Shown here: piece after piece, positions 1-64,000 of the stretch
How positions within the stretch are numbered: the stretch's first letter is position 1
How the letters are laid out: each line of letters begins with the position of its first letter
Assembly: GCA_938048185.1 (NCBI GenBank)
Contig: CALIVT010000001.1
Span: forward strand, 62,001 to 126,000
Direction of reading: 5' to 3'
DNA: 64,000 nt
Origin: an uncultured Arenicella sp.
Lineage (GTDB): Bacteria; Pseudomonadota; Gammaproteobacteria; Arenicellales; Arenicellaceae
Position numbers and translations under genes: made by a program
Notes under the pieces: model-generated
Seen by the model: the letters and a program-made list of their open reading frames with translations, nothing else
Told to the model about the DNA's origin: nothing
Databases searched by the model: none

Positions 1-1
1 T

Positions 2-118
2 AAAAAGAAACCCAGTCAATCTCGCCCGCCGAGGCCTGGGCGGAACGCAAGACGCGCAAAAAAAGTAGGTAACAAATCAGCCTCAAGTGTTAACGGCAAC
101 GTGAAGGCGGCGAATTAA
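2..118 (+). CDS. C-terminal tail of a basic protein (partial)
   Basis: An open frame enters from the left edge and stops at 116-118. Its 38 visible residues are rich in Lys, Arg, Pro, Ser and Asn (it begins KKKPSQSRPPRPGRNARR). Such tails are common at the C-termini of DEAD-box RNA helicases and other RNA-binding proteins, but nothing of a catalytic domain is visible, so the identity is a guess. A second frame is also open for part of the stretch. The frame is chosen because its composition looks like a real disordered tail and it ends just before the next gene. Confidence 0.4.
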   Translation, partial: KKKPSQSRPPRPGRNARRAKKVGNKSASSVNGNVKAAN

Positions 119-133
119 TTCCAGTTTTTTTTT

Positions 134-535
134 ATGGCATTGTTTGATCGATTTTCGTTTGCGCAGCGTAGTTTAATACCCTCAATGGCGGGCTTTTTGT
201 TTTACGGTTCGTGGGCATTTTTCGTCAATATTATGTACGGAAAATTTGTGGCACTTAAGGCCGCACTGGTTCAAGGTTCCTACAGTTTTTTAATCACACT
301 GGTAATGACTCTGATGCTTGAGGGTCTGCATAAACTATTGGGTCGTTACCTTAGTAATAGCAGTGTGGTTAACTGGGCGACTATTACAGTTTGCTGCTCA
401 ATTGTGTTTTCGGGTTCATGGATTGTGAACACGATTGCGGGCACTCCTGAAATATTTCGCACGGTTATTTTAGGGTACATTATTGGTGGTTTATTCAGTA
501 TTACCTACGTTCTGGGGTTGTCACAAAGAGCCTAG
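134..535 (+). CDS. small four-helix membrane protein
   Basis: The 133-residue protein has about four hydrophobic segments (near residues 15-35, 45-65, 80-100 and 108-128) and no signal peptide. I do not recognise a named family. It is clearly related to the protein at 9297-9725: both have an F-L-[FL]-[YW]-G-[SG]-W-A-[FY]-[FY]-V-N start of helix 1 and a G-S-x-S-F-[IL]-I-T-L-V-M motif in helix 2. That relative is the first gene of a phospholipid-synthesis operon, so a role near lipid or envelope metabolism is possible but only inferred. The ATG follows a T-run and has no clear ribosome binding site. Confidence 0.7.
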   Translation: MALFDRFSFAQRSLIPSMAGFLFYGSWAFFVNIMYGKFVALKAALVQGSYSFLITLVMTLMLEGLHKLLGRYLSNSSVVNWATITVCCSIVFSGSWIVNTIAGTPEIFRTVILGYIIGGLFSITYVLGLSQRA

Positions 536-608
536 ACTTTGGGCCAGAACCACAAGTGGAATCTCTATGTTATGCTTTCCGGATAACAGCATATATGAGA
601 TAAAATTT

Positions 609-2042
609 ATGAAGAAAACCGTTTTTCGACACGCTGTATTCAGTCTTGCACTTGGCGTGATATCGGGTTGTGCCAGTACATCGCTTGAGAGTCAAAATTC
701 AACTGCTAACACTGCGGGTCATGACAGTGATCAATCGTTTGTGCCATTTGCATCGACTTACGAAGTGCCCGAGTCGCCCGCGTATGTAATACGCGGTGCA
801 ACCATCTGGACCGGCACCGGTGAGGAGATGATAAATAGCGATATTGTGTTTGCTGATGGCAAGGTTGTTGCCGTTGGGCAGTCACTTAGCGCTCCGGACG
901 GAGCCAAGCTTATCGACGGTAACGGAATGTTTATTACGCCAGGCATTATCGACGTGCATTCGCATATGGGAGTCTACCCAACTCCGTCTATCCCATCGCA
1001 TGAAGACGGTAACGAAATCGTTGCGCCCGCTACTGCAAAAGTATGGGCTGAACACTCGGTTTGGCCGCAAGACCCGAATTTCGAAAAAGCAATAGCCGGG
1101 GGGGTCACGACGGTACAGATATTGCCCGGCTCGGCGAACTTATTTGGTGGGCGAGGGGTGACGCTAAAAAATGTACCGGCGGTCACTATGATGGACATGA
1201 AGTTTCCCGGTGCGCCTCATTCATTGAAGATGGCCTGTGGCGAGAACCCGAAACGAGTGTACGCGGATAAAGGCGGCCCCGGCACGCGCATGGGAAATAT
1301 GGCGGGTTATCGCAGCGCCTGGATTGCCGCGAAGGCTTACGACAAGTCTTGGAATGAGTATGAGCAAAAGCTCGCTAAAGGCGAGAAAAATGCGGAAGCA
1401 CCGACTCGCGATTTAGAGATGGAAACGTTACGGGGCGTATTAAAAGGTGAGATCAAAATTCATAACCATTGTTATCGTGCCGATGAAATGGCTAATATGA
1501 TCGAGTTGTCGAAAGAGTTTGGTTATAAGATCGCTGCGTTTCATCACGCGGTAGAAGCGTATAAGGTTGCGCCGATCCTCGCTGCGAACGATGTGTGCGC
1601 CGTAGTATGGGCTGACTGGTGGGGTTTTAAACAAGAAGCTTACGATATGATTCGTGAAAATGCCGCCCTGCTAGAATATGCTAAAGCTTGCGCGATTATT
1701 CATTCAGATGATGAAATTCAAATTCAGAGATTGCCACAAGAAGTGGCGAAGGTTGTCAGCGCGGCTAAGCGTATGGGGGTCGATATAACGCCATCTCAAG
1801 CGATTAAATGGCTTACTCATAATTCGGCTAAATCGCTAGGCTTAGAGGACCGAATCGGTAGCCTGAAAGAAGGTATGAATGCGGACGTTGTGTTGTGGAG
1901 CGGCAACCCAATGAGTGTCTACACCAAGGCTGATAAGGTTTGGATCGACGGTGCGTTACGATTTGATCGTCGGGATATGTCGATCACCCCGACGAGCGAT
2001 TTTAACTTAGGAATTTTAACACCGGCGGAGGACCGACCATGA
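609..2042 (+). CDS. amidohydrolase lipoprotein (imidazolonepropionase-like)
   Basis: This is a metal-dependent hydrolase of the amidohydrolase superfamily, 477 residues. The start at 609 is preferred over upstream non-ATG starts because it yields a lipoprotein signal ending in the lipobox I-S-G-C (Cys21). Metal-binding signatures are visible: the HxH in IDVHSHMG after the first beta strand, further His in KIHNHCYR and FHHAVEAY, and the Asp in IIHSDDE. The C-terminal ADVVLWSGNPM segment is typical of imidazolonepropionase-like periplasmic amidohydrolases that act on amide or peptide bonds. It overlaps the next gene by four bases (ATGA), so the two are probably translationally coupled. The substrate is unknown. 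Confidence 0.88.
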   Translation: MKKTVFRHAVFSLALGVISGCASTSLESQNSTANTAGHDSDQSFVPFASTYEVPESPAYVIRGATIWTGTGEEMINSDIVFADGKVVAVGQSLSAPDGAKLIDGNGMFITPGIIDVHSHMGVYPTPSIPSHEDGNEIVAPATAKVWAEHSVWPQDPNFEKAIAGGVTTVQILPGSANLFGGRGVTLKNVPAVTMMDMKFPGAPHSLKMACGENPKRVYADKGGPGTRMGNMAGYRSAWIAAKAYDKSWNEYEQKLAKGEKNAEAPTRDLEMETLRGVLKGEIKIHNHCYRADEMANMIELSKEFGYKIAAFHHAVEAYKVAPILAANDVCAVVWADWWGFKQEAYDMIRENAALLEYAKACAIIHSDDEIQIQRLPQEVAKVVSAAKRMGVDITPSQAIKWLTHNSAKSLGLEDRIGSLKEGMNADVVLWSGNPMSVYTKADKVWIDGALRFDRRDMSITPTSDFNLGILTPAEDRP

Positions 2043-3322
2043 GAAATTCACTGATCCGAGTACTGCATAAAGTCTGCATTAGCGTTTGTTTTCTTGGTCT
2101 GTCGTATTCCGTCTTTGCACAAGATGTCTTGATTCAAAACGCACGTGTCATCGACAGTTCGATGAGTGACGAAACACAATTGACCGATATATTGGTAAAA
2201 GGTCAGCGAATCGTGGGCCTGGGCGCCGGTTTGGTCGCTCCAGATGGTGCGCGTGTTATTGATGCTGATGGTCGCCCGGTTACACCAGGGTTATTTAATG
2301 CAGCAACTCAGCTAGGCTTGGTCGAGGTCAGTGCTGTGTCGGCTTCGTACGATGGCGGGTCGGTAAATCCTAAAGTTACCGCGTCACTCAGAATGAGTGA
2401 TGCTTACAACCCTAGCTCAACGCTTATTCCGTATAATCGTATGCTCGGCGTTACGCACAGTTTGATTCAACCACGCAGTGAAGGCGGCTTGTTTGCCGGA
2501 ACCGCTTCGGTCGTAAAGTTGACCGACAGTGACGGTATTGTTGTTAAAGATGCCGCTATGGTCGTGAGCCTAGGCGATGCCGGCAGTGAGATGGCTGGTG
2601 GTTCGCGTGCGGCATCGATGGCGCTGCTGCGCGAGTCTATCGAAGACGCGCGCGACTACGCTAATAATAAAGAAAGCTTTCAACGCGGTAGCCGCCGAGA
2701 ATACGCATTATCACGCCACGACCTTGAGGCCTTGGTGCCTGTAGTGCAAAAACGTTTGCCGCTTTTGGTCCGGGTTGAACGCGCGAGCGATATCGAAAGA
2801 GTTCTTGCGTTCGCTAAAGAATACGGCCTTAGTTTGATCTTGTCAGGCGTTGCTGAAGGGTGGCGTGTGGCTGACAAAATTGCGGCGGCCAATGTTCCCG
2901 TCATTTTCGATCCGATATACAATTTGCCGAGCTCGTATGAAACGCTGGGTACACGCTTAGACAACGCGAAACTGTTGAATGATGCTGGGGTAACGATCAT
3001 GTTTACCGGAATGGGCTGGCAGAGCACACACAACGCTTACCTTGTGCGGCAGTCTGCGGGTAATGCTGTTGCAAACGGCTTACCATACAAAGATGCGATT
3101 AGGGCAATAACCTCAACGCCGGCGCAAATTTTTGGTTTAGCGACCTATGGGCAGATAAAGATAGGCGCAGATGCAACGCTTGTTCTTTGGTCCGGTGACC
3201 CATTAGAAGTCTCGAGCAACCCAGACCTGGTGCTAATTGAAGGGCAATCGTTTGCGCTTGAAAGCCGGGCGACACGATTGCGCGATCGGTATTTTCAACG
3301 CTTAAAGGCGATCGAAGAGTAA
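2039..3322 (+). CDS. amidohydrolase homologue lacking metal ligands
   Basis: This 427-residue protein has a Sec signal peptide ending near SVFAQ and the amidohydrolase fold at both ends (a beta-sandwich start and ADATLVLWSGDPLEVS near the end). Where the upstream gene has the HxH metal ligands, this one reads TPGLFNAATQLG, so both His are gone, and the later His and Asp ligands are not evident either. It is thus likely to be a non-catalytic partner or a structural subunit. Overlap by ATGA with the active copy supports a heteromeric unit. Decay is less likely because the frame is intact and full length. Confidence 0.85.
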   Translation: MRNSLIRVLHKVCISVCFLGLSYSVFAQDVLIQNARVIDSSMSDETQLTDILVKGQRIVGLGAGLVAPDGARVIDADGRPVTPGLFNAATQLGLVEVSAVSASYDGGSVNPKVTASLRMSDAYNPSSTLIPYNRMLGVTHSLIQPRSEGGLFAGTASVVKLTDSDGIVVKDAAMVVSLGDAGSEMAGGSRAASMALLRESIEDARDYANNKESFQRGSRREYALSRHDLEALVPVVQKRLPLLVRVERASDIERVLAFAKEYGLSLILSGVAEGWRVADKIAAANVPVIFDPIYNLPSSYETLGTRLDNAKLLNDAGVTIMFTGMGWQSTHNAYLVRQSAGNAVANGLPYKDAIRAITSTPAQIFGLATYGQIKIGADATLVLWSGDPLEVSSNPDLVLIEGQSFALESRATRLRDRYFQRLKAIEE

Positions 3323-3357
3323 AAGCCTTTAGCGTATTTAGTAAAAGCCTTTAGCGC

Positions 3358-3393
3358 AATAAAAAGGACGGCCATTTGGTCGCCCTTTTTATT
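3358..3393. terminator. bidirectional rho-independent terminator
   Basis: Between the convergent amidohydrolase and katG genes, an A-run, a GC-rich stem (GGACGGCC paired with GGTCGCCC, one mismatch and one wobble) and a T-run form a hairpin that can end transcription from both sides. Confidence 0.75.
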
Positions 3394-3463
3394 GCTTGTT
3401 TTATTGAGCGGTGTTTTCGGCCAACCTAGTTTGGGCCTATCAGCACACGCTCGCTAAATCGAT

Positions 3464-5728
3464 TTACTTTATGTCAAACCGGTCAAGCGTCATCACTTTA
3501 CTCCACGCGTTGACAAAGTCTTGAGCAAAGCGTTCTTTTGAATCGTCATACGCATAGACTTCGGCAATAGTTCGTAACTCTGAGTTTGAGCCAAAGATTA
3601 GATCGACTGGGGTCGCGGTGTATTTAACCTTACCCGTGGCTCTATCCACGCCCTCGTAGATGCCGTCGGTATCACTTTTTCGCCAGGTGTTCGACATGTC
3701 TAATAGGTTGACAAAGAAATCGTTACTCAAGGTGCCTGGCTTAGCGGTAAAAACACCATTAGCAGAGCCATTGGCATTAGCGTTGAGGGCGCGCATACCA
3801 CCAATTAAAACCGTCATTTCGGGAACGGTCAGAGCCAGTTGGTCTGCCTTATCAATCAACATTTCAGTCGGTGAGCGATAGCTGGTTTCAACATTGAAGT
3901 AGTTACGAAAGGCATCCGCCGTTGGCTCTAATAGGGCAAAAGAGTTTACGTCCGTTTGAGCCTGTGTCGCATCGCCTCGACCCGCAGTGAATGGCACGCT
4001 GACCTTAAGACCGGCATTCTTTGCCGCTTTCTCGATTGCCGCGCCACCACCTAAAACAATTAGATCCGCAAGCGATACTTTTTTACGGTTAGATGCACCA
4101 TTAAAGCCATCTTGAATTTCTTGGAGTTTAGCAACAACCTTTGTAATCTCTTGTGGGTTATTTGCCGCCCAGTCCTTTTGCGGTGCTAAAGCAATGCGTG
4201 CACCATTCGCGCCACCGCGTTTGTCGCTCGCACGAAAACTCGATGCCGATGCCCAAGCCGTTCTGACTAACTCTTCGACACTAAGGCCTGACGCCAAGAT
4301 CTTGCTTTTAAGGGCTTTGATATCACGCGTGGTTACCAAATCATGGTCAACCGCGGAAATAGGGTCTTGCCAAATTAGCGCTTCACTTGGTACGTCATTA
4401 CCTAAATAGCGAGCACGTGGCCCCATATCTCGATGCGTCAATTTGTACCAAGCTTTGGCAAACGCTAGTTGATACTCTTTTGGGTCCGCCAAGAAACGTT
4501 CGGCGATGGCTTTATATTGTGGGTCAAATTTAAGCGCTAAATCAGCAGTCGTCATAACCGGCGGGTTGCGCTTTTCTTTGACGTGCGCGTCGGGAACTGA
4601 ATCATGCAAGGATTTATCGGAAGGCACCCATTGAATAGCACCACCGGGGCTGCGGGTTTGTTCCCAATCGAAGTTAAGCAAGTTTGATAGATAAAGGGTC
4701 GTCCACTGAGTCGGCGCTTGCGTCCAAGCACCCTCTAAACCACTCGTAACAGTGTCTTCTGAATGGCCCTTGCCGCATTTGTTTTTCCAGCCTAAGCCTT
4801 GCTCTTCGATGGCCGCAGCCCCTGGCTCAGCGCCAACACATTCACTTGGCTTATGCGCGCCGTGCATTTTACCGAAGGTGTGTCCGCCAGCGACTAGAGC
4901 AACAACTTCTTCATCATTCATAGCCATTCGTGCGAATGTGACACGAATGTTCTTAGCCGAGCCGATTGGGTCTGGCACGCCTCGTGGGCCTTCCGGGTTA
5001 ACATAGATTAAACCCATATGCGCCGCGCCGAGCGGGCGTTGTAGCTTGCCGTTTTTATGATGTCGATCACTGGCGAGCATTTCCACTTCTGGTCCCCAGT
5101 AAACTAGGTCTGGCTCCCAATCATCCGCACGCCCACCGGCGAACCCGTAGGTTTCGAAACCCATATTCTCTAAGGCGACGTTACCAGCCAAAATCATTAA
5201 GTCGCCCCAAGATAGAGCGCTTCCGTACTTTTGTTTGATTGGCCAAAGTAATCGTCGAGCTTTATCCAAATTACCGTTGTCGGGCCAGCTGTTGAGTGGG
5301 TCAAAGCGTTGTTGACCGCCGTCACCGCCACCGCGTCCATCCAAGGTTCGGTAGGTGCCCGCACTGTGCCATGACATACGGATGAAAAATGGTCCGTAGT
5401 TGCCAAAATCCGCAGGCCACCAATCTTGCGATGTGGTCAGTAAACTGTCGATATCACGTTTTGCAGCATCGATGTCTAGGCTCTCGAACGCCGCTGCGTA
5501 GTCGAAGTCTTTACCAAGCGGGTTTGAGCGTAAATCATGATCACGCAACGGAGCCAAGTTTAATTGATCGGGCCACCAAAATTGGTTTGACTTGGCTTCA
5601 CCAATTTTCGCGTGACCAGAGCCCATTGCACCTTTAGGCTTACTTATTTCAGCCGCTGTTGGGGCGTCTATTGATACTGAACACACCGCGGCAAATACGG
5701 CGGTGGTTAATAATTTCGGTAAATTCAT
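3464..5728 (-). CDS. katG: catalase-peroxidase, exported form
   Basis: A bifunctional haem enzyme that breaks down hydrogen peroxide, 754 residues. Distal residues Arg117-Trp120-His121 lie in [11 protein letters not shown]. The family's Trp-Tyr-Met crosslink is complete (Trp120, Tyr242, Met268), and the proximal haem ligand is His283 in [10 protein letters not shown]. The C-terminal duplicated domain is present. Unlike the usual cytosolic KatG, this one starts with a hydrophobic signal peptide (about residues 1-26, ending near APTAAE), so it should act in the periplasm, as KatP does. The gene stands alone. A perfect inverted repeat about 180 bp upstream could be a redox operator. Confidence 0.96.
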
Positions 5729-5906
5729 GATGTTTCCTTTGAGTGTTTATGAGTGATCAATGCTTCGAGGCCGAGTTGTTAGATATTTTGCGCACATACT
5801 TACGTTTAGATTTTCTAAGCATGGCTTAGTTTGACGTTTGTCAGTTTTTGAGTCATGGAAATAACTATACCATCTAATTTATTGTTTGAAATTGGGTTGT
5901 TCATTC

Positions 5907-5931
5907 AATAAATAGATGAGTGCTATTTATT
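5907..5931. promoter_or_regulatory. perfect inverted repeat, possible OxyR-type site
   Basis: The arms AATAAATAG and CTATTTATT are exact reverse complements separated by seven bases. The core ATAG-N7-CTAT matches one half of the OxyR consensus, and the site lies upstream of katG, a classical OxyR target. The second half-site at the expected spacing is poor, so assignment to OxyR is tentative. Confidence 0.45.
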
Positions 5932-5976
5932 TTTTGAAAAACCAGAACCCGAGTCCGCGTTGATTGCTAGTAAACA

Positions 5977-6102
5977 ATGAGAGTTTTTGTGGCAACTACA
6001 TTTTCTAAGTTCCGACTCTTTACCCGAGATATCCCGACTTTGGTCGCTTGTATGGCTATTGTTATATCCATAGTATTAATGTGTACGCAGACATGTGGCT
6101 GA
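5977..6102 (+). CDS. possible 41-residue single-pass membrane protein
   Basis: This short frame encodes a basic N-terminus (MRVFVATTFSKFRLFTRD) followed by one hydrophobic stretch (LVACMAIVISIVLMC). The layout is that of a small membrane protein, but the ribosome binding site is weak and such frames arise by chance in AT-rich intergenic DNA. Confidence 0.25.
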   Translation: MRVFVATTFSKFRLFTRDIPTLVACMAIVISIVLMCTQTCG

Positions 6103-6219
6103 GTTTTTCGATCAAGTGGGTAGGGTTACTTAATCGAAGTATTAAAAAAATAACGACAACCAGCGCGCCTTTGTTACGTAGGTAAATACGAAACACAAAT
6201 TTTTGTGTGAGGGTTAAAA

Positions 6220-6945
6220 ATGGGTTTGGAAAAAGCGGCAAATGCTATAAATGACGAGGTTTTTATTCGCACGCAGCTGGGTGCTCAAGAAGTTGCTAAT
6301 GTCATTGACAGCGCGTTGCCACGCGAAGCTAGAACGCTATTAATTCTTATTGATGGGCGCAAGAATTATGCGCAGGTTACTCGTCTACTTGAGAACCGAA
6401 AAATGTTTCGCTCTGCGGGTGGGCTAAAGCGTCACCTAAAAATGTTGATCGATTTGGACTATATAAGGTTCAATAGTCAAGACTTAGTCGCCGCGAACGA
6501 AGGCGCGATTGAGCCCAATTCTGAACACTGCGAAATCACCTTATTTACCAAGGCCTACGAACAGGATAATAGCTTTACCGAAGAGTTTTACGCTGATACA
6601 GAGCTTCAGCCCAGCTCAGAGCTTCAGCCCAGTTCAGAGCTTCAGCCTAATTTAGAGCTTCAGCCTAATTCAGAGCGTCAAGCGGACACAGCGACAAAAA
6701 AAGAGACAGCCCCTGCGAGCAGTGACTCTCAATCGCTGCAACAATTGCGCAATATAGTCTCGGCACTGATTGTAAAACATGACGATAAGAAAAAGGTAGA
6801 ACGACACTTAACGGCCCTCAACGAGTGTGCAGACTCTCGTTGCATCTTCGACTTAATCCAGAAACTTAAGTCCGAGAGCACTGGACAATTGCAAATTGCG
6901 CTTAGCATGGCCGCGCGCGCATTTAAAAACGCGAAAGTACTTTAG
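6220..6945 (+). CDS. unknown protein with hexapeptide repeat linker
   Basis: I do not recognise this 241-residue protein. It has no signal peptide. Residues about 30-85 (LPREARTLLILIDGRKNYAQV... and GLKRHLKMLIDLDYI) look like a winged-helix domain of the kind found in signalling proteins. Residues 128-151 are four copies of E-L-Q-P-[SN]-[SL], encoded by an 18-bp tandem repeat, and form a flexible linker. The C-terminal 75 residues are predicted helical (LRNIVSALIVKHDDKKKVERHL). A good GAGGG ribosome site precedes the ATG. A regulatory or scaffold role is only a guess. Confidence 0.75.
   Translation: MGLEKAANAINDEVFIRTQLGAQEVANVIDSALPREARTLLILIDGRKNYAQVTRLLENRKMFRSAGGLKRHLKMLIDLDYIRFNSQDLVAANEGAIEPNSEHCEITLFTKAYEQDNSFTEEFYADTELQPSSELQPSSELQPNLELQPNSERQADTATKKETAPASSDSQSLQQLRNIVSALIVKHDDKKKVERHLTALNECADSRCIFDLIQKLKSESTGQLQIALSMAARAFKNAKVL
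6601..6672 (+). repeat. 18-bp tandem repeat, four copies
   Basis: Four consecutive 18-bp units beginning GAGCTTCAGC lie inside the gene at 6220-6945. The first two and last two units are most alike. The unit length keeps the reading frame, so copy-number change would lengthen or shorten the linker without breaking the gene. Confidence 0.85.
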
Positions 6946-7001
6946 ATTTTTCGTCGCAAAACCATCAGGCTGCTTCGCTTAAGTGCGTGCTTTTGACTTA
7001 A

Positions 7002-7652
7002 CTAGCTCTCTTCTTTGCCTAAAGTCACGCAGAATTGAGATAAGTAATCGAACGATTCCGAGATAGCATTAATAAATTCGCTTGAATCGTTGATGTCTTC
7101 AATTTGGTCACCAATTACAACGTCGCAGTTGAACGGAACCAGCAAGCCTTCGCCACGGGGCAGTGCACGTCCCAAACCATGCATTAATACCGGAGTAACC
7201 TGGGTATCTTGCCGTTGATTGGCAATAAAGAATATCCCCTTTTTTAATTCACTGAGTTGCTCTGGATTACCGCGACTGCCTTCAGGAAAAAGAATCAAAA
7301 TTTCATCATTATCGAGCGCCTCATGGCACTCTTGAAATAGCGCCTCACGTTTTGCAGTGCCGCTGCGGTCTAGCGGGATAATGCCGATGCAGCGCAGCGA
7401 TAGCCAGGCTAAAAAGCCACCTTTGCTAATGAAGTAGTCAGCCGCGGCAACCGGCCGAACTTTGTGAATTTTAGACAGAGGGTAAAGGCACATTAAGACC
7501 ATGGTATCTAAATGGCTATTGTGGTTTGCCGCAATAATTGCTGGCCCCCGTTTAGGCAAGTTCTCGCGGCCGCGAACATTTAATCCCAGCCCTATAAGCA
7601 CGACCGGTCTTACAATCAGAGCGAAAAACAAAATTTTTAAGAATCTATTCAT
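7002..7652 (-). CDS. 1-acyl-glycerol-3-phosphate acyltransferase (PlsC-like)
   Basis: This enzyme transfers an acyl chain to lysophosphatidic acid to make phosphatidic acid at the inner membrane. The 216-residue protein has an N-terminal hydrophobic anchor and the family signatures NHNSHLD (the HX4D motif, His44 and Asp49) and FPEGSRG (residues 122-128). It is the last gene of a leftward operon whose CdsA-like gene ends two bases upstream, so its product feeds directly to the neighbouring cytidylyltransferase. It may be a second, specialised PlsC. Confidence 0.9.
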   Translation of the reverse strand: MNRFLKILFFALIVRPVVLIGLGLNVRGRENLPKRGPAIIAANHNSHLDTMVLMCLYPLSKIHKVRPVAAADYFISKGGFLAWLSLRCIGIIPLDRSGTAKREALFQECHEALDNDEILILFPEGSRGNPEQLSELKKGIFFIANQRQDTQVTPVLMHGLGRALPRGEGLLVPFNCDVVIGDQIEDINDSSEFINAISESFDYLSQFCVTLGKEES

Positions 7653-7654
7653 GC

Positions 7655-8587
7655 TTAGTAGTACGCGCTGTATAGGTAATGGAAAAACAGCGGCGAGGTG
7701 TAGGTTAGGCTGTCCAGTCGATCAAGAATACCGCCATGCCCCGGAATTAGGTTGCCACTGTCTTTAATTTGCAGGTCTCGTTTAACGGACGAAATCACTA
7801 CGTCGCCGACAAAACCGCTCAAGCTTATTAGTGCGCCCGCGACTAAACCTTGTAAGTTGTTGAGCGGCGTCAATAAAGGGGCGACTAGTGCGCTGCAAAG
7901 CGTTACGGTCGCAAGCCCTCCAAGAAAGCCTTCCCAGGTTTTATTTGGGCTAACCTTAGGAATAATCTTATGTTTGCCGAAACTTTTACCCCATATGTAT
8001 TGGCATACGTCATTGAACTGCGTCATAAAGAGTAAAAATAAAACTGGGCCGATATAGCCAGCGTTTTCGTTTAGTGGCGTGAGCGCCAGCAAAAACGCGA
8101 TGTGACTAATGCAGAACACGGTTAACATGCTGGCCCAGTGCAGGGTACCGGCTGAGCGAATAAAGCCCTTGGTCTCACCAATGAAAATCATGCGCATTGG
8201 CAGCGCTAGAAACACATAGACTGGAACAAATATGATGAACATTTCGTACCAGCCAATGGATACCCAGTAATACTGAACGGGTATTGCTAGGTAGGCTAAA
8301 AAAATAACTTTTCTGTCGATTTGCCGTGTCGGTACGATTGATAAAAACTCTTTAAGCGCGAGAAAACTTAGAAAACCGAAAAAAGCGATGGCCATGTTTT
8401 TACTAATGGTTAAGACCACGAACAACAGGGCGATCATTACCCACCAAGACTGAATGCGCTGGCGTAACTCAGTGTAGTCTTTCTCAGGGTTTCGTAGGCC
8501 TAGAGCGAAACTTGCGGTACTTGCGATAATAAGCAACCCAACAACTGAGGCCATTACGTAAAATGAGTTTTGTGGTAGATCAAACAT
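7655..8587 (-). CDS. phosphatidate cytidylyltransferase (CdsA-like)
   Basis: This enzyme makes CDP-diacylglycerol from phosphatidic acid and CTP. The 310-residue protein has about eight membrane helices. Near the C-terminus it carries the CdsA signature SSVKRDLQIKDSG followed by LIPGHGGILDRLDS, with the conserved Lys-Asp and Asp-Arg-Leu-Asp residues. The ATG at 8587 is preferred to a longer start because it lies just after the stop of the upstream gene (8590). Being next to PlsC and a CDP-alcohol phosphotransferase suggests a lipid route separate from the housekeeping cdsA. Confidence 0.9.
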   Translation of the reverse strand: MFDLPQNSFYVMASVVGLLIIASTASFALGLRNPEKDYTELRQRIQSWWVMIALLFVVLTISKNMAIAFFGFLSFLALKEFLSIVPTRQIDRKVIFLAYLAIPVQYYWVSIGWYEMFIIFVPVYVFLALPMRMIFIGETKGFIRSAGTLHWASMLTVFCISHIAFLLALTPLNENAGYIGPVLFLLFMTQFNDVCQYIWGKSFGKHKIIPKVSPNKTWEGFLGGLATVTLCSALVAPLLTPLNNLQGLVAGALISLSGFVGDVVISSVKRDLQIKDSGNLIPGHGGILDRLDSLTYTSPLFFHYLYSAYY

Positions 8588-8589
8588 GG

Positions 8590-9300
8590 TTAACTTTCCG
8601 TCTGGCTTTGTGCGTTTTCTAGAAATAGATAGGCTTTTCGGCTGCGGTTTGCCAATGTCAAAAAGCACCCGAGATTAACGATTACTAGCCCGGCCACCAG
8701 CGCGTAGGTGCTAGACCAGAAGTAGGCTTCAAACGCAACGAGTAGACTCGCGATGGTCATGGTTGCCATGCGATGCTGCTTTGCCATCGGCCCCTGGAAA
8801 TTTACTGGCGCACCAATGCTCGCGCTGAGTGTTCTCACATACGCGGTCATTACTGCCAGTAGTCCAGCACACCAACCTAATGCGGGGCCAAACGCCAAAG
8901 ATGTGACCGCATAACCTGCGCAGATTAAAATCAACGGGTCGGCAATGCGATCAGGAATATCATTAAAAAGTTCGCCGGCTGGCGTGCTTTTGCCACCTTC
9001 TACCGCGACCATACCGTCAAACAAATTACAGAGCAGCCGACACTGAATGAGCACAGCAGCCAATATAGGCAAGATTAAACTCATTAGGTTTGATGTGCCT
9101 GACCGTAGGTCAATGGATGATGGCAGTAGTATGAAACAAAGTGCCGCCAGCGCAGCGAAACCAATGCTCGCAATAGAAATTTGGTTTGGCGTAATGTCTT
9201 TACTGCTAAGCCACACGGCGCAGCGCTGTGCTATGCCAACCTCTCTTACTTTTAGCGGTCGCCGCCCGTCGGTGTCTTCTTGCTCTGGTGTGATGTTCAT
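8590..9300 (-). CDS. CDP-alcohol phosphatidyltransferase family protein, variant motif
   Basis: This is a membrane enzyme of the family that joins CDP-activated lipid to an alcohol, 236 residues with about six helices. The canonical motif DxxDGxxAR-x8-GxxxDxxxD is recognisable but altered: Asn92 stands for the first Asp, Val100 for the Arg and Asn113 for the third Asp, while Asp95, Gly96, Gly109 and Asp117 remain. These residues bind metal and CDP, so the substrate or chemistry may differ. It overlaps the membrane-protein gene upstream by four bases and is followed closely by cdsA and plsC. Confidence 0.88.
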   Translation of the reverse strand: MNITPEQEDTDGRRPLKVREVGIAQRCAVWLSSKDITPNQISIASIGFAALAALCFILLPSSIDLRSGTSNLMSLILPILAAVLIQCRLLCNLFDGMVAVEGGKSTPAGELFNDIPDRIADPLILICAGYAVTSLAFGPALGWCAGLLAVMTAYVRTLSASIGAPVNFQGPMAKQHRMATMTIASLLVAFEAYFWSSTYALVAGLVIVNLGCFLTLANRSRKAYLFLENAQSQTES

Positions 9301-9725
9301 TCGCTGGCTCTCTTAAGCGTGGAGGTAGGTCTTATTGTACGGTTCAATTTGATACAGGTGAATACGCAAAATGCGAACGCGACCGTCAGTGCTGGCGCGA
9401 TCGTAACAATGATGTTAGGTGTGTTGACTAGGCTGTGAGCCATGTAGAGACAACTCCCGGTAAGCCCTATTGTGAACATTGCCGGCAGTAAAAATCTCCA
9501 TAAAGAAGTGTGCATACGTCGATACAGCCATGTCACTATGTAGACCATGACTAGGGTGATTATAAAACTGGCGCTACCCTGAGTAAGGCCCGATATTACG
9601 CCCACGCTTGAATCGGCGGCGCGATTGACATAGTAAGCCCAGCCTCCCCACAGTAAGAAGGCAAAGAGTGCGGAGGTTAAATTGAATTTCCAGCTTGTCC
9701 CTAGAGTCTGATGGGAGATGCCCAT
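9297..9725 (-). CDS. small membrane protein, paralogue of 134-535
   Basis: First gene of the leftward lipid operon, overlapping the phosphotransferase gene by four bases. The 142-residue product has about four hydrophobic segments and matches the protein at 134-535 in helix 1 (FLLWGGWAYYVN) and helix 2 (SASFIITLVM). A longer TTG start at 9797 exists. The ATG at 9725 is preferred because it gives a length and N-terminus like the paralogue. The function is unknown, but tight linkage suggests a partner in lipid synthesis or transport. Confidence 0.75.
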   Translation of the reverse strand: MGISHQTLGTSWKFNLTSALFAFLLWGGWAYYVNRAADSSVGVISGLTQGSASFIITLVMVYIVTWLYRRMHTSLWRFLLPAMFTIGLTGSCLYMAHSLVNTPNIIVTIAPALTVAFAFCVFTCIKLNRTIRPTSTLKRASE

Positions 9726-9893
9726 AGTCAGTATTATTATCAGCGAGCTAAGTTTCGAATACCCAGAATAAACTGTCTGCCAGATTACTTCGAGCAAATT
9801 ATAAGATTATTTACTCTAACAGTCTTAGCGCGACATTCAGTGCTAGAGTAAACGAACTTTCTGGCTAACGAATATTTGGAAAGTGAACACGCA

Positions 9894-9923
9894 TAAAAAA
9901 GGCGAGCTAAAAACCAGCTCGCC
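9894..9923 (-). terminator. rho-independent terminator of the 9992-10312 gene
   Basis: An 8-bp perfect stem (GGCGAGCT with AGCTCGCC, seven-base loop) is followed on the minus strand by a T-run. It lies about 70 bp past the stop codon of the small exported protein gene. Confidence 0.85.
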
Positions 9924-9991
9924 TCGCTAAGTGATTATTAAACTTGCTAAGTGCTTATCAAAAAGGCATCGAAAAAGCTATCGATTCAATT

Positions 9992-10312
9992 TTAACGTGC
10001 GCTTACGAATTCCGCCCACATTACCTCGCCCGATTGGTCAATTTTACATGTCACCAGGCCAAGGTCGGTGCCCGCAACTTTGCTCGATAGCTTCATTCGA
10101 TATTCACGAGTTGAGTCAGAAGCGTCGTGGTCCATTTGATTCGCATCGTTGCTCGGTGATGTGACGCTCATTGACTTAATGTTTACCTGTTTCGAAGCCA
10201 AGGCTGATAACGCGCAGCGGCCTAAGTCCTTATCGACATTGGCGACTGCGTTCGTAGTGGCAAATGCCCCTATAGTTGAGATTGAGAGTAAAAGTGTTTG
10301 AAGTTTAGTCAT
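9992..10312 (-). CDS. small exported protein of unknown function
   Basis: The 106-residue product begins with a Sec signal peptide that ends near TNAVAN. The mature part has two Cys (in GRCALSAL and VTCKIDQSG) that could form one disulfide. I do not recognise a family. The gene is monocistronic, with its own terminator at 9894-9923, and its promoter should lie in the 10313-10703 gap. Confidence 0.75.
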   Translation of the reverse strand: MTKLQTLLLSISTIGAFATTNAVANVDKDLGRCALSALASKQVNIKSMSVTSPSNDANQMDHDASDSTREYRMKLSSKVAGTDLGLVTCKIDQSGEVMWAEFVSAR

Positions 10313-10703
10313 AGCAATTTCTCCATTGTGGATGAGTTCACGAAAATAAAATTACTAAACAAATTGATACACGCCATTGCACATGCAATCAGTCAGCCCT
10401 TATTAAATTACGCCTCAAAGCCGCATAGCGGAAATGACTATTTTTTATAAGGGAGATGTTGGTTGGTTATTTGAGTGCGTTACTTCACCTGTCGAACGTT
10501 CGATAACCGATTGTTTTCAGTTTGCAAAACGCACGCTTGTGGTAGCTAAGATCCTGGCCGGTTTGGTTGGCTATGCGTACGTATTATGGCAAGGCCGATG
10601 TTCCCCAAAATGTAAATGCGTATATCGCTTTGGCTAGCCTTTACAAGTGTTTTAGCCAGGCATAACATGAATTTTTCTTAAACAAGTTAATAACGGTGAT
10701 GTC
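10313..10703. other. intergenic region without a supported gene
   Basis: About 390 bp between divergent genes. A 67-residue frame at 10434-10637 has an implausible composition and no relatives I recognise, so it is not called. Promoters for both flanking genes must lie here, but no convincing box is evident. Confidence 0.5.
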
Positions 10704-11780
10704 TTGAAGAAACAACTGATTCGGATATGCCTACTGGTCGCGTTGGTTGTTGTGTTCGCGGTCGCAACTAGCTTTTTCTTAAGCCCACAAAAAACCAACC
10801 CGTTCCTTAATGCGAATGGTGAGGGGTTAGAAAATTCTATTGCTGAGATTCGCGACGTTACTTTAAACGGAGTTTCTCAACGTATATTGATTCGGGGTGT
10901 TGACGTGAACAACCCAGTTTTGTTGCACCTTCACGGCGGCCCAGGCGGGGCTGATCAAGCAATCGTAAGGTCGAACAGTAAAACACTCGAAGATATATTT
11001 ACCGTGGTCTATTGGGATCAACGCGGGGCGGGCGCGTCGTATTCAAGTTCGGTGGCAGCCGACGATTTATCCTTAGATCAGATAGTCGCTGATGGTGTCG
11101 TGCTCTCTGAAACCTTACGTCAGGAATTCAAGAAGGATAAAATTTACCTTCAAGGTCATTCTTGGGGAACTTTGGTCGGCGTGCACATGATCGCGAAAGC
11201 GCCTGATTTATATCATGCTTACTTCGGTATTGGACAAATCGCGCATTCTAAGCGAGCGGAGTTGCTGTCATTTAGTTATACGATGAATGCGGCCAAAATT
11301 GCGAATGATAAGAAGACAATGAATAAGTTGGCTGAGCTGGGTTCACCACCCTACGAGAACGATCAGCGCTGGATCGATTCAGTGATGCAAGAACGAGTAT
11401 TGATGCAGCCGTATGAGGTGCCTAACCAGAGGCCTTTTTTAAGCCTTGCGGCGATTTATAAAAACTTTGTGTTCTATCCGGAGTACTCGCTTAGCGACAA
11501 ACTCAACTCGCTAGCGGGCAGCAAGCTTTCCTTACAAGCCCTTTGGATGGAAGCAATAAATGCAAACTTGTTTATAACTCATCCGACGCTTCCCGTTCCG
11601 GTTTATTTTTTTCAAGGTAAGTACGATCAACATACTGTGACCGAAGTTGCCAAAGATTACTTTGATGCCGTAGAGGCACCGCACAAAGAGTATTTTAGTT
11701 TCGATAATTCCGCACATTGGCCGCACCTAAAAGAAGAGCAAAAGTATCGAGAAATAGTAAAAAAAATCGTAGCGCAATAA
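10704..11780 (+). CDS. alpha/beta hydrolase, proline iminopeptidase-like
   Basis: A serine hydrolase of 358 residues with an N-terminal membrane anchor (residues 6-27). The oxyanion loop is HGGPGG (77-82), the nucleophile elbow GHSWG puts the catalytic Ser at 153, and the acid and base fit Asp in FQGKYDQHT and His in NSAHWPH. These are hallmarks of the peptidase S33 group, though many members hydrolyse esters or amides instead. The start is TTG at 10704. No in-frame ATG gives the complete anchor, so TTG is accepted with some doubt. Confidence 0.85.
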   Translation: MKKQLIRICLLVALVVVFAVATSFFLSPQKTNPFLNANGEGLENSIAEIRDVTLNGVSQRILIRGVDVNNPVLLHLHGGPGGADQAIVRSNSKTLEDIFTVVYWDQRGAGASYSSSVAADDLSLDQIVADGVVLSETLRQEFKKDKIYLQGHSWGTLVGVHMIAKAPDLYHAYFGIGQIAHSKRAELLSFSYTMNAAKIANDKKTMNKLAELGSPPYENDQRWIDSVMQERVLMQPYEVPNQRPFLSLAAIYKNFVFYPEYSLSDKLNSLAGSKLSLQALWMEAINANLFITHPTLPVPVYFFQGKYDQHTVTEVAKDYFDAVEAPHKEYFSFDNSAHWPHLKEEQKYREIVKKIVAQ

Positions 11781-12032
11781 TGTCGTCTATGAAAAGGCTA
11801 AAGCTGATTTCCCAGTCTCGTTCTAAGCTTGCAGCGCTTCCCACAGAGTTACGTGTGCGAGTCTGTATGCCGTGAAGTTTCCCGTACGGTTGAGCTTGGA
11901 ATCACCGCTTTACCTTTTTCTCAACAATATTGATTATACTAGTGTATATCTCAGTCGCTAAACCATAGCGTTTATTTGGACGCTCTAGCGCGAGAACATG
12001 TTTTAACCACCTACTCACATTCGGAGATTATT

Positions 12033-12551
12033 ATGGTTCAGATCACGCTTAACGGAAAAATTATGTCGTTGGATGCCGATCCGGCAATGCCGTTACTTTA
12101 TGCAATCAGGGATATTGCTCAGCTGACTGGAACTAAGTTTGGGTGTGGGTTGGGGCTCTGCGGAGCCTGCACTGTTCATCTTGATGGTCAGGCAATTCGC
12201 TCGTGCGTTACGCCGTTGTCGGCGGCGATTGATAAGCGCGTTACGACCATCGAGGGCTTGGCTAACGGAATCAATGTCGAAACGCCGATGCATCCAGTGC
12301 AAGAGGCGTGGCTCGACAACAAAGTGCCACAGTGTGGCTATTGTCAGCCCGGACAGATGATGAGTGCGGCAGCTCTATTAGCGAGTAATTCGGCTCCCAC
12401 CGATGATGACATTGATACGGCGATGCAAGGCAATATTTGTCGTTGTGGTACGTATCCTCGGATCCGAAAAGCGATCAAGCAAGCAGCCAAAACACTTCAA
12501 TCAAATCAATCCAACGCTGTTAATGCTCGTGAACAAGAGGTGCAATCATGA
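12033..12551 (+). CDS. [2Fe-2S] subunit of a molybdenum hydroxylase (IorA-like)
   Basis: Electron-transfer subunit of an aldehyde or isoquinoline oxidoreductase-type complex, 172 residues. It carries the plant-type cluster cysteines Cys38, Cys43, Cys46 and Cys58, and the second cluster cysteines Cys101, Cys104, Cys136 and Cys138 in CGYCQPGQ and [11 protein letters not shown]. The ATG at 12033 follows a GGAG site and matches the family's N-terminus, so the longer frame from 11976 is not used. The next gene, encoding the Mo subunit, overlaps by four bases. Confidence 0.93.
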
Positions 12552-14863
12552 GTGCCTTTAAAAAGCTTAATCGACGAGACTTTATGTTGATGACTGGCAA
12601 GGCCGCTGGCACCCTAGTGATTGGCACCAGTTTAGCGAGTTGCGCGGTATCAAATCGCGCTGACACAGCAAAGAAGCAGGGGGCAGACGGCGAGGCATCA
12701 AGTGCGGGTAAGCTGTCGAGCACAACCGAGGGTGACCTTGGTGTTTTTGTCAATATTAGTGCCACTGGTGACGTCGATATTATTTGCCATCGCGCTGAGA
12801 TGGGGCAGGGCATATTAACCAGCGTGCCGCAAATAATTGCCGAGGAGCTTGGTGCCGATTGGGAGCGTGTCACCGCGGTGTTGGGTAACGCAGATGCACG
12901 TTATGGTAATCAAAACACCGGTGGCTCGGCGTCGATTCGACTTCACATTGAACATATTCGCCAAATGGGGGCAGTGGCACGTGACATGCTTGAGCACGCT
13001 GCTGCGGACGTATGGGCAGTCGAAAAAAATTCAGTAAAAACGGAACAACATCATGTAGTACATGCTAAAACTGGCCGTAAACTTGGTTTTGGTGAGCTTG
13101 CGTTGTCAGCCTCGAAATTGCCAATACCTGATGCAAAAACTCTCACTCTAAAAGAGTCGTCTGAGTTTTCTATAATTGGCACTGACGTCAAATTGCAAGG
13201 CCTAGAGAAAATTCTTACCGGTCAGGCTATTTACGCACAAGACATTCAGTTACCGGGCTTGTTGATTGCCAGCATTGAACGTCCACCGGTTGTGGGTGGT
13301 AAAGTTAAATCGTTTGACGCTGCAGAGGCTAAGAAGGTTGCCGGAGTGGTCGATGTCATACGACTTAAAGATCGAGAATTTCCGACGAATGTTAACCCAG
13401 TTTCCGGCGTAGCGGTGCTGGCCAACAATACATGGGCGGCAGTTGAAGGCCGCAAAAAGCTCAAAGTTGAATGGGAACATGGCGACAATGCTGATCACAA
13501 TTCCGACGTTTACAAAGCCGATCTCATCAAGAAAGTTAACGCCAGGGCGAAGCCGGTCAGACTAGAGGGTGCCGATATTTACGCGCACGACTTTGACGCA
13601 ACTAAGACGGTCGAAGCGACTTACACCGTTCCTTACCATCATCATATGTCGATGGAGACACCTGCGGCCACTGCGGTAATTGATGACAATGGTCGCTGCC
13701 AGGTTTGGAGTGGTACTCAGGCGCCTCAATGGGGCAAGGGCCTAGTGTTTGCTGAGCTTGGTTTAGACGCCGAGAAAGATGCCGATAAAGTCGAATTCAA
13801 TACTACGCTAATGGGCGGTGCCTTTGGCCGCAAGAGTAAGAATGATTTCACTATTGAAGCAGTCGAACTTGCTAAGGCCAGTGGCCAGCCAGTGAAGGTT
13901 GTGTGGAGCCGAGAAGACGATGTGCAGCACGGTTTCTATCACTCGATTGCAGCGAACTATTTTAAAGCTGAATTAAACGATGACAAGCGCTGTGATTATT
14001 GGTTACAACGCGTGGCCGCGCCACCCATTGGTTGGATATTTGATAACACGGCTACGTATCTTTCAGATGGAGACTTATCACTGGGCTTTGCTGACGCGCC
14101 ATTTGATGTGCCGAATATGGCGTTTGAAAATCAAGAGGTTTCAACACACGTGCGAACGGGTTGGCTGCGTTCAGTCGGTAATATAAATAACGCCTTTGGT
14201 CTTGGTAGTTTTGTTGATGAGCTTGCCGATAAAGCAGGCATCTCAACCCGCCAAATGTGGATGAACTTGATGGGCGAAGATCGAATTTTCGATCCACGTA
14301 AAGAAGGCTTTGAGGGTTATACACATTACGGACAAAAAGGTGAAGAACACTTATTAGATATATCCAGATTCAAAGCAGTTCTTAACGAAGTGACACAAAA
14401 AAGTAACGCTGAAGAGTCGTTGCCCGACGGTCAAGGTTGGGGCATTAGCGTGGCGGCTAGCTTTAATTCTTACGCCGCTGCAGCGACCAAAGTCGCAGTG
14501 ATTGATGGAACGGTCGAAGTGTTAGAAATGCACACCGCAATAGATTGCGGTTTGATCATCACTCCAGACCGAGTTGTTTCGCAAATGGAAGGCGCCATGA
14601 TTATGGGGTTATCAATGACACTTGAAAGCGAAATTACTGTTAAAGACGGAAAAATTGTACAGAATAATTTTTACGACTACCCGGTCTCAAGAATTAATAA
14701 AGTACCGTCATTGCATGTGCACCTGATTCGATCAGACAAAGCCCCGGGTGGTGTTGGTGAGCCAGGTTTGCCTCCGATATTGCCGAGCATCGTAAACGCT
14801 ATTTTCCATGCATCGGGAACACGCGTGCGGAACTTGCCAGTTGCCAAGGTGCTGAGAGTCTAG
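12548..14863 (+). CDS. molybdopterin-binding subunit of aldehyde/xanthine oxidase family, Tat-exported
   Basis: Catalytic subunit of a periplasmic molybdenum hydroxylase (IorB-like), 771 residues. The N-terminus has a twin-arginine signal (LNRRDFMLM, Arg9-Arg10) and then LASC, so it may even be a Tat lipoprotein. Family signatures include the [13 protein letters not shown] cofactor loop and the C-terminal VGEPGLPP, whose Glu is the expected catalytic base. It pairs with the [2Fe-2S] subunit by ATGA overlap. No FAD subunit or cytochrome is adjacent, as in IorAB enzymes whose electron acceptor is encoded elsewhere. The substrate cannot be told from sequence. Confidence 0.93.
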
Positions 14864-14877
14864 CGTTGCTTCACTTT

Positions 14878-15939
14878 CTAAGAATGTTCAAACTTAGCTC
14901 GATACCAATCAAGAGCGGCGTCAAAGCTTGATTGGTATTGGCTGTAAACCTCAGCGTTTACGGCATCCCTCTCGCTCGCGCTAAACTGCCGATTGTTTAC
15001 TTTTGAATGATATTTGAAATTATCTTCGATTGACCTATCAAGCGCTATCGGAGACAGCTTAAGATCCAGTCTTTGTGCTATTTTTTCGAGACATTGCGGG
15101 GTGTCATTAATTAACTCATTATAGCGGCAATCAAGCCGGTGGGCGCTGTCTACGAGCGAACGAATTCGACAAAAAGCGCGTTGTTGAATGGCGTAGGCGA
15201 TTAGTGATAAACGCATAAATAAATCTACGGTTTGAGCTTGGCTGTCTTCAACCTCACTTATGGTGCCGGCGTATTCGGGAAACGCGGTGCTTAAATGTCT
15301 CAGTAACGAGTAGGTGTATTGAACGCGTTCACTGCCGCCTCGAAAAACCGCTGTTAGGTATTCTTCTGGAGTACTCGACAACAACACCGCGCGAGACTCG
15401 TCATTATCAAGCATTAGCTCAGTAAGCATTGAGTTGACCCAGTTCGATGGCTTAATGATCGTTGGCTCTGATGTATTCCACTGGTTTTTAAATTGATCGA
15501 GAACAAACCCAATCAGCTTTCGCCATTGGGAACGATTACAATACAGTTGAGTCTCTTTAGCCTTAATTTGGGCAAGCTGTAATAAGATATTAGGTTCTTT
15601 GTAGCTGAATGCCTTGCCCTCAATGTCGAGCACGCGTGCCAGCAAGGTTGAACCGCAAAACGAGGTATGGAACACAAAGCGATTCGGTTGTTCTGTCTTT
15701 GGGGTGCGCGCATGCCACGCCATCGCCTCATCAAATGGAACTTGCCAAACGGTTTCGTCAACTGAGAGTGGTGAGCGGCCATCGATAAAAGACGTGTCTG
15801 ACAATGTTTCACGCGTGGTTTGCAAAAAATCGAAGGTGCTCTTTTTTACATCTATGCTGTGTAGCATGTAGGCCGTTGATTCGAGAATTTCTTGGCGTTG
15901 GCTCGCGGCTGAGAGAACACGGTTATACTGATTGATCAT
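14878..15939 (-). CDS. sulfotransferase-like protein
   Basis: The 353-residue cytosolic protein has a PAPS-binding-type loop, FHTSFCGSTLLARVL (residues 90-104), which fits the 5'-phosphosulfate loop of sulfotransferases with a Ser/Thr-rich P-loop. A later segment (EPTIIKPSNWVNSM and SSTPEEYLTAVFRGG) fits the 3'-phosphate region. Such stand-alone bacterial members are poorly characterised and substrates are unknown. Two adjacent palindromes lie right before its start codon. It converges with the molybdenum hydroxylase genes. Confidence 0.75.
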   Translation of the reverse strand: MINQYNRVLSAASQRQEILESTAYMLHSIDVKKSTFDFLQTTRETLSDTSFIDGRSPLSVDETVWQVPFDEAMAWHARTPKTEQPNRFVFHTSFCGSTLLARVLDIEGKAFSYKEPNILLQLAQIKAKETQLYCNRSQWRKLIGFVLDQFKNQWNTSEPTIIKPSNWVNSMLTELMLDNDESRAVLLSSTPEEYLTAVFRGGSERVQYTYSLLRHLSTAFPEYAGTISEVEDSQAQTVDLFMRLSLIAYAIQQRAFCRIRSLVDSAHRLDCRYNELINDTPQCLEKIAQRLDLKLSPIALDRSIEDNFKYHSKVNNRQFSASERDAVNAEVYSQYQSSFDAALDWYRAKFEHS

Positions 15940-15949
15940 TCTTTATTTC

Positions 15950-15970
15950 ATTGGTAGCAATGCTACCAAT
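15950..15970. promoter_or_regulatory. 21-bp palindrome before the sulfotransferase-like gene
   Basis: Ten-base arms (ATTGGTAGCA and TGCTACCAAT) around a single central base, ten bases upstream of the ATG on the minus strand. The position fits an operator or a leader hairpin that hides the ribosome site. Confidence 0.5.
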
Positions 15971-15979
15971 GGCCCGTTG

Positions 15980-16001
15980 GTATTTATGTTTCCATAAATA
16001 C
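15980..16001. promoter_or_regulatory. second inverted repeat in the same leader
   Basis: GTATTTATG and CATAAATAC are perfect complements with a four-base loop (TTTC). It sits nine bases from the first palindrome. The spacing suggests a common regulatory function. It could also help end transcription of the gene at 16064-17479 from the other side, though no T-run fits well. Confidence 0.45.
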
Positions 16002-16063
16002 TTAGATGCAGAATGTTCTCGTTTGGATTCGTCTATTTTGAACTTTTTACGTTTATAAAAGCC

Positions 16064-17479
16064 TTAGCGCTGTTCATGAATTTCGAGCTCTACTACGTAT
16101 ACATCGACCGAGCCGCTATTGTTCCAATCAGAGCTAAATAGCACGCGGGTGCCGCTGGGGCTCAATACCGGGTGTGGCTCAGCAAAGTAGCCAATCGAAC
16201 CGCGTCGGCCAGTAGCTCTATGGTGGGCGATACGACAAACCTCTGATTTACTCGGGTCGGTGTTTACCAAATACAACTCTTGCTCTAGAAGCGTATCACC
16301 CTCGATGCCATAACCAACACTCGAGACCGCCGCCCAGCCGGGTCGGCGATGAGCGACTGCGCTAATGTGAGTGCCTGAGAGAGTGTATGGGTAACCGTTC
16401 GACGGCCCAACAAGCACTCGACAACTGGCATTGTTAACATCATGCACCACAACGCTGCCAATACCGTTGCCACAACGATTATTTTGGTTTGCGTCAAATG
16501 CAACAGCGAAGTAGGCGTCGTTGCCATTGTAGAGCCGCCCTAAACTCGAGTGCTCATTAACTGTGCCTAGGTCAAGCACGCGTTCTACCGAAAGCCGGCT
16601 GTTTAGAATCTGACCTTGGTGGTATAACAAATCGCCGCTGGGGAACGCTTGGGGCGCATTAGACTCCGAAGGGCGGGCTAATAGCGTAATGGTGTCACTT
16701 GAACGTCGATAGCTAAAGCCCGTCGTGCCACAGCGCAACCCGAATACGTTATCGTCGTATGACAGCATTTGCACATCGTTCCCCGCGGTAATGCCATCGT
16801 CATCAGCGCAGATACCGTTCAAGTCCTTGATGAGTTCATGCTCTCGGGTTCGTACGTTATAGCTCATCAATTCATTGCCTTTTAATTGATAACTACCTTG
16901 GGCCGTCTTTACAGATTGACCAACGGCTTTGTTAGGGTAGTAAAGCAGATCAGGGCTATCAGTGCTCCAGAATAGCTGCTCAATATCGGCGGGTGTTAGG
17001 TTCAAACGTTCAATTAACTCGTAGCTCTGCCCGTCGTATAAATAGTGGCCCGCGCCCCGATGCCATAACACCATTAACGACTCGTCTGCGTTCCATGCTT
17101 GAATCGTGCTGTACAGTGTTTTGATGATACCGCTTGCCAATAGAGACGAATCACTAATGCGGGTAATGTTGCTGCCGAAAACCGCATCAACATAAGACTC
17201 ACCGGCCGCCGGTTTGGACATTGACCGCATCGGCCGATCTTGCTTGTCGTTAACCGCAAAGCCGCTGCACAGTGAAGCAGTGCTAAGCGTGTCAGTTTTT
17301 GTTGCCGCCAGAATCGGCGGCATCATCAATAATAGGTCGTCGTCAACGCCAGATTGCGCCGACGCGATATCACTAAGCAACGGTGCGAGAACGAATACAT
17401 ATTTCGCTAGACAAACGGCGCGCTTAGGCTTTTCCCAATACGTTAGGTGAGCGTGCGGTTCGATGCTGGTGTAGGCCAT
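16064..17479 (-). CDS. exported TolB-like beta-propeller protein
   Basis: A 471-residue protein with an N-terminal extension and a hydrophobic signal segment ending near IASAQS. The remainder consists of WD40/PD40-like blades, for example FWSTDSPDLLYYPN and EPHPVLSPSGTRVLFSSDW, the latter typical of TolB and oligogalacturonate-lyase-type propellers. No catalytic residues are evident, so binding or structural use is likely. The ATG at 17479 is used, but a start closer to the hydrophobic segment is possible. Confidence 0.75.
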   Translation of the reverse strand: MAYTSIEPHAHLTYWEKPKRAVCLAKYVFVLAPLLSDIASAQSGVDDDLLLMMPPILAATKTDTLSTASLCSGFAVNDKQDRPMRSMSKPAAGESYVDAVFGSNITRISDSSLLASGIIKTLYSTIQAWNADESLMVLWHRGAGHYLYDGQSYELIERLNLTPADIEQLFWSTDSPDLLYYPNKAVGQSVKTAQGSYQLKGNELMSYNVRTREHELIKDLNGICADDDGITAGNDVQMLSYDDNVFGLRCGTTGFSYRRSSDTITLLARPSESNAPQAFPSGDLLYHQGQILNSRLSVERVLDLGTVNEHSSLGRLYNGNDAYFAVAFDANQNNRCGNGIGSVVVHDVNNASCRVLVGPSNGYPYTLSGTHISAVAHRRPGWAAVSSVGYGIEGDTLLEQELYLVNTDPSKSEVCRIAHHRATGRRGSIGYFAEPHPVLSPSGTRVLFSSDWNNSGSVDVYVVELEIHEQR

Positions 17480-17724
17480 AACAACGATCGTAGCATGGCC
17501 TCAAGACTGCCTTGATACAGGTGACGGTTTAATAATATCAAGGTGGGTCTACTTTCGTTCTCTATGTTGCTCTAGCGATGAGAATTATAAAAAGCACTAT
17601 GCGAGAAAGATGATGGCTACTCTATTGTTAGTTGATAGCCATCAGGTATTTTCATGTTTTTGCCGAATCAATTAGGGCCAGATAAACGATAGAGGGTTGG
17701 ACGAATACTTTTCATCATCACTCA
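17480..17724. other. intergenic region with an inverted repeat
   Basis: No gene is supported. CCTTGATA (17510-17517) and TATCAAGG (17536-17543) are perfect complements 18 bases apart, 30 bp upstream of the propeller gene, and could be an operator. Confidence 0.4.
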
Positions 17725-18043
17725 TTATGAAAAACCACACTTTCTCACCGGGTCTCGGGTCATTGAGCGTTGGACCTCAGCAAGGCAAACGTCATTGTCA
17801 TTCTTATCTTCTGGTCTGAGACTTACACAATAGCTCGTTTCTGCTTCACCAATAATATTTATCAGCAGAGTAGTCAGCCAATTCTGATACTGGGTCTAAC
17901 TGGTCACCCTTAAATTTAGCGAAATCTGGCTCATTTTGAAAAGCGACTCCAATTCGTTGATTCTGACTGAGCGAGATATTTACGTTCGAAAGTCGCTGAT
18001 TTGATTGATCGTCGCTGTTGAATACAGTGTCTCCCTTCAACAA
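17725..18043 (-). pseudogene. frameshifted remnant of an unknown protein
   Basis: On the minus strand, a 65-codon frame (18043 to 17846, ending SADKYYW) is followed in the next frame, without gap, by an open stretch that reads INIIGEAETSYCVSLRPED and continues to a stop at 17725. Both parts have natural protein composition, including two Cys in the second part. A single-base change near 17850 would join them into about 105 residues. I do not recognise the family and no signal peptide is seen, so the 5' end is probably missing too. Confidence 0.4.
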
Positions 18044-18089
18044 TAGAAAATTAGTGAAGTCTGTAAAGTGATTAAAAAGTGTGGGTTAG

Positions 18090-19964
18090 TTAAGATAACT
18101 CAGGCTTATCAATGAGTACCCCAATACTAACCTCAGTACCTTCTTGTGAACCATGCAAGCTCAACTCAAATTCGGCCTGATCGGCCCGGTATCGCATATT
18201 GGTCAGTCCTCGGCCGGATGTTCTGTTTTCTGGTAGTCCAACACCGTTATCTTTGATATAAATAAAAGCATAGTCTTTACCGTGGCGTTTTAACGGTGCG
18301 GTCGTGCTCAGGACAATGGTGTCGGCTTTGGCGTGTTTAATAACATTAGTGATGCACTCTTGCATGATACGTAACAAGTGAAGGGTTTTTTGCGGCCCAA
18401 GGTTCAGTGCTGGCGGCAAGTCAGACACTCGCCAATGTAACGATATGTTTTCGCTTTCTAAGCGCATTTGAATTCGATTTCTCAATAAGCCCAAGACTAC
18501 GTTTAAGTCATTATCAACTTCATCGAGTGAATCAATCATTAAACGTAAATCATCCAGCGCGGTGGTCAGTTCTTCGGCCAGTTCTTTATCTTCAGGGTAT
18601 TCTCGCTTTAGCCGACTTAAGGCGCCGATTAGGTTACTGCCAACGCCGTCGTGCATATCTCGCATTATTCGTTCACGCTCAGACACAAGCGCTTCGTTGC
18701 GCTCCTTTTCTCCAATCCTCTTATATGCCTGCTCAATTTTTTGTGATTTTTCGTTTATGCGTTTTTCGAGTGTTTGATTCAATTGCGCTGTCTCAGACAA
18801 TGCCATGATAAACCGCTGTATTAATACCAACCCAATAGCCGCAACTAATGGCGCAATGGCAAATTGAGTCATCATGCCGTTATAGTGAAATGCTAGGCCA
18901 TTAGTAAATAACCAGTCATGAATACCAAGCGTGATGATTGAGATATAACAAATTGCCAACGCAACCCCCTGTATCGATGGCATTAAAATGACTGATCGCA
19001 CCATCATCATCATTGGGTACAAACCAAATAGAATGACCAAGCCATTCCAGATAATTACATTAATTGAGTAATAGTTGCCCTCGGTGCCTAAAAAAACTAA
19101 AGACAACATGAGTAGTGCACCGCCAACAGAGAAAAGTGCCAACAGTTTCTCAACCCGCGGCCGTTTTTTATTTAGGTAGCGAAACGTGAATAATGAACCA
19201 CAGGCCACCATCATTCCTAATATGTAGCTAATACCTAAGTCCCACAGTTTATTTGGTAGTGGTATGTTCTGTATTAGAGTATGAACCACAAACAGTGTCA
19301 TGGAAAATGAAAAGGCCGCAAACCAAAAATACAAAGGCTCTTTACTAATGCGCGCGATTGCTAGCGTGAAGATACACAAAAACAAGCAAATAGATGCCGT
19401 CGCGTTAAGATAGGTTACACGTAGAAAATTTAGGCGAGCGTAACTGGGTTCGATGCTTGCCGACGGGCCGATATGAAATTGATTAATACGCCCCCATAGG
19501 TCTTGTGCTTCGAGTCTTAGCCAGATAGTGTTTTCACCTTGGTTCATAAAACTCTGGGGTACATTGTACAAAACAGGCCGATTCCAAAATCGCTTTAGCG
19601 GCTTGGCTGGTGATAAGTCACCCCCAACTTTAGCGCCATTAACGATTGCACCGATGGTCATGACATGACTAGGAATAAATAAAGACCAATCGGTATCAGG
19701 CTGCTTATCCAGCGTAAAGCTGGTTTTGTACCAAGCAACGCTCAGTGCATCATAGTGTTGGTCCCAAGAATGGGGTAGCGTAATTTCTTCACCGTTATCA
19801 GTAGGAAGTGTGTTGCTGTCAGTCGGATAAATACTTGCACGAGTGAAGGTAAACGAGTCTTCACCCAGATTCACATCATGTAATAAAAATAGGCTGGCGA
19901 GAATGGTCAAGCTGACCAATGCCACAATGAGCGCGATAACCGCTTTTGTAAATAAACTATTCAA
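18090..19964 (-). CDS. 7TM sensor histidine kinase (NarX/DesK class)
   Basis: Membrane sensor of 624 residues. It has an N-terminal helix, a periplasmic jelly-roll domain (about 40-180, of the 7TMR-DISM extracellular type), seven membrane helices (about 185-400), a coiled coil, and a HisKA_3 domain with phospho-acceptor His438 in ERERIMRDMHDGVGS. The ATPase domain follows, with the N box ECITNVIKHAKA and glycine boxes DNGVGLP and GRGLTNM. The response regulator gene ends two bases upstream, so the pair is one operon. The signal is unknown; the extracellular fold often binds carbohydrates. Confidence 0.92.
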   Translation of the reverse strand: MNSLFTKAVIALIVALVSLTILASLFLLHDVNLGEDSFTFTRASIYPTDSNTLPTDNGEEITLPHSWDQHYDALSVAWYKTSFTLDKQPDTDWSLFIPSHVMTIGAIVNGAKVGGDLSPAKPLKRFWNRPVLYNVPQSFMNQGENTIWLRLEAQDLWGRINQFHIGPSASIEPSYARLNFLRVTYLNATASICLFLCIFTLAIARISKEPLYFWFAAFSFSMTLFVVHTLIQNIPLPNKLWDLGISYILGMMVACGSLFTFRYLNKKRPRVEKLLALFSVGGALLMLSLVFLGTEGNYYSINVIIWNGLVILFGLYPMMMMVRSVILMPSIQGVALAICYISIITLGIHDWLFTNGLAFHYNGMMTQFAIAPLVAAIGLVLIQRFIMALSETAQLNQTLEKRINEKSQKIEQAYKRIGEKERNEALVSERERIMRDMHDGVGSNLIGALSRLKREYPEDKELAEELTTALDDLRLMIDSLDEVDNDLNVVLGLLRNRIQMRLESENISLHWRVSDLPPALNLGPQKTLHLLRIMQECITNVIKHAKADTIVLSTTAPLKRHGKDYAFIYIKDNGVGLPENRTSGRGLTNMRYRADQAEFELSLHGSQEGTEVSIGVLIDKPELS

Positions 19965-19966
19965 GT

Positions 19967-20611
19967 TTAAAGTTTAACCAAGCCCTGTTGCACAGCTTCA
20001 AACGCGGCTTCACTGCGCGAATTCACCGACATTTTTTCGTATATGTTTTGCACGTGTGAGCTAATAGTGTTCACCGAAATCTCCATATATTCAGCAATCT
20101 CCTTAAAGGTGAAACCCTTAACAATCATTTGCAATACCTCGATTTCACGCGCCGTAACGTCAATGGTTTCCGGTTCAGTCTCAGGGCTTTGAAAGCGCTT
20201 TAATAGGTGTCGAGCGATAGATGGACTAATGGGTGACTCGCCCGCCAACACGCTGCAGATAGCGTCAGCAATATCGGTATTTTGTCGCTCTTTTAACAAA
20301 TAACCCGTGGCGCCGGCTTCAATGGCTGAAATCACATTGTGGTCATCACCAAAGGCGGTAATTACCAGTACTTTGGGTTTACTTTTTAATTTTTGCAATT
20401 GCTTAATAAACTCAATGCCATTGCCGTCAGGCAAACCTAGATCCGCTAAAACGGCATCCACATTGGTATTGCTGTCTAAAAAACATCGAGCATCAGCTAA
20501 CGACGAACCGCTACCGACTAATTCTAAACGCCCGTCAGCCTCTACTGCTTCACATAGCTGTTTCAACGTTTGCGGGTGGTCTTCTAAAACGTAAATACGG
20601 CTGGCTGGCAT
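19967..20611 (-). CDS. LuxR/NarL-type response regulator
   Basis: Partner of the sensor kinase downstream. The receiver domain (residues 5-120) has the phospho-acceptor Asp57 in VLADLGLPDGNG. The C-terminal helix-turn-helix reads VTAREIEVLQMIVKG and FKEIAEYMEISVNTISSH. The ATG at 20611 is chosen over a TTG eight codons upstream. The gene is divergent from the exported-protein run starting at 20825, and the shared 210-bp gap has a near-perfect inverted repeat, so it may control that run. This is inference. Confidence 0.9.
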   Translation of the reverse strand: MPASRIYVLEDHPQTLKQLCEAVEADGRLELVGSGSSLADARCFLDSNTNVDAVLADLGLPDGNGIEFIKQLQKLKSKPKVLVITAFGDDHNVISAIEAGATGYLLKERQNTDIADAICSVLAGESPISPSIARHLLKRFQSPETEPETIDVTAREIEVLQMIVKGFTFKEIAEYMEISVNTISSHVQNIYEKMSVNSRSEAAFEAVQQGLVKL

Positions 20612-20685
20612 ATTAATTGAATGGCTAAGTAACAAGTTTTATTGGTTTGATTACATCCGTTGTACCACATATAAGCCAATGCCTT

Positions 20686-20707
20686 CTATGGTGTATTTAC
20701 ACTATAG
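20686..20707. promoter_or_regulatory. inverted repeat in divergent promoter region
   Basis: CTATGGTGTA and TACACTATAG are complementary except for one wobble position, with a two-base centre. It lies between the response regulator gene and the first gene of the exported-protein run, a natural place for a NarL-type operator. Confidence 0.4.
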
Positions 20708-20824
20708 GAAAAATATCCCACCGTCGTTAAAGTAAGTTTGGTACAGGTGAACTTAAAAAATCAACCCAGTTAGATAGTAGTAAACCACATTAAAAAACAA
20801 CACACTTATTTTCAATAACAAAAT

Positions 20825-22486
20825 ATGCAGCTACTCACACATACACGATTCTGTTTATGCGTCATCGGTTTTATTTTATCTTTAGCCGCACAAGCCCAAC
20901 AAGCTCCAGAAATAATAAAAATAAGCGGCGACATACAAGCGTTTGGGGATATCAGAAGTTCCAGATCCCAAATAAGCCCCAACGGGCAGTGGGTAGTGTT
21001 CATTGCCGATGCCGAACAAGATGAAAAAATAGAGCTCTACAGTGTGCCAATCGGCGGCGGCCCTAGAGTCAAGCTTAATAGTGCATTGCAGGCCGATGGC
21101 GATGTTACGTCTTTTTTTATCACGCCCGATAGCGCTCGTGTGGTGTTTATTGCCGACCGTCTGGTTGACAATAGATTTGAGCTCTTCTCGACCCCGATTC
21201 GTGGCGGCACAATTGCCCAGTTAAACAACAATTTAAGTACCACGCAAAGCGTCCAATCCGATATTAGCTTCGCCTATGGCCCAGCGCAGCAAACCGTATT
21301 GTATCGTGTGCAAAACCGGCCTAACCCGAACAGCGTAGAGGGCATTGAGACAGACTTATTCAGCGTTGACGCCAATGGTAATAATTTAACCCAACTGAAC
21401 CGGCCTGATCTACGCGCTAATCAGGCGGTGGTGCGACGCGTTGCGATCAGCCCCAACAACCGCTCGATTGCGTTTACCAGCACGTCTACCCGAGGTTCAA
21501 TTGCAGATGCTGAGCTGTTTATCACCGATATTGACGCCTCTTCACCGCCGATTCGAGTCAGCGCGCCGATTGGAGTTAGTAATGTTGGCCCAGTCAATAC
21601 ATTTTTTTCGAGGTATACGCCCGATGGGCAACGCATTCTGTACTTACAACAATTCAATAACCGAAGACAATTATTCAGCTTGCCAGCACAAGGTGGTACG
21701 CCTATTCGCCTGCAGCAGCTGGATCAAAACGTTGAAACCGCCTCAATTAGAATTGCTGCCAACAGCCAACGGGTAATCTACGCGCTTGGCTCAACTTTTG
21801 AAGCAGAACTTTACAGCGTACCAACCACTGGAGGCAGCCCTGTTTCTTTGGATACCACCAGTTTAACTGCGTCAATCACCTTTGTTAATAATGATCAGCA
21901 AGTGCTGTATCAGGTAGAAAATCCTGATGGATTGCGTTTGATCTCGGTGACTGGCGGCTCACCCACGGCAATAGATGGCCCTGGAGCGCTAGACGGTGAT
22001 GTTGGTTTCTTGAGCGGCCGCTCAAAAAATATAACGCCAGACCAAACCAATATTGTCTATCGTGCGCGGCGCAATATACCTAATGGGACTATTTTTGATT
22101 TGCGCAGTGTATCCAGCATGGGCGGCACGCCGCGAATATTAGAGCCCATGAATACGGCGCAATTTAGTATTACGCCAGACAGCAAACAGGTGATTTACAC
22201 AAGCCGAGATACAAGCAATGGCGGTGATATAAGAATGCTATTTGCCGTAGACGTGGCCGGCGGTGAGCCCAAAAACATAAGCGGCGAACTGCCGTTTATG
22301 AGCAGCGTTAGTGATTTTCAAATTAGCCCCGACAGCAGAACCGTGGTGTTTCGCGCTGACAAAGACATCTTTGATAAATTTGAACTGTTTGCCGTCACCT
22401 TACCACCCCTGTCTAACCCTGAGGACGAACAAATTTGCTTGCCGATAAAGGCTAAAAACAACCAGTTTGCCGTGGTGTGTTTATAG
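20825..22486 (+). CDS. exported TolB-like propeller protein with C-terminal hairpin tag
   Basis: A 553-residue exported protein with a Sec signal peptide ending near AAQAQ. The body is a series of repeats of about 45 residues with blades such as ISPNGQWVVFIADAEQDEKIELYSVP, ITPDSARVVFIAD and ISPDSRTVVFRAD, typical of PD40/TolB propellers. The last 20 residues are separate in character: after a Pro/Asp/Glu linker (PPLSNPEDEQ), the chain ends CLPIKAKNNQFAVVCL. This ending recurs in other proteins of the window and is duplicated almost exactly at 24197-24292. No membrane anchor follows, so the ending itself may act in localisation or assembly. Confidence 0.85.
   Translation: MQLLTHTRFCLCVIGFILSLAAQAQQAPEIIKISGDIQAFGDIRSSRSQISPNGQWVVFIADAEQDEKIELYSVPIGGGPRVKLNSALQADGDVTSFFITPDSARVVFIADRLVDNRFELFSTPIRGGTIAQLNNNLSTTQSVQSDISFAYGPAQQTVLYRVQNRPNPNSVEGIETDLFSVDANGNNLTQLNRPDLRANQAVVRRVAISPNNRSIAFTSTSTRGSIADAELFITDIDASSPPIRVSAPIGVSNVGPVNTFFSRYTPDGQRILYLQQFNNRRQLFSLPAQGGTPIRLQQLDQNVETASIRIAANSQRVIYALGSTFEAELYSVPTTGGSPVSLDTTSLTASITFVNNDQQVLYQVENPDGLRLISVTGGSPTAIDGPGALDGDVGFLSGRSKNITPDQTNIVYRARRNIPNGTIFDLRSVSSMGGTPRILEPMNTAQFSITPDSKQVIYTSRDTSNGGDIRMLFAVDVAGGEPKNISGELPFMSSVSDFQISPDSRTVVFRADKDIFDKFELFAVTLPPLSNPEDEQICLPIKAKNNQFAVVCL
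22391..22486 (+). repeat. 96-bp duplicated C-terminal cassette, copy 1
   Basis: This stretch encodes the last 31 residues of the propeller protein. Compared base by base with 24197-24292 it has about 91 of 96 identical positions, with the stop codon changed from TAG to TGA. Confidence 0.85.
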
Positions 22487-22515
22487 ACAGCAGTCCACAC
22501 ATAGGAGACCAAAAA

Positions 22516-22959
22516 ATGAAATTCACTTTTGCTATTTTCATGATTTTAATCATCAATTCAATATCTGCGAATGCACAAGAAGCTCAATGCCCCGAAGGCC
22601 AGCTTTACGGATGTGGAGCTTTTTATACGCAACTTTTTCCACCAATTACTCGAACTATTTGTGGTTGCTTCAACGAACCAGAGCAGCCAATTGATCGAGG
22701 TTCTAGGTCTTTAAAAAGTTGTAGCAATGAATGCCTGTTTGATGGGTTTCGCACAGACTCAGGTTGTAGTTGTTTGCCTGGCCCTATAGTTATTCCGACC
22801 AGAGAAACACCGGAATTTGAATTCAGTGAGTTTAAAGAGCTTCAAAAACTAAAGCAGAAATCCCCTGAGTTGTACGACATCTATATTGATACCCAAATAA
22901 ACGGCAATAGGTCAAAACCCCCGCTTACAATTGATGAGTTTAGAGCGTTATTCAAATAA
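22516..22959 (+). CDS. small cysteine-rich exported protein
   Basis: A 147-residue product. The ATG at 22516 follows an AGGAG site and gives a Sec signal peptide (residues 1-20, ending ISANA), so the longer frame from 22477 is not used. The mature N-terminal half has eight Cys (25, 33, 49, 51, 69, 73, 84, 86), enough for four disulfides, including two CxC pairs. The C-terminal half is charged and helical (FSEFKELQKLKQKSPEL). I do not recognise the family. It is the second gene of the rightward run. Confidence 0.8.
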   Translation: MKFTFAIFMILIINSISANAQEAQCPEGQLYGCGAFYTQLFPPITRTICGCFNEPEQPIDRGSRSLKSCSNECLFDGFRTDSGCSCLPGPIVIPTRETPEFEFSEFKELQKLKQKSPELYDIYIDTQINGNRSKPPLTIDEFRALFK

Positions 22960-22984
22960 TTGAAATTGTAGACAGAGAACCAAC

Positions 22985-23536
22985 ATGCATATTCGAACTA
23001 AGCTGACAACGCCACTATTAACTATGTTTCTGTTTTCTGGTCATACGGCTCTGGCTCATAACAAGGTGGTAGTGGTGCCTATGGCGGGCGACGATGTAAT
23101 TGTTGAAGTGCCTGCTGAACTAACGCCCACCACGCCCATTGCCAATGTGAACACTAATCAAAATGATTACACGATTAGCGCATTGACCGTCATCGATAAG
23201 ATCACCGGGCTTGAATGGCAACGCCAAGACGATGACGTGACTCGTAATTGGGATGATGCTTGGAATTATTGCGCAGGTTTAGACTTAGACAACCATCAAG
23301 ATTGGCGATTACCAGCCATCAAAGAGCTGCAATCCATTTTTGATTATGGGCAAGTAACGCCGCCCGCCATTGACCAAGTGGCATTCCCAAATACCGACTC
23401 TACTTTTTATTGGTCAGCAACTACTTTTTCAAACTCTGTTAGCTCTGCTTGGCTAATATTTTTTGGTGTTAACAGCTTAAACATTTTCGACGCAGGCAAG
23501 GGTAACGACAACTTATTCGTTCGTTGCGTCCGATGA
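22985..23536 (+). CDS. exported DUF1566 (Lcl C-terminal domain) protein
   Basis: Signal peptide to about residue 24 (TALA), then a mature start HNKVVVVPMAGDDV, nearly the same as that of the protein at 28416-29441. The DUF1566 domain covers about residues 70-183, with IDKITGLEWQRQDDD, WDDAWNYCAGL, DWRLPAIKELQSI, FYWSATTF and the final FVRCVR. This C-type-lectin-like fold is found in surface adhesins such as Legionella Lcl. The gene is the first of two DUF1566 genes in a row. Ligands are unknown. Confidence 0.88.
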   Translation: MHIRTKLTTPLLTMFLFSGHTALAHNKVVVVPMAGDDVIVEVPAELTPTTPIANVNTNQNDYTISALTVIDKITGLEWQRQDDDVTRNWDDAWNYCAGLDLDNHQDWRLPAIKELQSIFDYGQVTPPAIDQVAFPNTDSTFYWSATTFSNSVSSAWLIFFGVNSLNIFDAGKGNDNLFVRCVR

Positions 23537-23610
23537 AAGTTTAGTGGTCTCACAAGGTAAATATAACTTGTTGGTCTTTTCAGTGAATAGCTAACTGTTC
23601 AGAGAAACAT

Positions 23611-24075
23611 ATGAAAACAATAAAATTGACAACGAATTTCAAATCGCTTTTGCCAGCTCTCTTTTTGAATTTCACCATCCTCATTTTGTGGCCAGTCTAT
23701 GCGACAAATGACGTATGGGTCGACAATGGAGATGGCACGGTTAGCGATGTGGCAACAGGCCTAATTTGGGAACAAATACTTGACGGCTCTGCAAATAATT
23801 ACTCTGAAGCTATCACTTATTGTGACAATTTGAGCTTAGCGGGCTATACAGATTGGCGACTGCCTGATGTGAAAGAATTAACCAGCGTGGTTGATTATCG
23901 AAATTACCAGCCAGCAGTGGATGCAGGTGCTTTTCCTGCGACCAATAACATTGAATTTTGGTCTTCCTCAGAATTTGCCAGCGACACGAGTCAAGCATGG
24001 CGTGTAGATTTTGTAGATGGGCGGGTAATTGCCTCCAACAAAGCGGTCGATAACTTGGCACGCTGTGTTCGCTAA
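23611..24075 (+). CDS. exported DUF1566 protein, second copy
   Basis: A 154-residue protein with a signal peptide ending near WPVYA. The DUF1566 domain follows directly: VWVDNGDGTVSDVATGLIWEQ, YSEAITYCDNLSLAGY, DWRLPDVKELTSVVDYR, EFWSSSEFA and a final LARCVR. It shares the fold but only moderate identity with the gene just upstream, and lacks the VVVVPM start. Tandem placement suggests an old duplication. Confidence 0.88.
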   Translation: MKTIKLTTNFKSLLPALFLNFTILILWPVYATNDVWVDNGDGTVSDVATGLIWEQILDGSANNYSEAITYCDNLSLAGYTDWRLPDVKELTSVVDYRNYQPAVDAGAFPATNNIEFWSSSEFASDTSQAWRVDFVDGRVIASNKAVDNLARCVR

Positions 24076-24118
24076 AAACGCACTCTCTTAACCACTTTAA
24101 TTTTACTTAGCGATCACT

Positions 24119-24292
24119 ATGCCACCACTCAATAAATTGTCCAAAAGCTGTTTATCAGTCGCCGTTGTTAACGCGCTTGCCTCACTGCTGAGCGATGCCG
24201 TCACCTTACCACCCCTGCCTAACCCTGAGGACGAACAACTTTGCTTGCCGATAAAGGCTAAAAACAACAAGTTTGCCGTGGTGTGTTTATGA
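24119..24292 (+). CDS. 57-residue mini-protein: signal-like start plus hairpin tag
   Basis: A short complete frame from ATG at 24119 to TGA at 24290. Residues 1-26 (MPPLNKLSKSCLSVAVVNAL...) have the make-up of a signal peptide: basic, then hydrophobic, then Ala. The remaining 31 residues are almost identical to the C-terminus of the protein at 20825-22486 and end CLPIKAKNNKFAVVCL. The stop overlaps the ATG of the lipoprotein gene at 24289 by four bases. It may be a functional mini-protein that carries only the tag, or the remnant of a copied propeller gene with the middle deleted. No strong ribosome site precedes it. Confidence 0.5.
   Translation: MPPLNKLSKSCLSVAVVNALASLLSDAVTLPPLPNPEDEQLCLPIKAKNNKFAVVCL
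24197..24292 (+). repeat. 96-bp duplicated C-terminal cassette, copy 2
   Basis: Second copy of 22391-22486. Identity starts abruptly at GCCGTCACC and ends at the stop codon, so the copied unit corresponds exactly to the linker and tag, not to a larger block. Confidence 0.85.
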
Positions 24293-25224
24293 AAATTAAA
24301 TCAAAGGCCTCGGCTATTAAAAACGGGTTTCTAGTATTGGCCTTCATGGGTGGTAGTTTGCTGTGCGTGGCGTGTTCCAGTGAGGGTGACGAAGCCGCCG
24401 TGCGGCAAACACAAGCACAACAGCAAAGCACAGTGATTGCTACCAAAGATGGCATTCACCTAACACAGGCGCATTTAGATGCCGCGTTTAAAATTGATGT
24501 GGCGTTCAGCGCTAAATCGCATTTAACACCAGCTGAGAGAAAAGAATTAAAAGATCTGACCATTGCGGAGTTTCTACAAGACCCACAAGCCACCCTTGAT
24601 TCGCTCAATGAAATGATTGCTGAGGTCGACTCGATGGCAGAGGTCGAAACTCAAGCCAGCCTTCCAAAAACGACTGGCGTTTCAGCTGGGGGTTCAGGTG
24701 TCGTTTCTAATGGCAATGTAGCGCAAGGACATTTACAACTGCGTCAAGCACTCAGAGTAATGAATCAGAATAGCGGCACTAACGCACGATTTTCGGACAA
24801 TAGTTTTGGTGGAGTGAACGTGAATCAATTGCGAACCTTTATTGCTGGCTCGCAATTAAGTTCATCAAGCTATAACGCTCACGGCTCAGGGCAGCGTACC
24901 TTTACCATGTGCTCGAATGGAACCTTTCGCTATTACTATGGCTCGTTGTCCAGTGTGTCACCGTCAGTGGGTGGCGGTGAAGTAACAGGAATAAGCGAAG
25001 CCAGTGCTAGCGGCTATTGGGATGCCTATCAAGAAGGGGGCAATATTGCGCTGTTGCTATTCAGCAGCGATGTTGGGTTTCTTGATGAAAGTCTAAACAA
25101 TACTGGCTTGTTGCCAATGCCCATTGCGGCGTATCAACACGATGCCATCCAGCTTGGCCAGCGCGGGCAAGCTCCAACAGCAGATATGTTACTAGCAAGA
25201 ACAATGCATGCAGGGTGTAACTAA
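24289..25224 (+). CDS. putative lipoprotein of unknown function
   Basis: A 311-residue protein. The N-terminus is basic then hydrophobic, followed by LLCVACSS. Cys29 could be lipidated, though the residue at -3 is unusual. The middle is a charged helical region (LTPAERKELKDLTIAEFL) and a Gly/Ser-rich segment. The C-terminal part (TFTMCSNGTFRYYYGSLSSVS and SGYWDAYQEGGNIALLLFSSD) is beta-rich and resembles small beta-barrel or META-like repeats. I do not recognise the family. Its ATG overlaps the mini-gene's stop, so the two are coupled. Confidence 0.75.
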   Translation: MKIKSKASAIKNGFLVLAFMGGSLLCVACSSEGDEAAVRQTQAQQQSTVIATKDGIHLTQAHLDAAFKIDVAFSAKSHLTPAERKELKDLTIAEFLQDPQATLDSLNEMIAEVDSMAEVETQASLPKTTGVSAGGSGVVSNGNVAQGHLQLRQALRVMNQNSGTNARFSDNSFGGVNVNQLRTFIAGSQLSSSSYNAHGSGQRTFTMCSNGTFRYYYGSLSSVSPSVGGGEVTGISEASASGYWDAYQEGGNIALLLFSSDVGFLDESLNNTGLLPMPIAAYQHDAIQLGQRGQAPTADMLLARTMHAGCN

Positions 25225-25272
25225 CCCAAGCCGAAGTTTACTAAAAACATAACCTTACTTAAGGAGACAGAA

Positions 25273-27129
25273 ATGTGTCACACAACTAGAAGTTTTTTGG
25301 CTGTATTATTTTTACCGTTGCTATTTACAACATTCAACTTGAATGCCCAAGTTGATAAGAAAAAAATTATATTGCCCAAATTACAGACTACGGTTGGTCA
25401 AAATATACCCCTTGAGAATCTTAAAATAAAATCATCGATTCCAGTCGTCATAGAGCAACGCCCTTTACTTAAAGGTGAAAAGAAGATTGTTTTTAGTTTT
25501 CCTGACCGTACACGCGCCTCAATAAACTCTGTTGGAATGAGTGTGGAAGTGCTTTACGGCGATCGCAATTTTTTAGGAAACGGCGGTGGGAGCACCAAAG
25601 TAATTGAAGCTCAGCCGACTAACTGGGCAAATAGCTTTGAAGCAATTCTGCCTCAAGTCGATTCTAGTAACACTTTTAAATTTGAACCTGGTGAAACTGT
25701 TTATTTTTCTGTTCGATTAACATCAAGCGATGCTCAAAAAGTAGAACATACTGAAACTAATTCATTTGTTATGCCGGCTCCGATTATCGTCGGGATTATG
25801 GGAGATTCATTTGCAGCAGGTGAGGGTGCGCCGGAGCGAAAGTCATCTAACTGGCGAAATGTTCAATGGTCTGATGGGCGTTATAGTGACTCACATAACT
25901 CTACTAAATCGGGAGCAAGGGTAGGTTGTAATGAATTTGCGCAGGCTCACCCTGAACTTTGGGTTGTGTGCAAAAGTTGGGCTATTACTGGCGCTACTAT
26001 TCAAGACCAAAGTGATGAATTAGAAATTAGCGGTGGACTGACTTCGGACTACCAAGCCGATAGAGAACTGGTTCATGCTCTAAGCGAAAAGAAAGAAACG
26101 CAAGTAGATGGGCAGTTAGTACGTGCTGCAAACTGGCTTGATTCCCGTGGGTATGAAAACGTTGATGTGCTGGTATTTTCTTTGGGTGGTAATGATGCTG
26201 GTTTCGGAAAAATAATAAAGTGGTCGATATTATGGTCAGATGACTACGATGATTGGGTTGATTATGTTGATTCAGGATTAAGCATTACTAGTGAGAGAAT
26301 TCCTTTGATCGATTTTGCGATTCAAGAAGCCGTTAATCCCACTAATATGTTTTGGTTAAATTACCCTGACTTAACTCGGAATGAATTCGGCACGTTTTCA
26401 CAGTTGCCAGAACAAGGCAGCTCGTTCGATAGCAGTTTTAGGGAGAGAATTGCCCGTAACGGGGTAAGTGTTACCGAACTGAGGGGGGCTTCTAGAATTT
26501 TACGCAACCACATAAATCCAAAAATTGCAGAGTGGTGTGGCCAAATCAGCTACTGCTCTTTATTAGATGTACAAGAACGTGCTTTCAGAAACGGAATAGG
26601 CAACTCTAATGATCGCGATCGTTGGTTTAATACGTTTTTTGATTCGCAATACAGAGTTCAAGGAAGCTGGGATGGATCTGTTCATCCGAATGAAAAAGGA
26701 CACAAGGAAATTTATACACCCCTAATACGCGATGCAATTGAAGACCTATATTCTCCTCAGTCAGGTTCTTTCTATGCCAACATCAGGGCAGAGCGTGAAT
26801 CGGCACGTAATGAACGCCGGGCTGAGCGAGCGGCGCAATTACGAGAGGACATTGAAAGACGTTTTGGTGAAATAGCCACTCAATCGGGACGAACTAATAT
26901 CGGCAAATTGCAACGTGAGATTAAGCTTAAAGCCGATAAGATTGACCGTAGAACGTACGCGAAACTTTTGGCCAGAAAAAAAGCGTTACCGCCATTAGAA
27001 CTGTTTGATGAAAAAGGGCGAATGTTTGTTTCTAAAAAAGCATATAAAGAGCTGATTCAAGAATACAAAGATAAACCTGGTTTACTTAAAAAAATACAGA
27101 GCCAGATAGTTGTTTTAAAAGATAGGTAG
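25273..27129 (+). CDS. exported SGNH/GDSL-like esterase with coiled-coil tail
   Basis: A 618-residue protein with a Sec signal ending NLNAQ and a strong AGGAG ribosome site. A beta-rich N-terminal domain (30-165) precedes an SGNH hydrolase domain: block I IMGDSFAAGEG with nucleophile Ser179, the block III-like FSLGGNDAG (302-310) with Asn307, and block V SVHPNEKGH with His471. This suggests an esterase or lipase acting outside the cytoplasm. The last 120 residues are highly charged and helical (ESARNERRAERAAQLRED), probably a coiled coil. Its natural substrate may be acylated polysaccharide or lipid. Confidence 0.85.
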   Translation: MCHTTRSFLAVLFLPLLFTTFNLNAQVDKKKIILPKLQTTVGQNIPLENLKIKSSIPVVIEQRPLLKGEKKIVFSFPDRTRASINSVGMSVEVLYGDRNFLGNGGGSTKVIEAQPTNWANSFEAILPQVDSSNTFKFEPGETVYFSVRLTSSDAQKVEHTETNSFVMPAPIIVGIMGDSFAAGEGAPERKSSNWRNVQWSDGRYSDSHNSTKSGARVGCNEFAQAHPELWVVCKSWAITGATIQDQSDELEISGGLTSDYQADRELVHALSEKKETQVDGQLVRAANWLDSRGYENVDVLVFSLGGNDAGFGKIIKWSILWSDDYDDWVDYVDSGLSITSERIPLIDFAIQEAVNPTNMFWLNYPDLTRNEFGTFSQLPEQGSSFDSSFRERIARNGVSVTELRGASRILRNHINPKIAEWCGQISYCSLLDVQERAFRNGIGNSNDRDRWFNTFFDSQYRVQGSWDGSVHPNEKGHKEIYTPLIRDAIEDLYSPQSGSFYANIRAERESARNERRAERAAQLREDIERRFGEIATQSGRTNIGKLQREIKLKADKIDRRTYAKLLARKKALPPLELFDEKGRMFVSKKAYKELIQEYKDKPGLLKKIQSQIVVLKDR

Positions 27130-27186
27130 TGTCTGTTTAGGTCGCTTGAAGCATACACAGTAAACAATTTCTTAATAGGAGCCGTT

Positions 27187-28272
27187 ATGAAAAATAGTAT
27201 TCCCCTAAGAGGTATCGCAATGGTGTTTTTATTGTTGAGTATCTCGTTCACCACTTATGCGCAAAATAAAGGTTCGACTAAAGATACTGTTTTGGAGAAG
27301 CCCTTAAAGTTTGAACCAAAAAGAATCACCGAAAAAGAAATTAGTAAAAAACGAAACTCTAAAGTAACAATACCCGCCTCTCAAAGTAGTTCAAGAGATA
27401 AAGCTCAGCTTGGGCAATCAACGCTCGCAGCTGCGTTGCAAACACCATTTACAGCGGCGTTAACAGAGCTTGATAAATCCAACGACGCTATCCTTAAAGA
27501 ACTAATTGAGTTGGGTGTGTTGAACCGCATGAAAGTTGATTTTCGACGCATTGAAAAAGTTAAAAATGTGAAAACTCGTGGGCGTTTAATTAGTCAATAT
27601 CAAGCTCGATACAAAAATCAATATCAACAAGCCATCAAAAAATCGGGAGTAGACCTTGAAGGCATCGCTCAATTATTAAGTAAACAGGTCACAAAAGGCG
27701 AATTTGTTGTCGTAGATGGAATCTATATTCAGGGTAAGAGCAAAAAGAAAAACGCCGCTGATAACTTATCGTCTTCTAACAGCGTTACAAGGTCTGTCGT
27801 TATCGACGACGATGACGTAGCTTTTGTCAACCATGGTGACTGCGCGTTACTGGCTTCTTCAGGGTCTGGTTTTTCAAATGGCGAGATACGTTCAGGCGGT
27901 ATGGCCCTTTTAGCGGGAGGGTGTTTTAGAGAAGCCGAGGCGACTATATCTCTTAGTGATTATTCTGATTTCACAGTCAAAGCAAAATTCGATACGTTTA
28001 AATCAAGTTTTGCTGGTAGCATTTTAGGAGCAAGTGCTTCTCTTTCATCTAGTACTGTGAATATTTCATACTCTTATTGTTCGGTCATGGCTGCTGTACT
28101 TTGGATTGCCAGTTGTGAAGATGTAGAACAAAATTTGGAACTGACACTCGGTACTTCTTACCTTAGCCTGCTTGTTCGTAATCGAATACTCGGAGCTGTG
28201 GGTGTCTCAACTAGTATTGCGCGTGTTCGTTTAAAGAATAGCGAACTCATGCTGACTAACGAATCTATGTAG
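27187..28272 (+). CDS. exported protein of unknown function
   Basis: A 361-residue product with a signal peptide ending TTYAQ and an AGGAG site before the ATG. Residues 30-75 are basic and disordered. Residues 90-190 are helical with many Lys (MKVDFRRIEKVKNVKTRGRL). The C-terminal half is Ser/Gly-rich and beta-like with four Cys. No family is recognised. It follows the SGNH gene by 57 bp and has the same kind of leader, so it is likely co-transcribed and may be a partner. Confidence 0.75.
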   Translation: MKNSIPLRGIAMVFLLLSISFTTYAQNKGSTKDTVLEKPLKFEPKRITEKEISKKRNSKVTIPASQSSSRDKAQLGQSTLAAALQTPFTAALTELDKSNDAILKELIELGVLNRMKVDFRRIEKVKNVKTRGRLISQYQARYKNQYQQAIKKSGVDLEGIAQLLSKQVTKGEFVVVDGIYIQGKSKKKNAADNLSSSNSVTRSVVIDDDDVAFVNHGDCALLASSGSGFSNGEIRSGGMALLAGGCFREAEATISLSDYSDFTVKAKFDTFKSSFAGSILGASASLSSSTVNISYSYCSVMAAVLWIASCEDVEQNLELTLGTSYLSLLVRNRILGAVGVSTSIARVRLKNSELMLTNESM

Positions 28273-28381
28273 TATTTATGATTGAGTGGGGACAACTAGC
28301 TTATGGAGTACGCCGGTTAAAAAATATTCGTAAATTGGTATTTCTGATACCCAAACTCATCGTTTTGGTTTAGTTATTCCT

Positions 28382-28412
28382 AGTAAAAAAACAGAGTAAA
28401 AAAACAGAGTAA
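28382..28412 (+). repeat. tandem A-rich repeat in a gene leader
   Basis: The 13-bp unit AGTAAAAAAACAG occurs twice, followed by a partial third unit that runs into the ATG of the next gene. It fills the place of the ribosome site, so changes in A-tract length or copy number could alter translation. Confidence 0.6.
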
Positions 28413-28415
28413 AAA

Positions 28416-29441
28416 ATGAACAAAACCCAATTTAAGAGTCTCCTAAAAGTCTGGCGTTGTAATATTTTCTTCGTTTCATTGCTAATGAGTCAAGCAGCGA
28501 TGGCGCACAATAGAGTGGTCGTTATTCCTATGGCGGGCGATGATATTCCGGCTATTTCACATCCAGTGGCCGATACCTTCACAAACAGCATCGGCATGCA
28601 GTTTAATACCCTGCCCGCAGGCAGCTTTACCATGGGCAGCCCTGTTGGGGAGCCAGGTCGGTCATCAGATGAAATTGAGCATACAGTGACTTTAACTAAC
28701 TCCTTTGGAATGCAGACTACGGAAGTAACGAATGCGCAGTGGAATGATGTAATAGTAGATACTCTATTGGGTAGCAATCCGTCAACCAGTCACACTCAAA
28801 ACAGTTACCCGGTTGAAACCGTATCTTGGTATGACGCCATTTTTTTCGCCAATCGCTTATCGCTCGTTGAAGGTCGTAGTGCGTGTTATGCCACTAGTGG
28901 TGTCAGCGGCACGCCCGGCACCGGCTCTTTGGTCATTACTACGGTGAACCAAATTGCCAATTGCACGGGATATCGCCTACCGACCGAAGCGGAATGGGAA
29001 TATGCGGCGCGCGCGGGCACCACCAATGCTTACGCTAACCCAGTGGGTTTTGATAGCTCAGATACGGAAACTGGCAGCGGCTTCAATGGCAATCTGCATG
29101 CCATGGGTTGGTATTCCTACAACCGCGAGATGGAAAACGGCAATGGGGTAGCGGCTTACGAAGATGGCACTAAACCAGTGGCCAAGAAGCAGGCTAATGC
29201 CTGGGGTTTATACGATATGCACGGCAATGTATGGGAATGGAATTGGGATTGGTTTGCGGCCTATTCTGGTAGTGCCGAAACAGACCCGAGCGGGCCTGTG
29301 ACAGGCTCTGACCGCGTGATCCGCGGCAGCAGTTGGGCCTTCGGCGCGAGTAATGCGCGTTCGGCGGATCGTGGCAATACGTCGCCGAGCTTTCGCAACG
29401 ACTTCCTTGGGTTCCGGCTTGTTTTGCGCCAGGTTCAGTAA
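28416..29441 (+). CDS. exported SUMF1/formylglycine-generating-enzyme-like protein
   Basis: A 341-residue protein with a signal peptide ending near QAAMA and a mature start HNRVVVIPMAGDDI, the same element as in the DUF1566 protein at 22985. The rest is a SUMF1/FGE-sulfatase domain: FTMGSPVGEPGR, TTEVTNAQWND, YPVETVSWYDAIFFANRLS, YRLPTEAEWEYAARAGT, AWGLYDMHGNVWEWNWDW, VIRGSSWAFGA and the last GFRLVLR. True sulfatase activators have an active-site Cys pair near the C-terminus. That pair is not evident here, so a binding or structural role is more likely. Confidence 0.85.
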   Translation: MNKTQFKSLLKVWRCNIFFVSLLMSQAAMAHNRVVVIPMAGDDIPAISHPVADTFTNSIGMQFNTLPAGSFTMGSPVGEPGRSSDEIEHTVTLTNSFGMQTTEVTNAQWNDVIVDTLLGSNPSTSHTQNSYPVETVSWYDAIFFANRLSLVEGRSACYATSGVSGTPGTGSLVITTVNQIANCTGYRLPTEAEWEYAARAGTTNAYANPVGFDSSDTETGSGFNGNLHAMGWYSYNREMENGNGVAAYEDGTKPVAKKQANAWGLYDMHGNVWEWNWDWFAAYSGSAETDPSGPVTGSDRVIRGSSWAFGASNARSADRGNTSPSFRNDFLGFRLVLRQVQ

Positions 29442-29510
29442 ACTGGCTGGCAGGTAGCGTAGCATAAACGCAGGCGAATTAGTGGAACAAATAGGGTCAC
29501 TTGTAAGCTA

Positions 29511-29650
29511 AGATCTTACAGGGACAGCCATGTTAAGGAAGTGTTACCTGCATCCATGTAAACAAAATCGAGCAGCGATTTTCGCGCTTGGTCTTCGTGT
29601 TGAATGCGCGGCCTAGGATGTTATCTAGAAATTCATTTTGTGAGGTTTTT
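29511..29650. repeat. 140-bp spacer repeat, copy 1
   Basis: Full copy of a conserved intergenic element, beginning GATCTTACAGGGACAGCC and ending ATTCATTTTGTGAGG. It differs from copy 2 (31118-31258) at few positions. It lies beyond the 3' end of the nucleotidyltransferase gene, in the same relative place as copy 2 next to abiEii. Confidence 0.88.
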
Positions 29651-29685
29651 ATGGTGTTCTCCGCAATTTAAGTGCACTCGCTAAC

Positions 29686-30369
29686 TTAGGCCGTTATCCA
29701 TTTCAGCTTATCCAATAATAGCGGATATCGTTGCTCTTGAATCAATGGGTGTAGGTGCGCCGATAAGATCTCATCGACATATCTGTTACTCAAAATTTTC
29801 TGTATTTCAGAGTTTAAAAAACCTTGAATTGATTCACCTGAATTTTTGATCTCCTCGACAATCGTCGTTCGATTGTCGATTACATAGATAATGTCTTCAA
29901 AATCATGACTTGTACGGTAATCATCTTGACCTCGGCTATTGTAGGCCTCGAATTTTGTAGCTAAATAGCACGGCGCAGATAGCACTTGAATTTGTGTGTT
30001 GTTAATTTCAATGGTTTCCAGCGTATCAAACCCGACTTGATACCAACGGTTTGATGGGCCTCGCATGGAGTCGGACGCTGCCATAATGTCGACAGCAATA
30101 TCGTTGTAACGATATGAACAGATAGCATGACCATATGGATCCAAATGGAAGCCAAGAGTCGCTAGTTTTTTATCTAACGCCTCTTGGTTCACCTCCAACA
30201 GTGTGAGCGTTAAATCAACATCTTGAGTTGGTCTGATCTCGTCAGCGGCTGGGTCATCTGTATAAACGCTTACTACGGCACCGCCAACAAAAACCACTGA
30301 TTCGTTTAGCTCACCAAGCGCCTCGGCAATTTCAGCCACAACTCCAAGGTTTATTGTTCTATTTTTCAT
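29686..30369 (-). CDS. nucleotidyltransferase, probable toxin of a TA pair
   Basis: A 227-residue protein with the nucleotidyltransferase signature VVFVGGAVVSVY then PTQDVDLTL. Gly29-Gly30 and Asp50/Asp52 are the expected nucleotide- and metal-binding residues. The fold is like that of AbiEii-type toxins, which transfer nucleotides to tRNA or other targets, but here the partner is a different helix-turn-helix protein encoded 12 bp upstream. It forms the first of three modules flanked by the same spacer repeat. The target is unknown. Confidence 0.8.
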   Translation of the reverse strand: MKNRTINLGVVAEIAEALGELNESVVFVGGAVVSVYTDDPAADEIRPTQDVDLTLTLLEVNQEALDKKLATLGFHLDPYGHAICSYRYNDIAVDIMAASDSMRGPSNRWYQVGFDTLETIEINNTQIQVLSAPCYLATKFEAYNSRGQDDYRTSHDFEDIIYVIDNRTTIVEEIKNSGESIQGFLNSEIQKILSNRYVDEILSAHLHPLIQEQRYPLLLDKLKWITA

Positions 30370-30381
30370 CGTGGTGTTTTT

Positions 30382-30900
30382 TTAATTGAGTATTCTGTTC
30401 TTCATCTCAGAGATAGCTAGTTTCTTCTCTCTAGCCGTACCTAAGCGTATAGCATCAACTAGAGCTAATAGCTCGTATAGTGAAGGGTCGTTTTGCACCG
30501 CCTCTGGCACTGTTTTATACAAAGGAATGATTGATTGACCCCTCACAGTGCCTTTCGCGTAAGGCCAAACATAATCGTCATTACTTTGTATCTGATCATT
30601 CAGTGGTGGGGCACTGTGAGCGGTTGGAATACCGCGCACGATTGCTCCCGGGCGCTGAGGGAACGCATAGGGCAGGCCGAATTGAATAAAATCTAATAAC
30701 GCAAGTCTTCGGACTTTACGCCCAGAGTCATCGATTAGACCTGCGTATTTAGATCTATTCAATGATTTACTCATCTCTGATTGGCTTAACCCTAATTGTT
30801 TGGCAATAGGTATTTGCACCCATTGCTCATCTTGATGAGATGCTATTTTTAGAAGGACCACAATGTCTTGTGGTCTCATGCTTGATTGTTCTTTGCTCAT
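30382..30900 (-). CDS. helix-turn-helix protein, probable antitoxin
   Basis: A 172-residue protein encoded just upstream of the nucleotidyltransferase. Residues 8-60 form a winged helix (IVVLLKIASHQDEQWVQIPI and LGLSQSEMSKSLNRSKYAGLI), MarR-like in pattern. The C-terminal part (RPGAIVRGIPTAHSAPPLND and LLALVDAIRLGTAREKKLAI) seems specific to this antitoxin type. Order antitoxin then toxin with 12-bp spacing is typical for TA operons, with autoregulation by the HTH protein likely. Confidence 0.75.
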   Translation of the reverse strand: MSKEQSSMRPQDIVVLLKIASHQDEQWVQIPIAKQLGLSQSEMSKSLNRSKYAGLIDDSGRKVRRLALLDFIQFGLPYAFPQRPGAIVRGIPTAHSAPPLNDQIQSNDDYVWPYAKGTVRGQSIIPLYKTVPEAVQNDPSLYELLALVDAIRLGTAREKKLAISEMKNRILN

Positions 30901-30955
30901 ATTATTATTCCGTATTCGAATATGGAATATTGCACACCTTTAAGTATTAAGCAAA

Positions 30956-31138
30956 CTATTGAAAAGGATTGTCTTCAAGCTGACTAATAAGTCTGCCAAT
31001 CTCCCAGACGATGCCAAATTCTTGATATCGAGGTTGTCCTACGGCTTCTCCATTGTCGTCATTAATCCACTTTTCTCCGTCGAATTTAACTAGTTCAAGA
31101 ACGGGGCTTAGATCAACGATCTTTACGGGGACAGCCAT
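30956..31138 (-). CDS. possible 60-residue protein starting inside the spacer repeat
   Basis: The frame begins with ATG within the left end of spacer copy 2 (MAVPVKIVDLSPVLELVKFD...) and has good protein composition with Trp and charged residues. In copies 1 and 3 of the spacer the same ATG is followed by a one-base difference that closes the frame after seven or eight codons. Either this is a small gene whose 5' end became part of the spacer, or a chance frame. Confidence 0.4.
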   Translation of the reverse strand: MAVPVKIVDLSPVLELVKFDGEKWINDDNGEAVGQPRYQEFGIVWEIGRLISQLEDNPFQ

Positions 31139-31258
31139 GTTAAGGAAGTGTTACCTGCATCCATGTAAACAAAATCGAGCAGCGTTTTTTGCGCTTAGTC
31201 TTCGTGTTGAATGCGCCGCCTAGGATGTTATTTTGAAATTCATTTTGTGAGATTTGGT
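31118..31258. repeat. 140-bp spacer repeat, copy 2
   Basis: Full copy next to the 3' end of abiEii. It shares the blocks ACGGGGACAGCCATG, ACCTGCATCCATGTAAAC, CTTCGTGTTGAATGCG and GCCTAGGATGTTATTTTG with the other copies. After the last shared base, GATTTGGT(G/C)GCTA is still common to copies 2 and 4. Confidence 0.9.
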
Positions 31259-31307
31259 GGCTATAAAAATTGGTTCTCAGGTACTAGGATCGAGTCTGTA
31301 TTATTGC

Positions 31308-32213
31308 TCAGGAATATAGAGCTTGCTCTAGCTTGTTGTATGCAGACTTTCTCGCCTGAGGACTCATTTTGTCTAGATTGATAAGCTTCCAGGCAACAGC
31401 GGGCAATTGTTCAACGTGGGGGTAGTAGAAATTGGCCCAATTAGCGGTGCCACGTTTGAAGTCGAGCAAAAATTCTTTGTCGAAGTCAGTCAACATTTTG
31501 TGTAGGGTGTTGATGAGTTGCTCTCGGGTCTCTTTGAGTTGTTCTACGGAAACATGTGAGCGGGTCATTGTTTCAAATTCTTTCTCGTAAACTTCCGTTA
31601 GTGGTTTTCGGTTGGGTTTTACTAATTCGACCATGGGCCTAGGGCTGCTTATCAAATACACCAAAAACGTATTTTTGAGCGTTTCGCTGATACCTTCATT
31701 TTCCAACAGGAGTTTCACATCATATAGATCGCGCGGGTGCTGCCTATCGAGTGCTGCGCATAGTTTGCCAGCGTAAAGGTCATTAAAATCAAGCATATTG
31801 ATTTCAGCGAAACCAAATTGATCTTCTACATTAGGGGTAACGGTTTGCATTGTTGGTACATGTACTGTTTCACGCATAACCGGAGTTGTTTCAATCTTTA
31901 TTTGCGTTTCTTTATTGCTCACAAGAATGCGGGTTAGGGCGCCGTTTTTCTGAGATTCTGAGATCGTAAAGCCTTGTTTTTGTAAGTCAGTCTGAATGCT
32001 TTGCATTGCCTGTTTGATCTTGCTTAAGCTCTCATCACGATTTCCTTTTTCAATATAGGTGAGGTCGATATCGACAGAAAGCCGTGGTAAGTCACGCACA
32101 AATAAATTGATAGCGGTACCACCTTTCAAGGCAAAACAAGGTTGTTTCGCGACAGTCGGTAGCACGCTCATAAGTAACTGAACTTGCTTGTAATAAATAT
32201 TGTTAGTGTCCAT
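31308..32213 (-). CDS. abiEii: AbiEii-family nucleotidyltransferase toxin
   Basis: Toxin of a type IV toxin-antitoxin and phage abortive-infection system, 301 residues. The signature ALKGGTAINLF (Gly31-Gly32-Thr33) followed by LSVDIDL (Asp48, Asp50) marks the active site. A family-typical C-terminus FKRGTANWANFYYPHVEQLP is present, and the same end is found again in the fragment at 43655-43831. The gene overlaps abiEi by 11 bases. The module is the second in the array and carries spacer repeat copy 2 on its 3' side. Confidence 0.92.
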   Translation of the reverse strand: MDTNNIYYKQVQLLMSVLPTVAKQPCFALKGGTAINLFVRDLPRLSVDIDLTYIEKGNRDESLSKIKQAMQSIQTDLQKQGFTISESQKNGALTRILVSNKETQIKIETTPVMRETVHVPTMQTVTPNVEDQFGFAEINMLDFNDLYAGKLCAALDRQHPRDLYDVKLLLENEGISETLKNTFLVYLISSPRPMVELVKPNRKPLTEVYEKEFETMTRSHVSVEQLKETREQLINTLHKMLTDFDKEFLLDFKRGTANWANFYYPHVEQLPAVAWKLINLDKMSPQARKSAYNKLEQALYS

Positions 32214-33018
32214 GGACTGTTTGATCCTCCATCTTCCTTGGCACTGTTATTTGCCATTGATCATTATAACGGCCACCTTTTATGATTGACCGTTTGCCTT
32301 TACCTATATCTACAGTATTCCATTCTATTCGTTTTATCCATACATGATCGTGGCGTTGCAATAACCAGCCGCATAAACGTTTTGCTTTTATGTTAGGGCA
32401 GAGCCTTAGTAATTCGTTAAGCCTTGTTGGGCTTAAATTTGCCATGCCTTCTAGTTGCCTATCTATAGCGACTAACTCAGTTTCTAACCTTGCATCAACG
32501 AGTTGCTCTAGCAGAGCAAGTTCCAATGTGGCATACCTTATTTCTCGATCCCACTGACCGAATGTTTGGGTTCTATAAGCCGAGTTTGGCAGTTTATTTA
32601 GCCAACTTTGTTTTGTGTCTGTTAGTATTTCTGTGACTGGTGTGTCGCTGAGCCATTTGGGCAGCGGTTCTGCTGAATACAATGATATTGACGTTGCTGA
32701 ATCACTAACGCTAACAAAGTGTTCTAGTCCTGCCTCTCGAACGACTGAAGCCCCACCAACATGTGCGTGATAGCCTAGATCTGCAAGAGATGAGACGACT
32801 TCTTGCCAGGTCAGGTCATAGTCACTTTTTCGGTGATAAAGGCCTCGAGCAAAAGAAGACAAAAAACCAGAGCGCACGTAGTAGTCCACATCAGGTCTGG
32901 TCAGCCCATACGAATACAAGACCTTGCGGTTCACAAGGTAACCAGGCTTCAGTAATTTCTTTAGATTGATCATACTTGGTTTAGGTAATCTTATTTTTGC
33001 ATAGTTATATTTATGCAT
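32203..33018 (-). CDS. abiEi: AbiEi-family antitoxin/repressor
   Basis: Antitoxin partner of AbiEii, 271 residues. The N-terminal winged helix (NLKKLLKPGYLVNRKVLYSY and RPDVDYYVRSGFLSSFARGLY) is the AbiEi HTH domain, followed by the larger C-terminal domain. AbiEi proteins repress their own promoter by binding inverted repeats; a perfect 22-bp palindrome lies 52 bp upstream of the start. An internal ATG at 32973 would give a start closer to the usual family N-terminus, so the first 15 residues are uncertain. Confidence 0.9.
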   Translation of the reverse strand: MHKYNYAKIRLPKPSMINLKKLLKPGYLVNRKVLYSYGLTRPDVDYYVRSGFLSSFARGLYHRKSDYDLTWQEVVSSLADLGYHAHVGGASVVREAGLEHFVSVSDSATSISLYSAEPLPKWLSDTPVTEILTDTKQSWLNKLPNSAYRTQTFGQWDREIRYATLELALLEQLVDARLETELVAIDRQLEGMANLSPTRLNELLRLCPNIKAKRLCGWLLQRHDHVWIKRIEWNTVDIGKGKRSIIKGGRYNDQWQITVPRKMEDQTVHGH

Positions 33019-33070
33019 TAAGCGACAAAATTAAACTTACTTCAAGCATTATGTTTAAAATATATGAATC

Positions 33071-33092
33071 TTGCATAAATTAATTTATGCAA
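33071..33092. promoter_or_regulatory. perfect 22-bp palindrome, probable AbiEi operator
   Basis: The arm TTGCATAAATT is followed at once by its exact complement AATTTATGCAA. It lies 52 bp upstream of abiEi, and partial repeats of TTTATGCA also occur at the abiEi start codon. AbiEi antitoxins are known to bind such repeats to repress their operon. Confidence 0.7.
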
Positions 33093-33148
33093 TTTGTTTA
33101 TTTATTAAACCTATTCTGATTTTAGTGAGAGTCACATGCTTCTAGTGC

Positions 33149-33181
33149 GATCTTACGGGGACAGCCATGTTAAGGAAGTGT
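33149..33181. repeat. left part of the spacer repeat, copy 3 (truncated)
   Basis: The first 33 bases of the repeat, from GATCTTACGGGG to AAGGAAGTGT, then an abrupt switch to coding sequence of a beta-helix protein at 33182. The missing right part is present at 43520-43581. Confidence 0.85.
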
Positions 33182-33943
33182 CCAACAATATCGCTCGGAG
33201 TGGAGGCGGTGTGGCAATAGGCATAGCTAGCGCCTCTAACAACTTTCGTGAAACCGTAATCTCTGGAAATACCGCGGTTTTCAGTGCCGGCGGCGTCTTG
33301 ATGGGTTTTGCAGCGCCAGCAAATTTTAATAGATGTACTCTATCCAATAACATCGCCATATATGGCGGAGGCATTACCGGTGATGACATTACCATGACAA
33401 ATAGTACCATCTCAAAAAATACCGCAACCTCTCGCGGCAGCGTAATTTTTCATACTACCAACTTCATCGACAATTACTCAAAGCACCATTGCCGACAACG
33501 ATGGAAGTGCTGCGCTGCATTGGGGAGGAACCTCCATACCCTCGATCACGTTTAACTTCGAAGCAAATAACGTGGTTAGTAACAACGCGTTTGGTAATTG
33601 CAGTGCCGACAATACACTGCCCATCTCGTTTGGCGCGTTCAACTGGTTAGACGATGACACTTGCGGCACGATCAACTCGGGTGACCCAGGTTTGGGTGAA
33701 CTAGCCGATAACGGCGGTTTTACCGAAACGCATGCGCCTATACCGGGTTCGGGCCTAATCGGTGCCGGTTTACTCAGCGCTTGCAGCGCAGCACCTGTAA
33801 ATGGAGTTGACCAACGTGGGGAGCCGCGCGGCACCAGTAGTTGTTTTATTGGCTCGGTCGAAGGGGTTGTGGTGCCGCCTGACCCAACCTCCTTTTTTGT
33901 AATACCGCTGGCAAACGGTAAATCGGTGGTTATTTCATTGTGA
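33182..33943 (+). pseudogene. broken choice-of-anchor-Q beta-helix protein with hairpin tag
   Basis: The 5' end (signal peptide and CSLREA domain) is missing: the frame starts inside spacer copy 3. From 33182 the sequence encodes beta-helix turns (NNIARSGGGVAIG, ETVISGNTAVFSAGGV). Near 33470 it shifts frame: the coding continues as STIADNDGSAALHWGGTS in the next frame. The rest is a good anchor-Q end (GELADNGGFTETHAPIPGSG, GVDQRGEPRG) and the tag FFVIPLANGKSVVISL. Compared with the intact relatives at 39214 and 40887 it has lost about the first 250 residues or more. Confidence 0.85.
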
Positions 33944-33998
33944 TAAATGATAATTATTTTTCACCGCCCCTTTTTTGAAAACGTGTCCATCACCCTAA

Positions 33999-36791
33999 CT
34001 ATTTATAGCTATCAAGCAGCTTCTGCACACTTCGATATTCATTGCGTAAGATAAACGTTTTTTCGATGTCCATGGTGCCTGGATACGTCAAGGGCACTAA
34101 GTTCTTAGACATCTCATTTCCAAGACGTGAGGATTTATGCCACCAAACATCTCCGTCCTCTGACATTTGAATACCGTCAATCGCATCATAAAAGTGTGTA
34201 AATTTATGAGTGAATGACAACAGAGCAGTGCGCGCTTTCTTTATTGTTACCCTTGGATTGTGTTGAAGATCGAATACATGCCCGAGCTCGTGTACCATTA
34301 TGTATAAGTATCGCGAGCGGTAGATTGATGCGTCGCTCAGACTCACATACATCTGACCTTGCCCACTGGTGAAGTTGGTGAACATATACCCATTTCCTCC
34401 GCTCATATGATGAGGGACAATCAATGCGATAACGTCCGCTTGACTGTCATTGGTTTGCTTTAAAAGACGTTGCAACACCGCAGAAGTGCCAAACGGTAAA
34501 TCTAAATACGGCTTCACCGAAAATTGTATGTCCATAAAAGGATACATCTGCAGCGTAATAACTCTAGCATCATCCAAATAGTTCTTAAGAAGCTCATCAA
34601 AACTGGCTCGGTTGAGCGATTTAAACTCGTCGTCTTTTTTCCCGAAGCCATCATACGCGTAGTTACCAGTCTCAGGTTTCAATGCAAACACATCCACGGT
34701 GATGGTCGGTGCCTTGTCCCATATTTTTGCTCGGCAGCCGGTGTAATACTTTTGTTCTTCTCCTTCATGATGGGTATCAACATGCAAATTGACCAAGCCG
34801 ACTGAACCCGGAGTAAACGGGAATTCAGCGGCTTCACTTTCGCGCAAAGCCTGTCTACTCCATCCGCTCATGAGGTCTGGGCGAGTAAATCTAAATGGTA
34901 ACTTTTTATCCGAGCCTGAGTGGACTACATCGGCGGTGAACTCGCGGTACTGAGCATCCACGTGCACATCATCTAACTTTGGCCAGGCCGCATAGATTCT
35001 CATCAAAGCAGGCTTCCCCTTGATTAAGGGCACATTTTTAACGGATTGATACACATCGCAACTGATGCCTTTTGAGCCATCATCTTGATCACCACGAGCA
35101 TTTTGAAAAGGCAGTTCGGTCCAAAACTTGGTTTCACTCCAGCCAGAGCCGTCTTCATCAATAATAAATTCACCGCTCGCAGACCGCACGCCGGTCTCGC
35201 CCACTTTTAAACGCATGCTGTAGCGCACGCCTTTGCGCAGAGCTGTACTGGGCACAAATTTAATCATCGAGTCAGTATTAACAAAGCGACCGGCTGCTTG
35301 TACAAACTCGCCTTTGTCATTTGGGTAGCCCAGTTGAAAGGTGTTAGTGTTAACACTGTCAGGCTGAAGGTCTTCGCTAAAATTTATTCTTACCCCGGGT
35401 CGATCCGTTGTCAGATGTTGCTGGCCTGCTGCCGGGTAGCGCTTGGTTTCAACAAAACTATGCTCCTGACAGGCAAAGCCTTTGGTGATCTCATCCATAA
35501 TCGCCCCACGGCTGCCCAAGTTTAGAGCAAAATCGCCCTTGGCCATAACCGTAACAAACTTATCAGGATCATCCGGGTGCCTACCTTGTAGAGTCGCCTG
35601 AATTGCGCCGAGTATGTAAGCGCCTTTTTTTAACGACAACTTGATCTCACCGCCGCTCATCCTCAAGTTTACCGGTTCGTCGAACACATGCATGGCACCA
35701 CCTAGGCCATTTTCTACGCTACCACCTTGCAGCTGAGTTTTACGAAACAAGTAGTTTTTCTTTCGTTTGTCGGAAAAAAAATGCAGGTCAAAACGCTGCT
35801 TGTCGCGCAAGCTAAAATTGATTGATTGTTCACCACTGCCTAGCTTAGGGAGCTTGCCCAAATCGACGATAAACGAACCATGCATCAATTGAGAATCGTC
35901 CCAGAAGTTCATCCAAAATTGGCAACGGCCGTGTTTCGTAGGCGCGAAAAACGTACTCATTGCAATGCGTCTTGCATCAGCCGTAACACGACCTCTTACA
36001 TTGCCTATAATAGTCAGGTTAACCTTATCGGCAATCACGTCCGGGGGCACTAAGTTGTCGGTATCAATTGTATTCCGGACTGTTTGCTCGTTGTCTTCGC
36101 CTTTGGCAATGACCTTAATTTTTCTATTACTCGTTCTTGACGCACCGTACGCATTCACTATTTTAAGTGATGTTGTATAGCTCCCCGTTTTAGAATAATT
36201 GTGTGTCACCTCAAACAAGTCGGTTCCAGAGCGTGTATTGCCATCGCCGAAGTCCCACTCAAACTCCACTGGCTCATACTGCCAATCAAGGTCTCGACCA
36301 ACGAAGGCGGCGGTGAAGCTTACTAGGCTCGGTTGGTCAGCGTCTCGCACGATTACTGAAGAAATCAACGACGGGGTTAAAGCGTTAATCGAAATCGGTT
36401 TGCTGGCGGTTTCAAATACGCGACCTTGTTCGTCAAATAATTCGACCTTAACCACATAGTCACCGGCTTTGCGGTAAACATGAGCGGCCTGAAGTTTGTC
36501 TTTTCGTTCGACCGGCTCGCTGCCATCACCAAAGTTCCACACCATAGTGGTTTCTTGTTCACGATGATATATTCCTTCAATCCCAGTGCGATACAGAGCT
36601 GGAAACGGCGGAGTATACCCTTCGCGATTTGCTCTTGGCTGCGGATCAAAATCTTGGATCGTAAATACCTGCCTGTTCCCTACGTTACTGGAGCTATTGC
36701 TAATAATCTCTAATGCCTGAACATGCGTGCTTGGCGCAATAACACACACCATTACCAGTAACGAACACAATACTTTCTTCATCCTTTTCAT
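33999..36791 (-). CDS. exported PKD-domain zinc metalloprotease
   Basis: A 930-residue exported protein with a Sec signal ending HVQA. Two PKD domains (about 75-140 and 155-235; WNFGDGSEPVERKDK and WDFGDGNTRSGTD) are followed by a beta-rich region and a bacterial Ig-like (Big_5) segment, VRINFSEDLQPDSVNTNTF. The C-terminal protease has HELGHVFDLQH (834-844), a zinc-binding HExxHxxxxxH with Glu835 as catalytic base. The target is unknown but it should act outside the cell. It runs against its neighbours, and is the largest gene of the 10-kb insert. Confidence 0.88.
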   Translation of the reverse strand: MKRMKKVLCSLLVMVCVIAPSTHVQALEIISNSSSNVGNRQVFTIQDFDPQPRANREGYTPPFPALYRTGIEGIYHREQETTMVWNFGDGSEPVERKDKLQAAHVYRKAGDYVVKVELFDEQGRVFETASKPISINALTPSLISSVIVRDADQPSLVSFTAAFVGRDLDWQYEPVEFEWDFGDGNTRSGTDLFEVTHNYSKTGSYTTSLKIVNAYGASRTSNRKIKVIAKGEDNEQTVRNTIDTDNLVPPDVIADKVNLTIIGNVRGRVTADARRIAMSTFFAPTKHGRCQFWMNFWDDSQLMHGSFIVDLGKLPKLGSGEQSINFSLRDKQRFDLHFFSDKRKKNYLFRKTQLQGGSVENGLGGAMHVFDEPVNLRMSGGEIKLSLKKGAYILGAIQATLQGRHPDDPDKFVTVMAKGDFALNLGSRGAIMDEITKGFACQEHSFVETKRYPAAGQQHLTTDRPGVRINFSEDLQPDSVNTNTFQLGYPNDKGEFVQAAGRFVNTDSMIKFVPSTALRKGVRYSMRLKVGETGVRSASGEFIIDEDGSGWSETKFWTELPFQNARGDQDDGSKGISCDVYQSVKNVPLIKGKPALMRIYAAWPKLDDVHVDAQYREFTADVVHSGSDKKLPFRFTRPDLMSGWSRQALRESEAAEFPFTPGSVGLVNLHVDTHHEGEEQKYYTGCRAKIWDKAPTITVDVFALKPETGNYAYDGFGKKDDEFKSLNRASFDELLKNYLDDARVITLQMYPFMDIQFSVKPYLDLPFGTSAVLQRLLKQTNDSQADVIALIVPHHMSGGNGYMFTNFTSGQGQMYVSLSDASIYRSRYLYIMVHELGHVFDLQHNPRVTIKKARTALLSFTHKFTHFYDAIDGIQMSEDGDVWWHKSSRLGNEMSKNLVPLTYPGTMDIEKTFILRNEYRSVQKLLDSYK

Positions 36792-36911
36792 TGCTATTGC
36801 GATTACCGCTACCGATTATCTATAGTTATACAGTCTTGAACGTTGAGACAGTCTTGAACCTTGAGACAGTCTTGAACTCTTTAGAGAGTCATAAAATTTT
36901 TAGAAAAACCT

Positions 36912-37424
36912 TCACTCACACTCAAAGTAACCGATAAAATCCAACGGCTTTTCGGCAGCACTGCCCTCAGCCGGTTTCATTCCCAGAAGAAAGTTTGGTT
37001 TTTCAGAAGTCCAGCCATCACCCTCCATAAACGGCCCAACCACCTCGAACGTTTTACCATTACCAATGTGCGCGCTAAATGTGCTCTCTTGCATGGTGCC
37101 GCTAATTTTGAGCCAAGGGCCGTTTTTATCCTCGCTTTCATAAGCCTCTAGTTCTAGAGTCGGGTCTTGCTCCGTTGGGACTCGGCATGTCACCACATGC
37201 TTAAGCATGTGCAAGCCTTGGCGACCGGGTTGTGACATATCGACCCAATTAAAACCGACTTCTTTGGATGCAACATGATCGAACGCACTGTTTTTCTCAA
37301 CATTGCTAGACATTTTGTCAACTGATGTCGCCGATGGTTGACCATTAGCCGCGTCATTACCAGAACCACAGCCGCCCAACCCTAGACACACCACTATGAT
37401 TACAATATTCTTAAATCTGGTCAT
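36912..37424 (-). CDS. putative lipoprotein
   Basis: A 170-residue lipoprotein with the lipobox L-G-G-C (Cys19). After a disordered Ser/Asn linker comes a compact domain with one Cys in HVVTCRVP and another at the penultimate position (FECE). The lipoprotein at 42786-43253 shows the same layout (HVICQPP and TCE), so they are likely distant relatives with a conserved disulfide. Function unknown. It is upstream of the metalloprotease gene on the same strand, 120 bp away. Confidence 0.8.
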   Translation of the reverse strand: MTRFKNIVIIVVCLGLGGCGSGNDAANGQPSATSVDKMSSNVEKNSAFDHVASKEVGFNWVDMSQPGRQGLHMLKHVVTCRVPTEQDPTLELEAYESEDKNGPWLKISGTMQESTFSAHIGNGKTFEVVGPFMEGDGWTSEKPNFLLGMKPAEGSAAEKPLDFIGYFECE

Positions 37425-37578
37425 TTAGCACACCCTTTGTTTGGTAATTATTAGCTCCGTAAAAACAGCTTACACAGCAATGCAAATCAGAGATTGTAAA
37501 TTTCGGACATGGAGAGACAACTCATTGTTGTTAAAGGGCCACTGACCGTTAAGAAAAACAACACCCGAAGAGGTTTGG

Positions 37579-38439
37579 TTGGAAAAAAACATATACCAAG
37601 TCGTTGCTCCGCCGCCAGCGCTTCACCGCTACATTCGCTCTTATCTAATAGCGGACTCAGCTAACTCTGAGCTATTGAAAATGCCGGTGCCTCCGACCGG
37701 GTATTGTTATTTTGGTTGGCTGCTCCCTGATTGTGATATGGCCGCAACAGAATTTGGTGGAACCCGTCTCGAGCTGCGTGGCTCTACAACGCATTTATCC
37801 GGTCAAGTCGGTGACGATGATATTACGATCGAATTTCACGGTGCCATTCGGCATATATTAGCGGAGTTTACCGCCACCGGTTTTTACGAACTGTTCGGCC
37901 TTAGCCCCGAGCCTTGGACCAATGTCTGTGCATTTGGAAACTCAGTCTGCACCGCCATAGCTAGCGCTGAATCAAGCCTATTTAATGACAGCGCTAATTT
38001 TTCACTCGATGATATTGAGTCACACATCGAACTGTTTTCATCGGTCTTGTGTGCGCAGTCAGCGCACGCTATTTCGGCCCCAGACTATATTTCACAAGCG
38101 GTTAACGAAATAGAACAGTGCAACGGAGTCATTAAGTTATCCGAACTCGCTGAGAAGCTAGCGATTTCCTCACGCCAGCTTAATCGTAAGTTCACCGATA
38201 TTGTCGGCATTTCACCTAAGTACTTTGCGCGTATCTTGCAAGTTAACCGCGTAGTGCGTGCCATGCTTGAAAACGACACCGCCTACTTTGCCGATGTCGC
38301 TCAAGCCTACGGTTTTTACGATCAATCTCACTTGATCAATACGGCAAAAAGCTTTCTTGGTACAACGCCCAGCAAATTTTTGCAAAGCGACGAAGACATT
38401 CTGTTTACTTTTTTAGGTAAGTCGCGAAAAGCCGGTTAG
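37579..38439 (+). CDS. AraC-family transcriptional regulator
   Basis: A 286-residue regulator. The N-terminal domain (PPPALHRYIRSYLIADS) is of the DUF6597 type found in AraC proteins. The C-terminal double helix-turn-helix (about 175-275) reads ELAEKLAISSRQLNRKFTDI and VAQAYGFYDQSHLINTAKSF. The start is TTG at 37579, with a GAAGAGG ribosome site eight bases upstream. The first ATG would remove the conserved N-terminal residues. It may control the divergent lipoprotein/metalloprotease genes or the beta-helix genes downstream. Confidence 0.88.
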   Translation: MEKNIYQVVAPPPALHRYIRSYLIADSANSELLKMPVPPTGYCYFGWLLPDCDMAATEFGGTRLELRGSTTHLSGQVGDDDITIEFHGAIRHILAEFTATGFYELFGLSPEPWTNVCAFGNSVCTAIASAESSLFNDSANFSLDDIESHIELFSSVLCAQSAHAISAPDYISQAVNEIEQCNGVIKLSELAEKLAISSRQLNRKFTDIVGISPKYFARILQVNRVVRAMLENDTAYFADVAQAYGFYDQSHLINTAKSFLGTTPSKFLQSDEDILFTFLGKSRKAG

Positions 38440-38581
38440 GCAAACGTAAAAATTCAGACAGTCAGTTTTTGCTCATTAATGCTGTGGGCAAAAGAAACAC
38501 GGCATGTCCGATTTTTCCAATCTTATTCGCGACCCTTTTATTAATCTCTCTACTTAAAGGAATAAGTCGGGGTTTTACAGC

Positions 38582-39157
38582 ATGAAAAAAACAGCAGTCA
38601 TTGTGCTCACTTGTTGTTCGCTTGGCGCATTCAATAGCGCCAACGCCGAATCGCAATTTGAATACACCATCATTAACGACACCCTAAATGTGTCTGAAAA
38701 GGGAACCGCCATGGGCTTTCGTGGCGCTAGCGGCAACAACCAGCCCTGTGCAATTTCAATTGTGCTTGGTAACCCTAAGCTTAGCCCAAACAAGCTTAAT
38801 CTGGAATTCAAATACTCGGACGAAGCTGGCTTGCAATCAGGCGACTACCCAATTAACCCAGATGCACAAGTGAGCTCCAGTTGGTTTGCGAAAAACCAGC
38901 GCCAGGTGCGCGCAGTATTTTACCCAACCGGTAGCCATAAAAAAACACTGGCTAAGATGCAAGCCATTGATGGCAGCCTCAGCATCGATCGAGATGGCCT
39001 AGAGTTGAGCGGCCAGTTTCAAGGCACGTTGGCCGAGGTAGGCGTGACCGCCTTTGGCAAACCCACATACAAAAACAAAGCCAAAGTCACGGCCTCGTTC
39101 AAACACCAACTGGTGAAAGGCATGAAAGATTTTAACAACGCCTATTTGTGTAAATAA
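38582..39157 (+). CDS. exported protein of unknown function
   Basis: A 191-residue product with a signal peptide ending NSANA. The mature protein is beta-rich with one Cys in NQPCAISIVLG and one at the penultimate position (YLCK), a layout like that of the two lipoproteins at 36912 and 42786, which may be remote relatives. The family is not recognised. Confidence 0.75.
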   Translation: MKKTAVIVLTCCSLGAFNSANAESQFEYTIINDTLNVSEKGTAMGFRGASGNNQPCAISIVLGNPKLSPNKLNLEFKYSDEAGLQSGDYPINPDAQVSSSWFAKNQRQVRAVFYPTGSHKKTLAKMQAIDGSLSIDRDGLELSGQFQGTLAEVGVTAFGKPTYKNKAKVTASFKHQLVKGMKDFNNAYLCK

Positions 39158-39213
39158 GTGAACACACATCATCTGCGCACTTGAGCAAAACAAACGATAA
39201 CCACACCCCTGCC

Positions 39214-40827
39214 ATGCAACACAACCAACAACACTCTAGTCGCAAGAGGCCGCTTCGGCGTAAACCGATTGCGTTAATGGTGAAAGCCAGTTTGTTCGGC
39301 ATTGGCCTGGCGCACGCCAGCGCTCACGCCGCCACCTTGATTGTGACTTCAAACTCAGATAACGGCAGCGGTGGCTGCACGCTTCGAGAAGCGCTGAATT
39401 CGGTCAACGCTGGCGCAGCCATGGGCGGCTGCGTGGATATATTGCCACCGCCTCAACCACCGCTCACCAGCAATTTTGGTATTAACGACACGGTGATCAT
39501 TGGCAATACACTGGCCAGTGACACAATCACATTAAACGGTTCAGAACTGGAGGTCACCAGAGCGGTGACGGTTAATGGATATGAGGGGTTTACGATAACC
39601 GGTGATCCAGATTCTAGTGTCATTTCTGTTCAAGGCGCGGGATTTATTCTTAACAATACAATTATCACTGGTGGTTCTGCGGGTATCGTGGCTGATAGCA
39701 GCAATGTGCGTTTAAATAATTGTTTAATTTCTAATAACGAAGAGGCCGCTTACAACACTGGTGGAGGAATACGCTCTCGTGACGGCTCACTCACGATAGA
39801 GAATTCGTCTATCACAAATAATTCGGGGTACCTTGGTGGTGGACTTTACTCATATAATGACAGAGTTACCATAGTTGACTCTAGCATTGACAATAATATA
39901 GGTGTTAACACAGGTGGCATTAGTGCAGTTGTTGGAGCTCCACTAACGATTATCAACTCATCGGTTAGCGGCAACTCCGGTGTCGGCAGAGCGGGCGGGA
40001 TTTCTACGGGCAATCAAAACCTTATTTTAACAAATACAACAATAGCCAATAATGTTTCAAGTAACTTCGGCGCAGGCGGTATTCGAGTTAGCGGTGCGAC
40101 ACTTACGTTAAACGACTCGACTGTCTCCAACAATCGCACTTCGGCCACGTTAGAAGGCGGCGGGATCAGCTTACGATACGATGCAATTTTGGAGGGTGCG
40201 AATAGTACAATCAGCGGCAATACAAATGGGGGGTCTGGGGGCGGTATACGTGCTGATGGCTATGCCTCCACAGTAACAATAGATATCCGCAATTTCACTT
40301 TAGAGGGAAATAAGGCAGGAAGTTCTGGCGGTGGTGGAATTAGCGCGATCAACGCTAACGTAAGGCTGCGCAATACTACTGTCGCAAACAGCCAAGCCGA
40401 CGCTGCCTTAGGCGCGGGACTAAACTTAACTAACAGCGCATTACGCCTGGATAACTCGATAATCGCCAATTCAAATGGAGGTGGCGAATGTTTAGTCAAC
40501 GGCGGTTCAATCATTACCGACTCGGCGACCATTGTGCAAGACGGCTCGTGCAATAGCCAACGCGCAATTGACCCGCAACTGGGGCCGCTGGCCGATAACG
40601 GCGGCAGTACCCTAACCATGGCCTTAAAACCCAATAGCCCCGCGCGTAACACTGGCATTTTAGCGAGCTGCGAAGTGCGCGACCAACGTGGCCAGTTACG
40701 TGATAACGGCGACGGCGCTTGCGATGTTGGCGCCATTGAATTTAATCAAAATGATGATTTTGGTGAGCAAGATAGCTTTTTTGTGATTCCGCTCAAAAAC
40801 AATAAAGCCGTGGTGGTTCCGCTTTAA
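39214..40827 (+). CDS. CSLREA/choice-of-anchor-Q beta-helix surface protein with hairpin tag
   Basis: A 537-residue exported protein. A long basic N-terminus precedes the signal core and the cleavage region SAHAA. The ATG at 39214 is preferred to TTG at 39181. The CSLREA domain (GGCTLREALNSVNAG) is followed by a right-handed parallel beta-helix with many turns of the form I-x-N-S-x-[IV]-x-N-N, and by the anchor-Q end (GPLADNGGSTLTMALKPNSP, VRDQRGQLRDNG). The final residues are DSFFVIPLKNNKAVVVPL. No LPxTG, PEP-CTERM or GlyGly-CTERM motif is present; the hairpin tag takes that place. Probably an adhesin or glycan-binding protein. Confidence 0.88.
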   Translation: MQHNQQHSSRKRPLRRKPIALMVKASLFGIGLAHASAHAATLIVTSNSDNGSGGCTLREALNSVNAGAAMGGCVDILPPPQPPLTSNFGINDTVIIGNTLASDTITLNGSELEVTRAVTVNGYEGFTITGDPDSSVISVQGAGFILNNTIITGGSAGIVADSSNVRLNNCLISNNEEAAYNTGGGIRSRDGSLTIENSSITNNSGYLGGGLYSYNDRVTIVDSSIDNNIGVNTGGISAVVGAPLTIINSSVSGNSGVGRAGGISTGNQNLILTNTTIANNVSSNFGAGGIRVSGATLTLNDSTVSNNRTSATLEGGGISLRYDAILEGANSTISGNTNGGSGGGIRADGYASTVTIDIRNFTLEGNKAGSSGGGGISAINANVRLRNTTVANSQADAALGAGLNLTNSALRLDNSIIANSNGGGECLVNGGSIITDSATIVQDGSCNSQRAIDPQLGPLADNGGSTLTMALKPNSPARNTGILASCEVRDQRGQLRDNGDGACDVGAIEFNQNDDFGEQDSFFVIPLKNNKAVVVPL

Positions 40828-40886
40828 TGTGCCTCGCGGCTTTCACCACGCTTGCTTACCCACATTGATATAAGCACTAGCTTCGC

Positions 40887-42725
40887 ATGCAGACTCATTC
40901 TAAGAAATCAAAAATCACTCTGGCAATACAAGCCAGCCTCATTGGCCTTAGTTTTCAGGCGCCACTCAATGCGGCTACCATTGAAGTCGAATCTGTTGGT
41001 GATAATAGCCTGAGTGATTGCACTTTGCGTGAGGCTCTGACCTCAATCAATGCAGGGAGCGGCATTGGCGGCTGCTCTAATAGTAGCCTCAATGATTTTG
41101 GTGTAGAAGACTCAGTGGTGTTCTCAAACAACTTAGCTAGCAATACCATTGTGCTTGCAAATGGCGATATTATTATTGGCCAAGACGTCTCTATTGAAGG
41201 CAATGCCAACAACATCGTCATTGACGCCGTCAATCAATCACAAATTTTCACGATTAATAATTCACTGGTATCGATTGATAGACTCACGCTGCGTAACGGC
41301 AACGCCACCGAGGCACCTTACCTAGGTGGCGCGATTGACGCCATCGGTAGCACATTGACAGTGACTGACTCAGTATTGTCAAACAACACTGCACAAAGTG
41401 GTGGGGCGATTAGTCTTAGAAGCAGTTCGCTGGTTCTGACCAACAGTGAATTAAGCTCTAACAGCGCAACTCAAGATGGTGGTGGCATTAGTTTGGCGGC
41501 CAATATTTCGGGTGGCAGCGAAGCAACCATTACTGGCGGAACGTTCTCCGATAATACCGCAGGCGGCTATGGTGGAGGGGCAATCAATGCCTACTACTAC
41601 GCTAGCTTGTCTATCACCGGCAGCACATTCAACCGAAACATAGCCACCGGCTCTGGCCTGGGTGGCAATGGCGGCGCGCTTCGCAGTGTGGCAAGCAAAG
41701 CGACCATTGCCGACAGTGTGTTTACTGCTAACTCAGCCACATCACGCGGTGGCGCTATAAACGCAGACAGCGGCAACTATAGTTACAATGCGCTTGATAT
41801 CAGCGGCACGACGCTCTCAAACAATAGCAGTTCGCAAGGCGGCGCGTTACGCATACGGCTAGAGAACGTGGCCGTTACGCTCGACGATATGACGATCAAT
41901 GATAATTCAGCGGCTTTCGCTGCTGCGATGTTTGCGTCTGACAGTGATATTGCAATCACAGACAGCGAGGTCTTTGACAACTCAGCATCCAACTTTGCTG
42001 GCGCACTGCAGTTTTCTGACACCACGGCAAGTATTGAACGAAGCAGTATCTACGGTAATCTTGCAAGCCGTGCTGGCGCTATTTTGTTGAGTTCGGGCAG
42101 CACACTCGACCTAACCGCAAGTACCATCAACGCAAACTCGGTGACCGAAGTTGCAGGTGGCTTATCGCTGGGCTTGGGTACAAGCGCAAACATTATTAAC
42201 AGCACAATATCGGGTAATTCGGCCACCGATACCGGTGGCGGAATTAATAGCGGCTTTGCCACTTTAACGTTAACAAACACCACGCTTGCTGATAACAGCG
42301 CGGCAACCGCTGCGGGCCTGAATAACGACAATAGCAACATCACTATTGTCAACAGTATTTTAGCTAACTCGTCGACAGGCTCAGATTGTGCTGGTACCGC
42401 CGTGGTATCTGATACGCAAAGCATTATCGAGCAAGATGACTGCTTGAGTGGCGCGCGCACGATTGACCCAGGCCTGTTGCCACTTGCTGACAACGGCGGT
42501 GCAACCAAAACCCATGCGCTAACGACCAACAGTGAAGCGCTTAACAGCGGCGACAACGCAAACTGTGAAGCGCTTGATCAGCGCGAAAAGCCGCGCAGCG
42601 ATGGCCGTTGTGATGTGGGGGCTTTCGAATTACAACCCGACGATGATGTAGACCCTGAAACTGACGACACCTCATTCATTGTAATACCACTGCCTAGCGG
42701 AAAAGCCGTTGTTATTCCAAACTGA
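40887..42725 (+). CDS. CSLREA/choice-of-anchor-Q beta-helix surface protein, paralogue
   Basis: A 612-residue paralogue of the upstream gene, 59 bp away. Signal peptide to about residue 30 (APLNAA), CSLREA domain SDCTLREALTSINAG, then about 20 beta-helix turns such as DSVLSNNTAQSGGAISLRSS, and the anchor-Q end (PLADNGGATKTHALTTNSE, CDVGAFELQ). The tail is acidic (PDDDVDPETDDT) and ends SFIVIPLPSGKAVVIPN, the tag with a terminal Asn instead of Leu. Both intact genes probably form one transcription unit. Confidence 0.88.
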   Translation: MQTHSKKSKITLAIQASLIGLSFQAPLNAATIEVESVGDNSLSDCTLREALTSINAGSGIGGCSNSSLNDFGVEDSVVFSNNLASNTIVLANGDIIIGQDVSIEGNANNIVIDAVNQSQIFTINNSLVSIDRLTLRNGNATEAPYLGGAIDAIGSTLTVTDSVLSNNTAQSGGAISLRSSSLVLTNSELSSNSATQDGGGISLAANISGGSEATITGGTFSDNTAGGYGGGAINAYYYASLSITGSTFNRNIATGSGLGGNGGALRSVASKATIADSVFTANSATSRGGAINADSGNYSYNALDISGTTLSNNSSSQGGALRIRLENVAVTLDDMTINDNSAAFAAAMFASDSDIAITDSEVFDNSASNFAGALQFSDTTASIERSSIYGNLASRAGAILLSSGSTLDLTASTINANSVTEVAGGLSLGLGTSANIINSTISGNSATDTGGGINSGFATLTLTNTTLADNSAATAAGLNNDNSNITIVNSILANSSTGSDCAGTAVVSDTQSIIEQDDCLSGARTIDPGLLPLADNGGATKTHALTTNSEALNSGDNANCEALDQREKPRSDGRCDVGAFELQPDDDVDPETDDTSFIVIPLPSGKAVVIPN

Positions 42726-42785
42726 AATTTGCTCACGGTTTTTATACTTAGCTCGCAAAGCATTCATTTAACTAAGGTACCTACT

Positions 42786-43253
42786 ATGCGTTTACGTTCT
42801 TACATCTTTATATTGATACTAGTGTGCTGGCAGCTAACAGCCTGCACAGAAAACACTCAACAAGAGAACCAAAGTGCTACCTCGAATCGCTCTGACTCCA
42901 AACAGTTTGCCACTATTTCTATTGACGATAAACAGTACACGCTGCCGCACGTTATCTGCCAACCACCTCATCCGCAAACCAAGGCGTATACGGTGATGGC
43001 ATCAGAGATTGAAGGTGATGTCGTTGAAGGCGCTTCATTTCGCTCGTTTGGCACACCAAACTATTCAACCATGGTGTTTTCAACCGGCATAAAAATGGAC
43101 AGCGATGGCTATAATATAAGCCCAGTCTATAACGCACAGGGTCAGGTAAGCTACGTTGATAATAGTTACCGTTTCTCTGGTGAATTTGAAAAAGTAGTTC
43201 ACGGCGACACACCTAAAACACTCAAGGGAAGCGCTCAAGTGACTTGCGAGTAA
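42786..43253 (+). CDS. putative lipoprotein
   Basis: A 155-residue lipoprotein. The ATG at 42786 follows an AAGG site and gives the lipobox L-T-A-C (Cys20). The mature part has a Cys in LPHVICQPP and ends QVTCE, like the lipoprotein at 36912. The longer frame from 42729 is not used because it has no signal. Function unknown. Confidence 0.8.
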   Translation: MRLRSYIFILILVCWQLTACTENTQQENQSATSNRSDSKQFATISIDDKQYTLPHVICQPPHPQTKAYTVMASEIEGDVVEGASFRSFGTPNYSTMVFSTGIKMDSDGYNISPVYNAQGQVSYVDNSYRFSGEFEKVVHGDTPKTLKGSAQVTCE

Positions 43254-43654
43254 ATCCAATGCTATCCATTTTTTTATGTTGCTAGTAATATAAACCCACG
43301 TCGGACAAACGTGATCTAGCCTTTGTTGGTTTGTCACCAGTTAGACTGCACTTAAAAAATCACTATCTAAGGCTGCTAGTTGTATTAACAATATACGACA
43401 GACACACAAGCCACAACAATGGCGGCTAATATCCTCGTGTGTTGCTGATCGATGGAGTGATAAATAGGGTCTTTGATTTATGATTACACTAAGACGGTGC
43501 GGCTTTTTCAGGGTTTGCCCTTCGTGTTGAATGCGCCGCCTAGGATGTTATTTTGAAATTCATTTTGTGAGATTTGGTCGCTAAATTAAATCAATTTATG
43601 CTGAGTAGGGATGTAACCCGGTTTATTACTCAACTCTCTGGAAATTCCGGGAGT
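43254..43654. other. intergenic region with a truncated spacer repeat
   Basis: No gene is supported in these 400 bp. The right part holds spacer repeat copy 4 (43520-43581). The first 250 bp is unremarkable. Confidence 0.6.
43520..43581. repeat. right part of the spacer repeat, copy 4 (truncated)
   Basis: The last 60 bases of the repeat, from CTTCGTGTTGAATGCG to TGTGAGATTTGGT, essentially identical to copy 2. It is followed at 43655 by an AbiEii 3' fragment, the same order as copy 2 and abiEii. Together with copy 3 it would make most of one complete repeat. Confidence 0.88.
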
Positions 43655-43831
43655 TCAAAAAGAAAGTGTGAGCTCTAGTTTTTCGTATGCGGCTTTTCTT
43701 GCTTCAGTGCTCATTTTATTTAGATTTATAAGCTTCCACGCCACAGCAGGCAATTGTTCAACGTGAGGGTAGTAGAAATTGGCCCAATTAGCGGTGCCAC
43801 GTTTGATGTCGAGCAAAAGTTCTTTGTCTAT
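43655..43831 (-). pseudogene. 3' fragment of an abiEii gene
   Basis: On the minus strand the fragment encodes the last 57 residues of an AbiEii toxin: DKELLLDIKRGTANWANF onward. By eye, about 46 of 57 residues match the C-terminus of the intact toxin at 31308-32213. The upstream part of the gene is gone and is replaced by unrelated sequence at about 43832. It marks a third, wrecked AbiE module. Confidence 0.85.
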
Positions 43832-43855
43832 TAGTCGTGTCATGGATGATGGCGG

Positions 43856-44147
43856 TGGGATTGTAGAACCCATCCATGGGTTTTATCGCTGCACGACCGG
43901 CCTGTGGCCGCCCAAAATTGCTCCGGGCAATTTTGTGAACCCGATACGCAGGTTCTCGGCAATTGCTCCTGCATTGCTCTACCTCCTGCATTCGTGCAGT
44001 TGTCACCCAGACGTCTAAACCAAATAAAAAAGGCCACCCTAAGGTGTGACGAGGGATTTCCTGTGCTGATAGATCTCCAGCCTTCGGCTGCACTAGCGCT
44101 TTGCGCGTCGCCCGGATTGCCGGCTCTCACCCCAACACCTACGACCA
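43856..44147. other. stem-loop-rich intergenic region
   Basis: No credible gene is seen. There is a perfect hairpin (CAAAATTGC and GCAATTTTG, near 43912-43935). Near 44026 lies AAAAAAGGCCACC, a copy of the start of the tmRNA terminator at 44148. The 120 bp between these two direct repeats may be an insertion or a duplicated terminator. Short frames here overlap each other in several phases and have unnatural composition. Confidence 0.5.
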
Positions 44148-44178
44148 TAAAAAAAGGCCACCTAAAAGGTGACCTTGT
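44148..44178 (-). terminator. terminator of ssrA
   Basis: On the minus strand, GGTCACCT and AGGTGGCC pair around a short T-rich loop and are followed by a run of Ts, four bases after the tmRNA 3' end. Confidence 0.85.
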
Positions 44179-44182
44179 TTTA

Positions 44183-44541
44183 TGGTGGAGGCGGCGGGGA
44201 TCGAACCCGCGTCCACAAGCCCTCCGCTCATCGGATCTACATGTTTAGTTTGCCTTTAGTTTAACCCCTCGCAACTGGACAAACGCACTCGTTTCGGGGC
44301 GGGTCGAATTGCGTTTTAACGGCAGCTTAATCGACACAAGCTACTCGCGATTACATGTAAGATGAGATCTCAAAGTCCAAAGCCATGAACAACTCCGGCG
44401 AGACCCTAGCGGCTCTAAGCTGCTAGTGCGTAGTTATCGTCGTTTGCAACTATAACTTTTGCAGCTAGTTTTGAGAGGTAGTCTGCAATGCTCTACATGC
44501 ACCGAAGGTTTCGCGACCCATGTCGAAGCCATGTCGCCCCC
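44183..44541 (-). ncRNA. ssrA: tmRNA
   Basis: Transfer-messenger RNA that rescues stalled ribosomes, about 359 nt, read on the minus strand. The 5' end GGGGGCGACATGGCTTCGAC and the 3' end GGTTCGATCCCCGCCGCC then TCCACCA form the tRNA-like acceptor, with the encoded CCA at 44183-44185. The tag frame at 44415-44447 encodes ANDDNYALAA and ends in TAG, close to the E. coli tag (ANDENYALAA). The 3' end of ssrA is a common island integration site, and the accessory region lies on that side, but no integrase is seen. Confidence 0.95.
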
Positions 44542-44610
44542 ATACTCGTTCTCAAATACGCCGATTGTTCGTATCTGCATTGAATTCTGGGTTCCCTTCA
44601 GGGATTAAGG

Positions 44611-44639
44611 AGTATATGGGGCTATTTTTTGCTAATCAA
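44611..44639 (-). promoter_or_regulatory. candidate ssrA promoter
   Basis: On the minus strand TTGATT and TATACT are separated by 17 bases, close to the sigma-70 consensus. It lies about 70 bp upstream of the mature tmRNA 5' end, which fits a precursor trimmed by RNase P. Confidence 0.5.
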
Positions 44640-44679
44640 ACTAATTCTTTGTAATCCGGCGTTAACTTGACCGTCTTGG

Positions 44680-45363
44680 TCAAACTAGGTAACTCAATGT
44701 TAAGTCGTTGTTGGCGTCAATATGGCTTAGTTGAGCGAGTAGCAGTTCTGCGGTGGCGAGTGCGTCGATGGCGGCGTTGTGTGCGGTGTAATTGGGTAGG
44801 CCGTAGCGTGCTCTGGTGCTGGCTAAGTCGAGTTGGTGGGCTTCTTTGCCTTGTTGCTGTAGCCTGCGGCGTTCTATTTGTAGGGTGTCTAGCGTATGGC
44901 AAAGTAGGGATGTGCCGTATAGTTTAGCCAGTGCGGTATTGATAAACCTTTTATCGAGCGCGGCGTGGTGCAAGACTAATACTCGACCTTGCAGTTGTTG
45001 TAAGAATGCGGTTAGTGAATTTTCTAAGCTCACTCCTTGAGTGACGTCTTGGTTGAATATTCGGTGTATTGGTGCTGAGTTAGCTAGGTCGACATTGTCT
45101 TGGAACACCAGTTGATGAGTGGCTGATGAGTGATCAATTTCCTTGTTGCTAATGAGCGTTGTGCCAATGCTTAGTATTTTGTCGGTGCTCGGGTTTAGGC
45201 CGGTCATTTCCAAGTCGGCAACCAGAAATTCCACATCCTTAAGTTTTGTATTAATGCTGGGCGTTGGCGACCTTAAGAGTTGCTTTAACGCGCCTTCATG
45301 GCAGTGAGATGCGCGCTGGGCGCGCTTGCGTTGAAAAAGAGCATCTTTCACGCGATTAAACAT
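44680..45363 (-). CDS. DnaQ-like 3'-5' exonuclease
   Basis: A 227-residue DEDDh exonuclease. Exo I is VADLEMTGLNPS (Asp50, Glu52), Exo II is LVLHHAALDKRF, and Exo III is HNAAIDALATAELL with His and Asp. It follows the DUF294/CBS gene by two bases, so they are one operon. This exonuclease/DUF294 pair is often found near acetate transporter and acetyl-CoA synthetase genes in gammaproteobacteria, possibly linking cAMP or nucleotide signals to carbon use, but its role there is not known to me. Confidence 0.88.
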   Translation of the reverse strand: MFNRVKDALFQRKRAQRASHCHEGALKQLLRSPTPSINTKLKDVEFLVADLEMTGLNPSTDKILSIGTTLISNKEIDHSSATHQLVFQDNVDLANSAPIHRIFNQDVTQGVSLENSLTAFLQQLQGRVLVLHHAALDKRFINTALAKLYGTSLLCHTLDTLQIERRRLQQQGKEAHQLDLASTRARYGLPNYTAHNAAIDALATAELLLAQLSHIDANNDLTLSYLV

Positions 45364-45365
45364 GC

Positions 45366-47249
45366 TTACATTAAGCCGCTTTGGTACTTTTGTTTGAGAC
45401 CACGTTGCGCGTTTCTGACCACTTTGAATGCGTCTTTGAGTTGGCGTGTTGCTAGCTGGCTAAAGTCATTTGGGTTTAGGTGGTTATCGGCTGCTTGGCT
45501 GCGAGCGAGTTGTCGGCCTTGATGTATTAGGCGTTGGTGGCTTATGAACTCAAGTGCGTCGAGTAAGTTATTGCCATCAGTATTAGTGAGCAGTTTTTTA
45601 TCGATCAGCGCGGCTAGCCTTTCTCTGGTGTTAACGGCGTTGATGCCACCGGCAAGCGCATGTATGCGGGCGATGTCGGTTATTGGCATAATGCCGCGCA
45701 TTTTTATATCAAAGGTGTCTTTTTGCTCGCCGCTGGTGTCTACAACCAATTGTTTGAGAAACCCTAACGGCGGCGTGAGGCCAAGGGCGTTAGACGTTAG
45801 CAAGGCTTGAAAGATGGTGTTCTCTTGGGCCCATTCTAATACTTTGTCTTGTAATTCAGAGAATAGGGTCTCGGCGCCGTTGCTGGTGTAAATGGCGCGC
45901 ATGTCGAAGAAGATGCTGGTGTGCATTAAGGCTTTTTCCGACGGTTGCGTTATCCAATCATAAAAGGTTGAGCTCCAGTCTTTTAAGGTGAGTCGCCATT
46001 TGGGGTTTTGCGCCATGATGTCGCCTGGGCAGTAAACGTAGCCGCACGCGTCTAGCCCTTTGTTGACGAATTCGGCAAGCGCTTTAAAGTATGTATCGTC
46101 TTGCTCAGTTGCTGTGTTTGATAGGAGTAGTGCGTTGTCTTGATCTGACTTGGCCGATTGATCTTGGCGGCCTTGAGAGCCGAACGCCAACCAAACGAAG
46201 GGGCAGGGTTCTGGCCCTAGCTGACGTTGTGCTAAAACGATTAAATGACGGCTTAGGGTGCTGGTGACTGTAGTCAGAATTCGCCCGAGGTCATCGGCTC
46301 TAACATCTTGTTTTATAAGCTGTAATAGAAGTTCAGGTATTTGCTCAGATAAGGTTTTTAGTTCGTCTATCGAGTTGGCTCGATGTATGTCGTTGATAAT
46401 CAGAACGGGGTCGGTTCGGTGCAGGCGAATGAGGTCGCTGAGCGTTATCATGCTGACGGGCTTGCCCTGGTGTGTCACCGGTAAATGCTTTATTTGATGA
46501 CGAATCATTTCGATCATGGCCTCGTGCACCATCGCGCTTTTATCGATTGATATCGGCTTGGGCGTCATCACCGAGGCAATCATATTATTGACGTCGCCGG
46601 CGTTTGCAACGATGCGCTTTCGGCAGTCTTTATCAGTGAAAATGCCAACTAATTGATGTTGTTGGTCAATAATGGCGAGCGAGGCGATATTGTGCTGGGT
46701 CATGAGTTTAGCCGCGTCTTGAATGCTGACCTCAGGTGTGACGCTCAGCAATGTGGGCGGCATGATTTCTGATACTTGTGTGGCCAGCGCGATGTTCTCG
46801 GGCCGTTTGGCCAAGCCAACCCTCAAGCGTTGTTCAAAGGCTTGGTTAAAGAAGTGGTCAAACTCGGTGCTTTGGTTTCGTAGCTGCCGAAACGACGCTT
46901 GATCGAGCTTGTAGAGCAGGCCGTCTTCAACAACGTGCAGTTGATGATGTGTGTTTTTACCCGTAAGCAAAGAAATAAAGCCAAAAAAACCTCCCTCTGA
47001 GACACGGTCTATCAAATCGCCTTCTTCACTTCTAACATCAAATACGCCGGCTCGAACCACAAAAAGAGAGGGGTTTTGGTAATCCAAGATTTGCTCTAAG
47101 TGTTCTTTATTAAAGCGAGTGCGGTGATAGGTGGTGGTAAGTTTGCTCGCGCAAAACAATAGTTGCTGCTCGGTTAAACAGTCAAACGGGCGAATCGACT
47201 GTAAAAAAACTGCGGCTTCTTGGTGTTCTGGCGGAAAGCGTGAGTTCAT
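45366..47249 (-). CDS. cNMP-binding/CBS/DUF294 nucleotidyltransferase-like protein
   Basis: A 627-residue cytosolic signalling protein. Domains in order: cyclic-nucleotide-binding domain (20-135), two CBS domains (about 160-285; PPTLLSVTPEVSIQDAAKLM and VMTPKPISIDKSAMVHEAM), DUF294 nucleotidyltransferase-like domain with LAFGSQGRQDQSAKSDQDN, and a helical DUF294_C domain. The G-S-x-x-R-x(6)-D-x-D pattern is the nucleotidyltransferase core, as in GlnD. Its gene is divergent from the DcaP porin gene across a region with a strong inverted repeat. It probably senses cAMP and adenine nucleotides and acts with the exonuclease. Confidence 0.9.
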   Translation of the reverse strand: MNSRFPPEHQEAAVFLQSIRPFDCLTEQQLLFCASKLTTTYHRTRFNKEHLEQILDYQNPSLFVVRAGVFDVRSEEGDLIDRVSEGGFFGFISLLTGKNTHHQLHVVEDGLLYKLDQASFRQLRNQSTEFDHFFNQAFEQRLRVGLAKRPENIALATQVSEIMPPTLLSVTPEVSIQDAAKLMTQHNIASLAIIDQQHQLVGIFTDKDCRKRIVANAGDVNNMIASVMTPKPISIDKSAMVHEAMIEMIRHQIKHLPVTHQGKPVSMITLSDLIRLHRTDPVLIINDIHRANSIDELKTLSEQIPELLLQLIKQDVRADDLGRILTTVTSTLSRHLIVLAQRQLGPEPCPFVWLAFGSQGRQDQSAKSDQDNALLLSNTATEQDDTYFKALAEFVNKGLDACGYVYCPGDIMAQNPKWRLTLKDWSSTFYDWITQPSEKALMHTSIFFDMRAIYTSNGAETLFSELQDKVLEWAQENTIFQALLTSNALGLTPPLGFLKQLVVDTSGEQKDTFDIKMRGIMPITDIARIHALAGGINAVNTRERLAALIDKKLLTNTDGNNLLDALEFISHQRLIHQGRQLARSQAADNHLNPNDFSQLATRQLKDAFKVVRNAQRGLKQKYQSGLM

Positions 47250-47308
47250 ATCCAGTGATGGTTGTTAAGGTTACTGCCCTATAAGAGCCTATCACCAAAA
47301 AAATAATA

Positions 47309-47324
47309 TACGACTTTAGTCGTA
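47309..47324. promoter_or_regulatory. perfect inverted repeat between DUF294 and porin genes
   Basis: TACGACT and AGTCGTA flank TT, with another TTCGACTA directly after it. It lies in the divergent promoter region and may be the operator of a regulator of this module. Confidence 0.5.
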
Positions 47325-47405
47325 GTTCGACTATTGGCTAATACCGTCTTTGGCAAGGCTTTGTAATAGTGTCGTTTCTAACAAAAATATGTGAGGAATT
47401 GACCG

Positions 47406-48752
47406 ATGTCCACCACCCGAAAACCGACATTTAAAAGAACACTAATTGCGGGTTTTTGTTTAAGCGCCTTAACTCTTGCTCCGGGCATAGCTTATGCCGA
47501 ATCGGATTTAGAGAAACGCGTATTGCAAATGGAAGCGCAAATAGCCGAGCTCAAAGCTCTAATCGCACAGCAAAACCAAGCTACTCATACTAAGATTGAA
47601 GAGGTTGCTGCGGTTAAGAAATCGGAGCCTGTAGGCAATGTGAAACTGTCGAAAGGCACTACCTTGACCTACGGTGGCTTCGTTAAAGTGAATGCGATGC
47701 TCAATGATTACCAAGATGGTGCGACACCGAGCGCTAGCATCGCGCAACGAATATTAGTTCCCAGTCTGATCCCGGTCGGTGACGGTGCCAGTGAAGGCGC
47801 TCAATTTGATTCGGACGTAGCGACTTCACGAGTGTATTTCAAGACCTCAACCGATACCTCAGTCGGCACACTCAGATCTAATCTTGAGCTGGATTTTCTA
47901 AGTGGTGGTGGCGATGAGCGCGTATCTAACTCTACTAATTCTCGTGTGCGGCATGCTTACTTCGCGTGGGATTACGCTGATGACGCGTCGCTATTAGTCG
48001 GCCAGTCGTGGAGTACGTTCTTTAACGTTGGCGCCTTGCCCGAAGCGGTTGAATTTATTGGCCCTACGTCGGGCACCATCTTTAATCGCCAAGCGCAGAT
48101 ACGTTGGACTAAAAAATTAGGCGGTGGTAGCTCGTTTATGCTCGCTGCCGAGAATCCATCCACAAGCTTAGCTGATGCCGGTAGTGGTATTGCAGGCAGT
48201 AATTTTGATGATAATGGCATCCCAGATATCGTTGCTCGATACAACGGTAAAGCAGGTGCGCATTCCTACGCTTTGTCAGCATTGGGCCGGCAAATTGCCT
48301 TCGACGATGGCATTACCAGCGAGAGTAAAAGTGGCTTTGCCTTGAATTTTGCCGGTAAATACCAATTCGATAATGGCGATGACATTAAGTACTCAATTGC
48401 CACCGGTAATTTGGGGCGCTACATCGCTCTCAATGCGTTTCGCGACGGCGGCATTGATGCCACAGGCAACCTAGACTTAACCACCGTCACGGGCGGTTAT
48501 GTCGCGTATCGTCACAATTGGAGCGATAAATTGCGTAGCACCATTCAATACGCGTATTCAACTGCAAGTTTGGCCGATGGCTTGTCTAGTGCTAACACCG
48601 AAAAGGTTTCTAACTTTAACGTAAACTTGATTTATGCGCCTACGCCCAAGTTGACTTTTGGTGGCGCGCTTATTCAAGCTAGTCGCGAGTTAGAAGATGG
48701 CACAGACGGAGACTTGACTCGGCTGCAGTTAACTGCGAAGTATGGTTTCTAA
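47406..48752 (+). CDS. DcaP-like outer-membrane porin
   Basis: A 448-residue outer-membrane channel. It has a signal peptide ending IAYA, then a periplasmic coiled coil (DLEKRVLQMEAQIAELKALI, residues 34-53), and a beta-barrel of the DcaP family: LTYGGFVKVNAMLNDYQDG, VGQSWSTFFNVGALPEAVEF and IFNRQAQIRWTKKLG. It ends with the aromatic residue Phe (AKYGF), as is needed for barrel assembly. DcaP porins take up small carboxylates and related anions, which fits the neighbouring acetate and propionate genes. Confidence 0.92.
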   Translation: MSTTRKPTFKRTLIAGFCLSALTLAPGIAYAESDLEKRVLQMEAQIAELKALIAQQNQATHTKIEEVAAVKKSEPVGNVKLSKGTTLTYGGFVKVNAMLNDYQDGATPSASIAQRILVPSLIPVGDGASEGAQFDSDVATSRVYFKTSTDTSVGTLRSNLELDFLSGGGDERVSNSTNSRVRHAYFAWDYADDASLLVGQSWSTFFNVGALPEAVEFIGPTSGTIFNRQAQIRWTKKLGGGSSFMLAAENPSTSLADAGSGIAGSNFDDNGIPDIVARYNGKAGAHSYALSALGRQIAFDDGITSESKSGFALNFAGKYQFDNGDDIKYSIATGNLGRYIALNAFRDGGIDATGNLDLTTVTGGYVAYRHNWSDKLRSTIQYAYSTASLADGLSSANTEKVSNFNVNLIYAPTPKLTFGGALIQASRELEDGTDGDLTRLQLTAKYGF

Positions 48753-48833
48753 GCCTTTGTTATAAAACGTTATTCTCCAGTTAAGGTGATTTGATTTAGA
48801 TTAGGTTTAATTCAATTGCAGAGAATCGCTAAA

Positions 48834-48873
48834 GCGAAAAACCAAAGTGGGGAAACCTGCTTTGGTTTTTCGC
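48834..48873 (+). terminator. strong hairpin terminator after the porin gene
   Basis: A perfect 14-bp stem (GCGAAAAACCAAAG and CTTTGGTTTTTCGC) with a 12-base loop. The T-rich right arm supplies the release signal, and the reverse strand has the same property. Confidence 0.85.
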
Positions 48874-48946
48874 ATTTTGGGTCAGATACGTTATTCTGTT
48901 TTTAAGTATAAAAAAAGAGCGTCGATATAAGCATGGAAAGTGAGTA

Positions 48947-51900
48947 ATGTTCAGCGTTGAATTCATTGCCTTTATAGGGTTTACCTACATTTTGATATTG
49001 TTCTTAATCGCCTACTTGGGCGATTCTGAGAAAGAAAAGGGCGGCCCCAACCATAATAGTAATCTCGTGTACGCGCTTTCTCTCGCGGTTTATTGTTCAT
49101 CGTGGACGTTTTATGGAGCCGTTGGCACCGCCTCGGTTGATGGCCTAGATTACTTAGCGATTTATCTCGGGCCTTGTTTGGTGTTTTTGTTTGGCTATCG
49201 AATGATGCGGCGCATTATTCTGATTTGTAAGCAGAACTCTATTACCTCGATTTCTGACTTTATCTCCAGTCGTTTTGGTAAAGATCGAAAAATTGGTGTG
49301 TTAGTTACTGCGATTGCGGTTGTCGGCTCATTGCCATACATCGCTTTGCAACTCAAAGCGGTGTCCAGCTCTTACCTGGTATTGGTTAGTCAGACGGTGA
49401 GCTCGCACGGTGCGGCTAACTCTATTATCACTGATAACATAGCGCTGATTACTGGCGCGGCTCTTGCCTTATTCACCATACTCTTTGGCACTCGTCACCT
49501 CGACGCGACGGAGCATCACAAGGGCATGATCTTGGCGGTCGCGTTTGAGTCAATTGTGAAGTTGGTGGCAATTTTGGCAGTTGGTTATTACGCCATCTAT
49601 TTACTAATGGGGAAGGGCGCGCACGACAGTTTTGCTCAACTGATAGGCAATAACTCAATTGAAGGTGTTTTCTCTGGTAATACAAGCACTTGGGCGAGCT
49701 TTCTTACTAAGACTCTATTGGCCACCAGCGCTATATTTCTCTTGCCTAGACAGTTTCAGGTAACCGTTGTTGAAGCGCGTGACCACCATCAGTTTAAGAC
49801 GGCAATGTGGGTAATGCCGGTATATTTGATATTGACCAGCGTCATCGTATTGCCGATAGCACTAACCGGTTCGGTACTGCTGCCAAACAGTCAAGCCGAT
49901 CTCTATGTTCTGACCTTACCGCTCACGGCCGGTAATGATGTTTTGGCGCTGGTCGCGTTTATCGGTGGCTTATCGGCAGCAACCGGCATGGTTATTGTTG
50001 CCGCTATTAGCCTCAGTACCATGGTATGCAACGATTTAGTGATGCCGTACCTGATTAACCACAAGCGCCTTGATATTCTTAGCAGCGACAACCTGAACGG
50101 TATTATTCTACTGATCAGACGAGTTGCCATTGTTGGTCTTATCGCTGGTGCTTATGGCTACTACGTATTGATCGATAACAATGCTCAATTGGCCAACATC
50201 GGTTTGGTGTCGTTTGCGGCGATTGTGCAATTGTTACCCGCGGTTGTATGTGCCTTGTATTGGCGCTCAGCAAATCGTAAAGGCGTGTTCTGGGGCTTGA
50301 TTGGTGGCTTTTCGATATGGGCCTACACCCTTATGTTTCCAACCATTTTGGATATAGCGACTGTTGATGCGGTCTATGGTGCTTCTGCTTGGTTTCACCC
50401 TCAAGCATTGTTTGGAATGCGACTTGATAACTCTTTATCTCATGGTGTGTTTTGGAGTTTGCTAGTCAACGTCACCTTGCTGGTTTGGTGTTCTTTAAGG
50501 GAAAATCAAAACGTACTCGAGAAAATTCAAGCAAGCCGTTTCTTCTATGTCAGTGATGCCCCGCTTAATTTAAGTTCAAAGGGCTCTGAGCAAGCGTTTA
50601 TTGTTCACCCCGATGCGCTTCGAATTTTGACCGAACGTATTATAGGCAGGCGGAATACGCAAGCAGTCTTCAGTCAGTTTGAGCAACGACAAGGCGTAAA
50701 TTTGGGTGATGTCACTCAGGTAGATCGGCAATTGTTGTCGTTGGTGCAAACTGCGATAGCGGGCGTTATTGGTTCTACCTCGGCGCAAAAAGTAATCTCC
50801 GATACATTGTTAGGTGACGATGAATACCTCGAAGAGGTAACGACCTTTGTTGATGAGACATCGAGCGTTCTGCAATTTAATCGAAACTTGCTACAAGCGA
50901 CCCTGCAAAACATCACGCACGGGATTTCCGTAATCGACCGCGATTTCAATCTGGTGATTTGGAACGATCAATATTTAAAGCTGTTCGACTACCCAGAAGA
51001 TCTAATTTATGTGGGCAAACCCTTACGCGATGTGCTTCAGTTTAACGCTGACCGGGGTGATTTTGAAGGCAAGGACCATAATCTTGAAATCAGCAAGCGA
51101 ATTAGACATTTGCAAAATGCCACATCATATTCAATTGTGCGTCAGCGCTCTAATGGCACCACCATTAAGTCTACAGGTGAACCGATGCCTGGCGGCGGCT
51201 TTGTTACTACCTATGAAGATATCAGCGACAGTGTTCGTGCTTCTCAATTGTTACGCCAAGCAAATGAAGAATTGGAGTCTAGAGTCAAGGAACGGACTAA
51301 AAAGCTTGAGGTTTTGACCAAGGAGCTTGAGCGAAATACACGTAATAAAACGCATCTTTTAGCAGCCGCAAGCCATGATTTGTTGCAACCTATAAACGCG
51401 GCTCGGCTATTTACTCATAGTATAAGTGAGCGCGCTCATGAGCCTGATTCAGTCAAACATTTAGCTCAAAACATTGACCAATCGTTGGTCACCGCGAATG
51501 AGTTGCTACGGGCGCTCTTAGATGTTTCAAAGCTTGATTCTGGGGGCATTCAGCCTGAACTGCATGATTTTTCGTTAGATGCATTTATTCGTGGTTTACT
51601 CGACGAGATGCAAGCCAGCGCAAACGATAAAAATGTGCTTTTGCATTACAGTGCCCCCAATGTAATGGTTTACTCTGATAAGAAGTTATTGCTGTCGGTA
51701 TTGCAAAACTTGGTGGCTAATGGCTTGAGATACTCAGATTCGGGTGGCGTAGTATTGGTTCAAGCAAATTTGCTGGAGGAAACTAAGCAAGTCGAGATCA
51801 CAGTGGAGGATAAAGGCGTAGGGATCGATGCTGGACACCTTGATCAAATTTTTAACGAGTTTTATCAGATTAAAAAAGAAGGTCGAGAAGAAACACATGG

Positions 51901-52432
51901 TCTGGGTTTAGGCTTATCGATAGTTAAACGTATCAGTCGCTTGCTTGACCTAAACGTTAAAGTCGAATCGCGAGTAGGGCATGGTAGTCGCTTTTCACTA
52001 TACGTCCCGTTCACCGATAAACCGGTTATACCACCTGAACCAGTAAAAAGCGTAAGTAGTGGTTTGACTGAGCGATTAAACGGAGCGCAAATACTTTGTT
52101 TGGATAACGACGAGAGTGTGCTCGGCGCTATGCGCACTTTACTCGAGGGTTGGGGGGCAATTGTCACGTCGGTTGCTACCTATAAACGTGCGGTAGATGC
52201 TTTGTCGGAGGTCGATTTTGATTTGGTGTTGGCGGATTACCGTTTAGATTACGCTGAGACAGGGCTGGATTTCTTAAAAGTCGCTGATATCAAAGGCGCG
52301 TTAATCACCGCCGAGCAAGATAAGTCGCTAAAGGTTAAAGCGACCGACTTAGGCTATCAGTATTTGGCGAAACCAATCGAACCCGCGGCGCTTAAGGCCG
52401 TATTATTGTTTTTGCTGGACAATGATTCTTAG
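48947..52432 (+). CDS. crbS: SLC5-fused hybrid sensor kinase (CrbS-like)
   Basis: A 1161-residue sensor that combines a sodium/solute symporter-type membrane part (about 13 helices, residues 1-520) with a STAC-like linker (about 545-630), a PAS domain (650-760) and a coiled coil. The HisKA domain has phospho-acceptor His810 in AAASHDLLQP. The ATPase domain is marked by LQNLVANGLRYSDSGG and HGLGLGLSIVKRI, and a C-terminal receiver has Asp1097 in VLADYRLDYA. In Vibrio and Pseudomonas, CrbS/CrbR (MxtR/ErdR) switch on acs and acetate uptake. The CrbR-like gene is nearby at 55497. Confidence 0.92.
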   Translation: MFSVEFIAFIGFTYILILFLIAYLGDSEKEKGGPNHNSNLVYALSLAVYCSSWTFYGAVGTASVDGLDYLAIYLGPCLVFLFGYRMMRRIILICKQNSITSISDFISSRFGKDRKIGVLVTAIAVVGSLPYIALQLKAVSSSYLVLVSQTVSSHGAANSIITDNIALITGAALALFTILFGTRHLDATEHHKGMILAVAFESIVKLVAILAVGYYAIYLLMGKGAHDSFAQLIGNNSIEGVFSGNTSTWASFLTKTLLATSAIFLLPRQFQVTVVEARDHHQFKTAMWVMPVYLILTSVIVLPIALTGSVLLPNSQADLYVLTLPLTAGNDVLALVAFIGGLSAATGMVIVAAISLSTMVCNDLVMPYLINHKRLDILSSDNLNGIILLIRRVAIVGLIAGAYGYYVLIDNNAQLANIGLVSFAAIVQLLPAVVCALYWRSANRKGVFWGLIGGFSIWAYTLMFPTILDIATVDAVYGASAWFHPQALFGMRLDNSLSHGVFWSLLVNVTLLVWCSLRENQNVLEKIQASRFFYVSDAPLNLSSKGSEQAFIVHPDALRILTERIIGRRNTQAVFSQFEQRQGVNLGDVTQVDRQLLSLVQTAIAGVIGSTSAQKVISDTLLGDDEYLEEVTTFVDETSSVLQFNRNLLQATLQNITHGISVIDRDFNLVIWNDQYLKLFDYPEDLIYVGKPLRDVLQFNADRGDFEGKDHNLEISKRIRHLQNATSYSIVRQRSNGTTIKSTGEPMPGGGFVTTYEDISDSVRASQLLRQANEELESRVKERTKKLEVLTKELERNTRNKTHLLAAASHDLLQPINAARLFTHSISERAHEPDSVKHLAQNIDQSLVTANELLRALLDVSKLDSGGIQPELHDFSLDAFIRGLLDEMQASANDKNVLLHYSAPNVMVYSDKKLLLSVLQNLVANGLRYSDSGGVVLVQANLLEETKQVEITVEDKGVGIDAGHLDQIFNEFYQIKKEGREETHGLGLGLSIVKRISRLLDLNVKVESRVGHGSRFSLYVPFTDKPVIPPEPVKSVSSGLTERLNGAQILCLDNDESVLGAMRTLLEGWGAIVTSVATYKRAVDALSEVDFDLVLADYRLDYAETGLDFLKVADIKGALITAEQDKSLKVKATDLGYQYLAKPIEPAALKAVLLFLLDNDS

Positions 52433-52485
52433 GCCTATTTTCGATCGCTGAGGGGTTGTTAGAGACGGCGCTTATACTAATGTCG

Positions 52486-52512
52486 TATCGACTGTCACTA
52501 TGACAGTCGATA
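52486..52512. promoter_or_regulatory. long inverted repeat upstream of the acyl-CoA ligase gene
   Basis: Twelve-base arms (TATCGACTGTCA and TGACAGTCGATA) with a three-base loop, 31 bp before the ATG at 52544. There is no T-run, so an operator is more likely than a terminator. The element shares CGACT with the repeat at 47309. Confidence 0.5.
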
Positions 52513-52543
52513 GTCTTTAGAGAAACTGATATAGGGTTTTTGT

Positions 52544-54406
52544 ATGACTAATGATTATCAACAGTGGCAGAGTGACCCTTTAGAGTTCTGGCGTTACCAA
52601 GCCCAAAGTATTGACTGGTTTACTCCGCCTGAAACAATTCTAAGTCAATCGAATGAAGGTGCTGCGTCGTGGTTTGAAGACGGCGAAATGAACACCTGCT
52701 ATCTGGCTTTGGATCACCACGTGCTTAACGGGCACGGACATCAAAAGGCGTTGATTTACGATTCGCCAGTGACCGGAAAACTGCGTTCGTATTCGTTTCA
52801 AGAATTAAGAGACGAAACCGCTAAGGTCGCCGGCATGTTGGTCGAATTGGGTGTGAAAAAGGGCGACACGGTCATTATTTATATGCCGATGATTCCCCAA
52901 GCGGCAATGGCAATGTTGGCATGCGCTCGAATTGGCGCAGTGCATTCTGTTGTGTTTGGCGGTTTTGCTGCACCAGAGTTAGCGTCGCGAATAGATGATG
53001 CTGAGCCGATCGTTATTTTGTCGGCCTCTTGTGGCATAGAGGTGAATCGCATAGTCGAATACAAGCCCATGATCGATGCTGCAATCAATTTGGCGAACCA
53101 TAAGCCGACTTATTCCGTGGTGTTGCAGAGAGAGGAAAAGGCGGCGCTGCTTGATCAGCCAATTGATCGAGATTGGGTCGAGTGTCTTGATGCCGCAGAG
53201 GCGGTTGGGCCCGTGAGCGTTCGCGGTGATGACCCACTTTACATACTCTACACCTCGGGCACGACCGGCAAGCCTAAAGGCGTTGTGCGCCAAAACGGTG
53301 GCCATGCGGTTGCACTTAAATACAGTATGGATGCGGTATACGGCATGAAACATGGCGATGTATTTTGGTCGGCCTCTGATGTTGGTTGGGTTGTCGGGCA
53401 TTCGTACATCGTTTATGGTCCTTTGCTGCACGGTTGTACCACCATCATGTTCGAAGGCAAACCAGTCATGACCCCCGATGCGGGTGCTTTTTGGCGAGTG
53501 ATCGAGCAGCACTCGGTTAATGCAATTTTTAGCGCGCCTACCGCTTTTCGGGCCATTCGACGAGAAGACCCTGACGGCTTATTGGTCTCTAAGTATGATA
53601 TTGATAGCCTGCGATGTGTTTTTGCCGCAGGCGAGCGCTTAGATCCGTCTACTCAAGAGTGGATGAGCAACACGCTTGGCGTGCCGATTATTGATAATTG
53701 GTGGCAGACCGAAACCGGTTGGCCAATCGCATCAAACCTAATGGGGCGAGAATCGCTTAGCGTTAAGCCCGGATCGGCAACCAAACCTGCGCCTGGTTTT
53801 GATGTGCAGATTTTAGACGACCATGGCCAGCCGCTTGCTCAAGGCGAGCAGGGTAATATCGCCATCAAGTTACCGTTACCCCCAGGTTGCTTAGCGTCTG
53901 TCTGGAACGATTATCCGCGTTTTATTGATTCTTATCTTAGTGATTACCTCGGCTACTATACCAGCGGCGATGGTGGGTATTTTGATGAAGACGGCTACCT
54001 GTTCGTTATGGGGCGGGTCGATGACGTGATCAATATTGCCGGTCATCGCCTGTCGACAGGTGACATAGAAGAGGTGATCGCTCAACACCCTGATGTAGCA
54101 GAATGCGCGGTGGTCGCCATGCATGATGATTTGAAAGGTGAGCTGCCGGTTGGATTTGTGGTGCTCAATAGTGCCGATGGCCAGAGCTCTCGAATCGAGA
54201 CTGAGTTGGTTGGGCGCGTTCGTCAATCGATTGGCGCGATCGCTTGCTACCAACACAGTCATTTGGTGAGCCGGTTGCCAAAAACACGCTCAGGCAAGGT
54301 GTTACGTAAAGTTCTTAAGGCCATGCTCAATGGTGAAAACATCGCGGTGCCTGCGACCATTGACGACCCTTCATCTTTAGACGATATAAAGAAGGTATTG
54401 CTGTAA
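52544..54406 (+). CDS. prpE: propionyl/acrylyl-CoA ligase (PrpE-like)
   Basis: An AMP-forming acyl-CoA synthetase of 620 residues. Motifs are the P-loop YTSGTTGKPKGVVR, the acyl-adenylate motif IDNWWQTETGW, the hinge [13 protein letters not shown], and the acetylatable Lys585 in KTRSGKVLRK. The sequence is closer to propionate-CoA ligase than to the true acetyl-CoA synthetase at 58983. The next gene is an acrylyl-CoA reductase, so the ligase may activate acrylate as well as propionate, as PrpE does in DMSP-using marine bacteria. Confidence 0.88.
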   Translation: MTNDYQQWQSDPLEFWRYQAQSIDWFTPPETILSQSNEGAASWFEDGEMNTCYLALDHHVLNGHGHQKALIYDSPVTGKLRSYSFQELRDETAKVAGMLVELGVKKGDTVIIYMPMIPQAAMAMLACARIGAVHSVVFGGFAAPELASRIDDAEPIVILSASCGIEVNRIVEYKPMIDAAINLANHKPTYSVVLQREEKAALLDQPIDRDWVECLDAAEAVGPVSVRGDDPLYILYTSGTTGKPKGVVRQNGGHAVALKYSMDAVYGMKHGDVFWSASDVGWVVGHSYIVYGPLLHGCTTIMFEGKPVMTPDAGAFWRVIEQHSVNAIFSAPTAFRAIRREDPDGLLVSKYDIDSLRCVFAAGERLDPSTQEWMSNTLGVPIIDNWWQTETGWPIASNLMGRESLSVKPGSATKPAPGFDVQILDDHGQPLAQGEQGNIAIKLPLPPGCLASVWNDYPRFIDSYLSDYLGYYTSGDGGYFDEDGYLFVMGRVDDVINIAGHRLSTGDIEEVIAQHPDVAECAVVAMHDDLKGELPVGFVVLNSADGQSSRIETELVGRVRQSIGAIACYQHSHLVSRLPKTRSGKVLRKVLKAMLNGENIAVPATIDDPSSLDDIKKVLL

Positions 54407-54464
54407 TAAGGAGTGCTAGCCTCGATTAGTCGAGCCCATAATCTTAGAAATAAGAATACCCATA

Positions 54465-55469
54465 ATGACCAATAATATTAATGTGATTATCGCTCGCGAC
54501 GTTAACGATGGCGCTGAAAAGCGTGTACAAGTAAAGCGCGAATCAATAGATCTACATGCATTGCCTGATCTCGATGTGTTGGTTGATATCGACTATTCGA
54601 GCCTGAATTATAAGGATGCCTTGGCGGTGAGCGGCCGGGCTCCGATATGCAGGCGTCTACCCATGGTTTGCGGTATTGATTTGGCAGGAACCGTTATCGA
54701 GTCTAAGTCTGGCGCGTGGCGAACTGGTGATCGGGTGTTGATTAATGGCTATGGCCTTTCAGAGACTCAATGGGGCGGTTATGCGCAGCAGCAACGGGTA
54801 TCGGCTGATTGGTTGGTGAAAAGGCCTGACACAATCTCAAGTAAGTTGGCCATGGCAATTGGCACTGCCGGCTATACCGCGATGCTATGCGTTAACGCCC
54901 TACGTGACCATGGTCTCACGCCCGCCGATGGGCCTATACTGGTCACCGGTGCCTCCGGTGGTGTCGGCTCTATTGCCTTGGTGTTATTGTCAAAGCTTGG
55001 TTTCACCTCGGTTGCGGTAAGTGGTCGTGAAAGTACACATTGTTACCTTAAATCATTGGGTGCGAGCGAGGTTGTTAGTCGAGATGAGTTTCATCGTGAC
55101 TCGAAAGCGCTGGAACGAGAAACGTGGGCGGGTGCAATTGACTCGGTCGGTAGCAAAACGCTGGCATGTCTGATAGCACAAATTAATTATGGTGGAATCG
55201 TAGCCGCATGCGGGCTTGCTGGCGGCGCTGATTTGCCGGCGTCAGTGATGCCTTTTATTCTCAGGGGAGTGACATTAAGAGGCACCGACTCAGTGATGGC
55301 TAGCCAAGTTGACCGGCAACGATCTTGGCAAGACCTAGCTGAGCTTATTACTATGGATGACCTTGAAACCGTCTGCCAAGTAGAACCGATGTCGCAATTG
55401 CCACAGCTCGCGAACGCTTTGCTCAAAGGGGAGCTTCAGGGCCGAATTGTTATTGACGTGAATGCTTAG
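54465..55469 (+). CDS. acuI: acrylyl-CoA reductase (AcuI/YhdH-like)
   Basis: An NADPH-dependent medium-chain reductase of 334 residues. It closely follows the YhdH/AcuI pattern: DYSSLNYKDALAVSGRAPI, MVCGIDLAGTV, GWGGYAQQ-like WGGYAQQQRVSADWLV, the Rossmann motif VTGASGGVGSIAL, and AVSGRESTHCYLKSLGASEV. The enzyme turns toxic acryloyl-CoA into propionyl-CoA. It follows the ligase gene by 59 bp, so acrylate would be activated and then reduced by two neighbouring products. Confidence 0.92.
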   Translation: MTNNINVIIARDVNDGAEKRVQVKRESIDLHALPDLDVLVDIDYSSLNYKDALAVSGRAPICRRLPMVCGIDLAGTVIESKSGAWRTGDRVLINGYGLSETQWGGYAQQQRVSADWLVKRPDTISSKLAMAIGTAGYTAMLCVNALRDHGLTPADGPILVTGASGGVGSIALVLLSKLGFTSVAVSGRESTHCYLKSLGASEVVSRDEFHRDSKALERETWAGAIDSVGSKTLACLIAQINYGGIVAACGLAGGADLPASVMPFILRGVTLRGTDSVMASQVDRQRSWQDLAELITMDDLETVCQVEPMSQLPQLANALLKGELQGRIVIDVNA

Positions 55470-55496
55470 TCTCAACGATAAAATCGGTGGTTACAA

Positions 55497-56156
55497 TTAG
55501 CTAGAGGGTGCACGCAGTTCAGGGTTTTTGGTTTGATGTTCTTTTGCGAATATTACTGCTTGCGTGCGATTATTGATCTTTAACTTTTTGAATACCGTGG
55601 TTATATGCGCTTTAACCGTGGCCTCGGTGATGTCTAAATCATAGGCGATTTGTTTGTTTAGCTTGCCTTTACCAATCTCGATTAAGACTTTAAGTTGTGA
55701 GGGCGTTAGGCTGCTAATCTGCGTCGCTGCGATGCTATTTGCGTTTGAAATATCTGGAGTTAGGTCGATATTTGCCGGAGCGTAAATATCGCCTCCGAGA
55801 ATCACATTGATCGCTTGCTTAATCACCTCGGGTTCAGATGATTTAATGATGTAGCCTGAGGCGTTGTAGTCTAGGCAGGTGCGAATGATAGTAGGGTCTT
55901 CATGCGCCGATACCACAACAACTGGGGTTGTTGGATGCAATTTCTTTAGCAAGGCCAGGTCTGTCAGCCCATTAGAATCGGGCATGTTTAAATCTAAAAA
56001 TACAATTTTAAACACCTGTTCATCGAGTGCCTTCTTGGTTTCGCTGTATTTGGTTGCGTAAACGACATCAGCGCCGGGTAGCACTGAGTTTGCAATAAAC
56101 GTTAGGGCTTCGCGAAAAAGCGGATGATCGTCAGCAATTAGTAGGGAATTACTCAT
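55497..56156 (-). CDS. crbR: LuxR-type response regulator (CrbR-like)
   Basis: A 219-residue response regulator. The receiver domain has Asp55 in IVFLDLNMPDSNG, and the C-terminal helix-turn-helix is LTPSQLKVLIEIGKGKLN and KQIAYDLDITEATVKAH. The ATG at 56156 is used rather than an upstream start because it gives the family's usual N-terminus MSNSLLIADDHPL. It lies divergent from the DUF4212/symporter genes and converges with acuI. The obvious partner is the SLC5-type kinase at 48947, as in CrbS/R. Confidence 0.9.
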   Translation of the reverse strand: MSNSLLIADDHPLFREALTFIANSVLPGADVVYATKYSETKKALDEQVFKIVFLDLNMPDSNGLTDLALLKKLHPTTPVVVVSAHEDPTIIRTCLDYNASGYIIKSSEPEVIKQAINVILGGDIYAPANIDLTPDISNANSIAATQISSLTPSQLKVLIEIGKGKLNKQIAYDLDITEATVKAHITTVFKKLKINNRTQAVIFAKEHQTKNPELRAPSS

Positions 56157-56294
56157 GTTGTAACTATAAACATTGCGGTGCCCGAGGCGCAACCCAAAGC
56201 GTTAGTTCAGGCCTAATACTTTTGTCCAATACTCGGAAGCACTAAGCGGGCGTAAACTTGGGCTTCTTATAATAATCGGATGGAGAAATCTACC

Positions 56295-56549
56295 ATGAAA
56301 AACAATGCTGAGGCTTATTGGAAAGCCAACGTAAGTTTGATTGTCAAACTCCTAATCATTTGGTTTGTTGTGCCGTTTCTCGGCGGAATTGTGTTTGTCG
56401 ACACACTTAACCAAATTAGTTTAGGCGGTTACCCATTAGGCTTTTGGATTGCCCAGCAAGGGTCTATCTATATGTTCGTCGTACTGATTTTTTACTACGC
56501 TAAAAAAATGAGTGACCTAGACGATCAATTTTCGAATGGAGGAGAGTGA
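56295..56549 (+). CDS. DUF4212 small membrane protein (symporter partner)
   Basis: An 84-residue protein with two membrane helices (LIVKLLIIWFVVPFLGGIVF and FWIAQQGSIYMFVVLIFYYA) and the N-terminal AYWKANVSL pattern. DUF4212 proteins are always linked to a VC_2705-type sodium/solute symporter, and are thought to be its small subunit, like YjcH with ActP. The start at 56295 has a GGAG site; an ATG at 56280 is also in frame. The gene meets the symporter gene almost without space. Confidence 0.9.
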   Translation: MKNNAEAYWKANVSLIVKLLIIWFVVPFLGGIVFVDTLNQISLGGYPLGFWIAQQGSIYMFVVLIFYYAKKMSDLDDQFSNGGE

Positions 56550-56551
56550 TC

Positions 56552-58288
56552 ATGGAACTTCAAACCTTAACCTATATTGTCGTTGGTTTAACCTTTGCTA
56601 CCTACATCGGTATAGCGATCTGGGCTAGAGCGGGTTCGACTAAAGAATTTTATGTTGCTGGCGGGGGTGTTCACCCAATTGCCAACGGTATGGCCACCGG
56701 TGCCGACTGGATGTCTGCGGCGTCGTTTATTTCCATGGCGGGCCTAATCGGGTTCTCCTATCAAGGTTATGGCGGTTCGGTATTTTTGCTCGGTTGGACA
56801 GGTGGTTATGTTCTATTGGCCATGTGTTTAGCACCGTACCTACGTAAGTTTGGCAAGTTTACCGTGCCAGAATTTATTGGTGATCGCTACTACTCCAATA
56901 CGGCTAAGGTTGTTGCCGTGATCTGTTTAATATTGGCATCGGTAACCTATGTTATTGGCCAAATGAAGGGCATTGGAGTGGCGTTTAGTCGTTTCTTAGA
57001 GACTTCATACGAAGCCGGTTTGACTGCAGGCATGGTCATTGTCTTTATCTATGCAGTACTCGGGGGTATGAAGGGCATTACCTATACCCAAATTGCACAA
57101 TATGTTGTGCTTATTTTTGCGTACACCATTCCAGCCATTTTTATATCTTTAGAGTTGACTGGCAACCCGATTCCTCAATTAGGTCTTGGTTCAACTTTGG
57201 TTTCCGACGGAACCTATGTGCTTGATAAGCTCAATCAGGTGGTGACCGAACTCGGGTTTGCCGAGTATACGACATCGACAAGGGGCAGCACCCTTAACAT
57301 GTTTGTGTACACCATGTCGCTAATGATTGGTACTGCCGGTTTACCTCACGTGATTATTCGATTTTTCACGGTCCCAAGTGTTAAAGATGCAAGAAAATCA
57401 GCAGGTTGGGCGTTGGTCTTTATCGCGATTCTTTATACCACTGCACCGGCTGTTGCGGGTATGGCGCGTCTTAATTTGATGAGCACAATTGAACCCACAC
57501 CGGGTAACTATTTGGCATACGATGAGCGGCCCCAATGGTTTAAGAATTGGGAAACAACGGGTTTGTTGAAGTATGAAGATAAAAATGACGACGGCTTAGT
57601 TCAGTACAGTGCTGACAAAGCCACCAACGAAATGGTTAAGATTGATAACGATATCTTAGTCCTTGCTAACCCTGAAATCGCGCGCTTACCCAATTGGGTC
57701 ATCGCCTTGGTAGCGGCGGGTGGTTTAGCCGCCGCGTTATCTACCGCCGCAGGTCTATTGTTAGCGATTTCGTCGGCGATTTCTCATGACCTACTTAAGG
57801 GTATTATTCGCCCCGATATTTCAGAAAAAGCGGAGTTAAATGCGTCACGTATTGCGATGGGATTTACCGTTCTATTAGCAGGGTATCTAGGGTTTAACCC
57901 TCCGGACTTTGCCGCGGGCACGGTTGCCTTGGCGTTTGGTTTAGCTGCATCGTCTATTTTTCCGGCAATCATGTTGGGTATATTTTACAAGCGCATGAAT
58001 ACCGCGGGTGCAGTCGCTGGCATGTTGTCGGGCATCGGCGTGACACTGTTCTACGTCTTTCAACACAAAGGCATTATGTTTGTTCAGAGCACGTCGTTCT
58101 TAGGTGATTTGGATCCAAACTGGTTTTTAGGTATTGAGCCTAACGCGTTTGGAGCGGTCGGTGCGGTGGTTAACTTCGTCGTCGCGTTTGCTGTGTGCAA
58201 AATAACGGCGGAACCCCCTAAGCATGTTCAAGACCTGGTTGATTTTATCAGAGCCCCCCATGGCGCTGGTGATGCAACATCACACTAG
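56552..58288 (+). CDS. acetate/short-chain acid sodium symporter (ActP-like, VC_2705 type)
   Basis: A 578-residue inner-membrane transporter of the SSS (SLC5) family, about 13 helices. Motifs are STKEFYVAGGGVHPIANGMATGADWMSAASF in two parts, typical of ActP-like proteins, and the GTAGLPHVIIRFFTVPSVKDAR signature. A hydrophilic insertion (about 325-370) is typical of the VC_2705 subfamily. The ATG at 56552 follows GGAGG, while a GTG six bases upstream would overlap the stop of DUF4212. It likely brings in acetate for Acs. Confidence 0.92.
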   Translation: MELQTLTYIVVGLTFATYIGIAIWARAGSTKEFYVAGGGVHPIANGMATGADWMSAASFISMAGLIGFSYQGYGGSVFLLGWTGGYVLLAMCLAPYLRKFGKFTVPEFIGDRYYSNTAKVVAVICLILASVTYVIGQMKGIGVAFSRFLETSYEAGLTAGMVIVFIYAVLGGMKGITYTQIAQYVVLIFAYTIPAIFISLELTGNPIPQLGLGSTLVSDGTYVLDKLNQVVTELGFAEYTTSTRGSTLNMFVYTMSLMIGTAGLPHVIIRFFTVPSVKDARKSAGWALVFIAILYTTAPAVAGMARLNLMSTIEPTPGNYLAYDERPQWFKNWETTGLLKYEDKNDDGLVQYSADKATNEMVKIDNDILVLANPEIARLPNWVIALVAAGGLAAALSTAAGLLLAISSAISHDLLKGIIRPDISEKAELNASRIAMGFTVLLAGYLGFNPPDFAAGTVALAFGLAASSIFPAIMLGIFYKRMNTAGAVAGMLSGIGVTLFYVFQHKGIMFVQSTSFLGDLDPNWFLGIEPNAFGAVGAVVNFVVAFAVCKITAEPPKHVQDLVDFIRAPHGAGDATSH

Positions 58289-58299
58289 GCTTGCGGTTT

Positions 58300-58328
58300 C
58301 TACCCTGCGAACTATATTCGTGGGGTAG
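58300..58328 (+). terminator. hairpin after the symporter gene
   Basis: CTACCCTGCGAA and TTCGTGGGGTAG pair over 12 positions (two wobble pairs) around CTATA, just past the stop codon. There is no good T-run, so it may be an RNA stability or partial termination structure. Confidence 0.5.
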
Positions 58329-58466
58329 CCCACCTTAGCGGGGCATGGAAGCCCATTATTTGACTTATCGTTTCTTTGCGCGGAGGATAAGTTTTTTTAA
58401 AAACCTTTTTATTCGTTAGCTTTTAATGATGCATTGAGGTTGAAAATGTACGAGATCGAAAATTAA

Positions 58467-58970
58467 ATGAGCTTCTTCACCAATAAGCACGTCATAACAG
58501 CGATGATCGTAGCCCCCATTTTGGCGGTCCTGTCGTATTATATGGTTGACCTAAGCGTCAAAGAGCAGCCTCACAAAGCCGTTGCAGGTAGTGCCTATAA
58601 GCTTATCGCTAAATCAAATTGTCGCTTTAGCAGCGGTGCTTGTGATTTGGAAAATGGCTCCTTTAAATCCACCGTGCGGGTATCTCTGGAAAATGGCCAA
58701 CAGTTATTGCACCTTTCATCGGATAATCGCTTACAAAATGCGAGCATTGGGTTTGTCACAAACGAGGGTGTCGAAGTTGGGCCGTTTAATATGATTGCTG
58801 TCGGAGAAAACGGCAATGACTGGAAACGTGAGTTTAACGTACCTGCCGATGCAAGCACCTTGTTGCGTGTGGCTTTAGTGGCCGATGATACGCATTACTA
58901 TTCTGAAACAAGCATGGGTTTCAGTGATTACAAAACATCGTTTAGTAAAGATTTTAGAAAGAATAATTAG
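58467..58970 (+). CDS. membrane-anchored protein of unknown function
   Basis: A 167-residue protein with one N-terminal helix (residues 8-28) that could be an uncleaved anchor, and a periplasmic beta-rich domain with two Cys (NCRFSSGACDLENG). It lies between the symporter and acs genes on the same strand, 12 bp before acs, so it probably belongs to the acetate operon. I do not recognise the family. Confidence 0.75.
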   Translation: MSFFTNKHVITAMIVAPILAVLSYYMVDLSVKEQPHKAVAGSAYKLIAKSNCRFSSGACDLENGSFKSTVRVSLENGQQLLHLSSDNRLQNASIGFVTNEGVEVGPFNMIAVGENGNDWKREFNVPADASTLLRVALVADDTHYYSETSMGFSDYKTSFSKDFRKNN

Positions 58971-58982
58971 CGAGTAGTAGAC

Positions 58983-60911
58983 ATGACTGATAGCACAATT
59001 TACCCGGTATTTGATTCGATTAAGCAGCGCACCCATTTAAATGCCCAGCAGTACCAAGAAATGTACGCACGTTCCTTGGCTGACCCCGATCAATTTTGGG
59101 CCGAGCAAGCTAATGCTAACCTTGATTGGTTCAAACCTTTTGATAAAGTCTCTGAATATGATTTTCATAGCGCTGATATCAAGTGGTTTGAAGGTGGTAA
59201 GCTCAATGTTTCATACAATTGTATTGATCGACATTTAGCACGCCGAGCAGACCAAACCGCCATCATTTGGGAAGGCGATGACCCTGATCAAAGTCAACAC
59301 ATTAGTTATCAAACTCTGCACGACGAAGTCTGTCGGCTAGCGAATGCGATGCGAAGCCTGGGTGTCGAGAAGGGTGACCGAATTTGCCTTTACATGCCTA
59401 TGATCCCTGAGGCTGTTTACGCGATGCTAGCGTGTACTCGCATTGGCGCGATTCATTCTGTTGTGTTTGGTGGCTTTTCTCCGGAGGCATTACGCGGTCG
59501 AATTAATGACTCTGAATGTAAAATGGTGATTACCGCCGACGAAGGGTTGCGCGGCGCTAAGCCCATACCATTGAAAGCGAATGTAGATGAGGCTTGCGAG
59601 CAAACCCCGTCGATTGAACATATTTTAGTATGCAAAGTCACGGGTAACGAAGTTGCGTGGAAAGAGGGTCGAGATATTTGGTATGACAAGCTGGTTTCGA
59701 CGCAGCCCAGTGTCTGTGAGCCTGAGCAAATGGACGCGGAAGACCCAATGTTTATTTTGTATACGTCCGGTTCTACAGGAACGCCCAAAGGCGTGATGCA
59801 CACGACCGGCGGCTATTTATTGACCGCTGCGATGACTTTTAAGTACGTGTTTGACTACCAAGAAGGAGAGGTTTATTGGTGTACTGCTGATGTTGGCTGG
59901 ATCACTGGCCATACGTATTTGACTTATGGCCCACTCGCCAATGGTGCAACCACCGTGGTGTTTGAGGGCGTGCCCACTTATCCAGATGCCAGTCGGTTTT
60001 GGCAGGTGGTGGACAAGCACCAAGTCAATATTTTCTATACTGCACCCACCGCTTTACGCGCGTTGATGGGGGCGGGTGATTCGTTTTTAGAGACAAGCTC
60101 ACGCTCGAGCTTACGAATTCTTGGCACGGTTGGCGAACCCATAAACCCAGAGGCGTGGGAATGGTATTTCGATAAGGTGGGTAACAAACGTTGCCCCATT
60201 GTTGATACGTGGTGGCAAACCGAAACTGGCGGTATCATGATTGTTCCCATGCCCGGCGCAACGGCGGCGAAACCTGGGTCGGCAACATTGCCATTCTTTG
60301 GTGTTGAACCAGTGCTGGTTGACGACGAGGGTAACGTGTTAGAGGGCGCTGCTTCGGGCAACTTAGTAATACCGCGTTCATGGCCGGGGCAAATGCGTGG
60401 CGTCTACAACGACCCCAAGCGCTTCTACGAAGCTTACTTTTCGATGTACCCCGGCTATTATTTTACCGGTGATGGTTGTCGTCGTGATGAAGACGGTTAC
60501 TACTGGATTACTGGTCGTGTCGACGATGTGATCAATGTGTCGGGTCATCGCATGGGCACCGCAGAAGTTGAAAGCGCTTTAGTGTTGCACAAAGCGGTGG
60601 CCGAAGCCGCGGTGGTTGGCTATCCGCACGATATTAAAGGGCAGGGCATTTATGCTTATGTCACGTTGATGGCCAACGAAAGCGACACCGACGAGCTCAA
60701 GACGGAGTTGGTAAAACACGTGCGCAAAGAAATTGGGCCGGTTGCAACGCCTGATGTTATTCACTGGGCACCCGGTTTGCCCAAAACTCGTTCCGGTAAA
60801 ATTATGCGACGTATATTGCGTAAAATAGCCGAGAATGATTATTCTAATCTTGGCGACATCAGCACCTTGGCGGACCCGGGTGTTGTTGATGATTTGATAG
60901 CCAGCCGCTAG
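58983..60911 (+). CDS. acs: acetyl-CoA synthetase
   Basis: AMP-forming enzyme that makes acetyl-CoA from acetate, 642 residues, close to the usual 650. Motifs: [52 protein letters not shown], and the regulatory Lys606 in [13 protein letters not shown], the site of acetylation in the family. It is the last gene of the symporter-linked run and the standard target of CrbS/R-type control. Confidence 0.97.
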
Positions 60912-60935
60912 TCTGTAAACGCCCGGCACGCCCGA

Positions 60936-61196
60936 TCAAAGACACACCACGGCAAGTTTGCCGTTCTTTGATTTGAGCGGCACGCATAGGTCGTCCGGTT
61001 TGGTGCATATGTGCTCGACCGCGTCGATATGGCTGTAGAAATTCCAGCTGTTGCCATCGTAGCGAAATTGAATATCGAACGTATCTACTGCCCCGGATAC
61101 TAAGCTGCGAATATCGATTTTTGCGTAGTCTCCGACGTCACCACTTGGGTTGCCATCGGTATTTACGAGTATTAGACGAAAGGTCGTTCCGTTCGA
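60936..61196 (-). pseudogene. C-terminal remnant of a hairpin-tag exported protein
   Basis: On the minus strand an open stretch of 86 codons without a start ends in DDLCVPLKSKNGKLAVVCL and a TGA stop at 60936. An in-frame stop at 61197 and the lack of any signal peptide show that the 5' part is gone. The preceding residues (AKIDIRSLVSGAVDTFDIQF and DGNSWNFYSHI) resemble a beta-sandwich. The tag is of the CLPIKAKNN type, although this remnant is 36 kb from the others. Confidence 0.7.
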
Positions 61197-61414
61197 TCAG
61201 TGCCAGCGATAGTTTCGCTAACGTAGCGACCTTACATTTTATTGAGCTCACGTTGCGTTTTCTAAAATAAATCTCAATCAGTAGGGTTAGTTTTGGTCTA
61301 ATAAACGTCTAAACTCACTTCCTTTTACTGGACAATGCGCTAATATTTCGGGCGGGAAGTAAATGCAAAAAGTGCAATAATACGGTTCAAGTAAACTACG
61401 TAACAAGCACTAAA
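61197..61414. other. short intergenic region
   Basis: No feature is recognised beyond the expected promoter of the next gene. Confidence 0.4.
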
Positions 61415-61759
61415 ATGAGCCAAATGCCTAACTGCCCGAGCTGTGACTCGAGTTATGTCTATCAAGACCGAGAGCGTCTTAGCTGCCCCGAATGTGCGCA
61501 CGAATGGACAGCGGGTGAGGGCGAAAAGACCGACGTTGTTAAATGCTCGAACGGCAATCAGCTAAATAGCGGTGACTCAGTAACGGTTATTCGAGACCTA
61601 AAAGTAAAGGGTTCGTCGTCGGTAGTGAAAGTCGGCACCAGGGTGAAAAATATTCGCGTGCTCGACCCCGAATACGTGATCGATGGCCATGATATCGATT
61701 GTAAAATTGACGGCTTCGGTGCAATGAAACTAAAGTCGAGCGTGGTTAAGAAAAACTAA
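61415..61759 (+). CDS. yjdM: YjdM/PhnA-family zinc-ribbon protein
   Basis: A 114-residue protein with an N-terminal zinc ribbon ([21 protein letters not shown], four Cys in two CxxC pairs, positions 7-27) and the C-terminal YjdM domain ([18 protein letters not shown] and [15 protein letters not shown]). It was once called PhnA, though it is not a phosphonoacetate hydrolase. The function is unclear. Confidence 0.92.
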
Positions 61760-61791
61760 TTTGCACGTCAGTAGTTTAAGAGGAATAAAAT

Positions 61792-62313
61792 ATGAGCAAT
61801 TCTTTGTACGACATTAGTGTTGGGTCATACCTACAATCGCTCGCGGGTGTTAGCCGAGTATTAGAAAAAGGCGCGCGTTATGCGTCTGATAACAATCTTA
61901 ATGCAGACGACTTTGTGAACAGCCGCTTACACTCTGATATGTTGCCTTTATTGTTTCAAGTGAATTGCGTTTATACGCAGACAGTTGGCGCGCTTGATTC
62001 CCTGCAGACCGGTGTATTCACACCTCCAAAATCGTCTAAGCCACTAGATTATGCGGGTATGCAATCTTTCGTCAAAGAGACAGCAGCCGAACTCGAGGCC
62101 GTGCGTGCAGACGAAGTTAACGCGGCGCAGGGTAGATCAGTATTGTTTAAAATGGGTGAACTAGAGATGCCGTTTACCGCCGAGAATTTTATCTTATCTT
62201 TCTCGCTTCCTAATTTATACTTCCATGCTGCGACCGCCTACGACATTCTAAGAATGAACGGTGTACCCTTAGGTAAGGCCGACTACCTCGGTACGATGCG
62301 TTTAGGCAGTTAG
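61792..62313 (+). CDS. DUF1993 family protein
   Basis: A 173-residue cytosolic helical protein of the DUF1993 family (LYDISVGSYLQSLAGVSRVL, LHSDMLPLLFQV, FSLPNLYFHAATAYDILRMNGVPLG). It resembles the DinB-like four-helix fold, where a conserved His often binds metal. No biochemical role is known. It is 32 bp from yjdM. Confidence 0.88.
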   Translation: MSNSLYDISVGSYLQSLAGVSRVLEKGARYASDNNLNADDFVNSRLHSDMLPLLFQVNCVYTQTVGALDSLQTGVFTPPKSSKPLDYAGMQSFVKETAAELEAVRADEVNAAQGRSVLFKMGELEMPFTAENFILSFSLPNLYFHAATAYDILRMNGVPLGKADYLGTMRLGS

Positions 62314-62380
62314 TAACTCAACGACTGGCTAATCAATGTCCCGACCACATGCTATAAAATACAATTAATGGAGTTCCATA

Positions 62381-63160
62381 ATGACGACCAACCTATTTGA
62401 TTTAACTGGCAAAGTTGCCCTGGTGACCGGTGCTAGCCGCGGGATTGGCGAAGCCATAGCGAAACTATTAGCCGAACAGGGCGCGCATACTATCGTTTCT
62501 AGCCGACGTGCAGAGTCTTGTGATCAAGTCGTCGCCGATATTATTGCGAGTGGTGGCTCGGCGGAAACAATGGCGTGCCATATAGGCGAAATGGATAATG
62601 TCACCGCAACCTTTGAGGCCATCAAAGCAAAGCATGGCAAACTTGATATATTAGTGAATAACGCCGCAGCCAACCCGTATTTTGGGCATATTCTCGATAC
62701 CGATTTAGGCGCGTTTAATAAAACCGTGGACGTTAATATTCGTGGTTACTTTTTTATGTCGATTGAAGCTGGCAAGTTAATGCGCGAATCATTTGCAAAT
62801 GGTCAAGGCGGAGGTGTGATTATCAATACGGCGTCGGTTAATGGCCTAACGCCTGGTATGAAGCAAGGCATTTATTCAATCACCAAGGCGGCCGTTATTA
62901 ATATGACCAAGTCGTTCGCGAAAGAGTGCGCACCATTCGGTATTCGGGTTAACGCATTACTGCCCGGTTTGACCAAAACTAAGTTTGCGGGTGCGTTGTT
63001 TGAAAATGAAGACATGCATAAGATGGCGATGTCGACCATTCCGATGCGGCGCCATGCCGAGCCTGAAGAAATGGCCGGTACAGTTTTATACTTAGCGTCT
63101 GATGCCAGTAGTTATACTACCGGCGAATGTATCGTTGTCGACGGCGGTTTTACAGTTTAA
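62381..63160 (+). CDS. short-chain dehydrogenase/reductase
   Basis: A 259-residue NAD(P)-dependent oxidoreductase. The nucleotide motif TGASRGIG spans residues 16-23, the structural NNAA is at 93-96, and the catalytic Ser152, Tyr165 and Lys169 are in NTASVNG and GIYSITKAA. The exact substrate is unknown. The stop codon shares one base with the start of the next gene, so the two are coupled. Confidence 0.93.
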   Translation: MTTNLFDLTGKVALVTGASRGIGEAIAKLLAEQGAHTIVSSRRAESCDQVVADIIASGGSAETMACHIGEMDNVTATFEAIKAKHGKLDILVNNAAANPYFGHILDTDLGAFNKTVDVNIRGYFFMSIEAGKLMRESFANGQGGGVIINTASVNGLTPGMKQGIYSITKAAVINMTKSFAKECAPFGIRVNALLPGLTKTKFAGALFENEDMHKMAMSTIPMRRHAEPEEMAGTVLYLASDASSYTTGECIVVDGGFTV

Positions 63161-64000
63161 TGCGACCTTTCTTTAATATTCTTGGTTTGAGTATTGTTTT
63201 TGCGCTTCTGTATTTCTTTGCGTGGCCGGTCGCAATAAAACCCGTTGCCTGGGATGCGCCCGTAAACCTAGGCTACGTTGGGAAATACGCAATAAACCAA
63301 AAATTGGATTCGTTCGAAAAGCTCACTATGGGTGATTTGAGCGGTCCAGAGGCAGCGGTGCACGCGCCTAATGGAGACCTAGTTGCAAGCACTCATGAAG
63401 GCTGGTTGGTTCGTTGGCCGGCGGGTGAAACTGAGGCCACTCGATGGATTGATGTTGGCGGTAGACCGTTAGGAATTGACTACGATGCCCAGGGCAACCT
63501 CTGGATTGCAAACGCCTATACCGGCTTAATGAAGCTATCGAAAACGGGTGAGCTGACCGTAGAGGTGAGTGAGGTAGATGGCGTGCCGGTGCAATATGCT
63601 GACGACGTGGTTGTCGCGGTGAATGGCAAGGTTTATTTTAGCGATGCATCGACCCGTTTCTCGGCGAAAGATCACCAAAGCACCTTGTCTGCTAGCTTGT
63701 TGGATATTATCGAACACAGTGATAATGCGCGAGTGATTGAATTTGATCCCAGCACCGGTGTTTCAAAGGTTGTGAAATCTAACTTAACCTTTGCCAACGG
63801 CATTGCCGCTGACCCCGCTGGCGGTTTTCTTCTGATCGTTGAAACCGGAGAATACCGTGTTTGGAAGTTATGGCTTAACGGGCCGAAAGCGATGCAGAGC
63901 GAAGTGATTTTAGACAACGTACCAGGCTTTCCTGACAACATCCACGTAGGCAAAGAGGGGCGATTTTGGATAGGGCTTACCACGCCCCGCTCGGAGATTA
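63160..64000 (+). CDS. SMP-30/strictosidine synthase-like propeller enzyme (partial)
   Basis: An open frame of 280 codons starts at ATG 63160 and runs off the window. An N-terminal membrane anchor (FNILGLSIVFALLYFFAWP) is followed by a six-bladed propeller: GPEAAVHAPNGDLVASTHEG, GRPLGIDYDAQGNLWIANAY, DVVVAVNGKVYFSDAST, and ANGIAADPAGGFLLIVETGEYRV. This matches the APMAP/strictosidine-synthase-like or gluconolactonase type that hydrolyses lactones or esters. The C-terminal part is missing only because of the window edge. Confidence 0.85.
   Translation, partial: MRPFFNILGLSIVFALLYFFAWPVAIKPVAWDAPVNLGYVGKYAINQKLDSFEKLTMGDLSGPEAAVHAPNGDLVASTHEGWLVRWPAGETEATRWIDVGGRPLGIDYDAQGNLWIANAYTGLMKLSKTGELTVEVSEVDGVPVQYADDVVVAVNGKVYFSDASTRFSAKDHQSTLSASLLDIIEHSDNARVIEFDPSTGVSKVVKSNLTFANGIAADPAGGFLLIVETGEYRVWKLWLNGPKAMQSEVILDNVPGFPDNIHVGKEGRFWIGLTTPRSEI

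Follow-up and report, generated by a model that had tools for sequence, protein, structure and literature searches.

We identified a 17-residue C-terminal tail, a homologous domain that exported proteins across the genus Arenicella have in common: it occurs on proteins with unrelated carrier domains, is nearly restricted to this lineage and ends choice_anch_Q proteins. The tail occurs in two types, LCxPIKxxNGxxAVxCL-stop (CC type), with two invariant cysteines, and SFFVVPLxNGKxVIFxL-stop (Phe type), without cysteine. It is strand-like and has neither a transmembrane helix nor a basic cluster. Of 38 listed matches 30 were inspected; in 29 of these the tail runs directly up to the stop codon, and in the remaining one it lies a single residue away. 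At least nine carrier types were found (PD40, choice_anch_Q, GSDH, Exo_endo_phos, Peptidase_S8, EPTP, DUF5122, FG-GAP_2 and TSP_3); not all carriers are mutually unrelated, since L006 and L007, among five further tailed proteins of the genome studied here, cluster together. The tail stands shortly after the domain at 20 of 30 inspected choice_anch_Q loci of the genus, and one choice_anch_Q protein (L051) has none. A home-made signal-peptide score was passed by 18 of 20 tailed proteins in one set, but this score is permissive, as 35 of 57 control ORFs passed too. GspD, the type II secretin, was over its cut-off in 15 of 18 Arenicella genomes, including the one studied here.

The window, the whole 64-kb stretch analysed, covers positions 62,001-126,000 of contig CALIVT010000001.1 (uncultured Arenicella sp., GCA_938048185.1). 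It contains a run of nine rightward ORFs with signal-peptide-like starts at 20825-29441 (Table 1), separated by short intergenic gaps; the lipoprotein-like ORF, whose lipobox CVAC is non-canonical, opens with an ATG that shares bases with the stop codon of the 57-aa ORF. The original prediction described eight exported proteins here. Their export-like starts held, with all eight run ORFs of at least 110 aa passing the signal-peptide score (pass at >=2.8), while the number rises to nine; the 57-aa ORF reached 3.27 when an earlier form of the score was applied. Of the 44 other scored ORFs of the window, 14 passed, which makes the run unusual, though exported genes are plentiful around it in any case. 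Pfam bore out the proposed propeller, two DUF1566, SGNH and SUMF1-like identities (PD40, Lcl_C twice, GDSL and FGE-sulfatase), and gave no match over cut-off for the Cys-rich, 57-aa, lipoprotein-like and 27187-28272 ORFs.

Table 1. Features of the window, in window coordinates.
Feature	Position	Strand	Basis
Sensor kinase with 7TM-DISM-like region	18090-19964	-	Pfam
Response regulator, NarL-type (Response_reg + GerE)	19967-20635	-	Pfam
22-bp inverted repeat between regulator and run	20686-20707	none	sequence
PD40 beta-propeller protein, 553 aa, signal peptide, CC-type tail at end	20825-22486	+	ORF, Pfam
95-bp tail-coding repeat, copy 1 (family D1)	22390-22484	+	repeat search
CC-type tail QICLPIKAKNNQFAVVCL, end of propeller	22430-22483	+	profile match
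Cys-rich exported protein	22516-22959	+	ATG start (ORF list has GTG 22477)
Lcl_C (DUF1566) protein; N-terminal piece HNKVVVVPMAGDD after signal peptide	22985-23536	+	ORF, Pfam
Lcl_C (DUF1566) protein, second	23611-24075	+	ORF, Pfam
57-aa ORF: signal-peptide-like start + CC-type tail	24119-24292	+	ORF
95-bp tail-coding repeat, copy 2, 97% identical (family D1)	24196-24290	+	repeat search
Lipoprotein-like protein	24289-25224	+	ORF
SGNH/GDSL hydrolase-like exported protein	25273-27129	+	ORF, Pfam
Exported protein, no Pfam family over cut-off	27187-28272	+	ORF
FGE-sulfatase/SUMF1-like exported protein; N-terminal piece HNRVVVIPMAGDD	28416-29441	+	ORF, Pfam
Phe-type tail ending choice_anch_Q frame without its 5' part	33887-33940	+	profile match
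choice_anch_Q protein with Phe-type tail (tail 40771-40824)	39181-40827	+	profile match
choice_anch_Q protein with Phe-type tail (match 42669-42719)	40887-42725	+	profile match
CC-type tail on 86-codon frame without start codon	60939-60992	-	profile match

Two run members, the propeller and the 57-aa ORF, end in the tail. The latter, listed in the original prediction as a mini-protein, is not an independent component: it is a signal-peptide-like start fused to a 95-bp copy (97% identical) of the tail-coding end of the propeller gene. As such it offers a natural minimal carrier for probing tail function. The SUMF1-like and DUF1566 folds prompted a diversity-generating retroelement as a candidate, which was set aside on the repeats: no strong repeat was seen other than the tail-coding one. 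That the run is of mobile origin was likewise rejected, as the SGNH protein had no match in phages or plasmids and the G+C content (0.41-0.46 per 2 kb) is similar to the surroundings. The 27187-28272 protein had no match in plasmids, and no copy of >=14 bases from the final 120 bases of the tmRNA gene occurs elsewhere in the window.

Searches with a CC-type profile (E<=0.1) returned 146 matches from all 18 Arenicella genomes, corresponding to roughly 1-19 tails per genome, with a best E-value of 3.1e-6 or lower in each. The 43 other genomes of the order yielded four matches in one genome of another family (G028) and one marginal match in each of three genomes; three genomes of other genera within the same family (G018, G019 and G020) gave 0, 0 and one marginal match. 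The G028 matches, of which the three listed lie on three contigs, look real. A joint profile (E<=0.001) detected the tail in 5 of 370 genomes of the class, namely four Arenicella genomes and G212; the latter has 5% contamination and carries its tailed genes all on one 9-kb contig, which may therefore be a stray Arenicella contig. On viral contigs none of 34 tail-pattern matches was confirmed, and a viral origin of the tail was rejected.

Thirteen tails, chosen by hand from different proteins, had a mean identity of 0.39, compared with 0.09 (maximum 0.12) for shuffled sequences. Among ten GSDH relatives the tail (0.46) is as conserved as the domain (0.47), with the linker at 0.36. In ten tails of the same genome the codons of shared residues agree at 124 of 298 positions, against 110.8 expected if they were independent. 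The near-independence of the codons and the conservation of the GSDH tail suggest selection on the protein rather than recent spread. Both structure models predict two strands at the end, although one stretch has a pLDDT below 50 and the other model is poor (the mean pLDDT of the propeller model is 36); the tail probably forms a beta-hairpin.

The tail resembles a label for address or attachment, apparently an undescribed one. The reading we favour, and to which we give a nearly even chance, is a lineage-specific C-terminal sorting or attachment tag read by one dedicated receptor or sorting step. Carriers would leave the cytoplasm through Sec and reach their fold in the periplasm, where the tail, often behind a variable linker, would form an exposed beta-hairpin, locked by Cys-Cys in the CC type and packed by Phe in the Phe type. 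A single dedicated receptor or sorting step would recognise this hairpin, and recognition would deliver or hold the carriers at the cell surface. The hairpin, the recognition and the surface destination are what we infer. GlyGly-CTERM-type anchors place or hold proteins at the surface in other Gammaproteobacteria. More tentatively, Arenicella may possess a sorting or attachment system of its own, with a helix-free 17-residue beta-hairpin tag in disulfide and Phe versions and a putative receptor or enzyme as its reader, a design unlike that of the tripartite signals discussed below. Against the tag reading, no receptor or enzyme for it came to light: clustering of 464 proteins from 55 stretches and the window revealed no recurrent membrane protease beside tails. 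As an address label, the tail would tag much of the exported proteome of a marine genus at once and would gather hypothetical exported proteins, until now a mere list, into a single set open to test.

A structural role is the best-placed alternative, albeit an unlikely one. The tail could be a cap or a self-association strand pair, closing beta edges or pairing tailed proteins with no dedicated machinery. The predicted terminal strands and the lack of machinery found beside tails are consistent with this, as are the beta-rich repeat folds of many carriers (PD40, DUF5122, FG-GAP_2, GSDH and the parallel beta-helix). However, carriers other than repeat propellers (Exo_endo_phos, Peptidase_S8 and TSP_3) have the tail too, a variable linker often precedes it, and few cases lie outside the genus even though 58 of 275 genomes in the class have choice_anch_Q.

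The original prediction instead took the run as a whole to look like a surface or secreted assembly, serving adhesion or polymer use and controlled directly by the neighbouring two-component system, with the palindrome as the site to test for regulator binding; we now consider this improbable. The divergent arrangement was confirmed, with a NarL-type regulator and a kinase across an inverted repeat; in the kinase HATPase_c is over its cut-off, and 7TMR-DISM_7TM and HisKA_3 fall slightly under theirs. The palindrome, CTATGGTGTA-TT-TACACTATAG, pairs at nine of ten arm positions, and its pattern (<=3 mismatches) has a single match in the window and none in 100 shuffles. It overlaps a promoter-like pair at 20730-20701, on the strand of the regulator; such pairs are not enriched in this region (16 found, 16.7 expected by chance). 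The real palindrome, the short gaps and the uniform signal-peptide scores fit an assembly, but one run member is a duplicated tail, and the comparison with relatives, which covered two of the nine run ORFs (SGNH and propeller) and the kinase, gave no support to a defined assembly under direct sensory control. The SGNH protein was found in 1 of 100 genomes searched, its own, and in none of 17 congeners, and had no match in a separate scan of genome contigs. Propeller matches were partial only (10 of 17 congeners, 27-56% identity), and the kinase matched in 3 of 17 at 28-31%, with nothing above 31%. The outcome that the original prediction had named as refuting it, no conserved order in relatives, thus holds for these three, and the run is a co-directional exported set, not a conserved machine as far as they show.

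Least probable of all is that the tail is a coding piece spreading by recombination with little function of its own: the propeller/57-aa pair does show a copied tail-coding end, congeners repeatedly have tail matches within short frames (of 10 inspected, 2 lie at contig ends), and the L115, L120 and L186 stretches hold related proteins that look like REP-associated transposases, but the near-independent codons and a tail as conserved as the GSDH enzyme domain speak against it.

The sorting or attachment tag that we favour can be compared with established C-terminal signals, of which LPXTG, PEP-CTERM, GlyGly-CTERM and MYXO-CTERM are tripartite. PEP-CTERM signals, which belong with exosortase, have a PEP motif, a transmembrane helix and a basic end, none of which is present in Arenicella tails. 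The outer-membrane beta-signal read by BAM lies at the C-terminus, where hydrophobic residues alternate and the final residue is hydrophobic. The tail shares these properties; in contrast, its carriers resemble soluble domains, and a second strand and a turn are conserved within it. The choice_anch_Q proteins of other Gammaproteobacteria often end in GlyGly-CTERM-like anchors. Outside the genus an anchor-like end directly follows the choice_anch_Q domain in one of nine cases and 174-410 residues intervene in the other eight, so the positional parallel is loose. In the literature searched, no title or abstract opening described such a tail.

GlyGly-CTERM is a short region of C-terminal homology found on many exported proteins of a genome that are otherwise unrelated, with carriers that include subtilases and nucleases and a sporadic distribution; it comprises a Gly/Ser motif, a transmembrane helix and a basic cluster, and is associated with rhombosortase (Haft and Varghese 2011, PMC3237569). 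The Arenicella tail is similar in being shared C-terminally by proteins unrelated elsewhere (nine carrier types), and differs in having no Gly/Ser motif, helix or basic cluster. Rhombosortase (TIGR03902) was rejected as its reader, being over cut-off in only 3 of 18 Arenicella genomes, the present one not among them, whereas the tail is in 18 of 18. MYXO-CTERM is a lineage-wide tripartite tag in which a motif with an invariant cysteine goes with a transmembrane helix and an Arg-rich end, and it is linked to myxosortase (PMC11980579). The tail resembles it as a lineage-wide C-terminal tag with invariant cysteines in the CC type, and departs from it in not being tripartite, in having no helix or Arg-rich end, and in a Phe type without cysteine. 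In the ExeM nuclease of Shewanella oneidensis the Exo_endo_phos domain precedes a C-terminal signal made up of a GG motif, a hydrophobic stretch and RRRR (PMC6085458). Two Arenicella Exo_endo_phos proteins (L169 and L173) parallel ExeM in placing a C-terminal signal after the domain, but the signal in which they end is the 17-residue tail. An address label of this kind would point to a sorting route that dispenses with the transmembrane helix of LPXTG, PEP-CTERM, GlyGly-CTERM and MYXO-CTERM.

Many exported proteins of Arenicella share a 17-residue C-terminal tail, which we propose to be a lineage-specific sorting or attachment tag, a functional reading whose chances we put just short of even. 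A profile of the version with two cysteines (CC type), built from 19 protein ends and counted at E<=0.1, gave seven matches in the own genome and 146 across all 18 Arenicella genomes. Among 43 other genomes of the order, one (G028) had four matches and three had a single marginal match each. A second, Phe version (SFFVIPLKNNKAVVVPL-stop) closes the window's choice_anch_Q proteins; it aligns to the first nearly without gaps and is linked to it by intermediates such as SCFVVKAANGNVVTFCL-stop. When a joint profile of both versions was run against 370 genomes of the class, five had matches at E<=0.001, namely four Arenicella and one member of another family (G212), and a narrow Phe-version pattern returned 20 stretches from genome_contigs, seven of them confirmed and six of these from uncultured Arenicella sp. 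In 29 of the 30 matches fetched among 38 listed, the tail abuts the stop codon, and in the remaining one it lies one residue off. Pfam and NCBIfam scans placed no best-matching stretch on the tail, and literature searches found no description of such an element.

Sequence comparison indicates that the tail is a shared domain, the product neither of chance nor of recent copying. Thirteen tails picked from different proteins have a mean identity of 39% over 17 residues, while 2000 shuffling trials gave a mean of 9% and a maximum of 12%. As regards copying, codons of shared residues agree at 124 of 298 comparisons among ten tails of the own genome, where codon usage in the window predicts 110.8; the propeller and mini-protein tails, identical at 52 of 54 nucleotides, were excluded from this comparison. 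Among ten GSDH relatives (of 13 cluster members, leaving out two tailed ones missed by the regular expression and one short one), conservation was 0.46 in the tail, 0.47 in the enzyme domain and 0.36 in the 40 residues preceding the tail. The mini-protein named in the original prediction does have a signal-peptide-like start (MPPLNKLSKSCLSVAVVNALASLLSDA), judged by eye to be similar in wording to that of a choice_anch_Q protein from another Arenicella (MPPLSTLNKTALTLAITQAVAMSSAQA, locus L113), but its remainder is a 95-bp copy (97%) of the end of the propeller gene, encoding VTLPPLPNPEDEQLCLPIKAKNNKFAVVCL and a stop codon. Searching the own genome with this copied end found five further proteins with like ends. 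Related proteins starting MTQPRSTL or MTLPRNRL, presumably REP-associated transposases, lie kilobases or less from tail matches at three loci (L115 in G004, L120 and L186 in G005).

There is also a second shared piece, [AQ][HQ]N[KRQ]VVV[VI]P[ML]AGDD, which directly follows the signal peptide in one DUF1566 protein and in the SUMF1-like protein; its two window copies have 73% DNA identity, and it recurs on three more proteins at fetched congener loci (L111, L120 and L125). It seems to match, at the mature N-terminus, the second strand of the tail (NGKVVVIPL).

The choice-of-anchor Q domain (NCBIfam) is present in all 18 Arenicella genomes and in 58 of 275 genomes of the class. We fetched 30 Arenicella loci with it: in 20 the tail closes the protein no more than about 25 residues from the CDIGA-type domain end, one (L051) has a different end, and nine, several of them internal domain copies, gave no assignment with the motif used. 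Among 27 newly fetched loci of the class, nine belong to proteins ending in a hydrophobic stretch with Arg/Lys, mostly after Gly/Ser. This anchor-like end follows the domain directly in L137 only, with 174-410 residues intervening in the other eight. The remaining 18 comprise the G212 protein, which ends in the tail, four that end otherwise, four that run off the stretch and nine without the motif used. From this comparison within and outside the genus, the tail closes proteins of a family that elsewhere is often anchor-ended; the direct parallel with anchors outside the genus comes from one locus, which slightly lowers the odds of the sorting-tag readings. Carriers also include GSDH dehydrogenases, Exo_endo_phos nucleases, one subtilase, EPTP, DUF5122, FG-GAP_2 and TSP_3 proteins, and the PD40 propeller. 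The case for a role in sorting or attachment is built mainly on this variety and on the position on choice_anch_Q, which favour such a role rather than prove it.

Of 20 tailed proteins in one set of fetched stretches, 18 passed a home-made signal-peptide score, which alone is a weak argument since 35 of 57 control ORFs passed too. A different set held 23 tailed frames, of which 17 passed 2.5; the six below it are cut, start-less, broken or short, except L127, which is simply low. The neighbourhood of the tailed GSDH gene of L128 (G000:C9:108000-120000) is conserved: the two preceding genes, which we take to be DUF1501 and DUF1800 genes, have relatives in nine and eight genomes.

Features of the window (coordinates are window positions)
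Feature	Position	Strand	Observation
Palindrome	20686-20707		Derived pattern matches once in window; 51-72 bp upstream of regulator's first listed start, 118-139 bp upstream of propeller start
Run of exported-protein ORFs	20825-29441	rightward	Nine ORFs
Second shared piece, first copy	23040-23095		
Mini-protein	24119-24292		
SUMF1-like protein	28416-29441		
Second shared piece, second copy	28489-28544		
Two AbiEii-like genes and AbiEi antitoxin gene	29686-33018	minus	Directly past run
choice_anch_Q gene	33136-33943		Lacks 5' part; split across two overlapping frames; tail intact; adjoined by type IV toxin-antitoxin genes
Frame without start codon	60936-61196		86 codons; ends in CC-type tail; probably relic of a tailed gene

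The original prediction of an exported run divergent from a regulator and kinase across an inverted repeat was confirmed. Pfam assigned Response_reg and GerE to the regulator and HATPase_c to the kinase (7TMR-DISM and HisKA_3 slightly under cut-off), and within the run a PD40 propeller, two Lcl_C (DUF1566) domains, a GDSL hydrolase and an FGE-sulfatase, leaving four of nine ORFs without a family over cut-off. All run ORFs have Sec signal-peptide-like starts by eye, and the eight of at least 110 aa all pass the score; as 14 of 44 other scored window ORFs also pass, the unusual run sits in an export-rich neighbourhood. Among solved structures, the SUMF1-like protein best matches Treponema denticola variable protein 1 (E 1.4e-32), a diversity-generating retroelement target. 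Conservation as a system was not borne out for two of the nine ORFs and the sensor, which lack conserved counterparts and so contradict the prediction: a search of 100 genomes, which besides the own included 17 congeners, found the SGNH protein in the own genome only, and it had no relative in genome_contigs, phages or plasmids; matches to the propeller are partial and of the repeat type, at 27-56% identity in 10 of 17 congeners, and the kinase has matches in three of these 17 (28-31%).

A more specific reading, in which Arenicella has its own C-terminal sorting or attachment system using a helix-free beta-hairpin tag of 17 residues in disulfide and Phe versions, is possible but less probable than the tag itself. 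An AlphaFold model of a window choice_anch_Q protein (537 residues) is a confident beta-helix with two strands in the tail, where pLDDT is <50; the propeller model is poor throughout, with two strands at its end as well. If the tail folds into a hairpin that turns at its N-G or N-N pair, the two cysteines would face each other. Of the 18 Arenicella genomes, 15, the own among them, have a type II secretin over cut-off, which allows surface export without showing it; rhombosortase is over cut-off in three of 18. When the proteins of the window and of 55 fetched stretches (464 in all) were clustered, no recurrent membrane protease appeared beside tails; the neighbours that did recur were regulators and the genes next to the GSDH gene (up to nine genomes) and next to the nuclease gene (three genomes).

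Our inference follows the logic that Haft and Varghese (PMC3237569) applied to GlyGly-CTERM. The Arenicella tail lacks the tripartite architecture of that signal and is therefore not classed with it. According to PMC6085458, a GG motif, a hydrophobic stretch and RRRR make up the C-terminus of the Shewanella EEP nuclease ExeM; in place of such an end, two Arenicella loci (L169 and L173) carry the tail after their Exo_endo_phos domain. The tail may work like a GlyGly-CTERM-type signal.
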